Source: Bacillus sp. ISL-7 (GTDB lineage Bacteria; Bacillota; Bacilli; Bacillales_B; DSM-18226). From it: a stretch of 61,349 bases of DNA. The stretch spans positions 1 through 61,349 of the forward strand of contig NZ_JAGGQW010000025.1 in NCBI RefSeq assembly GCF_018613065.1, given 5' to 3'. Below the pieces are notes generated by a model. The model worked only from the letters and a program-made list of their open reading frames with translations, was not told where the DNA came from and did no database searches. Each line of letters starts with the position of its first letter. The first letter of the stretch is position 1. Made by a program: the position numbers and the translations under genes. Shown here in pieces: positions 1-61,349 of this stretch.

Positions 1-10
1 GAAATAAAAA

Positions 11-46
11 GCAGTTGAAGAGTTGATAAAATCAACCTACAACTGC
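11..46. terminator. hairpin at left edge
   Basis: GCAGTTG (11-17) pairs with CAACTGC (40-46), and GTTGAT (22-27) with ATCAAC (31-36). An A-run lies on the left side, so on the minus strand the stem is followed by T residues. It could terminate a minus-strand transcript or be debris around the neighbouring IS end. Confidence 0.4.
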
Positions 47-56
47 TATAAAACAA

Positions 57-445
57 GGGACTTTTTCAGTGCCCTCGCTGAAGCGCCTGCGGGGTCTCCC
101 CTGCCCTGTACTCCCGCAGGAGTCTTCGTGCCTTCCGCGCTAATCAACAGAGCTGTATAATCAATAATACACTGCTCTTAACACAACCAAACAATAAAAA
201 ATTAAGTAGTGAAATCTATGTTTAAACCAAGAGTATCTACCCAAAGTGAATATGAATTTGTTTCTATTGATGAATTGGTTCCTGACAATCACCTTCTTCG
301 TTTTATCGATAAATATATTGATCTTTCATTCCTCTTGAAAAGGTACGTCCTTATTATAGTGATGATAACGGACGCCCTTCCGATCTCACTATTCTATTTA
401 AAATGATGTTTATTGATTATATTTATGGCATCCGATCCGAGTGAG
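57..445 (+). mobile_element. truncated IS1182-family element
   Basis: The stretch begins with a GGGACTTTTTCAGTGCCCTC end typical of IS1182-like elements in Bacillus. A GC-rich leader follows, then a transposase start at 218. Homology stops near 445, so only the left end of the element remains. No right end is visible. Confidence 0.6.
218..441 (+). pseudogene. IS1182-family transposase N-terminus, frameshifted
   Basis: The first residues (MFKPRVSTQSEYEFVSIDE) and the following DNHLLRFIDKYID are the conserved N-terminus of IS1182-family transposases. The frame breaks near 340; the next frame then reads VRPYYSDDNGRPS and FIDYIYGIRSE, which continues the same protein. Nothing recognisable follows YGIRSE, so about 75 of roughly 450 residues remain and there is no catalytic core. 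It is inactive. Confidence 0.7.
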
Positions 446-581
446 CCTAAAGTTGCCACAACGGGCAATCATTTCGGTGATATGTATCACGTTTTATACA
501 AAACTTTCCAGTAACCAATATTTCCAAAGATACATACCGTATATTGCCTTGTGTTTTAAATATGGAAGGAGCAGAGTACGA

Positions 582-971
582 ATGTATTTTTACTCATATC
601 ACTATCCAATCTATCCTCCATTGCCTGTTTACCCGCCTCAATTGATGGTGCATACATTCCCAAGGAGTTATCCGCCAGTAGATGTTAAAATATTTGAGGA
701 GTCAGTCAAATCATTTCGGCAATTAATGGCTCAAGGAAGTATTTTGCTAGATCGCTTAGGGGATTTAGGTTTCGCTCGAAAAATGATGAGTGCTGCCCAG
801 CAAGGAAAAAAAGCGGATGTTGATCATTTAATCAGTACCGTCGGATTAAAAGTCCCTGTGATAACTACATTTACGCCAAGTGGCGTCATCTTCGAACTCA
901 CCACACAACCAAACCAAAATAATCCTGTCAGCTGCTGCACTTTAAAGGTATCCATGAAATGGGGAATTTAA
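582..971 (+). CDS. small uncharacterised Bacillaceae protein
   Basis: This 129-residue protein starts at ATG 582, ten bases after GGAAGGAG (564-571). The open frame extends upstream to 441, but that part has no ribosome site and lies in IS debris. The N-terminus is rich in Tyr and Pro (MYFYSYHYPIYPP). A helical middle follows (residues about 30-85), then a beta-rich tail with FTPSGVIFEL, two adjacent Cys (CCTL) and a terminal KWG. There is no signal peptide or membrane segment. I recognise the shape as a recurring hypothetical family of Bacillus but assign no function. A strong hairpin lies just downstream. Confidence 0.6.
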   Translation: MYFYSYHYPIYPPLPVYPPQLMVHTFPRSYPPVDVKIFEESVKSFRQLMAQGSILLDRLGDLGFARKMMSAAQQGKKADVDHLISTVGLKVPVITTFTPSGVIFELTTQPNQNNPVSCCTLKVSMKWGI

Positions 972-1027
972 TTGTTGGAAAGAGACCTATACATTCCACC
1001 TGGAAAAAACTAATCTCCCCAAAAAAA

Positions 1028-1056
1028 GTGGTATCCCAAACAAATGGGGATACCAC
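1028..1056. terminator. bidirectional hairpin terminator
   Basis: GTGGTATCCC (1028-1037) pairs perfectly with GGGATACCAC (1047-1056). A seven-base A-run precedes it and a pyrimidine-rich tail follows, so it could serve both strands. It ends the small gene at 582-971. Confidence 0.65.
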
Positions 1057-1073
1057 TACTCTTTTCACTTCTA

Positions 1074-1171
1074 GCTAAAAGATATTTATCCATCTGGTCA
1101 GCAGGAATTGGCTGGCTAAAGAAATATCCCTGACCAATTTTACATTCATTTTCCTTTAAAAGTTTTTCGGA
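1074..1171 (-). pseudogene. EAL-domain (c-di-GMP phosphodiesterase) C-terminal relic
   Basis: The minus strand encodes EKLLKENECKIGQGYFF followed by SQPIPADQMDKYLLA. This is the usual end of EAL domains (xxxQGYxFSxPxPxxxxxxYL). Upstream sequence decays and no catalytic part (EALLR, DDFG) exists in the window. It is a leftover of a lost signalling gene. Confidence 0.5.
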
Positions 1172-1261
1172 CGAAGAATTTTATGTTCATCACCTCACTC
1201 AGTACTTTCAAATCACCAGTTTACAATAAAATTTTTTATTCTTATTTCTTAATTCATTAAT

Positions 1262-1658
1262 TTAGAAGGGCATTAGTAGACTTGTAGCAGTTTCGATATC
1301 TATCTTAATCTGGGCTTGAAGTTCTTGAATATTATTGAACTTTTTTTCATTTCTAATTTTAAAAAGGGCCTCCACTTGAACAAATGCCCCATATATTATT
1401 TGATCAAAATCAATTATATAAACTTCGATGCTTTTCCCATAAACTTTATGAAATGTTGGTTTTACCCCGATATTCATAACACCGTAATAGTCGCAATCGT
1501 TTAAATTTTATTTGAACGCCATATACCCCGGTTTCTAACGATGGGGCTGAAAAATCAATGTTTGCAGTCGGAAACCCTATTTTCCTTCCTCTACCCTCGC
1601 CATGGACTACCTTTCCTTCTAGATGAAACTTTGTTTCAACTAGTAATTCCGTGCTCAT
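1262..1658 (-). pseudogene. stand-alone riboflavin kinase, frameshifted
   Basis: The N-terminal half has the flavokinase signature GKVVHGEGRGRKIGFPTANI. The C-terminal half, in another frame, has MNIGVKPTF, a VYIIDFD stretch and a KIRNEKKF stretch. Together they make one RibF-C/RibR-like domain of about 130 residues, without the FAD synthetase part. The break is near 1500: the frame through CDYYGV would join the halves. The start ATG at 1658 follows a GGGGTG site. It is the last gene of the row, 41 bases behind the 2-hydroxyacid dehydrogenase, so it probably supplied FMN to the flavin enzymes upstream. RibR next to luciferase-like monooxygenases in the B. subtilis ytm operon is a precedent. 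A single-indel sequencing error cannot be excluded. Confidence 0.7.
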
Positions 1659-1699
1659 ATTGTAACACCCCATTTCTTAGGAGTATGGACTTATAAAAC

Positions 1700-2662
1700 T
1701 TAGTTTATCTTTCTAATAGGCTGCCCCAACAGAAATGCTTGGATGTTTTCTAATGCTTGTTGATAGAATGTCTGATAGTTTCTTTGTGAGACATACCCAA
1801 GATGCGGTGTAGCCAGTACATTAGGGAGTGAGCGGAATGCATCTTCCCGTGATAAAGGCTCCTTCTCAAATACGTCGATGGCAGCACCTGCTATCCAACC
1901 GTTCTTTAAAGCTTCTATAAGTGCATTTTGGTCCACAATTGCAGCACGCGATGTATTAATTAAATACGAAGATAACTTCATCCTTTTAAACTCTTCTCTG
2001 CCTAGTAAGTGTTTAGTTCGGTCACTAAGTACAAGATGAATCGAAACAAAGTCACTTGTTTCTAACAGCTCCTCTTTCGAAGCAGCTAAACGTATGCCTA
2101 TCTCATCAGTCCTTTCTTGGTTTAGATTCTTGCTCCATGCAGCCACTTCCATCCCGAAAGCCTGTCCAATACGTGCTACACGGCTGCCAATCTTACCTAG
2201 CCCCAATAGACCTAACTGTTTTCCATATAGATCTATACCGACTGAGCTTTGCCAAGGCCCATTAGCTTGAATGGCATTATGTTCGGGTACAATATTCCTT
2301 GCAAGGCCCAGTAGTAAAGCCCATGTAAGCTCGGTTGGGGGCTCTGGAAAACTTTCAGTTCCGTAAACGGCCACACCTTGCGACGAAGCCGCAGTAAGAT
2401 CAATAGATGAGTTTCTCATACCCGTTGTAATAAGTAGTTTTAAACGCGGTAATCGCGATAGAACAGAAGCACCAAATGCAGTTCGTTCACGCATAATTAC
2501 AAGGATTTCGTAATCTTTGATAACATTGACAAGTTCATCCTCATTGTCATAATGCTTACTATATGTATGAACTTCTACTCTTTCTGAGATAGATGACCAA
2601 TCTGCAATGGTAGCAGCAACATTTTGATAGTCATCAAGTATTGCACAACGAAATCTTCCCAT
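1700..2662 (-). CDS. D-2-hydroxyacid dehydrogenase family protein
   Basis: This 320-residue protein would reduce a 2-oxo acid to a 2-hydroxy acid, or the reverse, with NAD(P)H in the cytoplasm. The nucleotide-binding motif GLGKIGSRVARIGQAFGM lies near residue 150. The catalytic Arg (INTSRAAIVD, near 238), Glu (DVFEKEP, near 266) and His (TPHLGYVS, near 286) are all present, and the length is normal. It follows the YciI gene after a 220-base gap with a hairpin, so it may have its own promoter. The riboflavin kinase relic sits 41 bases downstream. The substrate is unknown; in this context it may act on a ring-opening product. Confidence 0.85.
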   Translation of the reverse strand: MGRFRCAILDDYQNVAATIADWSSISERVEVHTYSKHYDNEDELVNVIKDYEILVIMRERTAFGASVLSRLPRLKLLITTGMRNSSIDLTAASSQGVAVYGTESFPEPPTELTWALLLGLARNIVPEHNAIQANGPWQSSVGIDLYGKQLGLLGLGKIGSRVARIGQAFGMEVAAWSKNLNQERTDEIGIRLAASKEELLETSDFVSIHLVLSDRTKHLLGREEFKRMKLSSYLINTSRAAIVDQNALIEALKNGWIAGAAIDVFEKEPLSREDAFRSLPNVLATPHLGYVSQRNYQTFYQQALENIQAFLLGQPIRKIN

Positions 2663-2733
2663 TAATCACACCAATTCCTTATTATATTAATAGTAGTATC
2701 TCTTATAAATAACTTTCCAACCAGTACCGACAT

Positions 2734-2765
2734 AAATAAAGAGACCGTTTCCAGTCCCTTTATTT
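2734..2765 (-). terminator. hairpin after the YciI gene
   Basis: AAATAAAGAGAC (2734-2745) pairs with GTCCCTTTATTT (2754-2765) with one mismatch. The outer stem is A/T-only, which can act as its own U-tract. It lies between the YciI and hydroxyacid dehydrogenase genes and could divide the operon. Confidence 0.5.
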
Positions 2766-2883
2766 AAAAGCCTTCCTCTAGTTATGCTTGTATGAAAAAA
2801 AATCGCCTACCATTTTAACTCGTAAGGAAAAGATTACATTCCATACATATAACTAATTTTTAGGAGGACATCCACGAGTATCA

Positions 2884-3141
2884 TTACACAACCTTCCATT
2901 CCTTAAGTTCTAGGCGTCGTGATTTACAGATGACATGTGGATCATTTACCGCAAATGAGAGTGCTTCTCTATAGGATTCTGCAATATATACCACTAGACC
3001 GCCAGAATCATCTGAAAAAGGCCCTCTTGCAAAAATTTTTCCTTCTTGATCCAGTTTGTCTAAATACTCAATATGACGTGGACGTACTTTCATATTTTTT
3101 TCTTTGTCCAACATATGCAAAATCGCAGCATAGTAAGGCAT
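2884..3141 (-). CDS. YciI-like protein
   Basis: This 85-residue protein has the YciI fold pattern: YYAAILHMLD at the start, then RPRHIEYLDKL, GKIFARGPFSDD and a closing FAVNDPHV. The conserved His of RPxH and the Asp of GPFSDD are the residues proposed to be catalytic in the family, which is related to muconolactone isomerases and some dehalogenases. It starts 14 bases after the aldehyde dehydrogenase stop, so it is co-transcribed. A role in isomerising or hydrolysing a ring-opened intermediate is plausible but unproven. Confidence 0.8.
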   Translation of the reverse strand: MPYYAAILHMLDKEKNMKVRPRHIEYLDKLDQEGKIFARGPFSDDSGGLVVYIAESYREALSFAVNDPHVICKSRRLELKEWKVV

Positions 3142-3154
3142 GCTTTTCTACTCC

Positions 3155-4609
3155 CTAATTACGATTCCAAATAACCAACTTCATTTCAGTCATTTCTTCA
3201 ACCGCATATTTTAACCCTTCTCGACCGGTGCCACTTTCTTTTACACCGCCATAAGGCATATGATCTACACGGAACGTTGGTATATCGTTAATCAAAACAC
3301 CGCCAACGTGTAGCTCTTCTGCTGCATTCAACGCTGTATGGACATCATTTGTATAGATTCCTGCCTGTAGACCATAATTAGAGTCATTTACTAATGTAAT
3401 GGCCTCATCAACAGACTTAACTTTATTAATTAACACAATTGGTGCAAACACTTCCTGACAAGAAACCTTTAATTCGCGATCAGCATTTAGAATCACAGTC
3501 GGGTGGACAATATTGCCTTCAGCAACTCCTCCCGTCGCAATCGTTGCTCCTGCTTGTTTTGCCTCATCAATCCAAAGAAGTGTTCTCTTCACATCATTAG
3601 GTGAAATCAATGCTGAAACATCTGTTTCAGGATTAAGTGGGTCACCGAGTGTTAATTTCTTCGTTGCTTCAACAAATCTTTCAACAAACGAATCGTAAAC
3701 ATCTTCGTGTGCATAGATCCTTTGCAGTGAGATACATACTTGCCCTTGATTGGAAAAGGCCCCTGTTACACATCGAGAAATAATCTTATCAATATCTACA
3801 TTTCTATCGATAATGACAGCTGCATTTGATCCAAGTTCCAATGTGACACGTTTTAAGCCAGCCTTATTGCGAATTCCAATACCAACACTTGGGCTGCCCG
3901 TAAACGTAATCATACTTACTCTTGGATCAGTTACCAGTTTATCTCCCACAACTCTTCCAGCACCAGTTACCACATTTAATGCCCCTTTTGGCAAACCGGC
4001 TTCTTCCAATAACTCCGCAATGAAAAAGGAAGAAAGTGGGGTTTGACTTGCTGGCTTTAATACAATTGTATTCCCTGCTGCAATGGCAGGGCCCACTTTA
4101 TGAGCAACAAGATTCATTGGGAAATTAAAAGGGGTAATGGCCCCAATAATCCCAATCGGTTCACGCACCGTATAGCCAAGGCGATTGACACCGCCCTGCG
4201 CAGCGTCTAACGGAATCGTCTCTCCATGAATTCGCTTCGCTTCTTCGGCCGCAAATTTATAGGTTTCAACGGTACGATCTACTTCCCCCTTTGCCGCTGT
4301 AAAAGGCTTTGCAGCTTCAAGTGCAATGATTTTAGCTGCTTCATCACTACGTTCTTCAAGCTTCCTCGCTAATGCTTCCAAAATATTCGCACGCTCGAAA
4401 GCCGGCATTTTTGCCATCACTTTTTTCGCCTGTTCAGCAGCATTAATAGCCTGTTCAACATCCTCCGCCGTTGCCATCGGTATTTCAGCAATCACTTCTT
4501 CTGTATAAGGAGAGCGTAATTCACTATATTCTTTTGCTTCTATCCATTCCCCATGGATAAATAGCTTCTTCTTTGTACTTTCACTTGTTACGTTCATCTT
4601 TTCTGCCAA
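3155..4609 (-). CDS. aldehyde dehydrogenase (GapN/lactaldehyde-type)
   Basis: The protein has 484 residues from a TTG at 4609, which directly follows AGAAGGGAAGG. An in-frame ATG at 4597 is a reasonable alternative. It oxidises an aldehyde to a carboxylate with NAD(P)+. The active-site Cys is in QGQVC (Cys292), the general-base Glu in LELGSNAA, and the oxyanion Asn in TPFNFP. The LELGSNAA and PFNFPMNL forms resemble the lactaldehyde, phosphonoformaldehyde and GapN group rather than betaine aldehyde dehydrogenases. It is the second aldehyde dehydrogenase of the operon, so two aldehyde steps, or two branches, are expected. Confidence 0.85.
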   Translation of the reverse strand: MAEKMNVTSESTKKKLFIHGEWIEAKEYSELRSPYTEEVIAEIPMATAEDVEQAINAAEQAKKVMAKMPAFERANILEALARKLEERSDEAAKIIALEAAKPFTAAKGEVDRTVETYKFAAEEAKRIHGETIPLDAAQGGVNRLGYTVREPIGIIGAITPFNFPMNLVAHKVGPAIAAGNTIVLKPASQTPLSSFFIAELLEEAGLPKGALNVVTGAGRVVGDKLVTDPRVSMITFTGSPSVGIGIRNKAGLKRVTLELGSNAAVIIDRNVDIDKIISRCVTGAFSNQGQVCISLQRIYAHEDVYDSFVERFVEATKKLTLGDPLNPETDVSALISPNDVKRTLLWIDEAKQAGATIATGGVAEGNIVHPTVILNADRELKVSCQEVFAPIVLINKVKSVDEAITLVNDSNYGLQAGIYTNDVHTALNAAEELHVGGVLINDIPTFRVDHMPYGGVKESGTGREGLKYAVEEMTEMKLVIWNRN

Positions 4610-4649
4610 CCTTCCCTTCTAAAAAACTAGAATTCGTTAAGAGAATATT

Positions 4650-4913
4650 TCATTGTACATTAGAAAAATAGTATTCTTCTAATTTAACAGTTAAACCCCC
4701 ATGGCCAAATTTACAGCCGCGATTATCCGTTATATATTTCTCTTTGATATATTCAAGAAATGATAAGATAGTTTGGCGTCTTTTGATAATTTGATGAAGT
4801 CCTTGGTTATAAAACCAGGCATCGATTGTATTGTATACACCTCTATTAATTCCATATTTCTCGTTACAAATATTTATAAAGGAAAGATCGGGTATGTTTA
4901 CAGTCTCTTCCAT
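4650..4913 (-). CDS. hypothetical 87-residue protein
   Basis: It starts at ATG 4913 behind a GGGGGATATGG stretch and sits between the FMN reductase and the second aldehyde dehydrogenase, co-directional with both. It is rich in Asn, Ile, Tyr and Lys, and has no signal peptide, membrane segment or recognised motif. A helix (IIKRRQTILSFLEYIKEKY) is followed by a Gly/His-rich turn (RGCKFGHGGL). It is more AT-rich than its neighbours. It may be an operon-specific small protein or a fragment; I do not recognise it. Confidence 0.45.
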   Translation of the reverse strand: MEETVNIPDLSFINICNEKYGINRGVYNTIDAWFYNQGLHQIIKRRQTILSFLEYIKEKYITDNRGCKFGHGGLTVKLEEYYFSNVQ

Positions 4914-4963
4914 TGATATCCATATCCCCCTTATAACTTCTTCCAGTCATTTAAGGATGTTTC

Positions 4964-5524
4964 TTATTTCGTTACATACTCTTTTTCCGTTGTATTTAAA
5001 GCTTTTTGCATGATAACCACCTCTTCGCTGAGTGATGTAATACGGCGTAATACATCCTCATCAATAATTTCATTCTTCGTATTGAAATGGTCATTATGTG
5101 CATATACAAATCCTGGTGCAACATAAGCACGTAAATAACCCGCAATTGGTTTCAATTGATTTTCAATCACTAAATAATGTTGATAGGTTCCGCCAGTAGC
5201 CACGAACCCCATAACTTTATGACGGAAATCTTGTGGAGGGACTAAATCAAACAGATTCTTAAGAGCTCCAGTAATAGATCCTTGGAAAATTGGAGTTCCA
5301 ATAACGTAAAAATCAGCTTCTTTTACCATATCCATGACTTTTTTGGTATCACCTGTATAGGTAGAAGGGTCACGGCCATCACAAAATTGAACATCAAACT
5401 GCTTTAAATCAAGTAATTCTACTTCAACCTCGGGATGGTGTTTCTTAACTTCCCCTAATACTTTTTCTACAATAATTTTTGTTTTTGATCCTGTAATAGT
5501 ACCAGATATACCCAGTAGTTTCAT
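4964..5524 (-). CDS. NADPH-dependent FMN reductase
   Basis: This 186-residue flavodoxin-like protein starts at ATG 5524. The open frame extends to a TTG at 5539, but that would place the start inside the ribosome site GGAGGG. Motifs are LLGISGTITGSKTK at the N-terminus (phosphate loop) and a YVIGTPIFQGSITGALKNL segment (FMN contact and dimer helix). The family reduces FMN with NADPH. In this operon it most likely feeds reduced FMN to the luciferase-like monooxygenase, as RutF does for RutA or PyrE for PyrA. Spacing to the upstream dehydrogenase is 39 bases. Confidence 0.85.
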   Translation of the reverse strand: MKLLGISGTITGSKTKIIVEKVLGEVKKHHPEVEVELLDLKQFDVQFCDGRDPSTYTGDTKKVMDMVKEADFYVIGTPIFQGSITGALKNLFDLVPPQDFRHKVMGFVATGGTYQHYLVIENQLKPIAGYLRAYVAPGFVYAHNDHFNTKNEIIDEDVLRRITSLSEEVVIMQKALNTTEKEYVTK

Positions 5525-5563
5525 TTCCAATCCCTCCAAAGAAATTTTAAATAAACTGATTTT

Positions 5564-7048
5564 TTATCTCATAATAAACGGATCAGGAATCGGTTCAGTG
5601 GATGTATTAATCCAGACAGTTTTTTCCTGCATATATTCTTGAATCGCATCAAATCCGCCTTCTCTACCGTAACCACTTAGCCCGGATCCTCCGATCGCTG
5701 CAATTGGTGAAATACTGCGATAGGTGTTCACCCAAACAATACCGGCACGAATGGCCTTTGCCACCCGATGAGCCTTTGCAACATCCTTTACCCAAATTCC
5801 AGCAGCAAGACCGTAATCTGTACTATTAGCTAGTTCGATGATTTCATCTTCATTTTCAAAAGGAATTACGCTTAATACAGGTCCGAAGATCTCTTCTCTT
5901 GTAATTCGATGACTGTTATCTCGATGTTCAAAGATCGTTGGTTCGAAATACCAGCCCTTTTCTAAATGATGTGGCCGTTTTCCTCCATAAACAAGTTTGG
6001 CCCCTTCTTCTAATCCAATAGATACATAGTTTTCCACGCGTTCCAATTGCGCTTTTGTCGCTAATGGCCCCATTTCTGTTTTATCTTGAAACGGATCGCC
6101 TATTTTGATTTTGGACACGCGATCAACTAGTCTTTCCATTACTTGATCGTAAATGTCCTTATGCAAAAAGGATCTTGAACCAGCCACACAACTTTGACCA
6201 GAGGCGCCGAAAATTCCTGCTATAATGCCCATCGCCGCATTATCTGGATTCGCATCTTCAAACACAATATTTGGAGACTTCCCTCCAAGTTCAAGTGATA
6301 ATTGTGCAAAGTTTTTAGCTGAATTTCGAACAATATGACGAGCCGATTCTGCACCGCCCGTAAAGGCAATACGTCTTACAAGTGGATGAGAAGTAAGAGC
6401 ATCACCGACAGGATTTCCAAAGCCTGTTACCACATTCACGACACCTGGGGGGAATCCAGCCTTTTCCACTAATTTCACTAATTCCAAAAGAGAGGCAGAA
6501 GTCACTTCAGAGGGTTTAATAACGATTGTATTTCCTGCTACAAGAGCAGGTGCTAACTTCAAGGTTGTTAAATAAAGAGGGGAGTTCCAAGGTGTGATGG
6601 CAGCCACTACTCCCAAAGGTTCCTTTGATGTAAAGGCGAACATATCCTTTTTATCAATAGGTAGAGTTTGGCCATGAATTTTGTCGGCAAGTCCCGCATA
6701 ATAATAGAAGAATTCCGGTAAATAGTTGACTTGACCCCGCATTTCACGGATTAACTTTCCGTTATCAAGTGTTTCAACCATCGCAAGTTCTTCGGCGTGT
6801 TCAGCGATTAGATCGCCTAGTTTTCGAACTAATTTGCCTCGTTCTGTGAAAGTCATGAACGTCCATTCTGAATGTAAAAAAGCTTTGTGAGCAGCTTGAA
6901 CAGCTCGGTCAACGTCATCAGCATCCCCTTTTGCAACAAGACACCATGCTTCCTCAGTAGCGGGATTATAGCTCTCGAAATATTCACCGCTTGAAGACTC
7001 TGTCCATTCCCCATTAATGTACATTTGGTATTTCTTTAACTCTGTCAT
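5564..7048 (-). CDS. aldehyde dehydrogenase (betaine-aldehyde-type)
   Basis: A 494-residue class-I/II type aldehyde dehydrogenase. It shows TPWNSPLYL (oxyanion Asn), IAFTGGAES (cofactor loop), LELGGKSPN (general-base Glu) and GQSCVAGSR (nucleophile Cys287). The length is normal and the ribosome site GGAGGGG precedes the ATG. It would oxidise an aldehyde from ring or side-chain cleavage to an acid with NAD(P)+. The alpha/beta hydrolase gene ends 13 bases upstream. It differs clearly from the other dehydrogenase at 3155-4609, so the two are not a recent duplication. Confidence 0.88.
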   Translation of the reverse strand: MTELKKYQMYINGEWTESSSGEYFESYNPATEEAWCLVAKGDADDVDRAVQAAHKAFLHSEWTFMTFTERGKLVRKLGDLIAEHAEELAMVETLDNGKLIREMRGQVNYLPEFFYYYAGLADKIHGQTLPIDKKDMFAFTSKEPLGVVAAITPWNSPLYLTTLKLAPALVAGNTIVIKPSEVTSASLLELVKLVEKAGFPPGVVNVVTGFGNPVGDALTSHPLVRRIAFTGGAESARHIVRNSAKNFAQLSLELGGKSPNIVFEDANPDNAAMGIIAGIFGASGQSCVAGSRSFLHKDIYDQVMERLVDRVSKIKIGDPFQDKTEMGPLATKAQLERVENYVSIGLEEGAKLVYGGKRPHHLEKGWYFEPTIFEHRDNSHRITREEIFGPVLSVIPFENEDEIIELANSTDYGLAAGIWVKDVAKAHRVAKAIRAGIVWVNTYRSISPIAAIGGSGLSGYGREGGFDAIQEYMQEKTVWINTSTEPIPDPFIMR

Positions 7049-7061
7049 TTTCGCCCCTCCT

Positions 7062-7868
7062 TTACCCCAGTGAAATCGTCTGTTTACCTATAAATAGGCG
7101 AAGCTCTTTATTGATGATATCTGCCCCTTCTACTGGCAGCATGTGTTTCATATCTGGGATAATTTTTATGTCTGACCCTTTAATTTGTTCATGCATCAGT
7201 CTAGCCATCTCTGAATTTGATCCAATATCATTTTCAGCTGTAATAATCAAAGCTGGTGCTTCAATGTTTTGCAATTTTTGCCATAACTCAGCATCAGCCG
7301 TTGCAAATAGAGTGTAGGCAGCTAAATAGGAAGCAGGATTATTAGTTTGAAGTCTCTTTCGAACTTGGTTTACTACATTTTCTTGTGATTGTATGAAAGT
7401 TGGATTAAACCATCGTTTAATGGCTGGTTCAATCGTAGATAATGGCCCATTTTCCCGGACTTCCTCTACCCTTGCTAGAATTCCCTTTCGCTGCTCGTCA
7501 GTTCGATTAGCAACAGCGTTCATGATTGTAAGCGTTTTTAATTTATTTTTATATGTCAGTGCAAATGCTTGTGCGACAATGCCTCCCATTGAAAAGCCAA
7601 CAAGATGGGTTTTTCCAATTTGCAAATAATCCATCAACCCTGAAAGCTGTTCAACATATTGAGAAAGGGAATAAGGACCAGGGGGATGTTCTGATCCCCC
7701 ATGACCTAACATGTCGTATACAATCACTCGAAAAGAGTCTGATAAGCTATCAATCTGCTGATTCCACATAGTGTGGTCTAAGCCCACACCATGAATGAAA
7801 ATCAACGGTTCACCAGATCCTTTTTCTTCGTAAAAAATTTTCCCTTGTTTGTATACGGCAATTGGCAT
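7062..7868 (-). CDS. alpha/beta hydrolase
   Basis: This 268-residue hydrolase has the oxyanion motif HGVGLDHTMW, the nucleophile elbow GFSMGG (Ser93), an acid in ITAEND and a His in MKHMLP. The short cap and the PLIFIHGVG start are like 3-oxoadipate enol-lactonase and RutD-type enzymes. It probably hydrolyses an amide, ester or carbamate product of the monooxygenase. Its start overlaps the AA_synth stop as TAATG at 7868, so the two are translationally coupled. Confidence 0.85.
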   Translation of the reverse strand: MPIAVYKQGKIFYEEKGSGEPLIFIHGVGLDHTMWNQQIDSLSDSFRVIVYDMLGHGGSEHPPGPYSLSQYVEQLSGLMDYLQIGKTHLVGFSMGGIVAQAFALTYKNKLKTLTIMNAVANRTDEQRKGILARVEEVRENGPLSTIEPAIKRWFNPTFIQSQENVVNQVRKRLQTNNPASYLAAYTLFATADAELWQKLQNIEAPALIITAENDIGSNSEMARLMHEQIKGSDIKIIPDMKHMLPVEGADIINKELRLFIGKQTISLG

Positions 7869-8446
7869 TAGATAAGCCCCATTTCAACCATATCTTGATG
7901 GCGGTTTCCTGTTCTAGGATGTGGACGTCCGCCTGTAGATACACCGATGGCTACAACGATTTCATCTGCTCTCGGTGCATCTGGAATCGTTGCTTCAAAG
8001 GTAATAAAATGAGAACGCTGTGAATCATCATTTTTATGAACCATAGGCATCATCACTACTGATCCTGCTCCACCGCGCTTATTTGTAAAAGGTAAGATAC
8101 TTTTTGCCTCTACCGCATTTCTAAATTTATTACCAAATTTTAATGTGTGAATGAAAGCAGATGCATGTTCAATTTCTCCGTCAACCCCGACAACAGCTGC
8201 CTTTCCGAATGCTTCTACATCATCTGCGGAATTGATATGCTTAAATAGCTCGCTCACTAATAGCTCCCCAATTTGAGGTGCGAATTCATCAATTTCTGGT
8301 TTTAAGTTTTCTACAAATCCTCTGCCCGCCCATGGATTTTTAATTACAGCCATGGTCATGATCATTTTGATTGGTTCTTCTACTTTCTTTCCACCTTCGA
8401 TATGTGTTTCTTCAATTGCTGTATAAACTTTACGAACTTCTACCAT
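7868..8446 (-). CDS. amino acid synthesis (AA_synth, DUF1185) family protein
   Basis: A 192-residue protein with the family signature ending GVSTGGRPHPR. It also has KNPWAGRGFVENL, VVGVDGEIEHASAFIHTLKFGN and a GGAGSVVMMPMVHKNDD stretch. Structures of PF06684 show a variant of the chorismate-mutase fold, and a role in amino-acid metabolism was proposed from genome context only. TAATG overlaps link it both to the monooxygenase upstream and to the hydrolase downstream. Such tight coupling suggests that it handles the monooxygenase product directly. Its reaction is unknown. Confidence 0.8.
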   Translation of the reverse strand: MVEVRKVYTAIEETHIEGGKKVEEPIKMIMTMAVIKNPWAGRGFVENLKPEIDEFAPQIGELLVSELFKHINSADDVEAFGKAAVVGVDGEIEHASAFIHTLKFGNKFRNAVEAKSILPFTNKRGGAGSVVMMPMVHKNDDSQRSHFITFEATIPDAPRADEIVVAIGVSTGGRPHPRTGNRHQDMVEMGLI

Positions 8447-9594
8447 TATGCAAGTACCCCCGTTTTTTTATTTGAAAATTTTGGCATTACTTCTTCTGTG
8501 AATAGTTTTAGACTTCTCATCATTTTGTCATGAGGTAATCCATTGTGATTAACCCAAAGTAATAATTCTTGCAGGTTAAGCTCTTCTTGTAATTCTTGTA
8601 TTTTTTCATTTACATATTCTGGTGTACCAAATAATAGATTTCTAGGAAGTAAGAATTCGTAATTTAACTCTTGACCTTCTTTTACTTTTTCGCCTGGATC
8701 CATTAGATTACTAAGTCCTCTCCAGTGGCAAATCCAACGGTAATTGTTTAATACAGCTTCTGCTGCGTCCTGACGAGCTTGCTCCATTGTTTCTGCTACG
8801 TAAACATCGCGTACAAGGGCAATTCCTTCACCAAGTGGGACTTGATGTCCAGCTGCTTCTGATGCATGCTCACGGTATAATTCAAAACGGCCTTTTAATT
8901 CCTTTACAGTCGGCATCCAGAACATACCTTTAATATTGTTTTTGGCTGCAGCAATAATGGAGGTTGGTGAATCAATTACTTGCCATAGTGGCAGTTCCTT
9001 TTGATATGGTCTTGGCATAAGCGCAATTTTATTAATTTCTCCCTTTTCCATATCCATGAATTCGTCGGATGCCGGGCTCATTGGATGACTCCATTTCAAT
9101 CCTTGTGGAGGGAATTGATAAATATCTCCTTGGTGAGAGAAGAATCGATTAGACCATGCTTTTCTTAAAATCTCTAGTGTTTCATCAAAAAGAGCACGGT
9201 TTTGTTGTTGATTAGTTGGATCGGCTAACGCGTTTAAATTGGTAGCTTCTCTTCCGTATAAACCTCGAGCTAAACCAACTTCAACACGGCCTTTGCTTAG
9301 CTGGTCAAGCATGGCGACATCTTCTGCCAAACGAAGTGGATGCCAGAATGTAGCAACATTTGCGGCCTGTCCAATTCGAATATTCTTTGTTCTTGCTGCA
9401 ATATCGGCCCCCATTAAAATAGGGTTAGAAATTAACTCATTTCCCTCATGGCCAAAATGATGTTCTGTATACCAAATTGAATCATAGCCGTTTTTATCAC
9501 AATACACAGCCTGCTCACGTGCTTCATCAAGAACTTTATAATACTCATCATGTCTGCCCTGTCCAGCAAGGTTTGCGAAAATTCCAAATTTCAT
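8446..9594 (-). CDS. luciferase-like (LLM) flavin-dependent monooxygenase
   Basis: This 382-residue member of the bacterial luciferase superfamily begins MKFGIFANLAG and has the conserved WYTEHHFGHEG, IRIGQAANVATFWHPLRLAEDVAMLDQ region and GRVEVGLARG. It uses reduced FMN and O2 delivered by a separate reductase; a candidate lies at 4964-5524. RutA (uracil) and PyrA (pyridine) of the superfamily open nitrogen rings, and others attack C-S bonds or alkanes. With an NCS1-type permease across the divergent promoter, a nitrogen heterocycle is my preferred substrate, but the sequence does not prove it. It is the first enzyme gene, 12 bases after gntR. Confidence 0.85.
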   Translation of the reverse strand: MKFGIFANLAGQGRHDEYYKVLDEAREQAVYCDKNGYDSIWYTEHHFGHEGNELISNPILMGADIAARTKNIRIGQAANVATFWHPLRLAEDVAMLDQLSKGRVEVGLARGLYGREATNLNALADPTNQQQNRALFDETLEILRKAWSNRFFSHQGDIYQFPPQGLKWSHPMSPASDEFMDMEKGEINKIALMPRPYQKELPLWQVIDSPTSIIAAAKNNIKGMFWMPTVKELKGRFELYREHASEAAGHQVPLGEGIALVRDVYVAETMEQARQDAAEAVLNNYRWICHWRGLSNLMDPGEKVKEGQELNYEFLLPRNLLFGTPEYVNEKIQELQEELNLQELLLWVNHNGLPHDKMMRSLKLFTEEVMPKFSNKKTGVLA

Positions 9595-9606
9595 ACCAAA
9601 TCCCCC

Positions 9607-10275
9607 TTAAGAATTTTTAAGTTTTTTTTCAATGTCCCTTCTTAATTCCTCTCCACTTGCTTTAACATGCTCACGCATGGTTTTCTCCGCTTCGATCCGG
9701 TCACCCTTTTCGATCGCTGCTAATATGGCTTGATGCTCCCTTAGGGATTGTTCACGACGAACAGGATCTCCAATAGTAATAAAGACATAGCGGTTATATG
9801 GAATTTGATTCAGAAGCAGATTAAACATATAGCTTAATTTTGAGTTATTGGCACCTTCTAAGATCGTCTCATGAAAGATACTATTTGCTTGAACATACAA
9901 TTTATTATCTGATGTTTGTAAGGCTTCTTCCATATCAGCTACGGCCTGGTGAACCTTTTGTATTTCAGCGGCATCTCCTTTTTCTGTAAACAAACTTGCT
10001 GCAAGCCCTTCCAAAACTTCCTTTAAGGTAAATAACTCCCTTAGTTCCTGTTCAGTAGGTTTTGTAACACAGGTTCCAACTCTTGGAATAATTTCAACTA
10101 GTCCTTCTCTTTCAAGTTGTTTTAATGCTTCCCTAATTGGTGTGCGACTTACTTGGAAGTGTTCAGATAGAGCCATTTCAGATAATTTCTGACCCGGTTC
10201 ATATTCTCCCGTCACAATAGCCTCACGTATGGCATTGGATACCTGAGTCGTAATACCAAGTGTCAAAATCGCCAT
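9607..10275 (-). CDS. GntR-family (FadR/FCD type) transcriptional regulator
   Basis: A 222-residue repressor with an N-terminal winged helix (QVSNAIREAIVTGEYEPGQ, then SRTPIREALKQLEREGLV) and a C-terminal all-helical FCD ligand domain. Metal-ligand-type residues are seen in NSIFHETIL and in two His near the end (REHQAIL, MREHVKAS). It heads the catabolic operon and probably represses it and the divergent permease. Two copies of a TGTA-N3-TACA-type operator lie directly upstream of its start, and a third copy sits in the permease leader. The ligand is probably the substrate or an acidic intermediate. Confidence 0.88.
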   Translation of the reverse strand: MAILTLGITTQVSNAIREAIVTGEYEPGQKLSEMALSEHFQVSRTPIREALKQLEREGLVEIIPRVGTCVTKPTEQELRELFTLKEVLEGLAASLFTEKGDAAEIQKVHQAVADMEEALQTSDNKLYVQANSIFHETILEGANNSKLSYMFNLLLNQIPYNRYVFITIGDPVRREQSLREHQAILAAIEKGDRIEAEKTMREHVKASGEELRRDIEKKLKNS

Positions 10276-10307
10276 AATTCAAGCACTCCTCCTTCTTTTT
10301 TGTTTCT

Positions 10308-10326
10308 ACCATGTACCATACAAGGT
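10308..10326. promoter_or_regulatory. GntR operator, copy 1
   Basis: ACCATGTACCATACAAGGT is an imperfect palindrome (15 of 19 positions symmetric) with a TGTA-N3-TACA core. It lies downstream of the -10 of promoter 1, where a bound repressor would block initiation or escape. Confidence 0.65.
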
Positions 10327-10339
10327 GTTTCTAATTGGA

Positions 10340-10368
10340 AGTATATGCTATCATTACTAGCTCGTCAA
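10340..10368 (-). promoter_or_regulatory. gntR operon promoter P1 (proximal)
   Basis: On the minus strand TTGACG (10363-10368) and TATACT (10340-10345) are separated by 17 bases, a good sigma-A promoter. It drives gntR and the genes behind it. Confidence 0.65.
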
Positions 10369-10462
10369 CATAAAATTTTCTAAATTTTTAAATAGTTATC
10401 TCCTATCACAATTGCCTCATTGTATGGCATTGGTAACGCACTCCTCCTTCTTTTTTGTTTCT

Positions 10463-10481
10463 ACCATGTACCATACAAGGT
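10463..10481. promoter_or_regulatory. GntR operator, copy 2
   Basis: Identical 19-base operator, 155 bases from copy 1, in the same relation to promoter P2. Confidence 0.65.
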
Positions 10482-10494
10482 GTTTCTAATTGGG

Positions 10495-10523
10495 AGTATA
10501 CGCTTTCATTTCTAGCTCGTCAA
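10495..10523 (-). promoter_or_regulatory. gntR operon promoter P2 (distal)
   Basis: TTGACG (10518-10523) and TATACT (10495-10500) again have a 17-base spacer. The copy is intact, so the operon may have two tandem promoters. Confidence 0.6.
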
Positions 10524-10745
10524 TATTGATTTTTGAAAATTTTAAATAGTATATCTCTTATGCTTCTAAAATATTAAAAATAAATAGTCTCGAAAAAACA
10601 AGAGTTTATCGTAATATTCTTTATAGCCCGAAATCATTCTTATATTCTAAATTATAGCTAACAGCCCTTATCTTTTAAGAAATAGTCTACTGATCGTACT
10701 TTATAAAAAATCGAAATCTATTAAAAATTTTATTTTCAGAATACA

Positions 10746-10775
10746 TTGACATTTGTACACGCTTACAATTATAGT
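10746..10775 (+). promoter_or_regulatory. permease promoter
   Basis: TTGACA (10746-10751), an 18-base spacer and TATAGT (10770-10775) form a strong sigma-A promoter for the permease at 10844. Confidence 0.65.
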
Positions 10776-10790
10776 ATTTCTTGTAAAAGG

Positions 10791-10820
10791 TTCTTGCATG
10801 GTACATGGTGGATGCAAGAA
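10791..10820. promoter_or_regulatory. GntR operator, copy 3, inside a larger inverted repeat
   Basis: CTTGCATGGTACATGGT matches the gene-sense form of the gntR operators (CTTGTATGGTACATGGT) at all but one base. It is framed by a perfect 9-base inverted repeat, TTCTTGCAT (10791-10799) and ATGCAAGAA (10812-10820). It lies just downstream of the permease -10. Confidence 0.65.
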
Positions 10821-10843
10821 AAATTTGGATAGGGGGCGTATGA

Positions 10844-12220
10844 ATGAAAGTTGAATCTCGTAGTATTGAGTTTATTCCGATTGAGGAAAGACAAGGAAAA
10901 GCTCGCGATTTATTTCCTATTTGGTTTGGAGCAAACATGCACATTACAACACTTGTAACAGGGGCATTACCAATTGCCTTGGGTCTGAATTTGTTCTGGA
11001 GTCTTGTAGCAATTGTTATCGGTACCTTGGTTGGGGCAATTTTTATGGCGTCCCATTCTGCTCAAGGTCCTCAACTAGGTATTCCTCAAATGATTCAAAG
11101 CAGGGCACAATTTGGTGTAATTGGAGCTATTTTCCCCTTATTTCTTGTAATGTTCGTTTACTTTGGTTATTTTGCCAGCAGCGGCATGCTGGCCGCTCAA
11201 ACGCTAAGTAGTTTAACTTCCATGGATCAAACCTATAGTATTTTAATCCTAAATACTCTGTGTTTTGTTGTAACGATTTTCGGATATCAATTTATCCATA
11301 AGATGCAAAAGGTGTTGTCCTGGACCACTTTAGTCACCTATCTTATTGCCACAATCCTTGTTTTTCAATTATCTATTCCTGAAGGCAGCTGGAATGTCGG
11401 TCATGTTAATTTTTCACAGTTTTTATTAGCTGTTAGCATGATTGCGACTTGGCAGTTATCATACGCTCCCTATGTCGCAGATTATTCACGCTATCTTCCA
11501 ATCACAACACCAACTGCACATACATTTTGGTATAGCTACATCGGTACTTCTGTTAGTACAATTTGGATGATGACACTTGGAGCCATCCTGACAACTGCTA
11601 TTCCTAAATTCCTTAACGCTACTGGAGCAAACTTAGCTCATATGTATGGTAAATTTGCGATTATCATGTTTCTGGTCATTATTTTCGGACAACTTGCCAT
11701 CAATGTGTTCAATTTATACGGGGCCTTTATGTCCACAATTACGACGATTGAACCGTTTATGAAGCTGAAAGTAACGGCAAAAGTTCGCGTAGGCATGATT
11801 TTAGCCGTAACCGTCATTGGGACGATCTTATGCTTGCTGGGGAAAAGTAACTTCCTATCGTTTTTCTTAAACTTTATCTTTTTCATGAGTTACTTTTTAA
11901 TCCCTTGGACTTCCATTAACTTGGTGGATTACTATTTACTGCGCCATGGCAAGTATAATGTAAAGGATATTTTTGATCTTAATGGCCAATATGGAAAAGT
12001 TAATTTGATTACTTGTTCAGCCTTTTTAATTTCCATTCTTGTGCAAATTCCGTTTATCAACGCTTCTTTCTATGTGGGACCAATTGCTAAAGCACTCGAT
12101 GGAGCAGACCTAGCATGGGTCGTGGGATTAATCGTACCAGCAATTTTATACTACTTCCCAATGAAGAAAAAATTAGAAACGCCTGCGAAAAACATAGAAA
12201 CACAAGAAGGAATTCTTTAA
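10844..12220 (+). CDS. NCS1-family purine/cytosine-type permease
   Basis: This 458-residue membrane protein has about 12 hydrophobic segments. The N-terminus (IPIEERQGKARDLFPIWFGANM) is typical of CodB/PucI-like transporters of the nucleobase:cation symporter-1 family. These carry cytosine, purines, hydantoins, allantoin, thiamine and pyridoxine in symport with H+ or Na+. The start ATG follows AGGGGGC. It is divergent from the gntR operon and shares its operator, so it probably imports the operon substrate. No close relation to a single known substrate class is visible by eye. Confidence 0.85.
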   Translation: MKVESRSIEFIPIEERQGKARDLFPIWFGANMHITTLVTGALPIALGLNLFWSLVAIVIGTLVGAIFMASHSAQGPQLGIPQMIQSRAQFGVIGAIFPLFLVMFVYFGYFASSGMLAAQTLSSLTSMDQTYSILILNTLCFVVTIFGYQFIHKMQKVLSWTTLVTYLIATILVFQLSIPEGSWNVGHVNFSQFLLAVSMIATWQLSYAPYVADYSRYLPITTPTAHTFWYSYIGTSVSTIWMMTLGAILTTAIPKFLNATGANLAHMYGKFAIIMFLVIIFGQLAINVFNLYGAFMSTITTIEPFMKLKVTAKVRVGMILAVTVIGTILCLLGKSNFLSFFLNFIFFMSYFLIPWTSINLVDYYLLRHGKYNVKDIFDLNGQYGKVNLITCSAFLISILVQIPFINASFYVGPIAKALDGADLAWVVGLIVPAILYYFPMKKKLETPAKNIETQEGIL

Positions 12221-12247
12221 AATCCATTTTAAATATGGAAAAAACAT

Positions 12248-12300
12248 GGGGCTATCGAATTAGTTAGATAGCTGACTTTTTGGAGCCCCTCTCATTTTTA
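12248..12300 (+). terminator. terminator after the permease
   Basis: GGGGCT (12248-12253) pairs with AGCCCC (12284-12289), with an inner GCTATC/GATAGC stem and a TTTTT tail. It lies 28 bases after the permease stop. Confidence 0.6.
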
Positions 12301-12450
12301 AGTTTAAAACCTATTAAAATGTAAGGTACCTCACTTCCTGCTGGAAATAAAATTCCAATTGTTTCAGACCCTGAAATATTTATGGAGGCAGTTTCGGCTA
12401 CACAATGATTTGATTCAAAAAACACTATAAAAAGAAAAGGTGAGTGTACT

Positions 12451-13215
12451 ATGACACCCCAAGTTAAAACCGTTATAGAAGAATTATCATGCGGGAAATT
12501 AGTCTTGTTAGTTGATCAATTAGGTCATGGTAAACTAATTAGTCTGGTAGAACATATAACTCCTTCTCTTATCAATTTTATGGTTACCCATGGTCGTGGA
12601 ATGGTTAGTGTTGGAATTGAAAAAAGTCGGGCTGTTGAATTAGGATTTCAACTTCAACACACTGCATATGCAGATAATCAAACCCCAGCATATACAATTT
12701 CTGTTGATGTTGACGGGACAACAACTGGTATATCAGCATTTGAGCGTTATGATACGATAAAAGCAATCATCCATCCTAAAAGGAAATCAAATGATTTTAA
12801 AAAACACGGTCATATTTTTCCAGTCATTGCTCACCAAAATGGGATTTTTGGAAAGCAAAGTCATGTTGAGGCAGGGATAGAAATTTCCAAATTTTGTAAC
12901 TCTTATCCTTCTGTCGTAATGTGTGATGTCCTAAACGAAAAGGGAGAAGTTGCAAATCATAATGAGTTGGAAGGATTCTCCGAAAAATTCCAAATCAAAA
13001 TAATGAACATTGAGGATTTAATACAATACTTCTTCAATAGTCAACTTTTTGTTAAAGCGGAAAAACAAATAAAAGTGGAGAATCGTATCGGAGAATTTGA
13101 AATATTGGCTTATTCCAACAAAATGGATTCATTTTATGACTATATCTTCTTTACCGAAAAATTGCATGCTGCGGGTGTAACACCAGTTTATATTCATAAA
13201 GAATGTGATTTATGA
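12451..13215 (+). CDS. RibB-like (DHBP synthase fold) protein with lost acidic loop
   Basis: The 254-residue frame follows the 3,4-dihydroxy-2-butanone-4-phosphate synthase pattern. It has TPSLINFMVTHGRGMVSV, YTISVDVDGTTTGISAFERYDTI, KHGHIFPVIAHQNG and QSHVEAGIEI, and then enters a GTP cyclohydrolase II-like domain (RIGEFEILAYSN, YIHKEC). The catalytic acidic loop of RibB (DDExREN) is missing: the sequence reads VDQLGHGKLISLVEH there. Normal RibB activity is therefore unlikely. The ribosome site AAAGGTGAG precedes the ATG. It is a paralogue of RibBA, not the housekeeping gene, and its C-terminal domain is broken by frameshifts. Confidence 0.65.
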   Translation: MTPQVKTVIEELSCGKLVLLVDQLGHGKLISLVEHITPSLINFMVTHGRGMVSVGIEKSRAVELGFQLQHTAYADNQTPAYTISVDVDGTTTGISAFERYDTIKAIIHPKRKSNDFKKHGHIFPVIAHQNGIFGKQSHVEAGIEISKFCNSYPSVVMCDVLNEKGEVANHNELEGFSEKFQIKIMNIEDLIQYFFNSQLFVKAEKQIKVENRIGEFEILAYSNKMDSFYDYIFFTEKLHAAGVTPVYIHKECDL

Positions 13216-13476
13216 ATATAAACTGGATGTATGTGAATGTCATTTTTTTCTAAAAGCTGCACTATCCAAAATAAAGGAAATTGGTGGAGTGTGCGTTTAT
13301 ATAAAAAAAAGAGAAAAAAAAGAATCGCTATTAAGTCAGCTATACTCTCACTATGCTTCTCAACTTGCAAAACAATTATTAAGAAGCTTTGGTATAAAAA
13401 AATAAACATAGTGAAGGACTATGAGTTAGATCCATCGTTTTCAATACAAAATGAGAAATTTTCTCTAACAATATAA
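13205..13476 (+). pseudogene. frameshifted GTP cyclohydrolase II-like remainder
   Basis: After the stop at 13215 the shifted frame reads LDVCECHFFLKAALSKIKEI, then QLAKQLLRSFGIKK. After a slip in an A-run near 13400 it continues INIVKDYELDP. This matches the end of GTP cyclohydrolase II. The zinc-type Cys pattern (EC of YIHKEC, then CEC) survives, but the catalytic stretch (RQEGRGIGL) reads KKREKKESL. Two frameshifts and lost residues argue for decay. The A-run slip alone could be a sequencing error. Confidence 0.5.
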
Positions 13477-13542
13477 TCTATTTTTTAAATTTATTTCTAA
13501 AGGTTTTTAATGAGCTCGGTAAAATAACGATGCTTTTTATAT

Positions 13543-13576
13543 TAGCCCGCTATTTCAAAATAGTGTGGGTTTTTTT
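13543..13576 (+). terminator. terminator after the RibBA-like gene
   Basis: AGCCCGCTATTT pairs with AAATAGTGTGGGTT around a CA loop and is followed by a seven-base T-run. Confidence 0.65.
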
Positions 13577-13817
13577 CATTCTTTTAGGAAGTCAATATTC
13601 CAATTTATCTCTCCAGAAAATATTTCCTTAAATTCACGGGGAATCATTGTATCTTCATAAAATGAGTAGAGCGTAAAAGACTTTATTCATATTGTAATCA
13701 ATCTCCAGCTGCTTTTTAAATTTTTTTAGATCACGAAAATTTATATCTTTATTAGTCGATTTACAATAACTTAGGTATAATCTGACCTTTACGTATATAT
13801 TGCTTTTTAGAAATCAT
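13576..13817 (-). pseudogene. decayed gene of unknown family
   Basis: On the minus strand an ATG at 13817, behind a GGGGGG site, opens MISKKQYIRKGQIIPKLL and stops. Other frames then give FKKQLEIDYNMNKVFYALL and EDTMIPREFKEIF to a stop at 13576. The protein-like composition broken by stops suggests a small dead gene. I do not recognise the family. The rest of the gap to 14255 holds no gene; a short minus-strand SDLADAVEALPKF reading near 13910-13950 may be another relic. Confidence 0.3.
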
Positions 13818-14255
13818 TAAATTAACCCCCCTTTAAAAATCCACTATATAATAGGAAGAAACACGACAACAATATTGATTATCCCCTACACCTTACACTC
13901 GGAGAATCAAAATTTCGGCAAAGCTTCCACAGCATCCGCCAAATCACTATAGACTCAGGTTTGTAAGCACAATAACTCTGATTTCGGTTCTGGTGAAAAA
14001 ACACTCGCTAGAAATATAGAGTGTCAGTTTCCTTTAAGTTGCTAGCTTATGAAGCTAATCCATCGTTTTTACCATGATTCCTTGATTTGAATGATAAATG
14101 ATATCATCGACAAAAGATTTATCAATTTGTCTTTTTGGTCCTCATCTTGTTTTCTCCCTTTTCTGTGTCATCTTTTCACTGCTCTTAGACTAATAAAATA
14201 GTGTTATCTTTAATAACAAAAAACAATTTACTTAACAATTAAAGGTTTCCTGAAT

Positions 14256-14269
14256 TGAAAACGATTACA
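14256..14269. promoter_or_regulatory. cre-like box
   Basis: TGAAAACGATTACA fits the CcpA consensus TGWNANCGNTNNCA. No start codon is near on the plus strand, and the SemiSWEET gene ends just to its right, so its target is unclear. Confidence 0.35.
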
Positions 14270-14300
14270 TAAATTTATATCTAGAGTAACAAACATGAAT

Positions 14301-14330
14301 AAAGACGGTCCGGCTCCGAATCGTCTTTTT
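14301..14330 (-). terminator. terminator after SemiSWEET gene
   Basis: AAAGACG (14301-14307) pairs with CGTCTTT (14322-14328), with an inner GG/CC stem. It lies directly downstream of the minus-strand SemiSWEET stop. Confidence 0.55.
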
Positions 14331-14334
14331 TGTA

Positions 14335-14604
14335 TTAATTAGCATTTGCACTATATTTAATTTTTAAAGTTAATATTGTTACAGCTAAAATTAACGTTAC
14401 AGCGTTTGCAACAATTATTGGAATATCGTTTACAAATAGTCCATACAACAGCCACATTAAAACTCCGCTAGTGAACAAGCTGTACATGACTAATGATATT
14501 CCTTCTGTATTTTTCTCTCTGATTGTTTTAATTGCCTGTGGCAGGAATGAAAGGGTGGTTAAAATAGCTGCAACATAGCCAAAAAGTGGAACGAGCTCCT
14601 GCAT
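14335..14604 (-). CDS. SemiSWEET sugar transporter (PQ-loop)
   Basis: This 89-residue protein has three membrane helices, the exact size of bacterial SemiSWEETs, which dimerise to form a sugar uniporter. The first helix ends FLPQAIKTIREKNTEGIS, the PQ hinge motif. Later segments are SGVLMWLLYGLFVNDIPIIVANAV, with the conserved Trp and Asn that line the sugar pocket. A good AAGGAGA site precedes ATG 14604. It sits among sugar-degrading genes and probably passes a mono- or disaccharide across the membrane. Confidence 0.85.
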   Translation of the reverse strand: MQELVPLFGYVAAILTTLSFLPQAIKTIREKNTEGISLVMYSLFTSGVLMWLLYGLFVNDIPIIVANAVTLILAVTILTLKIKYSANAN

Positions 14605-14669
14605 TCTTTTGTCTCCTTATCTCCATATATCGTTTAAAGTACCTTTTTATGGACTTTAACTATCAAAAA

Positions 14670-14918
14670 CTATAGTTCTTTCAAATTCCAAACAAAACTT
14701 TGAAAGTCTCCCTTTATTTCCACCGGAATAGCGAGTCCAACAAATGAGAGTTCATCCCCGCCAAATACTTGATCGGTAGCGTCAACTCGATATTGTTTTG
14801 AATGATCAATTCCCTTTAGCCTTAAAACTGCAGTTGGTGCAGCTGGTTCTGCCAAAACCCGGAAATAATAGACGATTGCTTCTGTCTTGTCCTTACATTT
14901 TACCTTTAAAAAATACAT
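14670..14918 (-). pseudogene. GH36 alpha-galactosidase C-terminal fragment
   Basis: The 82-residue frame reads VYYFRVLAEPAAPTAVLRL, then KGIDHSKQYRV, FGGDELSFVGLAIP and GDFQSFVWNLKEL. This is the C-terminal beta-sandwich of GH36 alpha-galactosidases. The catalytic barrel is absent, so only about a tenth of the enzyme remains. It points to a raffinose/melibiose gene lost from this site. Confidence 0.7.
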
Positions 14919-14993
14919 AATATTAACTTGTTCTTTGTTTAATTATTTATTCATCATTCATTAAATCCCAATATTTATAGGTCTCTCAAAAAT

Positions 14994-15016
14994 GAGAAAA
15001 GGGGGCAAATGCCCCC
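14994..15016 (-). terminator. terminator after the GH13 alpha-glucosidase
   Basis: GGGGGCA (15001-15007) and TGCCCCC (15010-15016) form a perfect hairpin, and the minus-strand tail is TTTTCTCATTTTT. It ends the sugar operon. Confidence 0.75.
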
Positions 15017-15021
15017 AAGTT

Positions 15022-16692
15022 TTACTTTAGTATATATACCCTTGTTTCATAAGGTTTTAATGTGAAATTTCTCCGTAATTTTTTATCCACACCCTCATAA
15101 TTATTAAGGACAAGGTCAGAAGTGGAATAAGATAAACTACCTGGGACGCGAAACCTTGTTGATTTTTCACTAAAATTGTTAATAACAAGTACTTTTTGTT
15201 TACCTAATCTGCGCGAATACACAAACAGTTTCGGATGATTCGCAGCTATTAAGTTGTAAGTACCATAAACAAACACGGGATTCTCTTTTCTTAAGCGAAT
15301 CAATTTTTTATAAAATGATAAAATCGAGTCAGGATCGTTTAATTGTGATTCTACATTTATTTCTGTGAAGTTTGGATTCACACCGAGCCATGTTTGATCG
15401 CCGGTAGTGAATCCTCCCATGTTAGATGAGTCCCATTGCATCGGCGTCCGAGCATTGTCTCGCCCCTTTTCCCAAATGACCTTCATAATTTCATCATGGG
15501 AACGGCCTTTGGCAGTTTCAACATGATAATAGTTAATCATGCCAACATCGTTGTAATCATGAATAGACGGGAATTGGACGTTCGTCATCCCAATTTCCTG
15601 ACCCTGGTAAATAAATGGAGTCCCTTTCATTAGGAAATATAGCGCCCCTAGCATTTTAGCACTCTCTTTCCAAAACTCCCGGTCATTTCCCCAGCTAGAA
15701 ACCCGGCGCGGCTGATCATGGTTTTCAATAAATAAGGCATTCCATCCTCTACCTTCCAAACCTGTCTGCCATTTGGTTAAAACCTTTTTTAATTTACGAA
15801 CGTCAATGGATCCTTCTGCATCCTTATCCCATAAGTCTAAAAACTCGAATTGGAAAATCATATTGAAATAGCCGTTTTCTTCACCCACCCATTGATCAGC
15901 TTCATTAAGCCCGACGCCATTTGCCTCCCCAACGGTCATGATGTCATAGTTTTTAATGGTTTTTTGAGTGAATTCTGTGAGAAACTCATCAATTCCATGG
16001 ACATTCATCATTTTAGGAAAGCAAGGGACGAAATCTAAACGATCTGGGTTAGGCATATCAGGGAATCCTGGTTCTTTTTTTATATGAGAGATTGCATCTA
16101 CTCGGAAACCGTCAATTCCTTTTTCAAGCCACCAGTTAACCATATCGTATAATGCATCCCTTACCTCAGGGTTTTCCCAATTCAAATCAGGCTGACGTGC
16201 GGAGAAGATGTGCATGAAATACTGTTCTGTTTCTTTATCATATCTCCAAGCCGGCCCACTGAAAATCGACTCCCAATTGTTCGGCGGTTTTCCATCTTGG
16301 CCATCTCTCCAAATGTACCAGTCACGCTTCGGGTTGTCCTTAGAGGATCGTGACTCAATAAACCAAGGGTGTTCATCGCTCGTATGATTGATGACTAAAT
16401 CCAGGATTATTTTCATTCCACGCTGATGAACTCCGTCAAGCAACTCATCAAAGTCTGCCATCGTTCCAAATTCATCCATAATATCCTGGTAATCTGAAAT
16501 ATCATAACCATTGTCGTCATTCGGTGATTTATACATCGGCGACAGCCAAATTACATCAATTCCTAGCTCTTTTAGGTAATCTAATTTGGCTGTTACACCT
16601 TTTAAATCACCAATCCCGTCCCCATTGCTGTCCATGAAACTTCGAGGATAGACTTGATAGGCGACACTTTCTTTCCACCACTTTTTGTTCAC
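15022..16692 (-). CDS. GH13 alpha-glucosidase (oligo-1,6-glucosidase type)
   Basis: This 556-residue cytoplasmic enzyme hydrolyses alpha-glucosidic bonds of short oligosaccharides. GH13 regions are intact: DLVINHTSDEH, GFRVDAISHI (nucleophile Asp199), TVGEANGV (acid/base Glu) and ENHDQPR (third Asp). The residue after the nucleophile is Ala. Val there goes with alpha-1,6 specificity in the B. cereus enzyme, while Thr or Ala goes with alpha-1,4, so alpha-1,4 preference is likely. The start is GTG 16692 behind GAGGTG and overlaps the stop of a small upstream relic frame (GTGA). It is the last gene of the operon. Confidence 0.9.
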   Translation of the reverse strand: MNKKWWKESVAYQVYPRSFMDSNGDGIGDLKGVTAKLDYLKELGIDVIWLSPMYKSPNDDNGYDISDYQDIMDEFGTMADFDELLDGVHQRGMKIILDLVINHTSDEHPWFIESRSSKDNPKRDWYIWRDGQDGKPPNNWESIFSGPAWRYDKETEQYFMHIFSARQPDLNWENPEVRDALYDMVNWWLEKGIDGFRVDAISHIKKEPGFPDMPNPDRLDFVPCFPKMMNVHGIDEFLTEFTQKTIKNYDIMTVGEANGVGLNEADQWVGEENGYFNMIFQFEFLDLWDKDAEGSIDVRKLKKVLTKWQTGLEGRGWNALFIENHDQPRRVSSWGNDREFWKESAKMLGALYFLMKGTPFIYQGQEIGMTNVQFPSIHDYNDVGMINYYHVETAKGRSHDEIMKVIWEKGRDNARTPMQWDSSNMGGFTTGDQTWLGVNPNFTEINVESQLNDPDSILSFYKKLIRLRKENPVFVYGTYNLIAANHPKLFVYSRRLGKQKVLVINNFSEKSTRFRVPGSLSYSTSDLVLNNYEGVDKKLRRNFTLKPYETRVYILK

Positions 16693-16799
16693 TTGTGCAC
16701 CTCAGTTCGATCAACGACCACCCACCACTCTACACCGGCTTCTTCTCCTGTATTAAGTATTGCTTCGAGATTAACGGCAACTGGTATATTCTTCATCAT
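16689..16799 (-). pseudogene. sugar isomerase remnant with internal deletion
   Basis: A 36-residue frame joins an N-terminus (MMKNIPVAV) to a C-terminal piece (NLEAILNTGEEAGVEWWVV). Both ends match the isomerase at 20947-21708, which has MIKIPVAV and DAILHMGEEAGVQWWVV. About 200 residues between them are gone. The frame keeps TAATG and GTGA overlaps with its neighbours, so it is still translated through as a coupling peptide. Confidence 0.65.
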
Positions 16800-17767
16800 T
16801 ACACCCACCACATTTGGGAAACTGGCTCCTCAATTAAGATCGATTTTAAATTGGTTACTGCCCGATTGAACCCTTCGTTAATAGACATAATTGGGTCTTC
16901 ATGTTCAATGCTAACCACATAATCATAGCCATAGGTTCTTAGTGCACTCATCATGTCGGACCATTCTTTGAGGCTATGTCCACAGCCAACCGAACGGAAT
17001 GACCAAGCCCTCGTTTTCACTTCTCCATAGGGCTGCATATCCGTTAATCCATACATATTCACGTTTTCCTGATCAATGTATGTGTCTTTCGCATGAAAAT
17101 GATGAATCGCATTTTCTTTTGCTAAAATTTTAATCGCTGCAACTGGATCAATTCCCTGCCACCATAGATGACTTGGGTCTAAGTTAGCGCCAATGGCATC
17201 ACAGGTTTCCTCACGCAGCTTTAAGAGTGTATATGGTGTGTGGACTAAAAAACCTCCGTGTAGTTCAAGTCCTATTTTCACGTTGTGCTCCTTAGCAAAT
17301 TGGCCAACTTCCTTCCAATAAGGAATCAGTTTTTCTTCCCATTGCCACTTTAATACGTCTCCATATTCATTAGGCCAAGGTGTTACAGGCCAATTTGGAT
17401 ATTTCGCCCCTTCATGATCTCCTGCTGTTCCTGAAAAACAGTTAACAACCGGCACATCGAGAAGCGAAGCAAGTTTAATAGTTTTCAAGAGTGTTTCATG
17501 CGAGTTGTTAGCAAATTCCTTTTCAGGAGAAATCGGGTTTCCATGACAGCTGAATGCACTGATTACCAGTCCGCGTTCCTCAACCTTTTGGATATACTCA
17601 CGTCTAGCCTCTTCACTTTCCAATAACCTATCTAAATCACAGTGGTTGTTTCCAGGATAGCATCCCGTTCCTATTTCAACTGCATGTAGTCCGGCTTCTT
17701 TAACTGTATCAAGCATTTCCTCGAATGATTTTTCAGCGAATAATACGGTAAAAACTCCAAGTCTCAT
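16799..17767 (-). CDS. sugar phosphate isomerase/epimerase family (AP-endonuclease-2 TIM barrel)
   Basis: A 322-residue TIM-barrel protein starting MRLGVFTVLF, with metal-ligand stretches GLELHGGFL, GANLDPSHLWWQGID, HFHAKDT and VSIEHEDP. This pattern (E, D-H, H, E) is that of xylose-isomerase-like enzymes binding Mn or similar metals. Members include tagatose/fructose epimerases, IolE/IolI and 3-keto-glycoside enzymes such as YcjR. The ribosome site AGAGGGG precedes the ATG. It lies 120 bases behind the Gfo/Idh gene, so a joint role in keto-sugar handling is likely. Confidence 0.82.
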   Translation of the reverse strand: MRLGVFTVLFAEKSFEEMLDTVKEAGLHAVEIGTGCYPGNNHCDLDRLLESEEARREYIQKVEERGLVISAFSCHGNPISPEKEFANNSHETLLKTIKLASLLDVPVVNCFSGTAGDHEGAKYPNWPVTPWPNEYGDVLKWQWEEKLIPYWKEVGQFAKEHNVKIGLELHGGFLVHTPYTLLKLREETCDAIGANLDPSHLWWQGIDPVAAIKILAKENAIHHFHAKDTYIDQENVNMYGLTDMQPYGEVKTRAWSFRSVGCGHSLKEWSDMMSALRTYGYDYVVSIEHEDPIMSINEGFNRAVTNLKSILIEEPVSQMWWV

Positions 17768-17887
17768 AATGAATTCCCCTCTCTATAACTGCTCGCTCTT
17801 TATACGACTGATCCGTGGTAACTTGTAGACATCAATAGAGAGATGGCGGCCCAATATGGTCCACCACCCTTTATATCTAACGGATAA

Positions 17888-18925
17888 TTATGATAGCTCG
17901 CTCACTTTAACAATTTGTTTTGTTTCACTTGATTGAAGTGCTGCTAAAATCACTTCGAGAGATTTTTTTCCTTCCTCTCCAGGAACAGGTGTATCTTGAT
18001 TATGAATAACAGCATCCACAAAATGATTGATCACATGTGTTGTACGTTGGCCGCCCGAATCATTCGACTGAATTTTTCCAAGCTGATAATTTACGACTTC
18101 ACCGTTGGCATATTGAACGACAAGTGAATTAGTTGGATCATCCTCTAACCGCAGAATGGCTTTTTCACCATATATAATGGTTGAATTATCTTCCTTACTG
18201 ACATAAGCCCAGCTTGCTGCAAGTGTTCCGATAATCCCGCTTTCTGTTTTTAATACACAAACCGCATTGTCATCGACATCAGCAAAATCTTTGGCACTTG
18301 TTTCAACAAAAGAACCAACCTCAGTAATTTCTTCACCTAGTACATACCGTAGTAAATCGGTCTTATGGACACCCAAATCGCCCATTGCACCTACGAATGC
18401 TTTTTCTTTTTCAAAAAACCAGCTTTCTTTCCCATCTACACTCCATCTCTCTGGACCGCCATGCCCGAAGGCTGTACGGAAACTATAAATTTTGCCAATT
18501 TCCCCGCTTGCAATCAGCTGACGTGCTCTTTGATGGGAAGGTACAAAACGCTGATTATGACCAATCATTAACTTTTTGCCACTTTCTTTGGCCGCGGCGA
18601 TCATTGCTTCGGCTTCTTGTTTAGAAGTAGCCATTGGTTTTTCACAAAGAACATGAAGACCTGCATTTAAGGCAGCAATCGAAATTGGGGCATGAAGATA
18701 GTTTGGTGTACAAACGCTGACTGCATCAACCGTTCCACTTCTTAATAACTCTTCATAGTTTGTAAAAGCAGTGACTTCATATTTCTCTGCTATTTCTTTA
18801 ACTCGGCTTTCATTGATATCACAAACTGCCACTAGCTCTACATTTTGGTTCGCTTTATATTCAGGTAAATGGCGATGCTGGGCAATACTTCCGCATCCGA
18901 TTACTCCAACTTTTAGCTTTTTCAT
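17888..18925 (-). CDS. Gfo/Idh/MocA oxidoreductase (ThuB-like position)
   Basis: This 345-residue NAD(P)-dependent sugar oxidoreductase starts at ATG 18925, overlapping the ThuA stop as TAATG. A longer frame to 19006 lies inside thuA and is not needed. The N-terminal Rossmann motif is VGVIGCGSIAQHRHLPEY, and the family EKP motif is HVLCEKPMATS. A DLGVHKTDLLRY stretch carries the likely catalytic His. The pairing with a ThuA protein resembles rhizobial thuAB, which degrades trehalose through 3-keto-trehalose. Oxidation at C3 of a glucoside is therefore a reasonable hypothesis. Confidence 0.87.
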   Translation of the reverse strand: MKKLKVGVIGCGSIAQHRHLPEYKANQNVELVAVCDINESRVKEIAEKYEVTAFTNYEELLRSGTVDAVSVCTPNYLHAPISIAALNAGLHVLCEKPMATSKQEAEAMIAAAKESGKKLMIGHNQRFVPSHQRARQLIASGEIGKIYSFRTAFGHGGPERWSVDGKESWFFEKEKAFVGAMGDLGVHKTDLLRYVLGEEITEVGSFVETSAKDFADVDDNAVCVLKTESGIIGTLAASWAYVSKEDNSTIIYGEKAILRLEDDPTNSLVVQYANGEVVNYQLGKIQSNDSGGQRTTHVINHFVDAVIHNQDTPVPGEEGKKSLEVILAALQSSETKQIVKVSELS

Positions 18926-19653
18926 TATTTTTGTCCCCCTTTGATTGGTTCTAATGGTTTCGCATTTCCGTAGACTGGACGTTCCCTTTTGACAGGTGCC
19001 GCCCATTTTACTGCATTGATAATCACGCGTTGAATTTGCTCGTTATGGTAGGTTGGATAGGTTTCGTGACCCGGTCTGAAATAAAACACTTTCCCATTTC
19101 CACGATTGTATGTACAGCCACTGCGGAATACTTCGCCGCCTTCAAACCAGCTTGTAAAAATAAGCTCATCCGGCTGTGGGATATCAAAATGCTCCCCATA
19201 CATTTCTTCTTTTTCTAATTCAATATATTCATTGATTCCTTCTGTTATCGGATGGCTTGGACTCACCACCCAAAGTCGTTCTTTTTCATCAGCTTCCCGC
19301 CATTTTAAATCACAGCTGGTTCCCATTAATGTTTTAAAGATTTTTGAAAAATGGCCGGAGTGAAGAACAATCAGTCCCATTCCATCAAGGACACGCTGTT
19401 GTACTTTCTGTACTACTTCATCTTTCACTTCTCCATGTGCTAGATGTCCCCACCAAACTAATACATCGGTAGCAGCTAGTACTTCATCGGTTAAGCCATG
19501 TTCCGGCTCATCAAGAGTAGCCGTTCTTGTTACGATTCCTTCGGTCTGAAGGAATTGGGCAATCGCACCATGGATCCCGGTTGGATAAATATCTCGTACG
19601 ACTGGATTTTTTTGTTCATGACGATTTTCATTCCATACAGTTACTTTTAACAT
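18925..19653 (-). CDS. ThuA-domain protein
   Basis: This 242-residue ThuA-like protein has the glutamine-amidotransferase-like fold. Motifs are [41 protein letters not shown] and [15 protein letters not shown]. ThuA takes part in trehalose/sucrose breakdown in rhizobia; its chemistry is thought to concern keto-disaccharides but is not firmly established. AGGAGT precedes ATG 19653. It is translationally coupled to the oxidoreductase. Confidence 0.85.
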
Positions 19654-19801
19654 GATGAACGACTCCTTTTAGTTGAATACTTTACAGTTAATTTTAGAGA
19701 TTTATAGAATTTATGAAACGGCTTACATTGACACAAAGGGTGGAAAATATTGAACCTAATAATCCTTTGACGTTAAATTAAAAACAATTTAGGTGACCAT
19801 A

Positions 19802-20791
19802 TCATTTAACTTTGGATTTATTTATTAGTCTCTCTTTTGCCAGCCATGCTCCTCCAATTACGCCTGCATTATTACCTAATGTAGCAATAACAATCTCTGC
19901 ACCTTGCGCCACTCTTGGAAAAGTATATAAAACAAATTCCTCTTTCAAAGGTCCTAACAAAGTGTCGCCCGCTTTTGAAACGCCGCCTCCAATGACAATT
20001 TTTTCGGGATTTAATCCATTAGCTAAATTCGCCAGAGCCAATCCTAAATGGTATACAACCTGTTGAATGACTCGCTTGGCGAGTTCATCCCCTTCGTTTG
20101 CAGCATCAAAAACCAGCTTGGCCGATATAGTTTGATGTTTCTCGTAATAGTCTCTTAATTTACTAATATCATTGGTAGAAGCTAATTTCTCTAGTGCTAA
20201 TCGGGAAATTCCTGTTGCGGATGCTACAGTTTCTAAACATCCTGATTTCCCACAATTACAAGGTGAGCCGTTTCTAGGAACAGATGTAATATGACCAATT
20301 TCACCACCGGCTCCATTTACACCATGCACAATCTCACCATTGACGATAATCCCGCCTCCGACACCAGTTCCTAATGTTACACAGATTAAGTTTTTAGCTC
20401 CTTTGCCAGCACCCTTCCACATTTCACCGATTGCCGCAATATTAGCATCATTTTCTACAGCAACTGGCAAGGAAGTTTCCCGCTCGAGAATAGCTTGTAA
20501 AGGGAAGTTCCTCCATCCCAAGTTTACAGCCACCTCAATGGAACCATCCACATTAACAGGACCCGGCGCTCCGATTCCGATACCGATTAGCCTATTTTTT
20601 GTTTGATTTAATTCGTTTAACTTTTGGTCAATCGTGCTTGCAATCGTTGTAGGAATATATCGGCCGCTTTCCCTTTTGTCAGTATCTATTTCCCAGCTAT
20701 AAATGATATCGCCATTCAGACTGATAAATGCCATTTTAATCGTGGTTCCACCTAAATCCACACCAACTAACCATTTCGCATCCATATCCAT
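19802..20791 (-). CDS. glcK: ROK-family glucokinase
   Basis: A 329-residue ROK kinase very like B. subtilis GlcK. It has [16 protein letters not shown] (ATP loop), [18 protein letters not shown] (catalytic Asp), [10 protein letters not shown] and the zinc motif [10 protein letters not shown] with a preceding GGEIGH His. It phosphorylates glucose with ATP in the cytoplasm. Here it would trap glucose released by the alpha-glucosidase downstream. The start is ATG 20791; a second ATG six bases on is possible. It is probably an extra operon-bound copy rather than the housekeeping gene, which in Bacillus has other neighbours. Confidence 0.88.
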
Positions 20792-20824
20792 TCACTCTTT
20801 TTCATCTTTAAATTTCTGATTTTT

Positions 20825-20940
20825 TCACATAATTAGCATTTGACTTAATTCTTCTATCATAAATAAAAAAAATTCCAAATTGTTTCCTGCAGCGTCCCCC
20901 AAAAATACACTAACTCCAGAAGGACTTTTCCATATTCCTA
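20825..20940 (-). pseudogene. VOC/glyoxalase-fold C-terminal relic
   Basis: Between the isomerase and the glucokinase the minus strand reads GIWKSPSGVSVFLGDAAGNN followed by LEFFLF. This is like the last strand of VOC proteins (SVFFxDPxGNxLEF). No start or upstream half is present. Confidence 0.35.
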
Positions 20941-20946
20941 TTATTT

Positions 20947-21708
20947 CTACAGATTTCGGTGTTTTTCTTTCAAATAATTTATGCTGATTTCAATGCTTTC
21001 AAATGGTGTATGGCGGCTTAAATCCTGCTCGACGACCCACCACTGAACACCGGCTTCTTCTCCCATATGCAATATTGCATCAAGGTCAACGCCGCCTGTA
21101 CCAAGCTCCGCAAAAAATTGTTCTCCATCTGTCGTCATGTCTTTTAAATGAATGAGCGGGGTTCTCCTTTGATAACGATTGATCCACTCCACCGGCTTTT
21201 CGCCTGCTTTTGTCAGCCAATACACATCCAGCTCTGTATGCACATTGACTGCCTTAGTATCATCAAAAATAGCTTCGAGCACCGTTCTGCCATCAGACAT
21301 ACGATTAAGTTCAAAATCGTGATTGTGATAACAAAGGGTGATGCCCTCCTGACGGCATGTTTCACCAACTTTATCTAATAAAGAGATAAGGGCTTTGTAA
21401 TCATCCTCGCTGCGACGATCTGGCATTAAGTAAGGGCAGACAACATACTTACTTCCTAGTATTTTCTGATCTTCTATAACTCCGGCTAAATTATTTTCTA
21501 ATTGTTCAAGTGGCACATGGCTCGCTGCTGCCTGAAGGCCAAGCTCATCCAATAACGCTTTTACTTCTTTTGCAGGCAATCCACCATACCCGGCAAATTC
21601 AACACCATCGAAGCCAAGCTCTGCCACCTTTTTTAAAGTGCCAGCAAAATCTTGCGCGCTTTCTTCCCGCAATGTATACATTTGTACAGCTACTGGAATT
21701 TTGATCAT
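20947..21708 (-). CDS. sugar phosphate isomerase/epimerase family protein
   Basis: This 253-residue TIM-barrel protein begins MIKIPVAVQMYTLREE. It shows GFDGVEFAGYGG, CYHNHDFEL, NVHTELDVYWLTKAGEKP, PLIHLKDM, the GTGGVDLDAIL metal region and GVQWWVVEQD. The layout matches xylose-isomerase-like enzymes such as IolE and the YcjR group. It is the first gene of the minus-strand sugar operon and is divergent from the AraC regulator. It differs from the isomerase at 16799-17767 and resembles the remnant at 16689. Confidence 0.85.
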   Translation of the reverse strand: MIKIPVAVQMYTLREESAQDFAGTLKKVAELGFDGVEFAGYGGLPAKEVKALLDELGLQAAASHVPLEQLENNLAGVIEDQKILGSKYVVCPYLMPDRRSEDDYKALISLLDKVGETCRQEGITLCYHNHDFELNRMSDGRTVLEAIFDDTKAVNVHTELDVYWLTKAGEKPVEWINRYQRRTPLIHLKDMTTDGEQFFAELGTGGVDLDAILHMGEEAGVQWWVVEQDLSRHTPFESIEISINYLKEKHRNL

Positions 21709-21729
21709 CCTTATCCCCCACTTTCTTGG

Positions 21730-21818
21730 AACATTACTTATTTGATTACATCTTATATTGTATATCTACAAATAAACATAGATGATATAATTAAAACATC
21801 TACTATTTTGCTATTTTT
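21730..21818. repeat. 89-bp regulatory repeat, copy 1 (isomerase/AraC divergent region)
   Basis: This 89-base block recurs at 23902-23990 with about 10 mismatches and no gaps. It opens with AACATTACTTATTTGATTAC and contains TATAAT and a CTATTATTTTGCTATTTTT-like end. It fills the space between the isomerase and araC starts, so it probably carries the promoter(s) and AraC target. Confidence 0.8.
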
Positions 21819-21844
21819 CTATTTTGTTAGAATAGAGGGAGCTT

Positions 21845-22621
21845 ATGACGACGAACATATTTTTTTGCGGCTATTCCTTTCACACAAATGGATATCATTC
21901 TCAACATAAATCCGGATACCCTTCGTATCTTTTCAGACTGCAAACAGAAGGTCTCTGCGAAGTAGTCGTGAAGGGGAGAAAAATGGAACTCGCGAAAGGA
22001 GACCTACTGCTCATTAAACCTGGGGATCACTATGAACTGCTTGTCAAAGAGGGGCAAAACAGCGGAGATTATCACTTAGTTTGTGAAGGCGCGTGGATGG
22101 ACGAATGGTGGAGCCGTTCTGAAAAGCCGGATGTTTCCCGAATCGATTTGGATGAAAAGCTGTTGACCTTATGGCGCCAGATCATGATTGAAAAACGCCG
22201 TCCATCATCCAGCCAAAACGAAGAGCTCTCCGGCTATTTGCTGCGAGCGCTCTGTTTATCTCTGGAACGGGCTATCAGCGAAGCCGGCCGATCCTTCAGT
22301 CACCCGTATACGGTGACACGGATGATGCGTTACATTGAGGAGCATGCCACGATCGCCTTTAAAGTGGAGGATGTGGCGCAGCATGCTGGGCTCAGCGTCT
22401 CAAGGTCCGTTCATTTATTCAAAAGCAGCGTTGGGAAAACGATGATGGAATACGCGCAGGCAATCCGCTTATCCTCGGCCATTGAGCGGATGAAATACAC
22501 TACACTGACACTTGAACAGATTGCTGAAGACTGCGGATTCGGAACCTATCCTTACTTTCATAAGGTATTTAAAAAGAAATACGGCGTTGCTCCTGGTGCC
22601 TACAGGCGGATAGAATATTAG
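21845..22621 (+). CDS. AraC-family transcriptional activator
   Basis: This 258-residue regulator has an N-terminal cupin (residues about 5-85, ELAKGDLLLIKPGDHYEL) for sugar binding. Two C-terminal helix-turn-helix units follow: FKVEDVAQHAGLSVSRSVHL and LTLEQIAEDCGFGTYPYFHK, ending FKKKYGVAPGAYRR. Such proteins activate carbohydrate genes when ligand is bound. It is divergent from the isomerase operon and shares a repeat with the promoter of the oxidoreductase at 22746, so both are likely targets. The gene looks richer in G+C than its neighbours, which may reflect recent acquisition. Confidence 0.88.
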   Translation: MTTNIFFCGYSFHTNGYHSQHKSGYPSYLFRLQTEGLCEVVVKGRKMELAKGDLLLIKPGDHYELLVKEGQNSGDYHLVCEGAWMDEWWSRSEKPDVSRIDLDEKLLTLWRQIMIEKRRPSSSQNEELSGYLLRALCLSLERAISEAGRSFSHPYTVTRMMRYIEEHATIAFKVEDVAQHAGLSVSRSVHLFKSSVGKTMMEYAQAIRLSSAIERMKYTTLTLEQIAEDCGFGTYPYFHKVFKKKYGVAPGAYRRIEY

Positions 22622-22661
22622 ATTACATGTTTGCCTTATACATGAATGTTTTAATAAAATT

Positions 22662-22716
22662 AGAAAAGCTAGAAATCACTGAGTTTCCCACTTACATCAG
22701 TGTTTCTAGCTTTTCT
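22662..22716. terminator. bidirectional terminator between convergent genes
   Basis: AGAAAAGCTAGAAATCACTG and CAGTGTTTCTAGCTTTTCT pair over about 20 bases with one mismatch. A/T-rich flanks serve araC on the plus strand and the oxidoreductase on the minus strand. Confidence 0.75.
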
Positions 22717-22745
22717 ATTATTTGATACAATCCACATTTATATAT

Positions 22746-23831
22746 TTAAAATAGGATTTTCCCGTCTATTACCCTATCAAAGTCTTTGACGACTTCGTTT
22801 GTCTCTGCTGATTTAAAAATCGTTTCCATCAATTGTAAGACACGCAAAACTTCCTCATTTTTGATGATTGGTTCTGCTTTTCCTTCTACTAAAGAAATCA
22901 CATTGTCATAAAAGCTTTCCATCGTCTTATCTACTTTCGGTAAATCCGATGTGCTGACAGCTTTTTCAGACGGAGGTGCCATCGTTTTCGTCAACCCTTG
23001 CCCGGCTTTAATCGGTTTCGGGGCTTCTACCTCCACTCCCCGATTTTGCGTCACGATTTTACCGTTAATATCCCAATCATGAATGACTGCCGTTCCTGTT
23101 GTTCCTTTTACGTACCACCGCGGCAGTTGAATGAAGTTTGTTGTTCCCACTTCCACTAAAGAGGTGATGCCGTTTTCAAACGTGATAAACACTTGAAAAC
23201 CATCGTCTACTTCGTTCCCTAAAATATAACTTAAATTGGCATAGACACTCGTAATCTTACTGTCGATCATAAATAGCAGTTGATCTAGTAAATGGACACC
23301 CCAGTCCAGCAGCATCCCCCCGCCATAAGCCTTCTGATGGCGCCAGTCTCCCGGAATCCCGTTTGCTCCTTGTACCCGTGATTCAATATGAAAGACATCT
23401 CCGATAATCAGTTCATCGTATACTTTTTTTATCGTTAGAAAGTCTTCATCCCATCTGCGGTTTTGGTGCACAATAAACGCTCTGTCATTCATTTTTGCAG
23501 ACTGCATAATTTCGATTAACTCTTCACTGTAAATAGTGACAGGCTTTTCACAAATTACATGCTTTTTGGAGTTTAAGGCTGCGACTGCGATTTCTTTATG
23601 CACATCGTTTGGAGTGGCGATAAGAACAAAATCAACAGAATCGTCAGCTAAAACAGCAGCTAAACTTTCATATACCTTGTATCCATCAGCCAAGGAAGCG
23701 GCTCTTCTTTCCTCCAGAATATCATAGGTTCCAACGACATTTATGTTTTGGTTTTCTTTGAGCAGCTTTCCATGATAGCTTCCCATACCACCGTAACCAA
23801 CTATAACTAAATGATAGTTTCTATTCGTCAT
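22746..23831 (-). CDS. Gfo/Idh/MocA oxidoreductase
   Basis: A 361-residue oxidoreductase starting at ATG 23831, eight bases after AAGGAG. The frame extends to 23858, but the upstream ATGs lie in or before the ribosome site. It has the Rossmann motif VIVGYGGMGSYHGKLL, the family EKP (HVICEKPVTIYS) and MLLDWGVHLLDQLLFM with the catalytic-type Asp and His. It is a monocistronic unit carrying the same 89-base upstream repeat as the isomerase/AraC region. It probably oxidises a related sugar, or catalyses a second redox step of the same route. Confidence 0.85.
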   Translation of the reverse strand: MTNRNYHLVIVGYGGMGSYHGKLLKENQNINVVGTYDILEERRAASLADGYKVYESLAAVLADDSVDFVLIATPNDVHKEIAVAALNSKKHVICEKPVTIYSEELIEIMQSAKMNDRAFIVHQNRRWDEDFLTIKKVYDELIIGDVFHIESRVQGANGIPGDWRHQKAYGGGMLLDWGVHLLDQLLFMIDSKITSVYANLSYILGNEVDDGFQVFITFENGITSLVEVGTTNFIQLPRWYVKGTTGTAVIHDWDINGKIVTQNRGVEVEAPKPIKAGQGLTKTMAPPSEKAVSTSDLPKVDKTMESFYDNVISLVEGKAEPIIKNEEVLRVLQLMETIFKSAETNEVVKDFDRVIDGKILF

Positions 23832-23901
23832 TTTTATATCTCCTTTTTTTGCCATCATTTTCTCTATAGGTTTTCTTTAATTCTCACTTCTGCTTTTTTA
23901 A

Positions 23902-23990
23902 AACATTACTTATTTGATTACATCTTATATCTTGGATATGCAAATAAACATAGATAATATAATTGAAATATCTATTATTTTGCTATTTTT
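23902..23990. repeat. 89-bp regulatory repeat, copy 2 (upstream of oxidoreductase)
   Basis: Same block as 21730-21818 and in the same orientation. It ends about 70 bases upstream of the oxidoreductase start. The first 29 bases are identical between copies; most changes lie in an 11-base stretch after them. Confidence 0.8.
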
Positions 23991-24070
23991 CATTCTAGAA
24001 AGATCTTCATTTTCATTTACTTCATATTCTTTGCGCAATTAAATTTCATTATCTTATATTCATTTTTGAA

Positions 24071-24084
24071 TGTAAGCGTTTACA
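24071..24084. promoter_or_regulatory. cre (CcpA) box
   Basis: TGTAAGCGTTTACA is a full match to the CcpA consensus and is palindromic. It lies 240 bases upstream of the oxidoreductase start, beyond the 89-bp repeat, and may mediate glucose repression. Confidence 0.6.
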
Positions 24085-24099
24085 TTTTAGCGATTTTAC

Positions 24100-24143
24100 A
24101 ACGTTGAGTGAAAGTAATAAATCCATCATTTTCACTCAACGTT
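24100..24143 (-). terminator. terminator after lacI-type gene
   Basis: AACGTTGAGTGAAA (24100-24113) pairs perfectly with TTTCACTCAACGTT (24130-24143), followed on the minus strand by GTAAAATCG. It ends the regulator gene. Confidence 0.6.
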
Positions 24144-24161
24144 ACAAAAAATTGAATCTTA

Positions 24162-25136
24162 CTATAAGGAACGGACAGTGTCACGTTCAACAATTTGATG
24201 GGGAAAAATCTGATTCACGGTAACAGAGGGATCCAATAATAACTGAACGGAGGACCTTCCCATTTCGTATAATGGCTGCGCTACCGTCGTAAGTGGCGGA
24301 ATCGCCTTTTCAGCCGTTGGAGTGTTATCAAACCCAATAAGCGATAGTTTTTCTGGAACTCTGATTCCTTGTTTATATAAAAAAGATAATGCACCTGCAG
24401 CCATTTCATCACTTGCACAAAATACCCCTGTAATGGACGGATCGTTGTTTAATAATTGATCCATACATTCTATTCCACTTTTAAAATGATAATCGCCGTG
24501 CGTAATCTTTTCATTGGTTACTTTTATACCAGCGTCATTTAACGCATCTGTAAATCCTTTTACACGTGGAATGGTCGTTACGGCATCTTCTTTTGTTCCT
24601 GCAATCATCCCAATACGAGAATGACCCTTTTTAATTAGATAGGCTGCAGCATCATATGAAGCTTGATAATCATCCACTTTTAAAAAACGTATAGGATAGT
24701 TTGTTTGGGTTGCGACTAATACTACCGGTACCTTCATCATTTCTATCTGTTTATATTCATCAGGCGTAATCGTGCCACTCACCATAATAATTCCATCTAC
24801 ACGTTTTTCATACAAAGTTTGTAAATAATCCCTTGTACGATAGTTTGTTTTACAGATCATCACAGTATAACCAAGCTCATGAGCACGTTCCTCAATCCCT
24901 GCAAGAACCTCATTTGCAAATAGATGTGATACATCGGGGACAAGAACGCCAATTGTTTTTGTTTCACGATTAATCAAACCCCGGGCAACAGCGTTAGGCT
25001 GATAGCCAATCGATTCAATCACTTGTTCTACCCGCTGTTTCGTTTCTTCAGAGTAGCCTGGCAGGTTATTTAAAATACGAGAAACAGTCGCGACAGATAC
25101 CCCTGCTTGTTTTGCTACATCTTTAATAGTAACCAT
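24162..25136 (-). CDS. LacI-family regulator (MdxR-like)
   Basis: This 324-residue repressor has the LacI helix-turn-helix TIKDVAKQAGVSVATVSRIL, a hinge helix with NAVARGLI, and a periplasmic-binding-like ligand domain (IGVLVPDVSHLFANEVLAGI, GIIMVSGTI, VDDYQASYDAA, GVFCASDEMAAGA). It lies behind the mdx importer genes. Its own leader has GTAAACGTTTTAC, and the same palindrome occurs twice at the neopullulanase promoter. That suggests autoregulation and control of maltodextrin genes. The ligand is probably maltose or a maltodextrin. Confidence 0.87.
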   Translation of the reverse strand: MVTIKDVAKQAGVSVATVSRILNNLPGYSEETKQRVEQVIESIGYQPNAVARGLINRETKTIGVLVPDVSHLFANEVLAGIEERAHELGYTVMICKTNYRTRDYLQTLYEKRVDGIIMVSGTITPDEYKQIEMMKVPVVLVATQTNYPIRFLKVDDYQASYDAAAYLIKKGHSRIGMIAGTKEDAVTTIPRVKGFTDALNDAGIKVTNEKITHGDYHFKSGIECMDQLLNNDPSITGVFCASDEMAAGALSFLYKQGIRVPEKLSLIGFDNTPTAEKAIPPLTTVAQPLYEMGRSSVQLLLDPSVTVNQIFPHQIVERDTVRSL

Positions 25137-25157
25137 TATCTATCACCAACTTTCCAC

Positions 25158-25170
25158 GTAAACGTTTTAC
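25158..25170. promoter_or_regulatory. operator in front of lacI-type gene 1
   Basis: GTAAACGTTTTAC is a near-palindrome matching those at 29541 and 29583. It lies 22 bases upstream of the regulator start. Confidence 0.55.
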
Positions 25171-25274
25171 TAATAAACATTACCATATGTATAAAACTAC
25201 TTCAACATCCTTTCACTCCTTTTCATTTCTATGTTTTTGTAGGATGAAATTCTAAAGCATTGCCTAAAAATTCG

Positions 25275-25349
25275 AAAAGAGAAGCAATGAAACTCTACCG
25301 CCATTCCTGCTAGTGAATGAAGCAATCCATTTTTCATTTCTTCTCTTTT
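25275..25349 (-). terminator. terminator after the mdx importer operon
   Basis: AAAAGAGAAGCAATGAAA (25275-25292) pairs with TTTCATTTCTTCTCTTTT (25332-25349) with one mismatch. A CGAATTTTTAGG tail follows on the minus strand. It lies about 40 bases after the mdxG stop. Confidence 0.55.
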
Positions 25350-25386
25350 ACTAAAATCGAAAACTTTTACGGAAGTCCCTTCATCA

Positions 25387-26226
25387 TTAACCTTTATTGG
25401 CCCCTGCTTTCAGTCCTTCTGTAAGATGACCCTGGAATATAAGGAATAAAATCGTAATTGGTACAGCGACTAACACCGCACCGGCAGCAAAGTTAGTAAA
25501 CTCTGTATTACCCCGGCCTGTTACCATCTCGAATAGCCCAACAGCCAATGTTTTCTTTTCATCAGAGCGTAAAACAAGCTTTGCAAAAATAAAGTCCATC
25601 CACGGCCCGATAAAGTTTGTAACAGCCACAAACACTAGAATAGGCTTTGAGAGTGGCATCATAATTTTATAGAAAATCGTCATATGGCTGGCACCGTCAA
25701 TTTTCGCTGCTTCTTCAAGACTTTTTGGGAAGCCGTCAAAGTATCCCTTCACAAGCCACGCACCAAATGGAATCGATCCTCCGGAATAAAGGAGAATGAG
25801 TCCCCAATGGTTGTCGAGTAAATTCATTTGCAGTAATAGGATATAGATAGCAATCATGCCCATAAAGCCAGGAAACATTTGCAAAACAAGCATGGTCAAT
25901 AAGCCTTGTTTTCTTCCGGGAAAACGAAATCTGGAAAAAGCATAGGCTGCTGTTACGACTAGAAGCGTAGACAATATCATATTCGCGAATGCAATTTTCA
26001 ACGTATTTTTATACCATAATAGATAATCCGTTTCTTTAAATAGATATTGATAATGTACAAATGACAAAGACTCAGGAATTAAACGAGTAGAGAATAAAGA
26101 GTTTCCTGGGTTCATAGAACCAGTTAGAATCCAAATTACAGGGTATAAAATAAATACCGTTGTTATGATTAAAATGGTATAAATAATGGTATGATTAATT
26201 TTCTTTTTAAAGCTTAAACCCATCAT
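25387..26226 (-). CDS. mdxG: maltodextrin ABC transporter permease MdxG
   Basis: This 279-residue inner-membrane permease has six hydrophobic segments and the EAA loop EEAAKIDGASHMTIFYKIMMPLS, which contacts the ATPase. The C-terminus (FLIFQGHLTEGLKAGANKG) is typical of MalG/MdxG. The start overlaps the mdxF stop (ATGA). No ATPase gene is present, so the shared ATPase MsmX, encoded elsewhere in Bacillus, probably energises it. Confidence 0.87.
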   Translation of the reverse strand: MMGLSFKKKINHTIIYTILIITTVFILYPVIWILTGSMNPGNSLFSTRLIPESLSFVHYQYLFKETDYLLWYKNTLKIAFANMILSTLLVVTAAYAFSRFRFPGRKQGLLTMLVLQMFPGFMGMIAIYILLLQMNLLDNHWGLILLYSGGSIPFGAWLVKGYFDGFPKSLEEAAKIDGASHMTIFYKIMMPLSKPILVFVAVTNFIGPWMDFIFAKLVLRSDEKKTLAVGLFEMVTGRGNTEFTNFAAGAVLVAVPITILFLIFQGHLTEGLKAGANKG

Positions 26227-27629
26227 GACATCATATCCTCCTCTTTAAAGGCTTTTGTTCTTTTAAAGTTCCAAATGGAGAATGTAGCAATCACAACGAA
26301 AATCAATATGGAGATGACAGAAGCCATTGCAAATTGATTATTGTCCAGTGTCAGTTTATAAATCCAGCTTATCAAAATGTCTGTCGATCCTGCATAACTA
26401 TAATCCACATTGACAGGTCCGCCTTCTGTCATTAAATAAATAATGTTAAAGTTATTAAAATTTCCCGCAAAAGACATGATCGCAAGTGGTGCAGTCGCAA
26501 ACATCATCAATGGCATGGTAATTTTCCAAAATTTTTGTACGGGTGATGCACCATCCACATCAGCCGCTTCATATATTTCTTTATCAATACTTGTTAGGAC
26601 CCCGCTCATTAATACCATCCAGAATGGAAAGCCAAACCACATATTAACAACAACAAGTGTCATTTTCGCCCATAATGGATCTGATAACCAAGGGATTGCA
26701 TGCTGAATCACACCCAAGTCCATTAAATAACGATTTAAAGGACCAAATTCACCATTAAAAATGTTTCTCATGATTAAAATCGAAACAAACTGCGGAATCG
26801 CCCATGGCAGGATAAAAATGCTTCGCCAAAACTTTTTCAATTTAATTCCTTGCTGGTTAAGTAATACAGCGAAAAAAAGTCCTAAGAAAAAAGTGGTAGC
26901 AGTTGAAAGAATGGCCCAAACAACGGTCCATGAAAACACACCATAAAAAGTAGCACTCCATGTTTTCATTTGAAACAGCTGAATAAAGGTATCAAATCCT
27001 ACCCAATCCACTAAGTGCTTTGGCGGCAAGTGATTGGGTGCAGAATAATTGGTAAAAGCTATTAAAATACCAAATAACAATGGAAGAATGGTTAGAAAAG
27101 CTGTAAATAGAACAGAGGGTGTTAACAAAATATAAGGAAATCCATTTTCCCATATATTTTTAAACATCTCTTTTGCGTTATTAGGTTTAATTCCTTTTTC
27201 ATTTTTAACGGCAACCTTATAGGCATCCCGAATATTTAAATAATAGAACCATAGGAAAAGCAGGAATGAAATTAAAAATATGATTCCGTCAATTAATAAG
27301 AAAATGGAATGGTCTCCCGGAACGATTTTAAACCCGTCCCGATGCTGAGGTGTTTCCCCTAATGTTGTAAGCCCCCACATAGCCCATCGGAAAGGGACCG
27401 TCCAAAAAATTAGCAGATACAATTCCAGTGCTAAAAAGCTCAATCCTTTTACTATTTGTCGATTATACAGCTGTCCAAGTCCCATAAATAATCCGGAAAG
27501 TATAGCAGACATTCTAGGTTTTGTCAGGAATGGTTTTTTAGCTGGTTGCGGTGATTTTCTAATCTTTGATCCATGTTTTTGCGGGTTAGGCAGTTGATCT
27601 TCTACATATTTTCGAGCTGTCGAACTCAT
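26223..27629 (-). CDS. mdxF: maltodextrin ABC transporter permease MdxF
   Basis: A 468-residue permease. The N-terminal 120 residues carry extra hydrophobic segments before the MalF-type core, as in Bacillus MdxF. The core shows NIWENGFPYILLTPSVLF, the EAA loop EIYEAADVDGASPVQKFWKI and the late YKLTLDNNQFAMASVISI segment. An AGGAGG site precedes ATG 27629. It forms the channel with MdxG and takes maltodextrin from MdxE. Confidence 0.88.
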   Translation of the reverse strand: MSSTARKYVEDQLPNPQKHGSKIRKSPQPAKKPFLTKPRMSAILSGLFMGLGQLYNRQIVKGLSFLALELYLLIFWTVPFRWAMWGLTTLGETPQHRDGFKIVPGDHSIFLLIDGIIFLISFLLFLWFYYLNIRDAYKVAVKNEKGIKPNNAKEMFKNIWENGFPYILLTPSVLFTAFLTILPLLFGILIAFTNYSAPNHLPPKHLVDWVGFDTFIQLFQMKTWSATFYGVFSWTVVWAILSTATTFFLGLFFAVLLNQQGIKLKKFWRSIFILPWAIPQFVSILIMRNIFNGEFGPLNRYLMDLGVIQHAIPWLSDPLWAKMTLVVVNMWFGFPFWMVLMSGVLTSIDKEIYEAADVDGASPVQKFWKITMPLMMFATAPLAIMSFAGNFNNFNIIYLMTEGGPVNVDYSYAGSTDILISWIYKLTLDNNQFAMASVISILIFVVIATFSIWNFKRTKAFKEEDMMS

Positions 27630-27658
27630 ATTTCATCCTCCTTTTGAAATGAGAGGCC

Positions 27659-27760
27659 GGACTCGTAAGACGTCACCCCCTTAAACCAACAAAATAGATA
27701 GTTTTCTCTCAGGAAGAGCATTCTATATATTTTGTTATCAGGGAGACTTACCCACGAGTC
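27659..27760 (-). repeat. inverted repeat between mdxE and mdxF
   Basis: GGACTCGT (27659-27666) and ACGAGTC (27754-27760) can pair across about 87 bases, with additional CTTA/TAAG pairing inside. No U-run follows. In the mdx mRNA it may act as a 3' stabiliser of the binding-protein message, allowing more MdxE than permease. Confidence 0.35.
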
Positions 27761-27779
27761 AGACTCATTTTTAATGTAA

Positions 27780-29105
27780 TTATTTAGTCTGGGACTTGAT
27801 GGCATCTTTAATTTGTTGAACCCCTTTATCCAGTGCTGTTTGAGGTTCAGCAGCCTTATTCCAAATCGCTGTATAAGCCACTTCCTCCGCACCCCATACA
27901 TTTTGCATTTCAGGGATATTAGGCATTGAAATAGAATATTGTGCTTGTTCTAAGAATGTATATTTGATTTTGTCTTGCTTAATGGTTTCATTTTCTAATA
28001 ATGCTTTAGAAGGCGGCAGCTGACCTGTCATTTCATAACGTTTTAACAGCATTTCATCACTTGTTGCAAATTTAGCCAACAATGTCGCTGCTTGTGGATA
28101 TTTACTATAAGCATTTACATAATAGGCCTTAGATCCTGAAAAAGTGGTTGGAACTTTCCCATTGTCAAGTTTCGGCAGCGTTGTAATACCAAAGTTCACT
28201 TTAGCCTCTGTATAGCTTTTCACCATCCAAGGACCAGTGATATTATATAAAAGTTTACCTTCAGTAAAGTATGAATTGATGACATCTCCAGTAAGGTCTT
28301 CTTTTTTCAGCGGCAAGATTTCATCACGGATACGCTGCATTAATTTCGCTGCTTTTAGTGAACCTTCATTGTTTAAACCAATTTCATTTGGATCTGTATT
28401 TTTGTCCCCGAAAATATAACCGCCATATCCTCCAACAAATCCATGTATTAAGTAGAAATTACCTGGTTCGATCATGAAACCATATGAACCGGGATGTTTT
28501 TTCTGAAACTCTTTCGATTGCTTGATTAATTCTTCCATTGTTTCGGCTGGTTTAAAGCCCATTTCATCCAATAAAGTTTTGTTATAGAAAAGGGCAACTC
28601 CTTCAATGTTTAACGGATAACCAAATGTTTTAAGCTTGCCCTCTTCATCTTTTGCAGATACGGCTGTATTGGCACCGTCCATAAAGCGCTCTTTATATTC
28701 ATCGGCATAATAGTTATCATAAACTAATCCAGCCTTGCTCATCTTTCCTAAATGATCGTGGGCCGCATTAAATACGTCCGCTCCTAATCCCGCTGGACCA
28801 TCTGTTTCAAGCTTTACAGGTGCATCAGTATGATTGACATTTGCATATTTAACCGGGATTCCATATTTTTTAGTGAATTCTTTCGCGACATATTTTGCCC
28901 ATTCACCTTCCTCATCCTTGTTATCCCATAAAACCAGCTTTGCTCCTTCTTCCGGAGTGATTTCTTCTTTTGCTGTTTCTTTTGCTGAACTGCTTTTAGC
29001 GGTTTCTTTAGAAGCTTCTCCTCCTGTTTGGGCCCCTGGCTTACTACATGCTGCTAATGCAAATAGTAACAGTGCGATTAAAGATAGATTTAATAGCTTT
29101 TTCAA
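27780..29105 (-). CDS. mdxE: maltodextrin-binding lipoprotein MdxE
   Basis: This 441-residue substrate-binding lipoprotein has a signal ending LLLFALAAC, with Cys as the lipid anchor, followed by a Ser/Lys-rich linker. The mature part is a MalE-type binding protein (KLVLWDNKDEEGEWAKYVAKE; GFMIEPGNFYLIHGFVGGYGG; ITGPWMV). The start is TTG 29105 behind AAAGGTGGG; the longer frame from GTG 29117 would start inside that ribosome site. It captures maltodextrins released outside by the amylopullulanase and hands them to MdxFG. Confidence 0.88.
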   Translation of the reverse strand: MKKLLNLSLIALLLFALAACSKPGAQTGGEASKETAKSSSAKETAKEEITPEEGAKLVLWDNKDEEGEWAKYVAKEFTKKYGIPVKYANVNHTDAPVKLETDGPAGLGADVFNAAHDHLGKMSKAGLVYDNYYADEYKERFMDGANTAVSAKDEEGKLKTFGYPLNIEGVALFYNKTLLDEMGFKPAETMEELIKQSKEFQKKHPGSYGFMIEPGNFYLIHGFVGGYGGYIFGDKNTDPNEIGLNNEGSLKAAKLMQRIRDEILPLKKEDLTGDVINSYFTEGKLLYNITGPWMVKSYTEAKVNFGITTLPKLDNGKVPTTFSGSKAYYVNAYSKYPQAATLLAKFATSDEMLLKRYEMTGQLPPSKALLENETIKQDKIKYTFLEQAQYSISMPNIPEMQNVWGAEEVAYTAIWNKAAEPQTALDKGVQQIKDAIKSQTK

Positions 29106-29196
29106 ATTAATTCCCACCTTTTGATTTATTAATATTTATCTCAATGCTTATTTGGTAAAGTTTCTACCAAAATAAACAGTTGAAAATTTAAGTCAC

Positions 29197-29212
29197 TGCA
29201 ACCGTTTGCACA
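29197..29212. promoter_or_regulatory. operator upstream of mdxE
   Basis: TGCAACCGTTTGCACA closely resembles the palindrome GTGCAAACGTTTGCAC at 32877. It lies about 90 bases upstream of the mdxE start and is probably a site for the LacI protein at 31546-32601. Confidence 0.5.
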
Positions 29213-29217
29213 ATTGG

Positions 29218-29500
29218 CTAAAGTGTAACTTTACTAAAGTCACTTTCTTTTTCTGATAAAGTGAACTCTTTTGCTTTACCTGTTAAATGGTGGATAACCA
29301 GCATTTGTTCGCTAGGGGTCACTCGTTTATATGAAAGAATTCCTTCTACTTCTGTAAAAGAGGCTTCCATTTCACCTTCAAACAGCACCTTATTGGAGTC
29401 TGCGTACATGAATCATCTTTTTATAATGATTTAATAGAGAATTTTCATCTTTAAGCTCGGCTTCGGCAGAAAGTTTTTCAAAATCTTGATTTTGGATAAG
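29218..29500 (-). pseudogene. GH13 alpha-glucosidase C-terminal relic
   Basis: Two frames together read EAELKDENSLLNHYKKMIHV, then SNKVLFEGEMEASF and VEGILSYKRVTPSEQMLV. This matches the end of oligo-1,6-glucosidase-type enzymes (DPDSLLxxYKKLIxLR, then the C-terminal beta domain). A frameshift lies near 29410 and the barrel is gone. Bacillus mdx clusters contain malL, so this may be its remnant. Confidence 0.55.
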
Positions 29501-29540
29501 CGGTTCCCAGTAACAAAAAAATTCTAAAAATCGGTTTTAC

Positions 29541-29552
29541 GTAAACGTTTAC
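29541..29552. promoter_or_regulatory. operator 1 at neopullulanase promoter
   Basis: GTAAACGTTTAC is a perfect palindrome overlapping the -35 box, so binding should block RNA polymerase. Confidence 0.6.
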
Positions 29553-29576
29553 TTTACTATTAAAAAAATATATAAT
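29548..29576 (+). promoter_or_regulatory. neopullulanase promoter
   Basis: TTTACT (29548-29553), a 17-base spacer and a consensus TATAAT (29571-29576) form a sigma-A promoter flanked by two identical operator cores. Confidence 0.6.
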
Positions 29577-29582
29577 GATTAC

Positions 29583-29594
29583 GTAAACGTTTAA
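29583..29594. promoter_or_regulatory. operator 2 at neopullulanase promoter
   Basis: GTAAACGTTTAA repeats operator 1 exactly 42 bases downstream, about four helical turns. It is placed just after the -10, as expected for cooperative repression. Confidence 0.6.
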
Positions 29595-29746
29595 CTTATC
29601 TTGTAATCTATTACATCACTCTAATTCTGAATAGTCAATATATTATTTATTTTTGTTTAATCATTATAATTTTTGATTTTTTTTGAAAACGAGACTTAGA
29701 AATAATTGAAATCTTTCTAATGATTTATCAAATTTAGCTGAAATGA

Positions 29747-31510
<1,764 letters not shown>

Positions 31511-31517
31511 AACAATG

Positions 31518-31574
31518 AAAAAGCAGACGGTCTAGAGGGAATCTTTTATAGATTCTCATTACTATCTGCTTTTT
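31518..31574. terminator. bidirectional terminator between convergent genes
   Basis: AAAAAGCAGA (31518-31527) pairs with TCTGCTTTTT (31565-31574), with an inner GAATC/GATTC stem. It overlaps the last codons of the lacI-type gene and serves the neopullulanase gene as well. Confidence 0.65.
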
Positions 31575-32601
31575 GTTTCTCCAGGGGGTGACTGCATGAT
31601 TGACGTTCAACCAATTGATGAGGAATGATAATCCGTTTGGTTGGTTCTGTCCGATCTTCGATTAGTTGAATCAAACTCCTCGATGCTTGATATCCAAGCT
31701 CAAAAATATGAATATCCACTGAAGTTAACGGTGGTTTGGACATTTCTGCTAAGAGGACGTTATTAAAACTAACGACTGAGATTTCTTCCGGAACCCTGAT
31801 TCCCAGCTCATCTAATGTACTTAGTACACCTAGTGCCATTAAATCATCAACCACTACGAGTGAAGTTGGGCGTTGCTCAAGTGCCATTAACTCACTCACC
31901 GCCTCTTGACCGCCTTCCCTTAGGAATTCCTCATGAAGGATATATTCATTTTTTATAGGAATGTTTGCCTTTTTTAAAGCCTGCCTATACCCATTCAAAC
32001 GGTCAACCGTAACCATTAGTTCTGGGTTCCCTCCAATAAAAGCAATTTTCCGATGGCCATGGTCTATTAAGTATTCAGTAGCTTCTCTCATGGCACGAAC
32101 ATTATCATTATCAACATGTGTGATTTCTTCTGCATCTTTAGAAGGTTTTCCAATAACAACAAAAGGAAAATCCCTTTCTCTTAAGTACGAAATGACTTTA
32201 TCCTCCACCTTGGAGTTAAGAAGAATCATGCCATCTACTCTTTTCCCTTGTACCATATTAATAACTGCTTCAAGTGTTTCGTTTTCTAATTTCCCTGTTG
32301 TCATCTGCAAAGCATATTTTTTTTCACGGGCCCCCTCACTTATTCCCTGTAAAATAGAAGGGAAAAACGGATTCTGAAAAACGACATCTCCAGAACTCGG
32401 CATGACAAGCCCTATTGTTTGGGTTGATTGACTGGCAAGACTTCTGGCATTTTGGTTAGGATGATACCCTAGCTGTTCCATTGCTTTTTTAACTTTTCGT
32501 TTCGTCGCTTCACTAATTCGTGAATTATTGGCAATTACTCTTGAAACAGTTGATGGTGCGACATTTGCAAGCTTTGCCACATCCTTGATGGTAACAGCCA
32601 T
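31546..32601 (-). CDS. LacI-family regulator
   Basis: This 351-residue repressor starts at ATG 32601 behind AGAGGGGAG; the longer frame to 32622 would start upstream of that site. The helix-turn-helix is TIKDVAKLANVAPSTVSRVI and the hinge NQNARSLASQ. The ligand domain includes IGLVMPSSGDVVFQNPFF, VDGMILLNSK, VDNDNVRAM and LVVVDDLMALGVL. It is divergent from the amylopullulanase gene, with a perfect operator palindrome in between. It probably senses a maltodextrin. Confidence 0.87.
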   Translation of the reverse strand: MAVTIKDVAKLANVAPSTVSRVIANNSRISEATKRKVKKAMEQLGYHPNQNARSLASQSTQTIGLVMPSSGDVVFQNPFFPSILQGISEGAREKKYALQMTTGKLENETLEAVINMVQGKRVDGMILLNSKVEDKVISYLRERDFPFVVIGKPSKDAEEITHVDNDNVRAMREATEYLIDHGHRKIAFIGGNPELMVTVDRLNGYRQALKKANIPIKNEYILHEEFLREGGQEAVSELMALEQRPTSLVVVDDLMALGVLSTLDELGIRVPEEISVVSFNNVLLAEMSKPPLTSVDIHIFELGYQASRSLIQLIEDRTEPTKRIIIPHQLVERQSCSHPLEKQKADSNENL

Positions 32602-32876
32602 TTCTTCTCCCCTCTCATTCAAAGTTAATTGATTCTACTACTAATTTTAATAGAATAGAAACGGTCATTTTTGCATATTCCATCGTCTTTACAGCACTTA
32701 CATTTACGAAATCGGTTGCACAATCTACCCTTTATTATAAAGTGTTTACAACCAGTTATACAGCTAAAAAATAATGACTTCCCGATTTGGTGATGATGTA
32801 TCAGAAAATTTAGATTTTTTTCAACTTTCTATTGAATTGTGCTGAGAAAAAGTTATAATAAATTTTGAAAGTGATT

Positions 32877-32892
32877 GTGCAAACGTTTGCAC
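32877..32892. promoter_or_regulatory. perfect LacI-type operator
   Basis: GTGCAAACGTTTGCAC is a perfect 16-base palindrome between the divergent regulator and amylopullulanase genes. A degenerate copy (TTGTGCAACCGAT on the minus strand) lies near 32711-32725. Confidence 0.65.
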
Positions 32893-32941
32893 TAATACAG
32901 TCCTCTAAGGATCTTACATACGGCTTTTTTGTGCAACTACA

Positions 32942-32955
32942 TGCAAACGCTTTTC
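32942..32955. promoter_or_regulatory. cre-like box upstream of amylopullulanase
   Basis: TGCAAACGCTTTTC matches most of the CcpA consensus and lies 34 bases before the start codon. It may add glucose repression. Confidence 0.4.
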
Positions 32956-32988
32956 TAGATTAATAGAGTTAGGGAAAGGAGATTTTTC

Positions 32989-35900
32989 ATGAAGAGAAAT
33001 CAGAGAACACTGCTGTCGCTTGTTACCGTAGTTGGACTAATTCTTCAGCTATTTTCTGGACTTGTGACAAGTCAAACAGCCAAAGCGGCAGAAACAACAC
33101 CAAAGCAGGTTGTACTTGTTGGCAGTCTGCAGGCAGTTTTAGGAAATTCAGGAGATTGGGATCCATCTTCTGTTAAAACGCAAATGGATTACCAAGGAAA
33201 TGGTTTGTACAGCCTTACTGGCACACTGCCGTCAGGGACATATGAATACAAAATCGCCATTGGAGGAGGCTGGTCCGAAAATTACGGAGACGGCGGCGCA
33301 CCTGGTGGAAACAACATTAAACTAACTCTGACCGAACAAAAAAAAGTCACCTTCTACTACAATGACAATACCCATGCCATTGCTGATAGTACCCATTACA
33401 CACTTTTAAATGAGGACAAAAAGCCCCGCTTAGTAGGAACCATTCAACCTGCCATTCACGCAGGGACTGCATGGAGTCCGACAGACTCAACAGCATTAAT
33501 GGAGGACACCCATTTTGATAACGTCTATTCCTTTACTGCAAAGGTACCTAGAGGCAGCTACGAATACAAGATTGTATTGGGCAAGGACTGGACGGAATCC
33601 TATCCTGGTTCAAATGAGAAGCTGAATGTACTATCTGATACGACAATCACATTTTTCTATAACAACCAAACAAAAGAAGTTTATTCAGATTATAAACCTA
33701 TTGGATCTGATGGCATGATAGATAAGAATGCTCTTTATCATGATTCATGGGACCAAGTATACCGGACGCCGTTTGGGGCAGTTCCAGCAGGGAAACCTGT
33801 CACCTTCCGATTATCGGCTAAAAAGGGTGACCTGACCAGAGCCAGCCTTTATGTGAAAAACTATAATACAGGCACAACAAAGGTTCTTTCAATGAAGAAT
33901 ACAGGCTGGTCAGACACAAAAGACAAAGGTGCCATTGAGTTCTGGGAAGCCACCTTTACACCGTCTGACAAAGGAGTTCACGGCTATAAATTCATTGCCG
34001 GGGATCAGGATACAACAGTGGAATACGGAGAAGACACACAGGAAGGGCATACCGGTAAAGCGGAGGATAAAAATGCAGGACTCTTCCAATTGACCGTTTT
34101 CGACCCGGGCTATCAAACACCGGATTGGATGAAGGAAGCTGTTGTTTATCAAATATATCCGGACCGTTTTTATAACGGCAACAAAGCAAATGACCATGTA
34201 AAGGATCAGATTGGAGCCCGAGGCAGCCAGCCAATAGAACATCCCGACTCCTGGTCATCCTTGCCGGATAATCCGTATGAACAAGGAACTGGCTCCTACA
34301 CAGGGGACGGAGAATTTACAAACGACTTCTTTGGCGGAGACATTGCTGGTATTAAGGCGAAGCTTGATTACCTGCAATCACTTGGCGTCAATACCCTATA
34401 TTTAAACCCAATTGCACTTGCACCGTCCAACCATAAATATGATGCAACAGACTATAAACAGGTGGATCCGATGTTTGGCTCGGAAAAAGAATTCGAGGAT
34501 TTCGCCAAGGAATTGTCTAAACGGAACATGCACCTGATTTTGGATGGGGTATTTAATCATGTGGCTGATGATTCCATCTATTTTGACCGCTACCACAAAT
34601 ATAAAACAGTGGGTGCCTATGAATACTGGTCTCGTATTTACGATTTAATGAATAACGAAAAATTGTCTGAAACTGCAGCTAAGGATAAGGCCAAACAGAA
34701 ACTCATGGCTGAAGGACAAACCTTTAGCCCATATGGCTTTGAAAACTGGTTCCATATTGAAAATGTTAAAGTTCCAAATGAAAAAGACAACGGTGTTTCG
34801 ACGGGTGAGCATTATAAGTATGAAGGCTGGTGGGGATACGACAGTCTTCCTGTATTCGAATCCGTTAACGGTACAAAGGTTGACCATCCAAGTGAACTTA
34901 ACAACACAGCATTGGCAAATTATATTTTTTATGACAAGGACTCAGTAGGAAAAACTTGGATTAATCGAGGTTCATCTGGCTGGCGCCTGGATGTAGCTAA
35001 TGAAGTGGACAGTTCCTTCTGGCAGGAATTCCGCAAGCAAATGAAGTCCAAGACTATGATAGGAGCCGGAAAAACACTTCAAAAAGAAGAAGAGCCACTT
35101 ATTCTAGGTGAAATTTGGGATGATGCATCCAAGTACTTCTTAGGGGATCAATATGACTCAGTCATGAACTATCGTTTCCGAGGAGCCATTTTGGATTACT
35201 TAAAGAACGGTAATGCCGCTAATGCTCAAAACACCCTTCTCGCTATACAGGAGGACTATCCAAAGGAAGCCTTTTATGCCCTCATGAACCTGATGGGATC
35301 CCATGATACAGCTCGGGCAATCTTCCTGTTAGGCAATGGAACGGATACGTATTTCAGAGCGGAACAAGATCCGAACTACAAATACGATGAAGGTGTGAAG
35401 CGATTGAAGCTGGCTTCTATCCTGCAAATGGGTTACCCTGGAGCACCAACCATTTATTACGGAGATGAAGCGGGTCAAACAGGATCCAAAGACCCAGATG
35501 ACCGACGCACATATCCGTGGGGGAACGAAAACAAAGACCTCATTGCACACTATCAAAAGATTGGTCAAATCCGCAAGGAAAATGCTGACCTATTCGCTCA
35601 TGGCGATCTGCACCATTTATATGCAAAGGGTGATGTGTTAGCCTATGTCCGGACAAAAGATACAAAATCTGGCCTTGTCATTATTAACAGAGGGAAAACC
35701 ACACAAACGGTTGATATCGATACAAAAGTGCTGCTCGCGAATGGTCTTCGTTTTGTGGACCAATTGGACCCTAAATATCTGACTACAACGAAGGATGGCA
35801 AGCTGTCATTAACAGTTCCAGCAGAGTCCGGAAGAATGTTAATAACGGTTAATGATGTTAAACAACCACAGCCTGTTAAAGAAGTTACCGGCACAGCTGG

Positions 35901-37413
35901 TTCTAAAGAAGTTACTTTAAGCTGGACAGGAACAGGTACAAAATACAATGTCTATCAATCTACTGTTTCAGGTGGATTATGGACAAAAGTGAAAGAAACT
36001 ACAGGTACATCTGTGAACATTTCCGATTTAACTAATGGTCGTACCTACTATTTTACTGTGACGGCCGTGAATGAAAGTGGGAATGAATCTATACCAGCTG
36101 CCTCATCCGGCCTTGTGCCTCATTACGATGCTGCAAAGGCTAGTATTAAGGACCTGACTACTTTAGACAACGGGGAATTGAATCTGGCACAGACCTCCAA
36201 TGTTAAAGCAGCTATTTACCTGCCAGGTGCGACAGAAACTGGTGCAGCAGAAGGAATCACGGCCGATCTCCAAGTAAGAATGAAAGGCCAAACCGCTTGG
36301 ACATCTTACCAAGCCTTGTATAACGGCCAGGCTCAGGGAGACCAGGCAAATGAGTTTCAGGGAAGCTTTACAGCGTATGAGGCGGGCACATATGAATACC
36401 GAATGGCCTTTACGCCGGATTTAGGAAATACATGGGTTTACTCAATTACTGGTGAAGTGACCTTTTCACACAGCACGTCTGATACTACCCCGCCTGCTAA
36501 TGATGTTACTTTGGACACTCCGATAAAGGAATCCGGTCAGGTCAACTTGAACTGGAAACTCACGCAGCCGGATCAGCCATTTAAAACGGTCATTTACCGT
36601 GACGGCCAAATTCTTTCAACATTGGACGGCAGTGCCGCCACCTTCCGTGATAATCAGGTGGCAAATGGAACTGCCTACCAATATCAAGTGCGTGTCTATG
36701 ACCAGGCTGGAAACCAAGTAGAATCCAACAAAGTAAGTGTAACCCCTGAAATTGTTATGGTACAAGTAACCTTTAAGGTTCATGCACCGGATTATACACC
36801 TTTAGCAGCGCGGGTCAATATACCAGGCAGCTTGAATGGTTGGAATACTAGTGCCTGGACTATGAGCCGTAATGGCGCTGTGACGCCTGATTGGGAATAC
36901 ACAGTGGAGCTTGAGGAAGGAACAGAGCTTACGTATAAATATACGAGGGACAATACTTGGGATCATGAAGGTTTGGCAGATCATACGCCATCTGATCATT
37001 CGGATGACGATATCAGTAACTTCGGCTATGGTGCCACAGGAACCGATATGAAAATTGTGGTCACCAATCAAGGAAACAACAAAATGGTTGTACAGGATAC
37101 CATTCTGCGCTGGATTGATATGCCGCTGGCAGTCAGTCAAATTGATGTCAATGGATCAACTATGACTATAAAGGGGAATGCAATAAAGGGAGCTGACCTC
37201 ACTATCAATGGGGAAAAAGTGACATTCGGAAATGATCTGAATTTCACTCAATCCTTTACCCTTCAAGCAGGACAGACACAAGTACCTGTTCATATCGAAC
37301 CAACTGACTCCACAAAGTCCACCATCTTTAAAGAGGACGGCGGTTCTATTAGCAAGAATACAAAGAACTATGTCATCGATGTCCTAACAAAAACGATATG
37401 CGAAACCAAGTAA
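32989..37413 (+). CDS. secreted multidomain amylopullulanase (GH13)
   Basis: A 1474-residue enzyme with a Sec signal ending AKAAE (residue about 36). Next come two X25-type modules (about 37-140 and 145-240, each with GxYEYKIxxGxxW), a CBM34-like domain (about 245-375), and the GH13 barrel (about 377-870; Asp668 in [11 protein letters not shown], Glu708 in LGEIWDD, Asp773 in GSHDTAR). Fibronectin type III repeats follow, then a CBM20-type starch-binding domain near 1260-1350 (FKVHAPDYTP, NIPGSLNGWN). It cleaves alpha-1,4 and alpha-1,6 bonds of starch or pullulan outside the cell. The order matches Geobacillus/Bacillus amylopullulanases, but no surface-layer anchor follows, so it is probably released. 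The products feed MdxEFG. Confidence 0.9.
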   Translation: MKRNQRTLLSLVTVVGLILQLFSGLVTSQTAKAAETTPKQVVLVGSLQAVLGNSGDWDPSSVKTQMDYQGNGLYSLTGTLPSGTYEYKIAIGGGWSENYGDGGAPGGNNIKLTLTEQKKVTFYYNDNTHAIADSTHYTLLNEDKKPRLVGTIQPAIHAGTAWSPTDSTALMEDTHFDNVYSFTAKVPRGSYEYKIVLGKDWTESYPGSNEKLNVLSDTTITFFYNNQTKEVYSDYKPIGSDGMIDKNALYHDSWDQVYRTPFGAVPAGKPVTFRLSAKKGDLTRASLYVKNYNTGTTKVLSMKNTGWSDTKDKGAIEFWEATFTPSDKGVHGYKFIAGDQDTTVEYGEDTQEGHTGKAEDKNAGLFQLTVFDPGYQTPDWMKEAVVYQIYPDRFYNGNKANDHVKDQIGARGSQPIEHPDSWSSLPDNPYEQGTGSYTGDGEFTNDFFGGDIAGIKAKLDYLQSLGVNTLYLNPIALAPSNHKYDATDYKQVDPMFGSEKEFEDFAKELSKRNMHLILDGVFNHVADDSIYFDRYHKYKTVGAYEYWSRIYDLMNNEKLSETAAKDKAKQKLMAEGQTFSPYGFENWFHIENVKVPNEKDNGVSTGEHYKYEGWWGYDSLPVFESVNGTKVDHPSELNNTALANYIFYDKDSVGKTWINRGSSGWRLDVANEVDSSFWQEFRKQMKSKTMIGAGKTLQKEEEPLILGEIWDDASKYFLGDQYDSVMNYRFRGAILDYLKNGNAANAQNTLLAIQEDYPKEAFYALMNLMGSHDTARAIFLLGNGTDTYFRAEQDPNYKYDEGVKRLKLASILQMGYPGAPTIYYGDEAGQTGSKDPDDRRTYPWGNENKDLIAHYQKIGQIRKENADLFAHGDLHHLYAKGDVLAYVRTKDTKSGLVIINRGKTTQTVDIDTKVLLANGLRFVDQLDPKYLTTTKDGKLSLTVPAESGRMLITVNDVKQPQPVKEVTGTAGSKEVTLSWTGTGTKYNVYQSTVSGGLWTKVKETTGTSVNISDLTNGRTYYFTVTAVNESGNESIPAASSGLVPHYDAAKASIKDLTTLDNGELNLAQTSNVKAAIYLPGATETGAAEGITADLQVRMKGQTAWTSYQALYNGQAQGDQANEFQGSFTAYEAGTYEYRMAFTPDLGNTWVYSITGEVTFSHSTSDTTPPANDVTLDTPIKESGQVNLNWKLTQPDQPFKTVIYRDGQILSTLDGSAATFRDNQVANGTAYQYQVRVYDQAGNQVESNKVSVTPEIVMVQVTFKVHAPDYTPLAARVNIPGSLNGWNTSAWTMSRNGAVTPDWEYTVELEEGTELTYKYTRDNTWDHEGLADHTPSDHSDDDISNFGYGATGTDMKIVVTNQGNNKMVVQDTILRWIDMPLAVSQIDVNGSTMTIKGNAIKGADLTINGEKVTFGNDLNFTQSFTLQAGQTQVPVHIEPTDSTKSTIFKEDGGSISKNTKNYVIDVLTKTICETK

Positions 37414-37423
37414 GTGGTCACGA

Positions 37424-37456
37424 AAAGGTCTGCCGGAATCATGGCAGACCTTTTTT
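37424..37456 (+). terminator. terminator after amylopullulanase
   Basis: AAAAGGTCTGCC and GGCAGACCTTTTTT form a perfect GC-rich stem with a T-run, 10 bases after the stop. Confidence 0.9.
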
Positions 37457-37497
37457 GCCGAAAGTTAAGAAAAGCGACTTGGTATTGACATCAGCTT

Positions 37498-37736
37498 TCA
37501 CAACTGTTGTTTCCGCATAACAGCTCGATTATAGAATCTTTGAATATGCATGGAAATATACATTAACTCTGCATCAGGGTATTTTACACGGTATTTCCCT
37601 TCAACAAATTGGCCAACTTCTTTTGCACAGGAAAATGCTTCTTTAAAATTTTCCTTGATCATCGAAGCCATTTTTTGGTCATAATCATGGTTCGTCTCAT
37701 TTGATAATAGACTTTTAAGCGAAAATTTCTAATCTG
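37498..37736 (-). pseudogene. PRD antiterminator (BglG/SacT family) C-terminal relic
   Basis: The minus strand reads SLKSLLSNETNHDYDQKM, then FSCAKEVGQFVEGKYRV and DAELMYISMHIQRFYNR to a stop at 37498. This is the second PTS-regulation domain of LicT/SacT-type antiterminators (xxELAYLxxHIxR). The RNA-binding domain and first PRD are missing. Next to fructan genes it hints at a lost sucrose-PTS control gene. Confidence 0.6.
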
Positions 37737-37831
37737 GTGTTCACCTGTTTTTTGATTAAAACTCCTGTAATCGTCAGGAAGCAAACTGCCAAAACAAGCA
37801 GCCTCATCCATATAATCCTCTTCTTTTTCAT
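37715..37831 (-). CDS. small 38-residue membrane peptide (doubtful)
   Basis: ATG 37831 follows AAGGAG and opens a peptide with a basic N-terminus and one hydrophobic segment (MRLLVLAVCFLTITGVLI). It ends inside the antiterminator relic in another frame. It may be the signal segment of a lost exported protein rather than a functional gene. Confidence 0.3.
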   Translation of the reverse strand: MKKKRIIWMRLLVLAVCFLTITGVLIKKQVNTRLEIFA

Positions 37832-37881
37832 CTTAAAAACTCCTTATCTAGTACAGTGTATTCAACCTTAATAACAAAAAA

Positions 37882-37946
37882 AAGACCTAAAATAGGTAAG
37901 GACATATACACAAAGGTACCTTCTGTCCTTTACTCATTTTAGGTCT
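37882..37946 (-). terminator. terminator after the 1788-residue GH32 gene
   Basis: AAGACCTAAAAT (37882-37893) pairs perfectly with ATTTTAGGTCTT (37935-37946), extended by AAGGACA/TGTCCTT. On the minus strand it is followed by TTTTTTTTGTTATT, a classic intrinsic terminator. Confidence 0.85.
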
Positions 37947-38031
37947 TGCCTGCTAACCAGTCACAATCCTGCAATATAAAATTTCACATGATTATTCTAG
38001 GTTATTTGATTCTATCTATCAAAGTAAGATT

Positions 38032-41000
38032 TTACCTTTTTATGGCCACAGGAACATTTACATCATCAATATTAATATGTCCCCATCCGCCAGTTTCATA
38101 GTCTACAACTTTGATGTATAACTCTTTGCCTATATATTCCGAAGCATCCCAGTTAACTCTTCGATAGGCTTCCCAGTTACCACCCGTTTCCTTCATTAAC
38201 TCTTTGCCGTCTGAAGCTCTTACCAGTGCTAGATAAAGTCTGTCGATATTAGCTCCGCCGCCAATTAGGAAATCGATTTTTCCGTTTCCACCTAACACAA
38301 AGTTCTCCGATTTTAACACTCCTGTCAATGAATCCCCGCCTTTTTCTCCATTAAAACCCCATAAATGGTATCGTTCCGGGTCGATTCGGTCTGAGGCTTG
38401 GTTAAATGGTCCGCCCCATCCCCAATCGTTTGCCTTGGAAACGTGTTCATTACTAAAAGCTTTCCCTTCTACAACAGTCCATCCTGTTAAATCGCCGGTT
38501 TGGAAATCATGGTTTGGCAATTCTGCACTTTCTGGAATAGGATCTCCTCCGCCATTCAATTCAGGCCAATAGGCAGGAACCGTTTCCCCGTATGCGGAAC
38601 CCATTTCCCATACCTTCATCGACACCACTTTCGCCTTTCCGCCACTGCTCCATAATTCTAGGCCCAATGCATCGGAAAGAGTCGGATATACACGTGATGT
38701 GATGCTTTTTTCACCATTCGCGTACGCTTCAATCATCGACCGATCTAGATACACATGAAGCTTGAGATTTTTTTTTCCAAGCTTAAATTCTCCGCTCTGT
38801 ATCCCTTTTTGGATATCCGGATCGAGGCTTGATTTGTTTCGGTCGATGTTAAGTGATTGTTTTTCAACATCAAAGAATAGTAGTGTTTCTTCCTTGCCAT
38901 TTGCTGACTTTCTAGCTTTTAGACCTACTTGTTTTGCAGAGGCTGGATTGATTTCAAGTTGAATTTCCAACTGATCACCCTTAACATTTGTTAATAATTC
39001 ATTGGCTTTATCTGTGTTTTCATTCTTGATTGAAACAAGTTCCTTTTTCCTTAGAGAACTCAATTCAGTAATGGGTTTAATTCCCAATCCGCCTTCTGAG
39101 TTTAAGGAAAGCTCTAGCGGCAATCCTGCATTATGAGCCCAGCCAGCATCATAATGCTGCTGCTCCGTCCGGCGGTCCTGTGTAATACTGAAGAGAATCG
39201 AACGTCCTTTTCCATCAACCATTCCACTTGGTCCTGTATAGTGTTCACCATAATCAAATTGTTTCGGTTCCTCGTGGTCAGGAACAAACTCTAATTTTTC
39301 TTTATCCCATGTTCCAATCCAATACCAAACATATTTGACATTGTGTGGACTGTACCCATCAAACCAAGGGTTGAAAAAGAAGACATATTTTTCAACACCT
39401 TTTGCATCTTTACCTAATGGCAAGAACACTGGCAACTCCCAAACCTGGCCTGTTTTCGGGTTTTGCTTATAATTGCCGACAATCAGTGGCTTTTTGTATT
39501 CCCAATCTTTCAGGTTCTTAGAGGTATAAAGAAGTGCAGTTCCCCCCGCTCCTTTAATACCAGAACCAACAAGCTGGTACCATGTATCCCCATCTTTCCA
39601 AACATACGGATCACGGAATTGCCCGTACCATACCTCCCCTTCTTTTGCCGGCAGGTTTGGCGCTTGAACCGTAACTGGTTTCTCGTACATGGACCATTCT
39701 TTCAAATCCGGGTCCCCGGGATCCTTACTCGTTGCAAGACCCGTCATTTGATTAGGAACCTTTTTATCATCACCTGCTGTAAAAAATAATACCGGATTAC
39801 CATTACCATCCACAGTTGATCCGCCTGACCAAACACCATCCGGCGCAACGGAATTCCCATCAGGTGCAAGTGCTATTGGTGCATCTTTCCAATGAACCAT
39901 ATCCTCACTTACAGAATGCCCCCAATGAATTTGATGCCAATATGGGCCTTGGGGATTATTTTGATAGAATAAATGATATTTCCCATTATAGAAGAACGGC
40001 GCATGAGGCTCGTTCATCCAATGCTCTGGTGCGATAAAATGATATTGCGGGCGGTACCGGTCGCCATCATATCTACTCCTATCTGGTGCCAAATCAGGTA
40101 TTGGAAGTGCATGATTCTCAAAACTACTTAAATACGAATCATAATTTTCTTTAATTTTTTCCCCTGATAGCGAAAGGTTATGCATTTTTAATTCGTCTAT
40201 CATTCCATTAAACATATTAGCAGTGAAAGCTCCATTAACCAAAGCGGCACTGTTATGTTTTCCGATTAATAAATCATTTGAAGATGGTGTGATGGTCCCT
40301 TTTGGTGTGACCGTCTCCCCGACCAATTCACCATTTAAATAAAGCTTCATTTTTTGTTCAGCCTTATCAAAGGTGGCAACAATATACGACCATTTATTTT
40401 TTTCAAGAGGTTTGTTTTCGGCAGTCCAAACTTCCTTCCATTCCCCGTTAATACTTGCCTGAAACGACCATTTCCCGTGCCGTCCCAAGCCAAGGATATA
40501 ACCTTCGCTTGCCGTTTTATTGTGTTGATTGACGATCGCTGATAATTGACCGAGATCGCCCCATTCGTAAGATCTTGGAGCAACCCAAGCTTCTATCGTG
40601 AGAGCATCCGTCGGCTTAATCACCTGGTCAGAAGGCCTCGTAATCCAAGTGGAATATCCGTCGAACAATAAAGCCTTGTTGCGGATTCCATCCCTCCATA
40701 AAGGATCTGTCGATGGCTTGTATAAAGCCTTGGTAAACACATAGGAAATGGGATCTTTCGTTCCTCTGACGATGTCTTTTGTTTTGGTCCCACTGCCTTC
40801 ATCCAACGGCCAGTTGGCTATAATGCCAGTATTTTTCACATGAAAGTCATCTACATTAATATGGCCCCATCCTTCTTTTGACTGGTCCACCACTTTGATG
40901 TAGACTTTTTCCCCCAGGTAATTGGCTGCATCCCACTTGACCCGAGTATAAGCTTCGCTGTCCTTCCAATTGGTATTCGTCGCTTTGAGAAGTTCTTTAT

Positions 41001-43398
41001 CATCGGAGGCTCTAACTAAGGCCACATATAATTTGTCTATGTCATTACCGCCGCCGATTAGGAAATTAATTTCACCAGTACCTGCCAGGGTAAAGTTTGA
41101 TGATTTTAAAATTCCAGTTTGTCCGTCTCCACCATCTTTAGCTCCCCATAGATGGTATTGGTTATGGTGATTAAACGGTCCACCCCAACCCCAATCCTTA
41201 TCAGCTGTAACATCCTGATTGCTGAAGGCATCGCCTTCCACAATTGTCCATCCTGTTAAATCACCAGTCTCAAAATCTGGATTTTGGATAACATCGGTAT
41301 TCACCGGGTCATTATTAAAAACATGAAAATCATCGACATTGATGTGCCCGAATCCGTCAGAATGATAGTCAACTACTTTGATATACATTGCTTCCCCGAT
41401 ATATTCCGATGCATCCCAACTGACTCTTCGGTAGGCTTCTGTGTTGGATCCCGTTGCTTTAAAAAGCTCTTTTCCATCCGAAGCACGAACCAAGGCAACA
41501 TATAGTTTCGAAATATCCTGGCCCCCGCCAACAAGGAAATCAATCTTTCCATTCCCGCCAAGTTTGAAGACCGATGATTTCATTACACCTGTACGGAAAT
41601 CAGATTTTGCATCATTCGCTGCCCCGGCAAATCCCCAAACATGGTACGTTCCTTGCTGCTGAAAAGGACCGCCCCAAAAACTAGTAACATTCGATACTGG
41701 ACGATCAAATGCTGAGCCTGCCTCTGTCCATCCTGATAGATTGCCAGTCTCAAAATCTGGATTTTCAATCTCATTTGGCAGACTGACTCCATCAACGGCC
41801 ACTTGATCTATCTTTGAAACAAAGGTTGCGCTGTCCAAATCATATATCTTTAATGATTTTAGGGATACTTCTCCACCGGTTGTGTAAAGTGCAAGAGATT
41901 GATTTTTAGGATCAGGGAAGAATTGATCCGTCATCACAACACGGCCGTCTTGACCAAATACTTCAACAGATGCCTTGTCAACAATCAGATGGAGTTTAAC
42001 GGTTTGATTACTGGCATTTAACGGTGCTTCATGTTTTGCAGCAAAATTGCCATTGAAACTTGATTCACCAGCATTGGAACGGTCAACAAACAATTTTTTA
42101 TTGCCAATATCGTAACCAATCTTTGTTTCCCCGCTATCTCCCTTTCGAACTTTAAAACCAAACTCCGTTGCTGTCGCCGAATTCAAATCAAATTCAGCCA
42201 TAATCTCAAAGGTATCTCCTGATACGTTCGAAAGCAGATTTTCTCCCGGAGTTAGCACTTTATTTTCAAATACTTGTGGCGTTCCCCTCAGACTTTCTAA
42301 CTCTTTTACAGGTTTCTGTGTAAGACGAATTCCTTCCCCATCAACCGTTGATAAGCCAAGTTCACGCGGAATCGACATCGATCCCCTGAATGATGATGTA
42401 GGAATGTCCTGACCATATTTCCAATTATTCATCCACCCGAGCAATAAGCGGCGTTCATCAGAAACATCACTCCATGTAACATCTGCATAAAAATCAGCAC
42501 CATAATCGGCCCAGAGAACTTTACTCGGGTCATTGGCATTGGTAAAATTTTTCCCATCAAAATCACCGATAAAATATTGCATCCCCGAACCGCCGGAAGG
42601 AGCACCTTCACTGATACTGGCAGCTAATACCCACTTTTTCTTCGTTGGATCCCCATCAACCGGAAGTGCAAATAAATCCGGGCATTCCCATGTTCCCGTA
42701 TGGGAGCCGTCATGGTTGCCAAATTCACTTACTTTCGTCCAACTTTTTAAATCTGGCGAGTTATAAAAATAGACGCGGTCACCGGCTGAAATGGCCATAA
42801 TCCACTTGTTTGTTTCCTCATGCCAGAATACCTTTGGGTCCCGGAATACGTCAATCCCCGCTGGCATCGGGATAATCGGATTGCCATCATACTTCGTCCA
42901 CATACGGCCCTTATCGTTGCTGTAAGCTAAACTTTGAACTTGATGACCACCTTTTTCCTGAGTAAATACAGCAACCATCGGCGGTTTAGAGTCTTTTCCG
43001 AATCCAGTCGTATTGTTCCAATCCACAACTGCACTTCCTGACCAGATAAAACCTGTTTCATCTGGATAAAGACCGATCGGCAGGTATTCCCAATTGACCA
43101 AGTCTTTACTTACCGCATGTCCCCAATACATCGGTCCCCACTTTGATTCAGTAGGATTATGCTGATAAAACAGATGATACTCCCCATCGTAATACACCAT
43201 ACCGTTTGGGTCATTCATCCAGTTTTTTTCCGGAGAAAAGTGGAATTTGGATCGAAAAGGTTCATTTTCTCCGCCAACAGCTGAAACCGTTGTTTCACCA
43301 GTTTCAGCTTTACTGGAGATTGTTGGCATAAACATCGAAATCATTAAAGAAAAAATGACCACAATCGATATTCCTCTATTTTCCAATTTTTGCTTCAA
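38032..43398 (-). CDS. giant secreted fructanase with two GH32 domains
   Basis: A 1788-residue exported enzyme with TTG start 43398 behind GGAGGGG and a signal ending ISSKAETG. GH32 domain 1 (about 50-540) is canonical: Asp63 in WMNDPNG, Asp187 in FRDPKVFW, Glu238 in WECPDLF. Two CBM38-like modules follow (about 544-850; NPDFETGxLxGW ... GHINVDDFHV), then a LamG-like sandwich (about 859-1085). GH32 domain 2 (about 1110-1600) has WMNEPHAP, with Glu1130 at the nucleophile place, plus Asp1263 (FRDPYVW) and Glu1321 (WELPV). A third CBM38-like module closes the chain. It probably degrades levan or inulin outside the cell, with two different activities in one chain. No cell-wall anchor is seen. The start overlaps the stop of the small upstream frame (TTGA). 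Confidence 0.87.
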   Translation of the reverse strand: MKQKLENRGISIVVIFSLMISMFMPTISSKAETGETTVSAVGGENEPFRSKFHFSPEKNWMNDPNGMVYYDGEYHLFYQHNPTESKWGPMYWGHAVSKDLVNWEYLPIGLYPDETGFIWSGSAVVDWNNTTGFGKDSKPPMVAVFTQEKGGHQVQSLAYSNDKGRMWTKYDGNPIIPMPAGIDVFRDPKVFWHEETNKWIMAISAGDRVYFYNSPDLKSWTKVSEFGNHDGSHTGTWECPDLFALPVDGDPTKKKWVLAASISEGAPSGGSGMQYFIGDFDGKNFTNANDPSKVLWADYGADFYADVTWSDVSDERRLLLGWMNNWKYGQDIPTSSFRGSMSIPRELGLSTVDGEGIRLTQKPVKELESLRGTPQVFENKVLTPGENLLSNVSGDTFEIMAEFDLNSATATEFGFKVRKGDSGETKIGYDIGNKKLFVDRSNAGESSFNGNFAAKHEAPLNASNQTVKLHLIVDKASVEVFGQDGRVVMTDQFFPDPKNQSLALYTTGGEVSLKSLKIYDLDSATFVSKIDQVAVDGVSLPNEIENPDFETGNLSGWTEAGSAFDRPVSNVTSFWGGPFQQQGTYHVWGFAGAANDAKSDFRTGVMKSSVFKLGGNGKIDFLVGGGQDISKLYVALVRASDGKELFKATGSNTEAYRRVSWDASEYIGEAMYIKVVDYHSDGFGHINVDDFHVFNNDPVNTDVIQNPDFETGDLTGWTIVEGDAFSNQDVTADKDWGWGGPFNHHNQYHLWGAKDGGDGQTGILKSSNFTLAGTGEINFLIGGGNDIDKLYVALVRASDDKELLKATNTNWKDSEAYTRVKWDAANYLGEKVYIKVVDQSKEGWGHINVDDFHVKNTGIIANWPLDEGSGTKTKDIVRGTKDPISYVFTKALYKPSTDPLWRDGIRNKALLFDGYSTWITRPSDQVIKPTDALTIEAWVAPRSYEWGDLGQLSAIVNQHNKTASEGYILGLGRHGKWSFQASINGEWKEVWTAENKPLEKNKWSYIVATFDKAEQKMKLYLNGELVGETVTPKGTITPSSNDLLIGKHNSAALVNGAFTANMFNGMIDELKMHNLSLSGEKIKENYDSYLSSFENHALPIPDLAPDRSRYDGDRYRPQYHFIAPEHWMNEPHAPFFYNGKYHLFYQNNPQGPYWHQIHWGHSVSEDMVHWKDAPIALAPDGNSVAPDGVWSGGSTVDGNGNPVLFFTAGDDKKVPNQMTGLATSKDPGDPDLKEWSMYEKPVTVQAPNLPAKEGEVWYGQFRDPYVWKDGDTWYQLVGSGIKGAGGTALLYTSKNLKDWEYKKPLIVGNYKQNPKTGQVWELPVFLPLGKDAKGVEKYVFFFNPWFDGYSPHNVKYVWYWIGTWDKEKLEFVPDHEEPKQFDYGEHYTGPSGMVDGKGRSILFSITQDRRTEQQHYDAGWAHNAGLPLELSLNSEGGLGIKPITELSSLRKKELVSIKNENTDKANELLTNVKGDQLEIQLEINPASAKQVGLKARKSANGKEETLLFFDVEKQSLNIDRNKSSLDPDIQKGIQSGEFKLGKKNLKLHVYLDRSMIEAYANGEKSITSRVYPTLSDALGLELWSSGGKAKVVSMKVWEMGSAYGETVPAYWPELNGGGDPIPESAELPNHDFQTGDLTGWTVVEGKAFSNEHVSKANDWGWGGPFNQASDRIDPERYHLWGFNGEKGGDSLTGVLKSENFVLGGNGKIDFLIGGGANIDRLYLALVRASDGKELMKETGGNWEAYRRVNWDASEYIGKELYIKVVDYETGGWGHINIDDVNVPVAIKR

Positions 43399-43520
43399 CC
43401 CTGTTCCCCTCCAACATTTATTTGTCTTTTATATTCAAACAATAAGAAGGCGCTTACATAACAACTTAAAAGAATGGATGCTAGCATGTTTGCAGTAAAA
43501 AGCACCCATTTGTGATACAT
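43395..43520 (-). CDS. 41-residue single-pass membrane peptide
   Basis: ATG 43520 follows GAGGGGGA, which starts at the stop of the yesL-type gene. The peptide is MYHKWVLFTANMLASILLSC and onward, with one hydrophobic helix and a charged tail (EYKRQ). Its TGA overlaps the TTG start of the giant GH32 gene, so its translation should set that of the enzyme. A leader-peptide role, or a small helper for secretion, is possible. I know no family for it. Confidence 0.55.
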   Translation of the reverse strand: MYHKWVLFTANMLASILLSCYVSAFLLFEYKRQINVGGEQG

Positions 43521-43528
43521 ATTCCCCC

Positions 43529-44137
43529 TCAGTTCGTTCCCTTCATGTATAGCAACTGGTTAAACCATAGTTGGCATAAATAGTAAACCGCATAGGCTGT
43601 ATAACTGCCGATGATGAAAATCACAGCTGGATAAAAATAGAACAGGGCAGTACCCGCCCCCACAATGATCAATAAAAGAATGGTTAGGACCGGATTCATG
43701 AGGGAAAAGAGAAAAGCATTTCGAATCACGTGCTTCCAGCTTAGTTCGAAATGTGCCATAATCGGAAAAAGATAAATGGAGATTGAACTAAATAACAAAA
43801 TGCCAATAATTAAGACGATATAAAGAAGAAGCTGAACAACAGAATCTCCTGGCTGGATAAGCCGATAATCCAAAAATAAAAAGAGGGCAAGCACACTCCA
43901 AAATATCGATAGGATAAAGCTTTGTTTAAAATTCTCCTTGAAAATTTTAAAAAAGCTCTTCACGATACCCTCCGTTTCCTTTTGCAATATTCGTTTACGG
44001 ACAACACCAAACATGGCTACTGTTGCCGGAAAAAAGGTAATGAGGGGGAGCATCGTCATAACCCATAGTAAATTTAATAGAAATAAATCTACGATTGTAT
44101 TCAATGTCGTATATAATCTGTTGTTTAAAGCGTTCAT
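43529..44137 (-). CDS. YesL-family (DUF624) membrane protein
   Basis: This 202-residue protein has about five membrane helices. The N-terminus is typical of the family (NRLYTTLNTIVDLFLLNLLWVMTMLPLITFFPATVAMFGVVRK). YesL proteins accompany LplABC-type oligosaccharide importers in Bacillus and Paenibacillus, but their role is unknown. It starts 34 bases after the GH32 gene upstream and behind TAGGGGGAA, so it belongs to the same operon. Confidence 0.82.
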   Translation of the reverse strand: MNALNNRLYTTLNTIVDLFLLNLLWVMTMLPLITFFPATVAMFGVVRKRILQKETEGIVKSFFKIFKENFKQSFILSIFWSVLALFLFLDYRLIQPGDSVVQLLLYIVLIIGILLFSSISIYLFPIMAHFELSWKHVIRNAFLFSLMNPVLTILLLIIVGAGTALFYFYPAVIFIIGSYTAYAVYYLCQLWFNQLLYMKGTN

Positions 44138-44170
44138 CCTGTCATTCCCCCTATTACCCTTTTCACTGCA

Positions 44171-45667
44171 TTATCGCCAGACAGATTTTAACGTAAAGAG
44201 CTCAAGCGACTGCAACTTAACTTCTCCGTTTTTTACATAGAGCTCAATTTGCTTACTTTCTTCATTTGGGAAGATTAAGTCCGTTATCACCGACTTTCCG
44301 CCGTTTCCAAACACCTCTACCGATGACTGATCAACAAAAACATGCAAGATGATCTTATTATTTTCTGGCAGTAGATGGCTCTCATGTTTTCCGGCGAAGT
44401 CCTCATGGAAAGCAGCCTCTCCCGAATTGGTTCGATCAACAAATAATGTTTGTTTTTTTACGTCATAACCAATTATCGTTTCTTCATTGGCTCCCTTACA
44501 AACCTTGAATCCAAATTCCGTTGCTGATCCAATTTCAAACTCGGCAATGATTTCGAATGTGTTACTCTTTACATTATCTAAAAGATTTTTTCCAGGTACA
44601 ACTCGTTCGTTTTCTAATACTATCCTTTCATGACGAAGACTTTGTAATTCATGAATCGGGTTTTGTACGAGACGAATTCCTTCTTCAGTTTTCTTTAATC
44701 CAAGTACTCTCGGAATCGTCGTTGCACTTCGCCATTCTTTTGTAGGCGTAATATTGGCATAACTCCAGTTACTCATCCAGCCAATATAGATCCTTCTTCC
44801 GTCTGCGGCCGGAACATCAGACCAGCTGACTCCTGCATAATTATCGCGGCCATGGTCAATCCAAAGAGTCGTTTCTGGTTCGTGATGATTGAAAAATGTT
44901 TTACCATCAAAATCTCCAATAAAATATTGTGTTCTCGATCCTTCTTTATATTTTGGGTCGTTGCCAATGCTGACAAATAGCACCCATTTTTTCTGATTGG
45001 AATCACCATCAACAGGTAATTCAAACAGGTCAGGACATTCCCAAACACCCTGATGGGAGCCATGACCTTCTCCAAACTCACTGGCAAACTCCCAAACTAT
45101 TAAATTTTTGGAAGTATAGATTCTAATCGTTTGGCCTGCGGCTAAAACCATGACCCATTGATTGGTTTCACGATGCCAGAACACTTTTGGATCACGAAAA
45201 TCTGTGATACTTTCTTCTTGGAGAACAGGGTTCTCCTCATATTTTACCCATGTCCGCCCATTATCCTTGCTATAGGCAAGACTCTGCCTTTGTCGTGGAC
45301 GATCCGAATCAGGGTATGTATCAGCATGAGTAAAAATCGCCACTAACCCTGGTTCCCCTCCAAAGAAACCGCTTGTGTCATTCCAATCCACGACTGCACT
45401 CCCCGAAAAAATCGTTCCATGCTCATCGGGAGCCAAACCAATCGGGAGGTGTTCCCAGTGAACAAGATCGCTGCTTACCGCATGTCCCCAATGCATCGGG
45501 CCCCATGTGGTTCCATTCGGATGATATTGATAAAACAAATGATATTCTCCGTTATAAAACACCATCCCATTCGGGTCATTCATCCAGTTTCTCTCTGGCG
45601 AGAAGTGGTACTGCGGACGGTATTTTTCTGTAAAATACTGTTGTTTTTCCAGTACGTTGTTATTCAT
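44171..45667 (-). CDS. cytoplasmic GH32 beta-fructosidase
   Basis: A 498-residue enzyme without a signal peptide. All three GH32 motifs are intact: WMNDPNG (Asp31), FRDPKVFW and WECPDLF. A C-terminal beta sandwich follows (HVFVDQSSVEVFGNGG). It resembles SacC levanases without signal or CBM66. It probably hydrolyses imported fructo-oligosaccharides from the non-reducing end, complementing the secreted enzymes. Its ATG lies four bases before the end of the Spo0E-like frame, and its ribosome site AAAGGAAG is inside that frame, so the two are translationally coupled. Confidence 0.9.
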   Translation of the reverse strand: MNNNVLEKQQYFTEKYRPQYHFSPERNWMNDPNGMVFYNGEYHLFYQYHPNGTTWGPMHWGHAVSSDLVHWEHLPIGLAPDEHGTIFSGSAVVDWNDTSGFFGGEPGLVAIFTHADTYPDSDRPRQRQSLAYSKDNGRTWVKYEENPVLQEESITDFRDPKVFWHRETNQWVMVLAAGQTIRIYTSKNLIVWEFASEFGEGHGSHQGVWECPDLFELPVDGDSNQKKWVLFVSIGNDPKYKEGSRTQYFIGDFDGKTFFNHHEPETTLWIDHGRDNYAGVSWSDVPAADGRRIYIGWMSNWSYANITPTKEWRSATTIPRVLGLKKTEEGIRLVQNPIHELQSLRHERIVLENERVVPGKNLLDNVKSNTFEIIAEFEIGSATEFGFKVCKGANEETIIGYDVKKQTLFVDRTNSGEAAFHEDFAGKHESHLLPENNKIILHVFVDQSSVEVFGNGGKSVITDLIFPNEESKQIELYVKNGEVKLQSLELFTLKSVWR

Positions 45668-45670
45668 TTC

Positions 45671-45922
45671 TTACACTCTTCCTTTCACAGGAGTAATAAT
45701 TACAGGCTCAATCTTGTTTTCATCATAATAAAGAGCCTTTGCTGTTGATATAGATTGAGAATGGTATATGATTTTTTGCAACATCATGATTTTTCCATCT
45801 AATTGCTGACTAATTTTTATTACACGTGGATCAGAAATGCCCTTCTTCTTTGCTAATTCGTACATACTCTGGCGAAATTCATCTATAGTCTCCCGTATAG
45901 CTGATACAGTCCCCAAAACCAT
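45671..45922 (-). CDS. Spo0E-family aspartyl-phosphate phosphatase-like protein
   Basis: This 83-residue helical protein has the Spo0E pattern: ETIDEFRQSMYELAKKKG, then VIKISQQLDGKIMML. The SQQLD matches the SQELD motif of the family, which dephosphorylates Spo0A~P and delays sporulation. The tail (NKIEPVIITPVKGRV) is extra. It is embedded between the ABC importer and the cytoplasmic GH32 gene and coupled to the latter. That location suggests that fructan growth and sporulation delay are expressed together. Confidence 0.7.
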   Translation of the reverse strand: MVLGTVSAIRETIDEFRQSMYELAKKKGISDPRVIKISQQLDGKIMMLQKIIYHSQSISTAKALYYDENKIEPVIITPVKGRV

Positions 45923-46026
45923 TGATTTTATTTCCTTTCCACAGTTTATCGAATATTGTTAATATATAAAAACTAATCTATCTATATAAAACCAGCACAG
46001 ACTTTTACCCTCCACCCAAATCAACA

Positions 46027-46172
46027 CTAGCCTTTAACAAAGCCTTTTTTTAAAAAACTTTCAACCTGATCGATGGTTGGAATACTGGGAATTCCACCTT
46101 TTCCGAATGACCGGAGGGTGTGAAATCAATTAAAACTTCTCCTAAAGCCGTGACATCAAACATGTACATCAT
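46027..46172 (-). pseudogene. fructokinase remnant with internal deletion
   Basis: The 5' end reads MFDVTALGEVLIDFTPSGHS, the conserved start of PfkB fructokinases. It then joins, one frame off, to SIPTIDQVESFLKKGFVKG, a fructokinase-like C-terminus. Nearly 300 residues are missing. The stretch accounts for the 313-base gap between the binding-protein and Spo0E-like genes. Confidence 0.6.
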
Positions 46173-46195
46173 CCTATTTCTTATTTTTTGAAAAG

Positions 46196-46226
46196 AAAAG
46201 CCAGACGAGAAAGAATATCTGGCTTT
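46196..46226 (-). terminator. terminator after the binding-protein gene
   Basis: AAAGCCAGA (46197-46205) pairs with TCTGGCTTT (46218-46226), with T-rich sequence after it on the minus strand. It can reduce read-through from the importer into the Spo0E-like/GH32 part. Confidence 0.65.
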
Positions 46227-46235
46227 ATATTGGGA

Positions 46236-47876
46236 TTATTGTTTGTTATAGCGGTCTAATCCTTTTTGGTAAACTTTCATTAATTTATCAAGACCCATAT
46301 CATTTAATTGCTTCACATACGCATCCCATTCCTTCTCAATTCCTCCCTCGATCAACCATTGAGCTTCTTTTTGCTTCACAAAGGCTTTAATTTCCGGCTC
46401 AATCGTATTAATCACTTCAAGCTCTTCAGGGCTAAAGAAGATGGATGGATAGCTTTCTTTTTCCATATGTGGTTTATAATACTGGTCAAGAATTTGTAAT
46501 CTTTCCTTTGCTCTTGGCTCCATGTCTACAACTTTGCCAAAGTGCTCCTTTAAGACTACAAACGGACCGCCCGGAGCAACCTTTTGACGTAATTCACCCA
46601 TTGCTACGCCTGCTGGAAGCTCTTTATTCACTAACATGCCATTCGCATCTTCCTCGTAAATTTCACCAATTGGGCCCCAGTTAATTTGTGCTGACATTTT
46701 TGGCTCATATAATTGGTCAACCCAGCGCATCGTAATCTCAGGGTTTTTGTTAGCCGAGGTAATCACAAAGGCATCTCTTCCATATTCGGAATAGTTGGAA
46801 CGTCCAATCACAATTTTGCCATCTTTCCCTTTTAATGGCGGTAATACGACATAATCTTTAACTCGATCCGGTCCAACTACTTCCGTATTTTCCCACCAAA
46901 TGAACGAGCCTAGTGTTGGATTCTGTGTTTTCCCTTTGGCAAACAGCTGCTCCGTCTTTTGGGTTACGACCTCAGGGTCAATTAAACCTTCTTTTACCCA
47001 GCCGTTATAATACTTAATGGCTTCTTTAAACTCTGGCTGAACCGCTGCATAAAGGACTTTTCCATCTCTTACAATACGGTGGTCAGCTTCAAATGGAGCA
47101 TCCGGCATTCCGAATAAACCAATTAAATCTCCTTCATTACCGCACCAGCCGTTATACCAAAAAGTCAACCCAATTTCATCTTTCTTACCGTTTCCGTTCG
47201 GATCCTTCTCTTTAAATGCTTTTAACACATCATGGTATTCCTCTAATGTTGTCGGCATTTTTAGGCCAAGCTTATCTAACCATGCTTTGTTGATGAACAT
47301 AATATTTGGCATACCGATTAGATCCATTTCCTCAGCACGCGGAAGGGAATAAATATGCCCATCTGGTGCGGTTACAACCTTTTTCAACTCTGGTCTCTCT
47401 TCAAATAGTTTCTTTAAATTTGGTGCATATTTGTCGATTAAATCCTCTAATGGGATAATGGTGCCGTTCTGACCATATTGGGCGAGATCATGATCAGAAA
47501 AGCCTGATGAATAGAACGCATCTGGCAGGTCACCGCTTGCCAGCATTAAATTTTTCTTTTCTTGGTATCCATCTCCAGGGATATTATTCCATTTAATTTG
47601 AACGTTCGTTGCTTTTTGAAGTCGGTCAAAAATCACCATTTTCGAATAGTCAGGTGCCAGAGCTGCTTTTGGTGAAACAATGTTTAACGTAACCTGTTTG
47701 TCGACAATCGGTAAACCTGTTTTATGAAAGGCAGCATCTGCTTTTTTCTCGGAACTGGCAGAATCACTGTTTGAACAGCCAGTTAATACGAATGAAGCAC
47801 TTAATCCTAAAACCAATGCCACTGCTATGCTCTTTTTCTTGTTTTTCTGAACATTTTTCTTGATTGATTTCAACAT
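46236..47876 (-). CDS. extracellular oligosaccharide-binding lipoprotein (LplA type)
   Basis: This 546-residue ABC binding protein has a lipoprotein signal ending SASFVLTGC. The mature protein shows LTFWYNGWCGNEGDLIGLFGMPDAPF and FAKGKTQNPTLGSFIWWENTEV, features of the long LplA/YtcQ-type family for complex oligosaccharides. Followed by GH32 genes and controlled by its own LacI protein, it most likely binds fructo-oligosaccharides. The ATG follows a GGGGGAAAA stretch. Confidence 0.85.
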   Translation of the reverse strand: MLKSIKKNVQKNKKKSIAVALVLGLSASFVLTGCSNSDSASSEKKADAAFHKTGLPIVDKQVTLNIVSPKAALAPDYSKMVIFDRLQKATNVQIKWNNIPGDGYQEKKNLMLASGDLPDAFYSSGFSDHDLAQYGQNGTIIPLEDLIDKYAPNLKKLFEERPELKKVVTAPDGHIYSLPRAEEMDLIGMPNIMFINKAWLDKLGLKMPTTLEEYHDVLKAFKEKDPNGNGKKDEIGLTFWYNGWCGNEGDLIGLFGMPDAPFEADHRIVRDGKVLYAAVQPEFKEAIKYYNGWVKEGLIDPEVVTQKTEQLFAKGKTQNPTLGSFIWWENTEVVGPDRVKDYVVLPPLKGKDGKIVIGRSNYSEYGRDAFVITSANKNPEITMRWVDQLYEPKMSAQINWGPIGEIYEEDANGMLVNKELPAGVAMGELRQKVAPGGPFVVLKEHFGKVVDMEPRAKERLQILDQYYKPHMEKESYPSIFFSPEELEVINTIEPEIKAFVKQKEAQWLIEGGIEKEWDAYVKQLNDMGLDKLMKVYQKGLDRYNKQ

Positions 47877-47961
47877 TTGTTTTTCCCCCTATTAGATCGA
47901 TTAAATGGATGGCAAACTATAAATGACGTCGACCACCACCCCTTATTACAAATCATTTCGA

Positions 47962-48876
47962 TTAACCTTTAATTCCACCGATCATAACACCCTTGACAAA
48001 GTATTTTTGAACAAATGGATAGACGATTAAAAGCGGGATGGAAGCAACAATAATCACACCGTATTTAATTAGCTCAGACACTCTTTGTTTTGCGGCCAAG
48101 GAGTCCAAATCACTGATCATCATTGTGGATGCCTGATTTTGAATTAAAATGTTTCGTAAAATCAATTGCAACGGATATAAATTTTCATTATTTAAATAGA
48201 TTAAAGCATCAAAATAGGAGTTCCAGTGTCCAACGGCATAGAATAACACCATGACAGCGACAATCGGTTTTGATAACGGAAGAACAATCTTCCAGAAAAA
48301 TTTCGCATCGGAACATCCATCTATTTTGGCCGCTTCTAATAACTCACCAGGAATAGAAGACTCAAAAAACGTTTTAGCTACTATCACGTTCCAGACAGCT
48401 ACAGCTTTCGGCAGGATCAACGCCCACATTGTATTTAGCAAACCCAGATTCTTAACAACCAGGTATGTAGGAATGAGTCCGCCTGAGAAAAACATCGTCA
48501 TGAGGAATAAAAACATAATCACATTTCTTCCATATAAATCTTTTCTTGATAATGCATAGGCAGCCATTAAGGTAAAAGAAACGTTTACAATCGTACCAAC
48601 CACCGTATACATGATGGAGTTCTTATAGCCCAGCCAAATCTTGCTGTCTCCAAAGATTCGCTGATACCCTTCAAGGGTCAGCTCTTTCGGCAATAGCCAT
48701 ACCTTTCCTTCGTAAATCATGTTTGGGTCACTGATAGAGGCAATTACAATAAAGTACAATGGATAGACTACCAATAGTAAGATGATCGCGACCAGAAAAA
48801 AGTTAATAATATCAAAGACTATATCTTCTTTCGATCTTCTGGTAATCTTCTTATTTTTTAAGGCTAATAAACTCAT
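47962..48876 (-). CDS. ABC permease (LplC/YtcP type)
   Basis: A 304-residue permease with six hydrophobic segments and the EAA loop ELLEAAKIDGCSDAKFFWKIVLPLS. The end (VYPFVQKYFVKGVMIGGIKG) is diagnostic of the LplC/YtcP subfamily. AGGAGGTG precedes ATG 48876. It pairs with the permease 18 bases upstream; an ATPase such as MsmX must come from elsewhere. Confidence 0.88.
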   Translation of the reverse strand: MSLLALKNKKITRRSKEDIVFDIINFFLVAIILLLVVYPLYFIVIASISDPNMIYEGKVWLLPKELTLEGYQRIFGDSKIWLGYKNSIMYTVVGTIVNVSFTLMAAYALSRKDLYGRNVIMFLFLMTMFFSGGLIPTYLVVKNLGLLNTMWALILPKAVAVWNVIVAKTFFESSIPGELLEAAKIDGCSDAKFFWKIVLPLSKPIVAVMVLFYAVGHWNSYFDALIYLNNENLYPLQLILRNILIQNQASTMMISDLDSLAAKQRVSELIKYGVIIVASIPLLIVYPFVQKYFVKGVMIGGIKG

Positions 48877-48894
48877 TATTGATGCACCTCCTAG

Positions 48895-49851
48895 TTACCA
48901 TAGTCCTGTTCCGGATAATTTTTTAGCGGACTTATTTACTGCGATTAGTAAAGCTAAGTTAATTACAGAATTAAATAATCCTACTGCAGCAGCAAAACTA
49001 TATTGCGCCTGCTGTAACCCCATCTTATAAACATAGGTTGGAATAATCTCTGCTGCCGGCTGGTTCATTGGTGTTTGTAACAGGTAGGCCTTTTCAAAAC
49101 CAATATTCATAATGTTACCAACGTTTAGGATTAATAGAATAACAGCCGTTGGCATAATCGCCGGAATATCCACATGAAAAATCCGCTGCCACTTATTTGC
49201 TCCATCCATTACCGCAGCCTCATGCAGTTCAGGGCTGACTCCTGCAAGCGCTGCTAGATATATAATCGCAGCCCATCCGGTTTCTTGCCAAACGCCTGAG
49301 GCAATATATAATGGTTTAAACCAATCAGGTTTTGCCATAAACGAAATCGGATCGCCGCCAAAAATCAGGATTAAGTTATTAATAAGCCCATTGTTTGAAA
49401 AGAAGACATAAATCATACCCGCTAAAACAACTACTGATATAAAATGCGGCGCATAAACAACTGTTTGAATAAAGCGTTTGTACTTTTCACTTCTAATTTG
49501 GTTCATCATGAGAGCTAGAAAAATTGGAAGCGGAAAACCAACGATTAGTTGTATAACGCTAAGACCAAGCGTGTTTTTGATAAGGGTCCAAAATTGATAA
49601 GATTCAAAAAATCGCTCAAAGTGTTTAAATCCAACCCACGGACTTCCCATAATTCCTTTTGTTGCCACAAAATCTTTAAAAGCAATTAATATTCCATACA
49701 TCGGGACATAATGGAAAACAATAAAATAAACTAAAGCGGGTAAAAGAAACAAATAGAGCTGATAATTACTCAAGATTTTTTTTAGTTTTGATGCTTTTCT
49801 TACTTGGATGGGTGAATCGATGATCGGATTTGCCGTCCTTGCCACTTCCAT
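48895..49851 (-). CDS. ABC permease (LplB type)
   Basis: This 318-residue permease begins with a soluble 28-residue stretch. Its core is typical of LplB (YQLYLFLLPALVYFIVFHYVPMYGILIAFKDF) and its EAA loop is ELHEAAVMDGANKWQRIFHVDIP. The C-terminus (FNSVINLALLIAVNKSAKKLSGTGLW) is conserved in the family. It is the first gene of the fructan importer operon, with two TTGAAACGTTTCCAA operators 34 and 129 bases upstream of its start. Confidence 0.88.
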   Translation of the reverse strand: MEVARTANPIIDSPIQVRKASKLKKILSNYQLYLFLLPALVYFIVFHYVPMYGILIAFKDFVATKGIMGSPWVGFKHFERFFESYQFWTLIKNTLGLSVIQLIVGFPLPIFLALMMNQIRSEKYKRFIQTVVYAPHFISVVVLAGMIYVFFSNNGLINNLILIFGGDPISFMAKPDWFKPLYIASGVWQETGWAAIIYLAALAGVSPELHEAAVMDGANKWQRIFHVDIPAIMPTAVILLILNVGNIMNIGFEKAYLLQTPMNQPAAEIIPTYVYKMGLQQAQYSFAAAVGLFNSVINLALLIAVNKSAKKLSGTGLW

Positions 49852-49884
49852 ATTCTTGCCTCACTTTCAATTTAGTTATATTAA

Positions 49885-49899
49885 TTGAAACGTTTCCAA
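49885..49899. promoter_or_regulatory. fructan LacI operator 1
   Basis: TTGAAACGTTTCCAA (TTGGAAACGTTTCAA on the other strand), 34 bases upstream of the importer operon start. Confidence 0.65.
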
Positions 49900-49979
49900 T
49901 TGAAGTTAAAAAAATTATTTTGCTAAGTAGTTTTTACTTGATAAAGGATTTGGTAAAATCTTTTACTCAAATGTTTTTA

Positions 49980-49994
49980 TTGAAACGTTTCCAA
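49980..49994. promoter_or_regulatory. fructan LacI operator 2
   Basis: Identical to operator 1 and 95 bases from it, about nine helical turns. The pair could support looping. Confidence 0.65.
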
Positions 49995-50056
49995 TAAAGA
50001 CTAAAAAACGGTACTTAACTGAGCCGTTTCTCTCAATCTTACATCATTGAGATTCA

Positions 50057-50072
50057 ATAAAACGTTTCCAAT
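50057..50072. promoter_or_regulatory. fructan LacI operator 3 (variant)
   Basis: ATAAAACGTTTCCAAT keeps one half-site and lies just behind the regulator stop. Confidence 0.5.
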
Positions 50073-50090
50073 GATGAGCTAAAAACACAG

Positions 50091-51065
50091 CTAAGTCGTT
50101 TCCCCTTCTCTGTACATAACAGGCAGTCTGTAAATCTGTTGCTCCAATGTTTCACCTTCAATTTTTCTTAATAGAAGTTGAACAGACATTCTTGCCATTT
50201 CTTCAATCGGCTGCCGGATCGTTGATAGAATTGGATGAAACAGCTTATTATCCTGAATTCCATCATAACCAATTACTTTTACATCCTCTGGAGTCCGCAA
50301 GCCATATTGTTTAGCTTTATCGATATATTTGGCGGCAAGCAGATCGGTATTGGCAAATATCCCGCCCACATCCTGATGTTCTTTTATTTTAAAGAAATTT
50401 TCGAAGTATTTTTCATCATTAAAAACAGCATCAAGCTCCTCATAGATGATATATTCGATACCTTGAGCCTCTGCTTCATCGATGAATCCTTTTTTCCGAA
50501 GTTCAACCTCACTATAAACATCACTATAGGTTGCAAGATATGCGGCTTTTTTAGTTCCCGCTTTCACAAGCTCTCTTACGGCAATGCGGCCGCCAGTGTA
50601 GTTATCCGAGGTTACGCATGTGATTTTTTTTCCAAAATGACGGTCAATGCTGATAATCGGAATATCAGTACTCACACTATCTTCGATGTCATTGTAAGTG
50701 ATTCCAATAATGCCTGCTACTTTATTCTGATTGAGCATATCTAAATAATAAAGCTCTTTGTCGGGTCTGCCCCCACTATTGCAAAGCACCAATTTATACC
50801 CTTCTCGGTCAAGCTCATCTTCGATATAATAGGCGAGTTCTGAGAAAAATGGATGCCATACACTCGGAATCAACAGCGCAACCATTGTTGATTTTTGCAT
50901 TTTAAAATTTCTTGCTACTTCGTTTGGAATATAATTTAATTGTTTGATCGCAGCATTCACTTTCTCCCGTGTTTCGTTCCTTACATTCGGATGATTGTTA
51001 ATGACTCGTGAAACAGTGCCAACTCCAACTCCTGCCAGGTCTGCAACATCTTTTAAACTCGGCAC
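50091..51065 (-). CDS. LacI-family regulator of the fructan operon
   Basis: This 324-residue repressor starts at GTG 51065, seven bases after GGAGGT; the frame to 51080 begins inside that site. The helix-turn-helix is SLKDVADLAGVGVGTVSRVI and the hinge IPNEVARNFKM. The ligand domain includes TMVALLIPSVWHPFFSEL, GIIGITYND, VTSDNYTGGRIAV and GIFANTDLLAAK. Operators TTGGAAACGTTTCAA occur twice in its own leader and again before the importer genes. It therefore probably regulates itself and the operon, released by a fructo-oligosaccharide. Confidence 0.88.
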   Translation of the reverse strand: MPSLKDVADLAGVGVGTVSRVINNHPNVRNETREKVNAAIKQLNYIPNEVARNFKMQKSTMVALLIPSVWHPFFSELAYYIEDELDREGYKLVLCNSGGRPDKELYYLDMLNQNKVAGIIGITYNDIEDSVSTDIPIISIDRHFGKKITCVTSDNYTGGRIAVRELVKAGTKKAAYLATYSDVYSEVELRKKGFIDEAEAQGIEYIIYEELDAVFNDEKYFENFFKIKEHQDVGGIFANTDLLAAKYIDKAKQYGLRTPEDVKVIGYDGIQDNKLFHPILSTIRQPIEEMARMSVQLLLRKIEGETLEQQIYRLPVMYREGETT

Positions 51066-51100
51066 TACAACTACCTCCAATATTAAAGCGATTTCATAAA

Positions 51101-51181
51101 CTTATGATATCTCTACTTTGGAAACGTTTCAACGTTTCCATGAACCTATGATATCACCATCTTGGAAACGTTTCAACGTTT
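51101..51181. repeat. tandem 37-bp operator repeat in lacI-type gene 3 leader
   Basis: Bases 51101-51137 and 51145-51181 are the same block at a 44-base spacing. Each ends with the operator TTGGAAACGTTTCAACGTTT; the operators are at 51118-51132 and 51162-51176. The spacing is about four helical turns, suiting two repressor dimers on one DNA face. Confidence 0.7.
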
Positions 51182-51211
51182 TTTTTAAAATAAATTAATT
51201 TTTCTGATTTT

Positions 51212-52024
51212 TTAAGATAGAATGTATTTTTTTAATGCCTCTGCTACACCGTCCTCATCATTGGAAAGTGTGATATCATTAGCAATTTGTTTCACTTGTT
51301 CCGGTGCATTTCCCATGGCAATTCCAAGTCCCGCAAATTCGATCATATTCATATCGTTATAGTTGTCGCCTATTGCGATAATCTCGTTTTTTAGGATATC
51401 AAACTCTTTGCATAAAAATTCAATGGCAGAAGTTTTGGTTGTATGTTTGGGCATTATTTCTAAGTAGGTAGGTTTTGAAGGATAAATATTTAAATGATTA
51501 GAAAGATATTCTTTCATTTTTGTATCCAATTGTTGGATATCTGGAGATTCAGCCATACATAAAATTTTATTAGGTCCAGTACTTTCTTGCTCCCAAATAG
51601 TAAATAGGTTACTAAAATCGGATATAGCAGGAGTAATATTCGTAATTTCACTCTCTTGTTTTGCCCAATCATCCATTTTTTCTATATACCATTCATCATC
51701 CTTGTATAAACTGATATGTATGCCGATACTTTTGACAATGTTATACACCTGCTTAACATCTGAAACTGGTATCGTAATGTTTAATAGTGTATCACGATTA
51801 TTCCAAATTAACGCACCGCTGTAACAAATAATTGGCTGTACGATATTTAACGCTTGCTGCAAGAACTTTATCCCTTTAGGCATTCTTGCAGAAACTAAGA
51901 TGACTGGAATATATTTTTGATTTGCAACATTCTGAATGACTTGTTTCGTTTTGTCAGAAATCTCATGCCTGGAATTCAGCAATGTTCCATCAATATCCAA
52001 ACATACCATTTTGAAATTACCCAT
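51212..52024 (-). CDS. Cof-type HAD hydrolase
   Basis: A 270-residue HAD phosphatase with motif I CLDIDGTLLNS, motif II VSARMPKG, the C2B cap, motif III near TKTSAIEFL and motif IV GDNYNDMNMIEFAGLGIAMGNAPE. Such proteins dephosphorylate sugar phosphates or phosphorylated cofactors in the cytoplasm. AGGGGGA precedes ATG 52024. It is co-directional with, and just upstream of, the fructan regulator, so sugar-phosphate detoxification is plausible but unproven. Confidence 0.85.
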   Translation of the reverse strand: MGNFKMVCLDIDGTLLNSRHEISDKTKQVIQNVANQKYIPVILVSARMPKGIKFLQQALNIVQPIICYSGALIWNNRDTLLNITIPVSDVKQVYNIVKSIGIHISLYKDDEWYIEKMDDWAKQESEITNITPAISDFSNLFTIWEQESTGPNKILCMAESPDIQQLDTKMKEYLSNHLNIYPSKPTYLEIMPKHTTKTSAIEFLCKEFDILKNEIIAIGDNYNDMNMIEFAGLGIAMGNAPEQVKQIANDITLSNDEDGVAEALKKYILS

Positions 52025-52173
52025 ATGAATCCCCCTAGTCCTTAATAAAATGTTTTTAGTCGGAATTTATAACAAGTGTCTAAATTTTTAGTAAGCTAAT
52101 ATATCAATTATATCGTCGATTTGAAGATCATGAATATATTGTCAATAAAAATTGGTTTTCTTCTTTAAGTTAA

Positions 52174-52311
52174 CTAATTTTGTCCTTTTACCTTTATGAA
52201 CTGACACATCTCATTACCGCGCTGTGAATGGAATAGCTTCCAGTAATACTCCTTACGCCTAATTAATTCGTCATGGGATCCCTCCTCTATGATTCTACCT
52301 TTTTCAATGAA
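52174..52311 (-). pseudogene. ABC exporter C-terminal relic
   Basis: The minus strand reads IEKGRIIEEGSHDELIRR, then KEYYWKLFHSQ. This is the end of an ABC-type multidrug/lipid exporter ATPase, after the H-loop. It is cut by the IS4 fragment at about 52310; the rest of the gene is not in the window. Confidence 0.65.
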
Positions 52312-52860
52312 AGTAGCCGCGGTCGAACACATACATGCATTCCTTGTCATCAACCAGCACTTCCAGTTGGCCGCGATCGTGTTCCTTGGCGTTCGTCAAG
52401 ACCGCCTGATCGGGGTAGGAACAGCCATTTTCCATGAACATGAGCCGCAGATGAAGCTTGATGCCGGACTTGGTTTGCCCGAACGCCGCCCATCGGTGGT
52501 TATTCAAGTTCAAAGGCAATGTGCTGGAATCGATGATCTTCAGCGGAACGGTCCGTTTGCGACGCATCTGGAAATCCGTCGCTTCGTGGATCTGTGCGAC
52601 CAGCTCGAGAAAGATGACCTGGAAGAACTCCGTCGGCACTTTGCGCAACCGTCTGCCGAGCTGGGAAAAGCTGATGGAATCCAACCCTTTGGCTTCCTGC
52701 AGTTCCTCAGAAAAGACGCTGTCGCTGACGGCGCGCAGACTTTCTGTTTCGTGAAGCTGTGCGTACAAGAGTAACTTCGTGAAAGAAGCCATGTGGAGCT
52801 TCTTTGTATAGTAATCGAGACAATGGAGCTGGACCTGTTCCGTAAATAATTCATTGGAAA
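52304..52860 (-). mobile_element. IS4-family element fragment (partial transposase)
   Basis: About 180 residues of an IS4-family transposase: FTEQVQLHCLDYYTKKLH, SISFSQLGRRLRKVPTEFF, LKIIDSSTLPLNLNNHRWA (first DDE Asp) and YVFDRGYFH (second Asp). The N-terminus and the third-acid (YREK) region are missing. The G+C content is visibly higher than around it, which suggests a foreign origin. It abuts the ABC exporter relic with no visible target duplication. Not mobile by itself. Confidence 0.8.
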
Positions 52861-53015
52861 TCGGCGATGCCCGGTTTTATAATCCTAGAAGACCTCATTC
52901 TACCATTGTCATGCTTTCTCCAAACTTAAAAGAAGACATTTTCTGGCAGTCTTCCTAAAGAAACATTCCTTTTTTCTGTCTACTTTATTGGCATATATCC
53001 AAATATGGGAAACAC

Positions 53016-53050
53016 TATAAAAAGAGGCACTTCCATCGCGAGGAAGCACC
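53016..53050 (-). terminator. terminator downstream of GH91 gene 1
   Basis: On the minus strand GGTGCTTCC pairs with GGAAGTGCC (two wobble pairs) and is followed by TCTTTTTATAG. It lies about 100 bases after the GH91 stop. Confidence 0.55.
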
Positions 53051-53146
53051 CCAAAAATTAAAGACAAACGAAATAATTCAAGTGTCCGACTTGCAATTGA
53101 AACTTTGGAACAAAAACTACCACAAAAACATAGTTGAATATATTAT

Positions 53147-54490
53147 TTATGCTCCTGGCGTTGGAGTGGCTCTGAATGCATTTACAGTCTTGTCCATAAC
53201 AACCTGTGCATCACTTCCCGAATCAAGAATCGTATTTTGAAGCGATTCTTTTTCTACCAATACTGTTGTTACGGTAAGCGGCTCTGATGCTTCGGTAGTC
53301 AACAAAGCGTCTACTTGCGCAGAGAAACATGAATCACTTATCTTGGCATGAACCTCCGTGGCAACAACATGATTATTAGAAATATAATTTCCATTACCCG
53401 AAACAATACGTATGATTACAGGTGTTGCACCTACCGGCTTGATGTTCTGAGTATTAATTACTTCAGAAAAGTGATTAGCAATTACAGAATTATTATTGCC
53501 ACTTATATAGAGGAGACCATACAAATCATCTAAACCATTGTCTATTCCCACAAAAGGAGTCCAAGGTTCATGGTCACGTAAAAAGTGATTTGTAGAAACC
53601 AAGTTTTCCGAGCAATTTTCCCTGAATACCACCATTCCTGGATAAAATGAATGAAGTCTATTATTTGTGATACTGGAACGTGTCACACCATCAAAATAGA
53701 TACTGCTCGCACCTCGTGGAAAAACATTATTCGCTGTAATCAAAAGTCCACCAAAATTTTGAGCGTAAATTGAATATCCTTTAAAACCGGCTCCTATCAA
53801 GTTATCGGTTATTTTTGAAGCCTGTCCCCAACCTCGTAGTTCTATACAGTTACCACATTCAGCTATGAAATTATCATGTATAGTCAGTGCATCTGCATGA
53901 TAAATAGTAATTCCATGCTCTAAATACACAAACCCCATGCCTGTAATCCGAAATGAGTCACAAGCACTTGCAACATAAATACCCGTTTTCCCGTTAGTGT
54001 ATGTGTTTTCCGGATTTGTTTCTCCTGAACCATCTTCAATAAAATGCAAGCCATCAATACAAAAGTCAGAAAACTCTACCGAACTTATTCGGGGATTTCC
54101 ACTTCTTTCAACATAAAATGCAGCTCCTTTATATTCCTCGTCATTTACTTCTAGGGGAATATCTACGAGTATGCGACTTCCTCCCGGCCACAATTCATGC
54201 AAATCCGCCCATTTATTCTCAGAAGTATTAAAACGAATACTCGAAGATGTAAACCCGTGTCCAGAACCCATAATTTTAAGATAACTGATGTCTATAACTA
54301 CTTGACTGCCAAGATGATAATCTCCCGGTGGAATATAGATAACCGCACCCGGCTTTCCGCCTTTATTCACATCAGTGTCCGTTTGCCTACTTTTAATATC
54401 TGCTATAATGCTATTGATTACCTCACCAATATCCTCATACGGATTACCGACAGGCCACTCTGTTACGTCGTAATAATTTTTACTAGCCAT
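53147..54490 (-). CDS. GH91 inulin fructotransferase-type protein, no signal peptide
   Basis: This 447-residue right-handed beta-helix protein follows inulin fructotransferase closely. Motifs are PGAVIYIPPGDYHL, KIMGSGHGF, SDFCIDGLHF, NGKTGIYVAS, RITGMGFVYLEH, FPRGASSIYFDG and GLDDLYGLLYISGNNN. The Asp/Glu pair spaced by 11 residues, shown catalytic in a Bacillus enzyme, is kept as Asp206 and Glu217 (HDNFIAECGNCIE). GH91 enzymes convert inulin to difructose anhydrides, or hydrolyse the anhydride. The absent signal peptide favours a cytoplasmic difructose anhydride hydrolase, as reported for Arthrobacter. The ribosome site GGAGAA is close to ATG 54490. Confidence 0.85.
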   Translation of the reverse strand: MASKNYYDVTEWPVGNPYEDIGEVINSIIADIKSRQTDTDVNKGGKPGAVIYIPPGDYHLGSQVVIDISYLKIMGSGHGFTSSSIRFNTSENKWADLHELWPGGSRILVDIPLEVNDEEYKGAAFYVERSGNPRISSVEFSDFCIDGLHFIEDGSGETNPENTYTNGKTGIYVASACDSFRITGMGFVYLEHGITIYHADALTIHDNFIAECGNCIELRGWGQASKITDNLIGAGFKGYSIYAQNFGGLLITANNVFPRGASSIYFDGVTRSSITNNRLHSFYPGMVVFRENCSENLVSTNHFLRDHEPWTPFVGIDNGLDDLYGLLYISGNNNSVIANHFSEVINTQNIKPVGATPVIIRIVSGNGNYISNNHVVATEVHAKISDSCFSAQVDALLTTEASEPLTVTTVLVEKESLQNTILDSGSDAQVVMDKTVNAFRATPTPGA

Positions 54491-54599
54491 AAATAAATTC
54501 TCCTATCAATTTAGTGTGTTTGTTCATAAACTACTTTTTCCTTGATATAGCTGGAAGTAAAGCCTTACGAATTCGTGCTTTTCCTGCAGCTTTTCTGAG

Positions 54600-54660
54600 A
54601 TTCTCCTATACCTTTTGAAGCACCCGTTAAAATAAAATAATTCACTGTTCCATCTCCCAT
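54600..54660 (-). pseudogene. short-chain dehydrogenase N-terminal relic
   Basis: ATG 54660 opens MGDGTVNYFILTGASKGIGE, the nucleotide-binding start of SDR enzymes (TGASxGIGxA), then runs out of frame after 31 residues. The rest of the 371-base gap (54491-54861) has no gene I can support. Confidence 0.45.
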
Positions 54661-54861
54661 TTTCCAAAAGATATAGTTATATTCTCTGAATTTATATAAA
54701 ATTCCTTTTATAATATATATCCAGTGTTTTTGAGAATTTTATTCAATTAAATGGCCCGATTGTGGAATAAAACTTAGATTTTTAAACGACTTTATTGCTA
54801 AAACATCCATTAGTTTTTTCAAACTGTCGTTATATTTGCACCAGAACCCTTTTTCTTGTTT

Positions 54862-55216
54862 TTAAATAGATTCGTATGCATCTTTATTACCTTCTTTAGC
54901 CCTATGCTGTCGTTTATATACGAATTTTGATAAACTGACACTGCCTTCATATAAGAGTAATAAAGGTATACTTACAAGGATATCTGATAGAAAATCTGGT
55001 GGCGTAATCAAAATTGAAACGACGATTAATATGAAGTAGGCATATTTTCGGATTTTTTGCAGACGGTACGGATTGATAATTCCTAAGCTTGTTAAAAACA
55101 GCATGACAACGGGTAGTTCAAACAAAAAACAGCAGAAAGACGAGGAAAGTAATGATAATACGTTTGCGCAGCTCTTCCAAGTGTTGAACTATGTGCATGT
55201 CTCGATCTTCCAACAT
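54862..55216 (-). pseudogene. tatC: tatC with internal deletion
   Basis: The start (ATG 55216, behind GGAGTGA) gives HIVQHLEELRKRIIITFLVF, the TatC N-terminus and first helix. It then joins, out of frame, to FELPVVMLFLTSLGIINPYR and onward to a stop at 54862. That is TatC from about residue 160 to the end (ITPPDFLSDILVSIPLLLLYE). About 130 residues, holding helix 2 and the first two outer loops, are lost. The product cannot form a Tat receptor. Confidence 0.8.
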
Positions 55217-55229
55217 AATCACTCCATAA

Positions 55230-55260
55230 AAAAAGAGATGTAAGACGGATCTACATCTCC
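55230..55260 (-). terminator. terminator or attenuator between tatA and tatC
   Basis: GAGATGTA (55235-55242) pairs with TACATCTC (55252-55259), and on the minus strand TTTTTTT follows. It would limit read-through from tatA into tatC. Confidence 0.65.
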
Positions 55261-55276
55261 TCTTAATTTATTTATC

Positions 55277-55465
55277 TCATTTTTCTTTTTTACTAGATGT
55301 CTCCTCATTAAGATCATCTGTCACAATCTCTCTAGTAGACTTTTTAAATTCCCTTAAAGTTGAGCCAAATGCTCTTCCGATTTCCGGTAATTTAGAAGGA
55401 CCGAAAATGATAAGCGCGAGTGTTAAGATAAGTATTAACCCTGGAATTCCGATATTTTGCATCAT
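55277..55465 (-). CDS. tatA: twin-arginine translocase subunit TatA
   Basis: This 62-residue protein has one N-terminal membrane helix ([16 protein letters not shown]), the hinge [14 protein letters not shown] and an amphipathic helix ([14 protein letters not shown]), then a charged tail. This is the full TatA architecture. It lies behind the gene for a GH91 protein with an RR signal and before a broken tatC. The arrangement copies phoD-tatAd-tatCd and ywbN-tatAy-tatCy of B. subtilis, where a substrate gene sits beside its own translocase. It could still work with a TatC encoded elsewhere. Confidence 0.9.
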
Positions 55466-55709
55466 ATTTTCCTCCTAGTAGTTAAATCTTGTAATTCTTT
55501 TTTAGACATTTATTGTTATTTTCAGAATGGTTTAATTCTGCTCCAATTCCTAAGAATAAAGCGCCCAAAATTGGAGAGAAGATTTATAGATCTTTTGTAC
55601 TGTTTGGATAGTTTATGATATTGGTAAGATGAATGCATTCGAATTAAAAAAACCTCATCCAAACACGAGCCAGGTTGTGATTCCACGAAAGACGTATTTT
55701 TTAGGTATG

Positions 55710-55741
55710 CTCTGCTATTGTGAAATAGAGTAATAGCAGAG
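55710..55741. repeat. perfect inverted repeat after GH91 gene 2
   Basis: CTCTGCTATT (55710-55719) and AATAGCAGAG (55732-55741) pair perfectly. No U-run follows on either strand, so terminator function is uncertain. The remaining bases between here and tatA hold no gene I can support. Confidence 0.45.
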
Positions 55742-55748
55742 TAATAAA

Positions 55749-57014
55749 TTACCAAACGATTATTGTATTTGAACTAGATTTATCTACATCAAGCGATGAC
55801 GCAGAATGAACAATACGTGTATCCACGCAGGAACCATTGACTACAACTTTTCGATTCGAAGAAATACCATAAATCTTGGTATTAGTCACCCAGTTTCCAT
55901 TACCACCCATAATTAAGATACGAGTGTCATTTTCTGGTTGAGCAGAATTGATAGTTGACGCAGTGATATGATTATCATTTCCATTAACATGAATCAGTCC
56001 ATAAAGACCATCACGCCCAATAGGGTCACCATCAATATTCCAGTTACCTGCACCATCTCTGAGCGCTTGCACTTTCCCAGAAAACAAATTTCCATTTCCT
56101 TTAATAATAACAGCACCAGTGTAGTAGCTTTGGATATTATTTCCTGCAAACGTACAGTCATTGGCTCCTATAGCTTCTAAACATACATATCCATCAGGAT
56201 AGATGTTGTTACCTACAATATTTGCCCATTTAGGATTTTCTAAAAATACACTTTTTCCTGACGGTTGTGCTCCAAAGTGGTTATTAGCTACTAATAATTG
56301 CTGAGAAGAACCGACCGCAAGAAGTCCATTACGAACTTCTGAAATCCAACAGCCTCTTACCATGCCTGCGTCAGCTCCACTTAATTTTAAACCTGTATCT
56401 ACGTTGATAGTTGAAACACCAATAATATGAACTGCATCATTATCTTGGTCGATACTAATAGCAGTTTGACCTTGGTTTGTTCCACGACCTTGAATCAAAA
56501 AGTTTTCCAGTTGAATCGAAGATACTCGTGGTGCTCCAGCGCGTTTTTCAGAAAGGATACCTATTTTAAAATCAACAGTAGCATCACCTAATACAAGTTT
56601 ACTTCCTCCACCTGGATGATTTAGAGCTGGTTGATCTGGACCTGGTGGTTCTTCGGCATCGACATTCGAACGTGTACCTGCATTAACGCCTCTGATTGTC
56701 ACATAAGAGCGATTAATTTTAATTGGTGCATAAATCCACATTTCTCCTGCTGGTAATTCAATGACTCCTCCAGATGGAGGCATAGTATTAATAAGATCAT
56801 TAATAATGTCTGCGTTGCGACGAAAAGTGGGGTCATTTAACTTTGCTCCATAATCTACTGGGTTAAGTGTCATAGTTCGAGGAGTGAGAGCGCTTACTTC
56901 TTTTGCCTTAAAAGGAAAACCGCTTAAAAATACTAATAACCAAACAGATGATCCTACTACAAAGTTCCTTCGTTCTTTTGAATATGACTTTTTAATAGAT
57001 TTATTTGTTTCCAT
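55749..57014 (-). CDS. divergent GH91-like beta-helix protein with Tat-type signal
   Basis: A 421-residue protein. The N-terminus SKERRNFVVGSSVWLLVFLS has twin Arg before a hydrophobic stretch and an ALTPR cleavage region, like a Tat signal. The mature part has the GH91 layout: GGVIELPAGEMW, SIQLENFLIQG, NGLLAVGSSQQLLVANNHFG, GNNIYPDGYVC and a GLYGLIHVNGNDNHI repeat. The aligned catalytic Asp/Glu pair is not conserved: the region reads RGCWISEVRNGLL, with Gly and Leu in those places. It may have a different mechanism, or may only bind fructan. It lies in a row with GH32 and tatA; GGGAGGG precedes the ATG. Confidence 0.75.
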   Translation of the reverse strand: METNKSIKKSYSKERRNFVVGSSVWLLVFLSGFPFKAKEVSALTPRTMTLNPVDYGAKLNDPTFRRNADIINDLINTMPPSGGVIELPAGEMWIYAPIKINRSYVTIRGVNAGTRSNVDAEEPPGPDQPALNHPGGGSKLVLGDATVDFKIGILSEKRAGAPRVSSIQLENFLIQGRGTNQGQTAISIDQDNDAVHIIGVSTINVDTGLKLSGADAGMVRGCWISEVRNGLLAVGSSQQLLVANNHFGAQPSGKSVFLENPKWANIVGNNIYPDGYVCLEAIGANDCTFAGNNIQSYYTGAVIIKGNGNLFSGKVQALRDGAGNWNIDGDPIGRDGLYGLIHVNGNDNHITASTINSAQPENDTRILIMGGNGNWVTNTKIYGISSNRKVVVNGSCVDTRIVHSASSLDVDKSSSNTIIVW

Positions 57015-57170
57015 ATTGCCCTCCCATTAATTGGCTAAAAATCAATAATTTTCCCGTTGGGGCTTATAAATTTTCAAAACATATTTTTATGCCATTAGTT
57101 GCTCCATATTTTGGTTCTGGTGCAAATAGGATTTGTTAGAAACATAGGACCTCAATATCCTTTTCATCTT

Positions 57171-57199
57171 ACAGGCTATCAAATGAATCGATAGCCTGT
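57171..57199. repeat. inverted repeat downstream of the interrupted GH32 gene
   Basis: ACAGGCTATC (57171-57180) pairs with GATAGCCTGT (57190-57199). The minus-strand tail lacks a T-run, so it is at best a weak terminator. Confidence 0.45.
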
Positions 57200-57217
57200 A
57201 CAGGTGCCTCATTGCTA

Positions 57218-60200
57218 TTATTGTTTTTTAGGAGTGTATTTAATCTGATTGAATACACTTGTAGAGTGCCATACATTTAATCCGGCATAGCCTTCTTTAA
57301 ATGCACTGTCTACTGTATCAATAACAAGCTTGTCATCCAGATAAACTTTAATACTTTCACCTTTTGTAACAACTTTCAGGTGATAATCTGTGTTTGCTTT
57401 TAATTGTAGTTTTCCATTGTCATTGTAAACAGCGAGATCCGTGCCTCTTCCATCGGCAAACTTAACTAGTTTCACCGTATTGTTGAGAACATCAACATTT
57501 GCAACATAGGCATTTTTCGCATCTGCATCAGAGCGGAATACTAACGCACCGGCCCCGATTGGATTCCCAACTGTATCTTTGGATGGATCATTTGGATGGG
57601 AATCAGTATCAAGTACTTTAATTTTTGTTTCATACGTAAAATCACTGCCTTTTTCGTTTGAAAGAATAAACGCATCTCCTTGACTTTGACCTTGCTTTCC
57701 GGCAATCGTATCGGTCCAAAGACCATTCACTGTTGTCCATCCTGACATTTTTGTATGAACAGGGCTCTTTCCCCAAATGGACTTTAATGGGTAAACATCA
57801 AGTGATTTTAATTTGACTTCTCCGCCCTTACTATAAAGCTCTAAACCGTTGCTTGACGGAAGCGGAAACAGTTGATCGGTAATAACGCTTGCCCCTTCGT
57901 TTCCAAAGACTTCAGCAGAGGAGCGATCTAAGAAAATATGCATTTTTACCGTTCCGTCTGTTGAACTCATTGGAGCAGTGTGCTTTCCTTTTACATTCTG
58001 TCCAAAGTTAAAGCCTCCGGAATTCGTTCGGTCAACAAATAGTTTCTGGCTGCTTACATCATAACCGATTGTAGCTTGTTCCGTACTTCCTTTACGAACC
58101 TGGAGTCCAAACTCCGTTGCTTTTGTACTGGAAACATCAAATTCCGCAATGATTTCAAAAGTATCTCCGGTAATTCCTGAAAGAAGATTACTATTTCCGG
58201 AAATTGTCTTATTCTCAAACGATGTTTTCTCTTGATGCTTGCGAATTCCTTGCAAAGAAATTGGTGTTTGTTTTAAACGAAGCCCTTCTGTCGTTTTCGT
58301 TAACTCTAATTCCCTAGGTAGCGATGTAGAACTTCTCCATGTCGTAGTTGGTGTATTGTTTGCATACTGCCAGTTGCTCATCCAGCCAAGCCAATACTTC
58401 TCCCCGTTTTTACCTTCAATCCCGCTCCATTCTACCCCTGCATAAAAATCTGCACCGTAGTCAGACCACAATGTCTGCTGAGGCGGGTTTTCACTTTTAA
58501 ATGTTTTTCCGTCGAAATCACCGACAAAGTATTGCATACCTGAGCCGCCAGCTGGCGCACCATCATTAATACTTACTTGCAACACCCATTTTTTGTTGTT
58601 CGGATTTCCGTCCACCGGTAGTTGAAATAATGCAGGGCACTCCCATATACCATTGTTACTTCCGTAAGTAGACGCTATCCAGTCACCTGTCACTGTATTC
58701 CAGTCAGTTAACTTTCCGTTATCTCTTTGTTCTGCAACCTGAGATTCTTGTTCTTGTGCTACATTGTCAACTTGTGCAGGCATGTTACCCGTATTATATA
58801 CGTTAACATCATCAATATTAATATGGCCCCAGCCCCCTGTAGCATTATCGACCACTTTGATATATAATACTTCCCCTAAATACTTTGACGCGTCCCACAC
58901 ATAACGTTGATACTTTTCATCAGCAAATTTCGTATTTGCCTGGCGAATCAATTCTTTGTCATCAGAGGCTCTTACTAAGGCAACATAGCGGTTTGCAATG
59001 TCATTTCCGCCACCGATTAATAAATTGATTTCACCGGAACCGCTCAGCTTAAAGTAAGAAGAATTCAATTCTCCTGTCGCATCGTCTCCATTATGTTTGT
59101 CGGAAAACCCCCATAAATGGTATTTTCCATTTTTTCCAAAGGGACCGCCCCAATATGTTGTCGTGTCGCTCACATGATCGTTTGTAAACGCATCTCCTCT
59201 TACCACTTTCCAGCCAGTCAAATCTCCTGTTTCAAAATCGTGATTTTCAATTTCCTTTGCGTCTGTCACAATATATTTGCCTGTATTAACATTTTGGAAC
59301 AATGCAGAAGAGTTCCCAACATGTAAACCGAACAAACCGCTTGAAAAGGTTGCATCATTTACATCATGAATAAGATTATCGTCTACATATACTTTGATTT
59401 GATCACCAGCTGCTTTTACCTTCAGTCGATATTTTTGATCCGTATCGATCTTAGTATTTTTTTCCGCAATCACAGTGGCAGTTCCATTTTCAAGCTTCAT
59501 TAGCTTGATTGTATCAGTTGAGGCATCCATGCTAGCAACATATCCATTCTTAGCATCTGCATCAGCGCGGAATACAAGAGCACCTGAACCACCCTTATCA
59601 CCTACAATGGTGATTTCTGTCTCGTAACTAAATTGATCTCCCTGATCTTCACTCATAATAAATCCATCACTGTCAGCGCTTCCACTTTTACCATCAATTG
59701 TATCATTCCATGTACCATTTACTGTTTTCCATCCAGACAAGTTCGTCACAAAGTTGGTTTTGTTCATAAATTCCACATTACGAAACGCAGCGGTAGAATT
59801 CCATGCCGTTAATCCAAACTGCCCATTTTCAAAGGATGAGTCTGTACCTTCAACAGCTTGTTTACCATTGAGGGAGACTTTTAAATGGCTTGCCTCTGCC
59901 TCCACCTTTACATGATAAGTTTGGGAAGTTTCGAGAGTCATTGACTTTGAAGCAATATCAGTTACCTTTCCCTGATCGATTTTACTTAGCGTTACGAGAT
60001 CTTTTTCAGCATCCACTTTTGCCATATATGCGCTGGTTGCGTCTTTATTTGAGCGAAAAACAACCCCTCCTGCTCCTTCTCGACCATTTTTTTCAACAAG
60101 AGTGATATCCCCTTCTAGCGTAAAAGATCCGCCCTTTTGAGGTGACAAGGTATACGAGTAAGCACCAGGCTGTCCATTTGCTTGAATACCGCCATCAGGA

Positions 60201-60838
60201 CCAAACTCGCTTGCATATTTCCAATGTTTCAAATCTGGAGAAGTATAGAACATCACTCTATCCTTCGCAGCTAAAGACATTACCCATTGATTTGTCTCAT
60301 CATGCCAAAAAACCTTTGGATCGCGCCAGTCAGGAATCGGGGCATCCGGCATAACAGGATTACCCTCATACTTTTTCCATGTCCTTCCTTTATCATTGCT
60401 GTACGCAATACTTTGAACTTGTCCCTTTTCCCCAGAATGAGTAAAGATTGCAACCATTGCTTCTTTACCAAATCCCGCCGTATTGTTCCAATCAATAACC
60501 GCACTTCCCGAGAAGATATCCCCATTTTCATCAGGAGATAAGGCAATAGGAAGATGTTCCCAGTGTACTAAATCCGTACTGACAGCATGCCCCCAATGCA
60601 TCGGTCCCCATGTTGTTCCATATGGATGATACTGATAAAACAAATGATATTCACCCTTATAATAAACCATCCCATTTGGATCATTCATCCAGTTCGCTTC
60701 GGGAGAAAAATGAAATTGGTTACGATACGGCTCATTATAATAACCTGGATCTTCTGCAAATGCGTTAGTTGTTAATGGCAAACATAAGACCGTGAAACAA
60801 ATTAATAGAATACTAAACCTTCTCTTCAGTTTAAACAC
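57218..60838 (-). CDS. SacC-type secreted levanase with binding modules inserted in the catalytic domain
   Basis: A protein of about 1206 residues, counted from GTG 60838, which gives a clean Sec signal ending TTNAFAED. The frame also opens at GTG 60907 inside the permease gene. The GH32 domain starts normally with WMNDPNG (Asp53) and WRDPKVFW (Asp173), but WECPALF with Glu733 comes about 560 residues later instead of about 50. Between them lie two CBM66-like modules, one CBM38-like module (NHDFETGDLTGW) and a short CBM66-like stub. The second half of the propeller, the C-terminal sandwich and a last CBM66 follow, as in B. subtilis SacC. It should cut levan or inulin outside the cell. WECPALF replaces the usual WECPDLF. 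Confidence 0.88.
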   Translation of the reverse strand: MFKLKRRFSILLICFTVLCLPLTTNAFAEDPGYYNEPYRNQFHFSPEANWMNDPNGMVYYKGEYHLFYQYHPYGTTWGPMHWGHAVSTDLVHWEHLPIALSPDENGDIFSGSAVIDWNNTAGFGKEAMVAIFTHSGEKGQVQSIAYSNDKGRTWKKYEGNPVMPDAPIPDWRDPKVFWHDETNQWVMSLAAKDRVMFYTSPDLKHWKYASEFGPDGGIQANGQPGAYSYTLSPQKGGSFTLEGDITLVEKNGREGAGGVVFRSNKDATSAYMAKVDAEKDLVTLSKIDQGKVTDIASKSMTLETSQTYHVKVEAEASHLKVSLNGKQAVEGTDSSFENGQFGLTAWNSTAAFRNVEFMNKTNFVTNLSGWKTVNGTWNDTIDGKSGSADSDGFIMSEDQGDQFSYETEITIVGDKGGSGALVFRADADAKNGYVASMDASTDTIKLMKLENGTATVIAEKNTKIDTDQKYRLKVKAAGDQIKVYVDDNLIHDVNDATFSSGLFGLHVGNSSALFQNVNTGKYIVTDAKEIENHDFETGDLTGWKVVRGDAFTNDHVSDTTTYWGGPFGKNGKYHLWGFSDKHNGDDATGELNSSYFKLSGSGEINLLIGGGNDIANRYVALVRASDDKELIRQANTKFADEKYQRYVWDASKYLGEVLYIKVVDNATGGWGHINIDDVNVYNTGNMPAQVDNVAQEQESQVAEQRDNGKLTDWNTVTGDWIASTYGSNNGIWECPALFQLPVDGNPNNKKWVLQVSINDGAPAGGSGMQYFVGDFDGKTFKSENPPQQTLWSDYGADFYAGVEWSGIEGKNGEKYWLGWMSNWQYANNTPTTTWRSSTSLPRELELTKTTEGLRLKQTPISLQGIRKHQEKTSFENKTISGNSNLLSGITGDTFEIIAEFDVSSTKATEFGLQVRKGSTEQATIGYDVSSQKLFVDRTNSGGFNFGQNVKGKHTAPMSSTDGTVKMHIFLDRSSAEVFGNEGASVITDQLFPLPSSNGLELYSKGGEVKLKSLDVYPLKSIWGKSPVHTKMSGWTTVNGLWTDTIAGKQGQSQGDAFILSNEKGSDFTYETKIKVLDTDSHPNDPSKDTVGNPIGAGALVFRSDADAKNAYVANVDVLNNTVKLVKFADGRGTDLAVYNDNGKLQLKANTDYHLKVVTKGESIKVYLDDKLVIDTVDSAFKEGYAGLNVWHSTSVFNQIKYTPKKQ

Positions 60839-60887
60839 ATCCCAATTAATAGATTTGAAATTCTTATGTGATGTTCTTTGATGAGAA

Positions 60888-61349
60888 TTAAGCTGCACTA
60901 TTTCCACGTAAGCGATCTAATAAAACTGCGGCAACAATTACTCCACCTTTGACAACAAGCTGCCAATAATAGTTAACGTCCATTAGAGTTAAGCCATTAC
61001 TAATAACGCCCATAATTAATACCCCAATGATCGTTGCTTGTATCTTTCCTTTACCACCTGTTAGACTAGTTCCACCCAAAATAACCGCGGCAATTGCATC
61101 TAACTCATACATTTGTCCTGCAGTTGGTTGACCAGAATACAACCTGCCAGCTAAAACGACCCCACCTAAACCTGCTAATAATCCACTGATGGAATACACA
61201 TTAATTAATGACTTCTCAACCTTAATCCCTGTTAATCGTGCTGCTTCTTCATTTCCACCAATGGCATAAATATGGCGGCCAAACATGGTATACTTTAAAA
61301 CATAAAACATAACGATATAAACAAAAACCATGATATAGATAGGAGTTGG
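60888..61349 (-). CDS. RbsC-type ABC sugar permease (partial, cut by window edge)
   Basis: The last 153 residues of a ribose-type permease. They include the conserved FGRHIYAIGGNEEAARLTGI, GRLYSGQPTAGQMYELDAIAAVILGG and TSLTGGKGKIQATIIG stretches and the VVKGGVIVAAVLLDR ending. The start lies beyond the right edge. Such permeases carry ribose, fructose, xylose or related monosaccharides. In rbs operons the next gene is the binding protein RbsB; here it is a levanase, so transport of a fructan product is possible. Confidence 0.85.
   Translation of the reverse strand, partial: PTPIYIMVFVYIVMFYVLKYTMFGRHIYAIGGNEEAARLTGIKVEKSLINVYSISGLLAGLGGVVLAGRLYSGQPTAGQMYELDAIAAVILGGTSLTGGKGKIQATIIGVLIMGVISNGLTLMDVNYYWQLVVKGGVIVAAVLLDRLRGNSAA

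Follow-up and report, generated by a model that had tools for sequence, protein, structure and literature searches.

A GntR-led flavin-monooxygenase operon in Bacillus sp. ISL-7 and its proposed role in the breakdown of pyridinium betaines

Genes and operator at the locus

The window, by which we mean the whole stretch of 61,349 nucleotides analysed from Bacillus sp. ISL-7 (NZ_JAGGQW010000025.1), hosts an operon that runs on the minus strand. Its first gene encodes a GntR/FCD regulator (9607..10275, Pfam GntR and FCD). This is followed by a luciferase-like monooxygenase (LLM; PF00296, 8446..9594, Pfam 164 bits), the proposed ring-cleaving oxygenase component; an AA_synth protein (PF06684, 7868..8446, above the curated profile cut-off), a putative RidA-like enamine/imine deaminase; and a PcaD-like and possibly TgnD-like alpha/beta hydrolase (7062..7868, Pfam), a putative enamide (formamide) hydrolase. 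Next come an aldehyde dehydrogenase (ALDH1; 5564..7048, Pfam) that we call TgnC-type, a class defined by the aldehyde dehydrogenases of Acinetobacter and Sinorhizobium clusters and not by TgnC itself, and a MsuE-like NAD(P)H:FMN reductase (4964..5539, Pfam FMN_red), the reductase component. The operon continues with a small orphan protein of 87 aa (4650..4913), a second aldehyde dehydrogenase (ALDH2; 3155..4609, Pfam) that may be a semialdehyde dehydrogenase in the role of TgnE, and a YciI-related protein (2884..3141, Pfam YCII). Further 3′ on the same strand are a 2-hydroxyacid dehydrogenase (1700..2662, Pfam) and a riboflavin kinase split between two frames, with the 5′ half at 1446..1673 (Flavokinase profile positions 3-51) and the 3′ half at 1262..1477 (positions 58-123). 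An NCS1-family permease (10844..12220, plus strand, PF02133, 291 bits), the proposed substrate importer, is divergent to the operon.

The genes named for 1262..12220 in an earlier note on this DNA are all in place, as are both TAATG overlaps that join the LLM, AA_synth and hydrolase genes, and its description of the riboflavin kinase as a relic is right for the window. The regulator and the small open reading frame lie inside that span and were missing from its list. Just beyond the span, on the plus strand, is a DHBP-synthase-like (RibB-like) gene (12451..13215, PF00926); in alignments its product lacks the canonical acidic loop.

A 12-mer operator, ATGGTACATGGT, has exactly three copies in the whole window, all of them in the promoter region of this operon. 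The first (10308..10319, minus strand) follows a promoter-like -10 at a distance of about 20 nt downstream, the second (10463..10474, minus strand) lies in a promoter-operator segment that is directly repeated over 124 nt, and the third (10798..10809, plus strand) is downstream of a promoter-like site of the NCS1 gene. When up to one mismatch is allowed there are 4 matches, compared with 0.32 expected. The operator is also kept in Bacillota relatives, which together with the three exact copies backs the earlier suggestion that operon and permease have an operator in common. We infer that the GntR protein is what binds there, and that it acts by repression, holding both sides silent at TTGYATGGTACATGGTA for as long as substrate is absent.

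Conservation and transporter exchange

Related loci were collected as those hosting LLM homologues with 52-97% identity. These number 80, of which 31 are from Bacillota, 37 from Actinomycetota (L035-L071) and 12 others (L072-L083). The LLM, AA_synth, hydrolase and ALDH1 genes are collinear in 72 of the 80, so the gene set is conserved well above chance. Among the Bacillota loci ALDH2 is found in 22/31, YciI in 25/31 and homologues of the 3′ half of the riboflavin kinase in 10/31, and one related locus (L004) has an intact copy of the kinase. The 2-hydroxyacid dehydrogenase has no tblastn match at 1e-8 across the 80 loci; it is an addition seen only in the window among those compared. The small orphan protein has homologues in 30 of the 31 Bacillota loci and in 0 of the 49 others, matches no family in Pfam, NCBIfam or PDB, and is helical in a predicted model (pLDDT 85.4). 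Its retention across the Bacillota indicates that this is a real gene.

The transporter is exchanged between loci. Exactly one of NCS1 or BCCT is present in 36 of the 37 Actinomycetota loci, while NCS1 and/or BCCT is present in 30 of the 31 Bacillota loci; neither was found in the 12 other loci, and the argument from transporters is therefore limited to Bacillota and Actinomycetota. In one locus (L030) the BCCT gene directly precedes the LLM gene, and a ProX-type betaine transporter adjoins the Agrobacterium cluster. BCCT carriers are importers of quaternary-ammonium betaines, and these BCCT and ProX-type carriers fit a permanently charged betaine as substrate.

Oxygenase exchange within a shared set of enzymes

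Annotated clusters that combine AA_synth, hydrolase, flavin reductase, LLM and ALDH genes are found in Sinorhizobium, Rhizobium, Leisingera, Ruegeria and Acinetobacter; tblastn recovers the same set in Acinetobacter junii. A succinate-semialdehyde dehydrogenase (SSADH) gene is also part of the clusters of Sinorhizobium, R. phaseoli and A. junii. The AA_synth protein and the pair of aldehyde dehydrogenases had been thought to set the operon apart from known kinds, which these clusters contradict. NCS1 permeases adjoin both Acinetobacter clusters, and the permease of A. venetianus is 35% identical to that of the window. We take the AA_synth-LLM-ALDH clusters of Sinorhizobium and Acinetobacter to be probable clusters of trigonelline catabolism, given the reported gene order and roles of the tgn genes and the map position of the S. 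meliloti cluster. The latter is on pSymA, about 3 kb from nifB/nifA, and genes essential for trigonelline catabolism have been mapped to the pSym symbiotic region (Goldmann 1991, as cited in PMC12489286).

ALDH1 and AA_synth group with their counterparts in these clusters; the monooxygenase has only 25-27% identity to the cluster LLMs (those of L084, L086-L088 and L092-L094). In a tree the window LLM forms a clade apart from the Acinetobacter/Sinorhizobium-type group (split support 96/98). By identity and clade it falls outside that type of oxygenase, so it may act on another substrate or cut another bond. The reductase likewise belongs to a different family, being MsuE-type (110 bits to the NCBIfam MsuE model, below cut-off) rather than of the Flavin_Reduct family found in those clusters. 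PF00296 and FMN_red are both present, so this LLM has its own reductase in the operon.

ALDH1 is 49-52% identical to the aldehyde dehydrogenases beside the cluster LLMs. With them it forms one 29-row clade (support 100/99) that leaves SSADH, ALDH2 and GucD outside, and the S. meliloti/Acinetobacter type is nested within the window-type part. The AA_synth tree likewise groups the window protein with Sinorhizobium/Acinetobacter cluster proteins. The hydrolase is 27-36% identical to the cluster hydrolases in pairwise comparison, with the PcaCD/PcaD models its best in NCBIfam, below cut-off. ALDH2 is below each curated cut-off shown, scoring 558 bits with NF040648 (cut-off 650) and 376 bits with the SSADH subfamily model (cut-off 646).

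In the Streptomycetaceae one operon chassis houses both types of oxygenase. When 297 genomes from the family to which G345 (Streptomyces) belongs were compared, 5 had the Sinorhizobium-type LLM, and all five carriers (L140, L146-L149) have the chassis of the window-type Streptomyces operon: GntR, reductase (FR), two AA_synth genes, hydrolase and ALDH1. They differ from it in the type of LLM and in its location after ALDH1. Their AA_synth, hydrolase and ALDH1 proteins are 49-78% like those of the window-type operon. L140 has an NCS1 transporter and L146-L149 have BCCT; in one of the five the NCS1 shares 87% identity with its counterpart in the window-type operon. G345 itself hosts both operon types, which argues for two substrates, though its Sinorhizobium-type LLM contains an in-frame stop.

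Substrate, pathway and comparison with known systems

The earlier proposal of a two-component flavin ring-opening operon for a nitrogen heterocycle holds up as an interpretation. We consider it probable (roughly 0.6), judging from sequence comparisons, that an N-methylpyridinium betaine is the compound which the operon imports and degrades, with trigonelline (N-methylnicotinate) or one of its positional isomers as the most likely candidate. This reading draws on the related gene clusters, the S. meliloti map position, the ALDH1 and AA_synth clades, the oxygenase swap, the NCS1/BCCT transporters and the appearance of RidA in the place of AA_synth. Against it counts the order of G001, where 3 of 4 AA_synth-bearing genomes are without this LLM.

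In the proposed pathway NCS1 would bring in the betaine, and the FMN reductase would provide FMNH2 with which the LLM cuts the ring directly. The ring-opened product, an N-formyl enamide aldehyde, would be oxidized by ALDH1, and the hydrolase would take off the formyl group. AA_synth would then accelerate hydrolysis of the beta-enamino acid, from enamine to aldehyde and methylamine, a role parallel to that of RutC/RidA for 3-aminoacrylate, and ALDH2 would turn the semialdehyde left at the end into an acid of the TCA cycle.

That AA_synth may be a RidA-like enamine deaminase is suggested by three relatives (L072, L074, L075) in which it is absent and RidA lies beside the LLM, hydrolase or ALDH1 gene. 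The RidA/RutC profile PF01042 does not match the AA_synth protein, for which only PF06684 is found at E 0.001. The PF06684 family has two solved structures, and the literature searched holds no description of its reaction. With a little less than even confidence, we propose that PF06684 proteins are beta-enamino-acid deaminases with the RidA fold, a second family of this kind, and that they act where the aldehyde is released once an N-heterocycle has been opened. They would do so within a portable catabolic chassis whose oxygenases, from distant LLM clades, and betaine importers, either NCS1 or BCCT, are swapped as modules between bacterial phyla. AA_synth might quite conceivably be a decarboxylase, a tautomerase or a structural helper of the semialdehyde dehydrogenase instead. 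The replacement by RidA speaks against such roles, as do five other loci with 3-hydroxyisobutyrate-dehydrogenase-like genes beside AA_synth, since that family acts on beta-aldehydo acids, the expected product of a deaminase.

Other substrates deserve consideration. Homarine, N-methylisonicotinate or N-methylnicotinamide could take the place of trigonelline if the two oxygenase families were specific for ring position and the downstream enzymes common to both. The distinct oxygenase clades and the presence of both operons in G345 are in keeping with this, and an amide would suit the isochorismatase-type amidase and NCS1 genes that follow the operon in 10 of 31 Bacillota loci, 9 of them with an operator of their own. 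However, the 87% identity of the NCS1 carriers between operon types suggests that the same molecule is imported, and the stop in the Sinorhizobium-type LLM of G345 weakens the case from that genome. We consider this reading unlikely. An unmethylated ring (pyridine, nicotinate, pyrazine or pyrimidine), of the kind that the earlier note had in view, seems very unlikely. The NCS1 family includes known carriers of nucleobases, hydantoin and allantoin, and two tandem AA_synth genes lie near a 6-hydroxynicotinate reductase, but the betaine carriers described above, with BCCT replacing NCS1 in two phyla, speak against it, as they fit a permanently charged betaine. It is more improbable still that the LLM acts on a non-heterocyclic compound as a Baeyer-Villiger or sulfur-type oxygenase. 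Diketocamphane monooxygenase is among its PDB relatives and the reductase is MsuE-like, but its partners are AA_synth and a TgnC-type ALDH, and it is swapped with the Sinorhizobium-type LLM inside one chassis.

Plants and phytoplankton commonly contain trigonelline and related pyridinium betaines. If correct, the betaine reading gives an assignable route for these compounds in Gram-positive soil bacteria, makes the ring-cleaving oxygenase a replaceable module and offers a testable function for PF06684, a widespread family without an assigned job. Both substrate and step can be tested directly by way of the operator, the exchange of transporters and the replacement by RidA.

Among known systems, the Rut uracil pathway has in common the logic of flavin ring opening, a hydrolase and a RidA-family deaminase step. 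The curated models do not place the operon in it: RutA is absent among the 23 NCBIfam models matching the LLM, and the hydrolase scores 83.2 bits with RutD (cut-off 238.5). Arthrobacter sp. 68b has a pyridine (Pyr) pathway, the subject of a 2020 paper, that reportedly combines an LLM and reductase with an amidohydrolase and two aldehyde dehydrogenases.

The S. meliloti pSymA cluster (L084/L104) resembles the operon in AA_synth (57%), ALDH (52%), hydrolase, flavin reductase and LLM, and has SSADH in addition; it differs in LLM sequence (27%), in gene order and in having an ABC transporter instead of NCS1. Acinetobacter baylyi ADP1 has a trigonelline (tgn) pathway, reportedly the subject of Perchat 2018, which is reported to yield methylamine and succinate. 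Like the proposed one it reportedly has ring cleavage by a two-component flavin LLM, a TgnC-type ALDH and a second ALDH, with a hydrolase, TgnD, that the hydrolase of the window may resemble, and the Acinetobacter clusters L088 and L089 also have AA_synth and NCS1. The earlier term "undescribed" therefore suits the family of the oxygenase and the operon as a Gram-positive one, but not the logic of the pathway. Relative to tgn-type clusters the window has an LLM only 27% identical to that of L088 and in a separate clade, a MsuE-type reductase in place of Flavin_Reduct, an ALDH2 below the SSADH subfamily cut-off and a GntR-led, LLM-first order, with riboflavin kinase, YciI, the small orphan protein and the RibB-like protein as extras.

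Gene content and relatives of the operon

The operon is genuine and conserved, and so is its operator. In the window it occupies the minus strand and begins with a GntR/FCD regulator (9607-10275). This is followed by a luciferase-like monooxygenase (LLM, PF00296; 8446-9594), the proposed ring-cleaving oxygenase, an AA_synth protein (PF06684; 7868-8446), proposed to be a RidA-like deaminase, an alpha/beta hydrolase (7062-7868), a first aldehyde dehydrogenase (ALDH1; 5564-7048), an MsuE-like FMN reductase (4964-5539), a small orphan protein (4650-4913), a second aldehyde dehydrogenase (ALDH2; 3155-4609) and a YciI protein (2884-3141). The tail, after YciI, holds a 2-hydroxyacid dehydrogenase (1700-2662) and then a frameshifted riboflavin kinase gene. 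Both TAATG overlaps described in the earlier note are present in the window sequence. Opposite to the operon, the plus strand encodes an NCS1 permease (10844-12220) and carries a RibB-like gene (12451-13215).

The named LLMs closest to that of the window are from Bacillus salipaludis (94%), Neobacillus cucumis (93%) and a Bacillus sp. MAG (97%). Relatives were gathered by scanning genomes once with an alignment of LLMs, and the best 80 of 106 confirmed relatives were kept. These are 31 Bacillota loci (L004-L034), 37 Actinomycetota loci (L035-L071) and 12 others (L072-L083), which take in five more actinobacterial MAG loci. The LLM, AA_synth, hydrolase and ALDH1 genes are collinear in 72 of the 80. 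Among the remaining eight, L033 is rearranged, L050 and L053 reach the locus end, and L072-L075 and L077 have no AA_synth beside the LLM. AA_synth is present in 31/31 Bacillota, 37/37 Actinomycetota (two copies in 36 of them) and 7/12 other loci, and a flavin reductase in 30/31, 37/37 and 4/12, respectively. Many Bacillota loci also carry ALDH2 (22/31), YciI (25/31) or the riboflavin kinase (10/31); the window 2-hydroxyacid dehydrogenase was found by tblastn in none of the 80. No publication on this operon was found among the matches listed for open-licence papers.

Within the order of genome G001, 4/299 genomes have AA_synth, and the LLM clade occurs in G001 alone (1/299); in the other three genomes AA_synth has a different context. 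It was found in 17 of 18 genomes taken from related loci, in 15 of these solely as the operon copy or pair. Elsewhere, a tandem AA_synth pair is clustered with a 6-hydroxynicotinate reductase, a UPF0280 protein and a ring-hydroxylating dioxygenase subunit (L090, 6095-9579), and distant 2-hydroxyacid or glyoxylate reductases adjoin AA_synth in L086 and L091. 3-Hydroxyisobutyrate-dehydrogenase-like genes do so in L099-L102; L099 also has a TRAP transporter and an MmgE/PrpD protein, and L102 an MFS transporter.

The small orphan protein is a genuine part of the Bacillota operon. Homologues of about 83-113 aa occur in 30/31 Bacillota loci (all except L026) and in 0 of the 49 remaining loci. The window copy sits between the FMN reductase and ALDH2, and the L012 copy lies at 14763-15071. 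Across the window copy and 20 aligned homologues, 12 positions are invariant and identity to the window protein is 33-94%. Pfam gave no match at E 0.1 for 20 of these 21 members and one chance-level match (0.072). The window and L012 proteins had no NCBIfam match at E 1, and there were no convincing relatives in the PDB. The predicted model is all-helical (pLDDT 85.4).

Several other features of the region were recorded. RibB-like proteins by LLM operons (the window, L001, L016, L021, L024, L029, L031 and L032) are without the canonical DHBP-synthase loop DDxDRENEGDL, which is kept in L002 and L003; in L021, L024 and L029 a riboflavin kinase domain is fused to them (Pfam). Window positions 38032-60907 encode several long proteins, one of 1788 aa, that look by eye, from their translations, like levanase or fructosidase types (WMNDPNG motif). 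A short ORF (14673-14918) matches only the glycoside hydrolase 36 C-terminal domain, and another (52304-52792) resembles, by eye, a transposase fragment.

The operator

The operator that the earlier note saw as shared by the operon and the NCS1 permease is real. Exactly three copies of ATGGTACATGGT occur in the window, all in the GntR-NCS1 interval, and a promoter-like -10 lies about 20-22 nt upstream of each. Allowing one mismatch gives four window matches versus 0.32 expected, and 0/100 shuffles reach four. Two copies are on the minus strand, within a 124-nt direct repeat, and the third faces NCS1. This repeat (86%; 10283-10406 and 10438-10561) doubles the operon promoter and operator.

The 11-mer ATGGTACATGG has 60 copies in the 631 kb of the 31 Bacillota loci, versus 0.41 expected from composition, with zero in L013, L026 and L033. 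Copies precede GntR (35), NCS1 (8) and LLM (1); by coordinates, the remaining 16 lie directly before an isochorismatase gene (9), before BCCT (2), a quinone-oxidoreductase-like gene (2) or a second flavin reductase (1), or before no identified gene (2; L019 and L030). Genome-wide, there are 66 exact copies of the 12-mer in 30 genomes, 27 of which have at least one; operon loci (n = 30, 0.62 Mb) hold 45. Comparison of these 45 shows that the conserved operator is longer, TTGYATGGTACATGGTA, with T (45/45), T (40/45), G (42/45) and C or T (45/45) in the 5′ flank and A (42/45) in the 3′ flank. We infer that GntR is the protein that binds it.

Transporters

Two BCCT and two isochorismatase proteins were checked with Pfam, and the remaining assignments in the following counts are by tblastn likeness. 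The 37 Actinomycetota loci have either NCS1 (26) or BCCT (10), never both, and one has neither (L059). NCS1 and/or BCCT is present in 30/31 Bacillota loci, the exception (L034) having ABC-transporter-like genes instead; neither was found in the 12 other loci (L072-L083). In L030, 6 nt separate the end of the BCCT gene from the LLM gene that follows. BCCT carriers import quaternary-ammonium betaines, e.g. choline, carnitine and glycine betaine. The exchange of such a carrier with NCS1 therefore points to a betaine-like substrate.

Ten Bacillota loci (L005, L010, L011, L012, L014, L018, L023, L025, L027 and L028), including all six with both NCS1 and BCCT, carry, downstream of the operon, a gene for an isochorismatase-type amidase and then one for an NCS1 permease. 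The module has its own operator copy in 9/10, and possibly serves an amide such as N-methylnicotinamide.

Oxygenase exchange and probable trigonelline-type clusters

A distant oxygenase group, the Sinorhizobium-type LLM, is about 27% identical to the window type. We searched 297 genomes of the family of Streptomyces samsunensis (G345, the genome of L045), finding the Sinorhizobium type in five (E 1e-70) and the window type in two (E 1e-100); G345 carries both. In 5/5 carriers the Sinorhizobium-type LLM lies in the chassis GntR-FR-[BCCT or NCS1]-AA_synth-AA_synth-hydrolase-ALDH1-LLM (FR, flavin reductase), with NCS1 after the LLM in the L140 variant. The AA_synth, hydrolase and ALDH1 proteins of these operons are 49-78% identical to those of L044, a window-type Streptomyces operon, and the NCS1 of the G345 Sinorhizobium-type operon is 87% identical to that of L044. 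The G345 Sinorhizobium-type LLM (L140, 9592-10632) has a single in-frame stop, TAA; the other four carriers have none. A Sinorhizobium-type LLM is thus housed in a window-type chassis, and the oxygenases of the two types can be exchanged within a single operon.

Annotated AA_synth-hydrolase-flavin reductase-LLM-ALDH clusters occur in S. meliloti, R. phaseoli, Leisingera, Ruegeria and Acinetobacter venetianus (plasmid searches). The S. meliloti 1021 cluster (L104, 15600-26269) lies near nifB (29210-30721), with nifA beyond, and the A. junii order is AA_synth-hydrolase-FR-LLM-ALDH-NCS1-SSADH (tblastn). ALDH1 and the cluster ALDHs form one 29-row clade (support 100/99), in which the Sinorhizobium/Acinetobacter type is nested in the window-type part and outside which ALDH2, SSADH and GucD fall. 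AA_synth follows this pattern: a 12-row clade (96/94) unites the cluster proteins with marine window-type ones and is nested in a 21-row clade with Bacillota (95/93). The LLMs form two separate groups (96/98), some rows being long branches. An Agrobacterium locus (L086, 3811-10601) combines a third LLM group with CMD, NIPSNAP, AA_synth and a glyoxylate/hydroxypyruvate reductase, and adjoins a ProX betaine transporter.

The trigonelline (tgn) pathway of Acinetobacter baylyi ADP1, as reportedly described by Perchat in 2018, is said to include a conserved hypothetical protein that assists the SSA dehydrogenase. Ring opening is ascribed to TgnA/TgnB (PMC8269262), and a figure legend gives TgnB as Q6F9F6 (PMC11354265). 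Searching proteins with the LLM of A. venetianus returned no trigonelline-named match among the best 120 of 4702, where names are truncated. We infer that the clusters of Sinorhizobium, Acinetobacter and others are the tgn pathway. Most likely, the operon uses chemistry of the trigonelline type, with a non-orthologous oxygenase, to degrade an N-methylpyridinium betaine.
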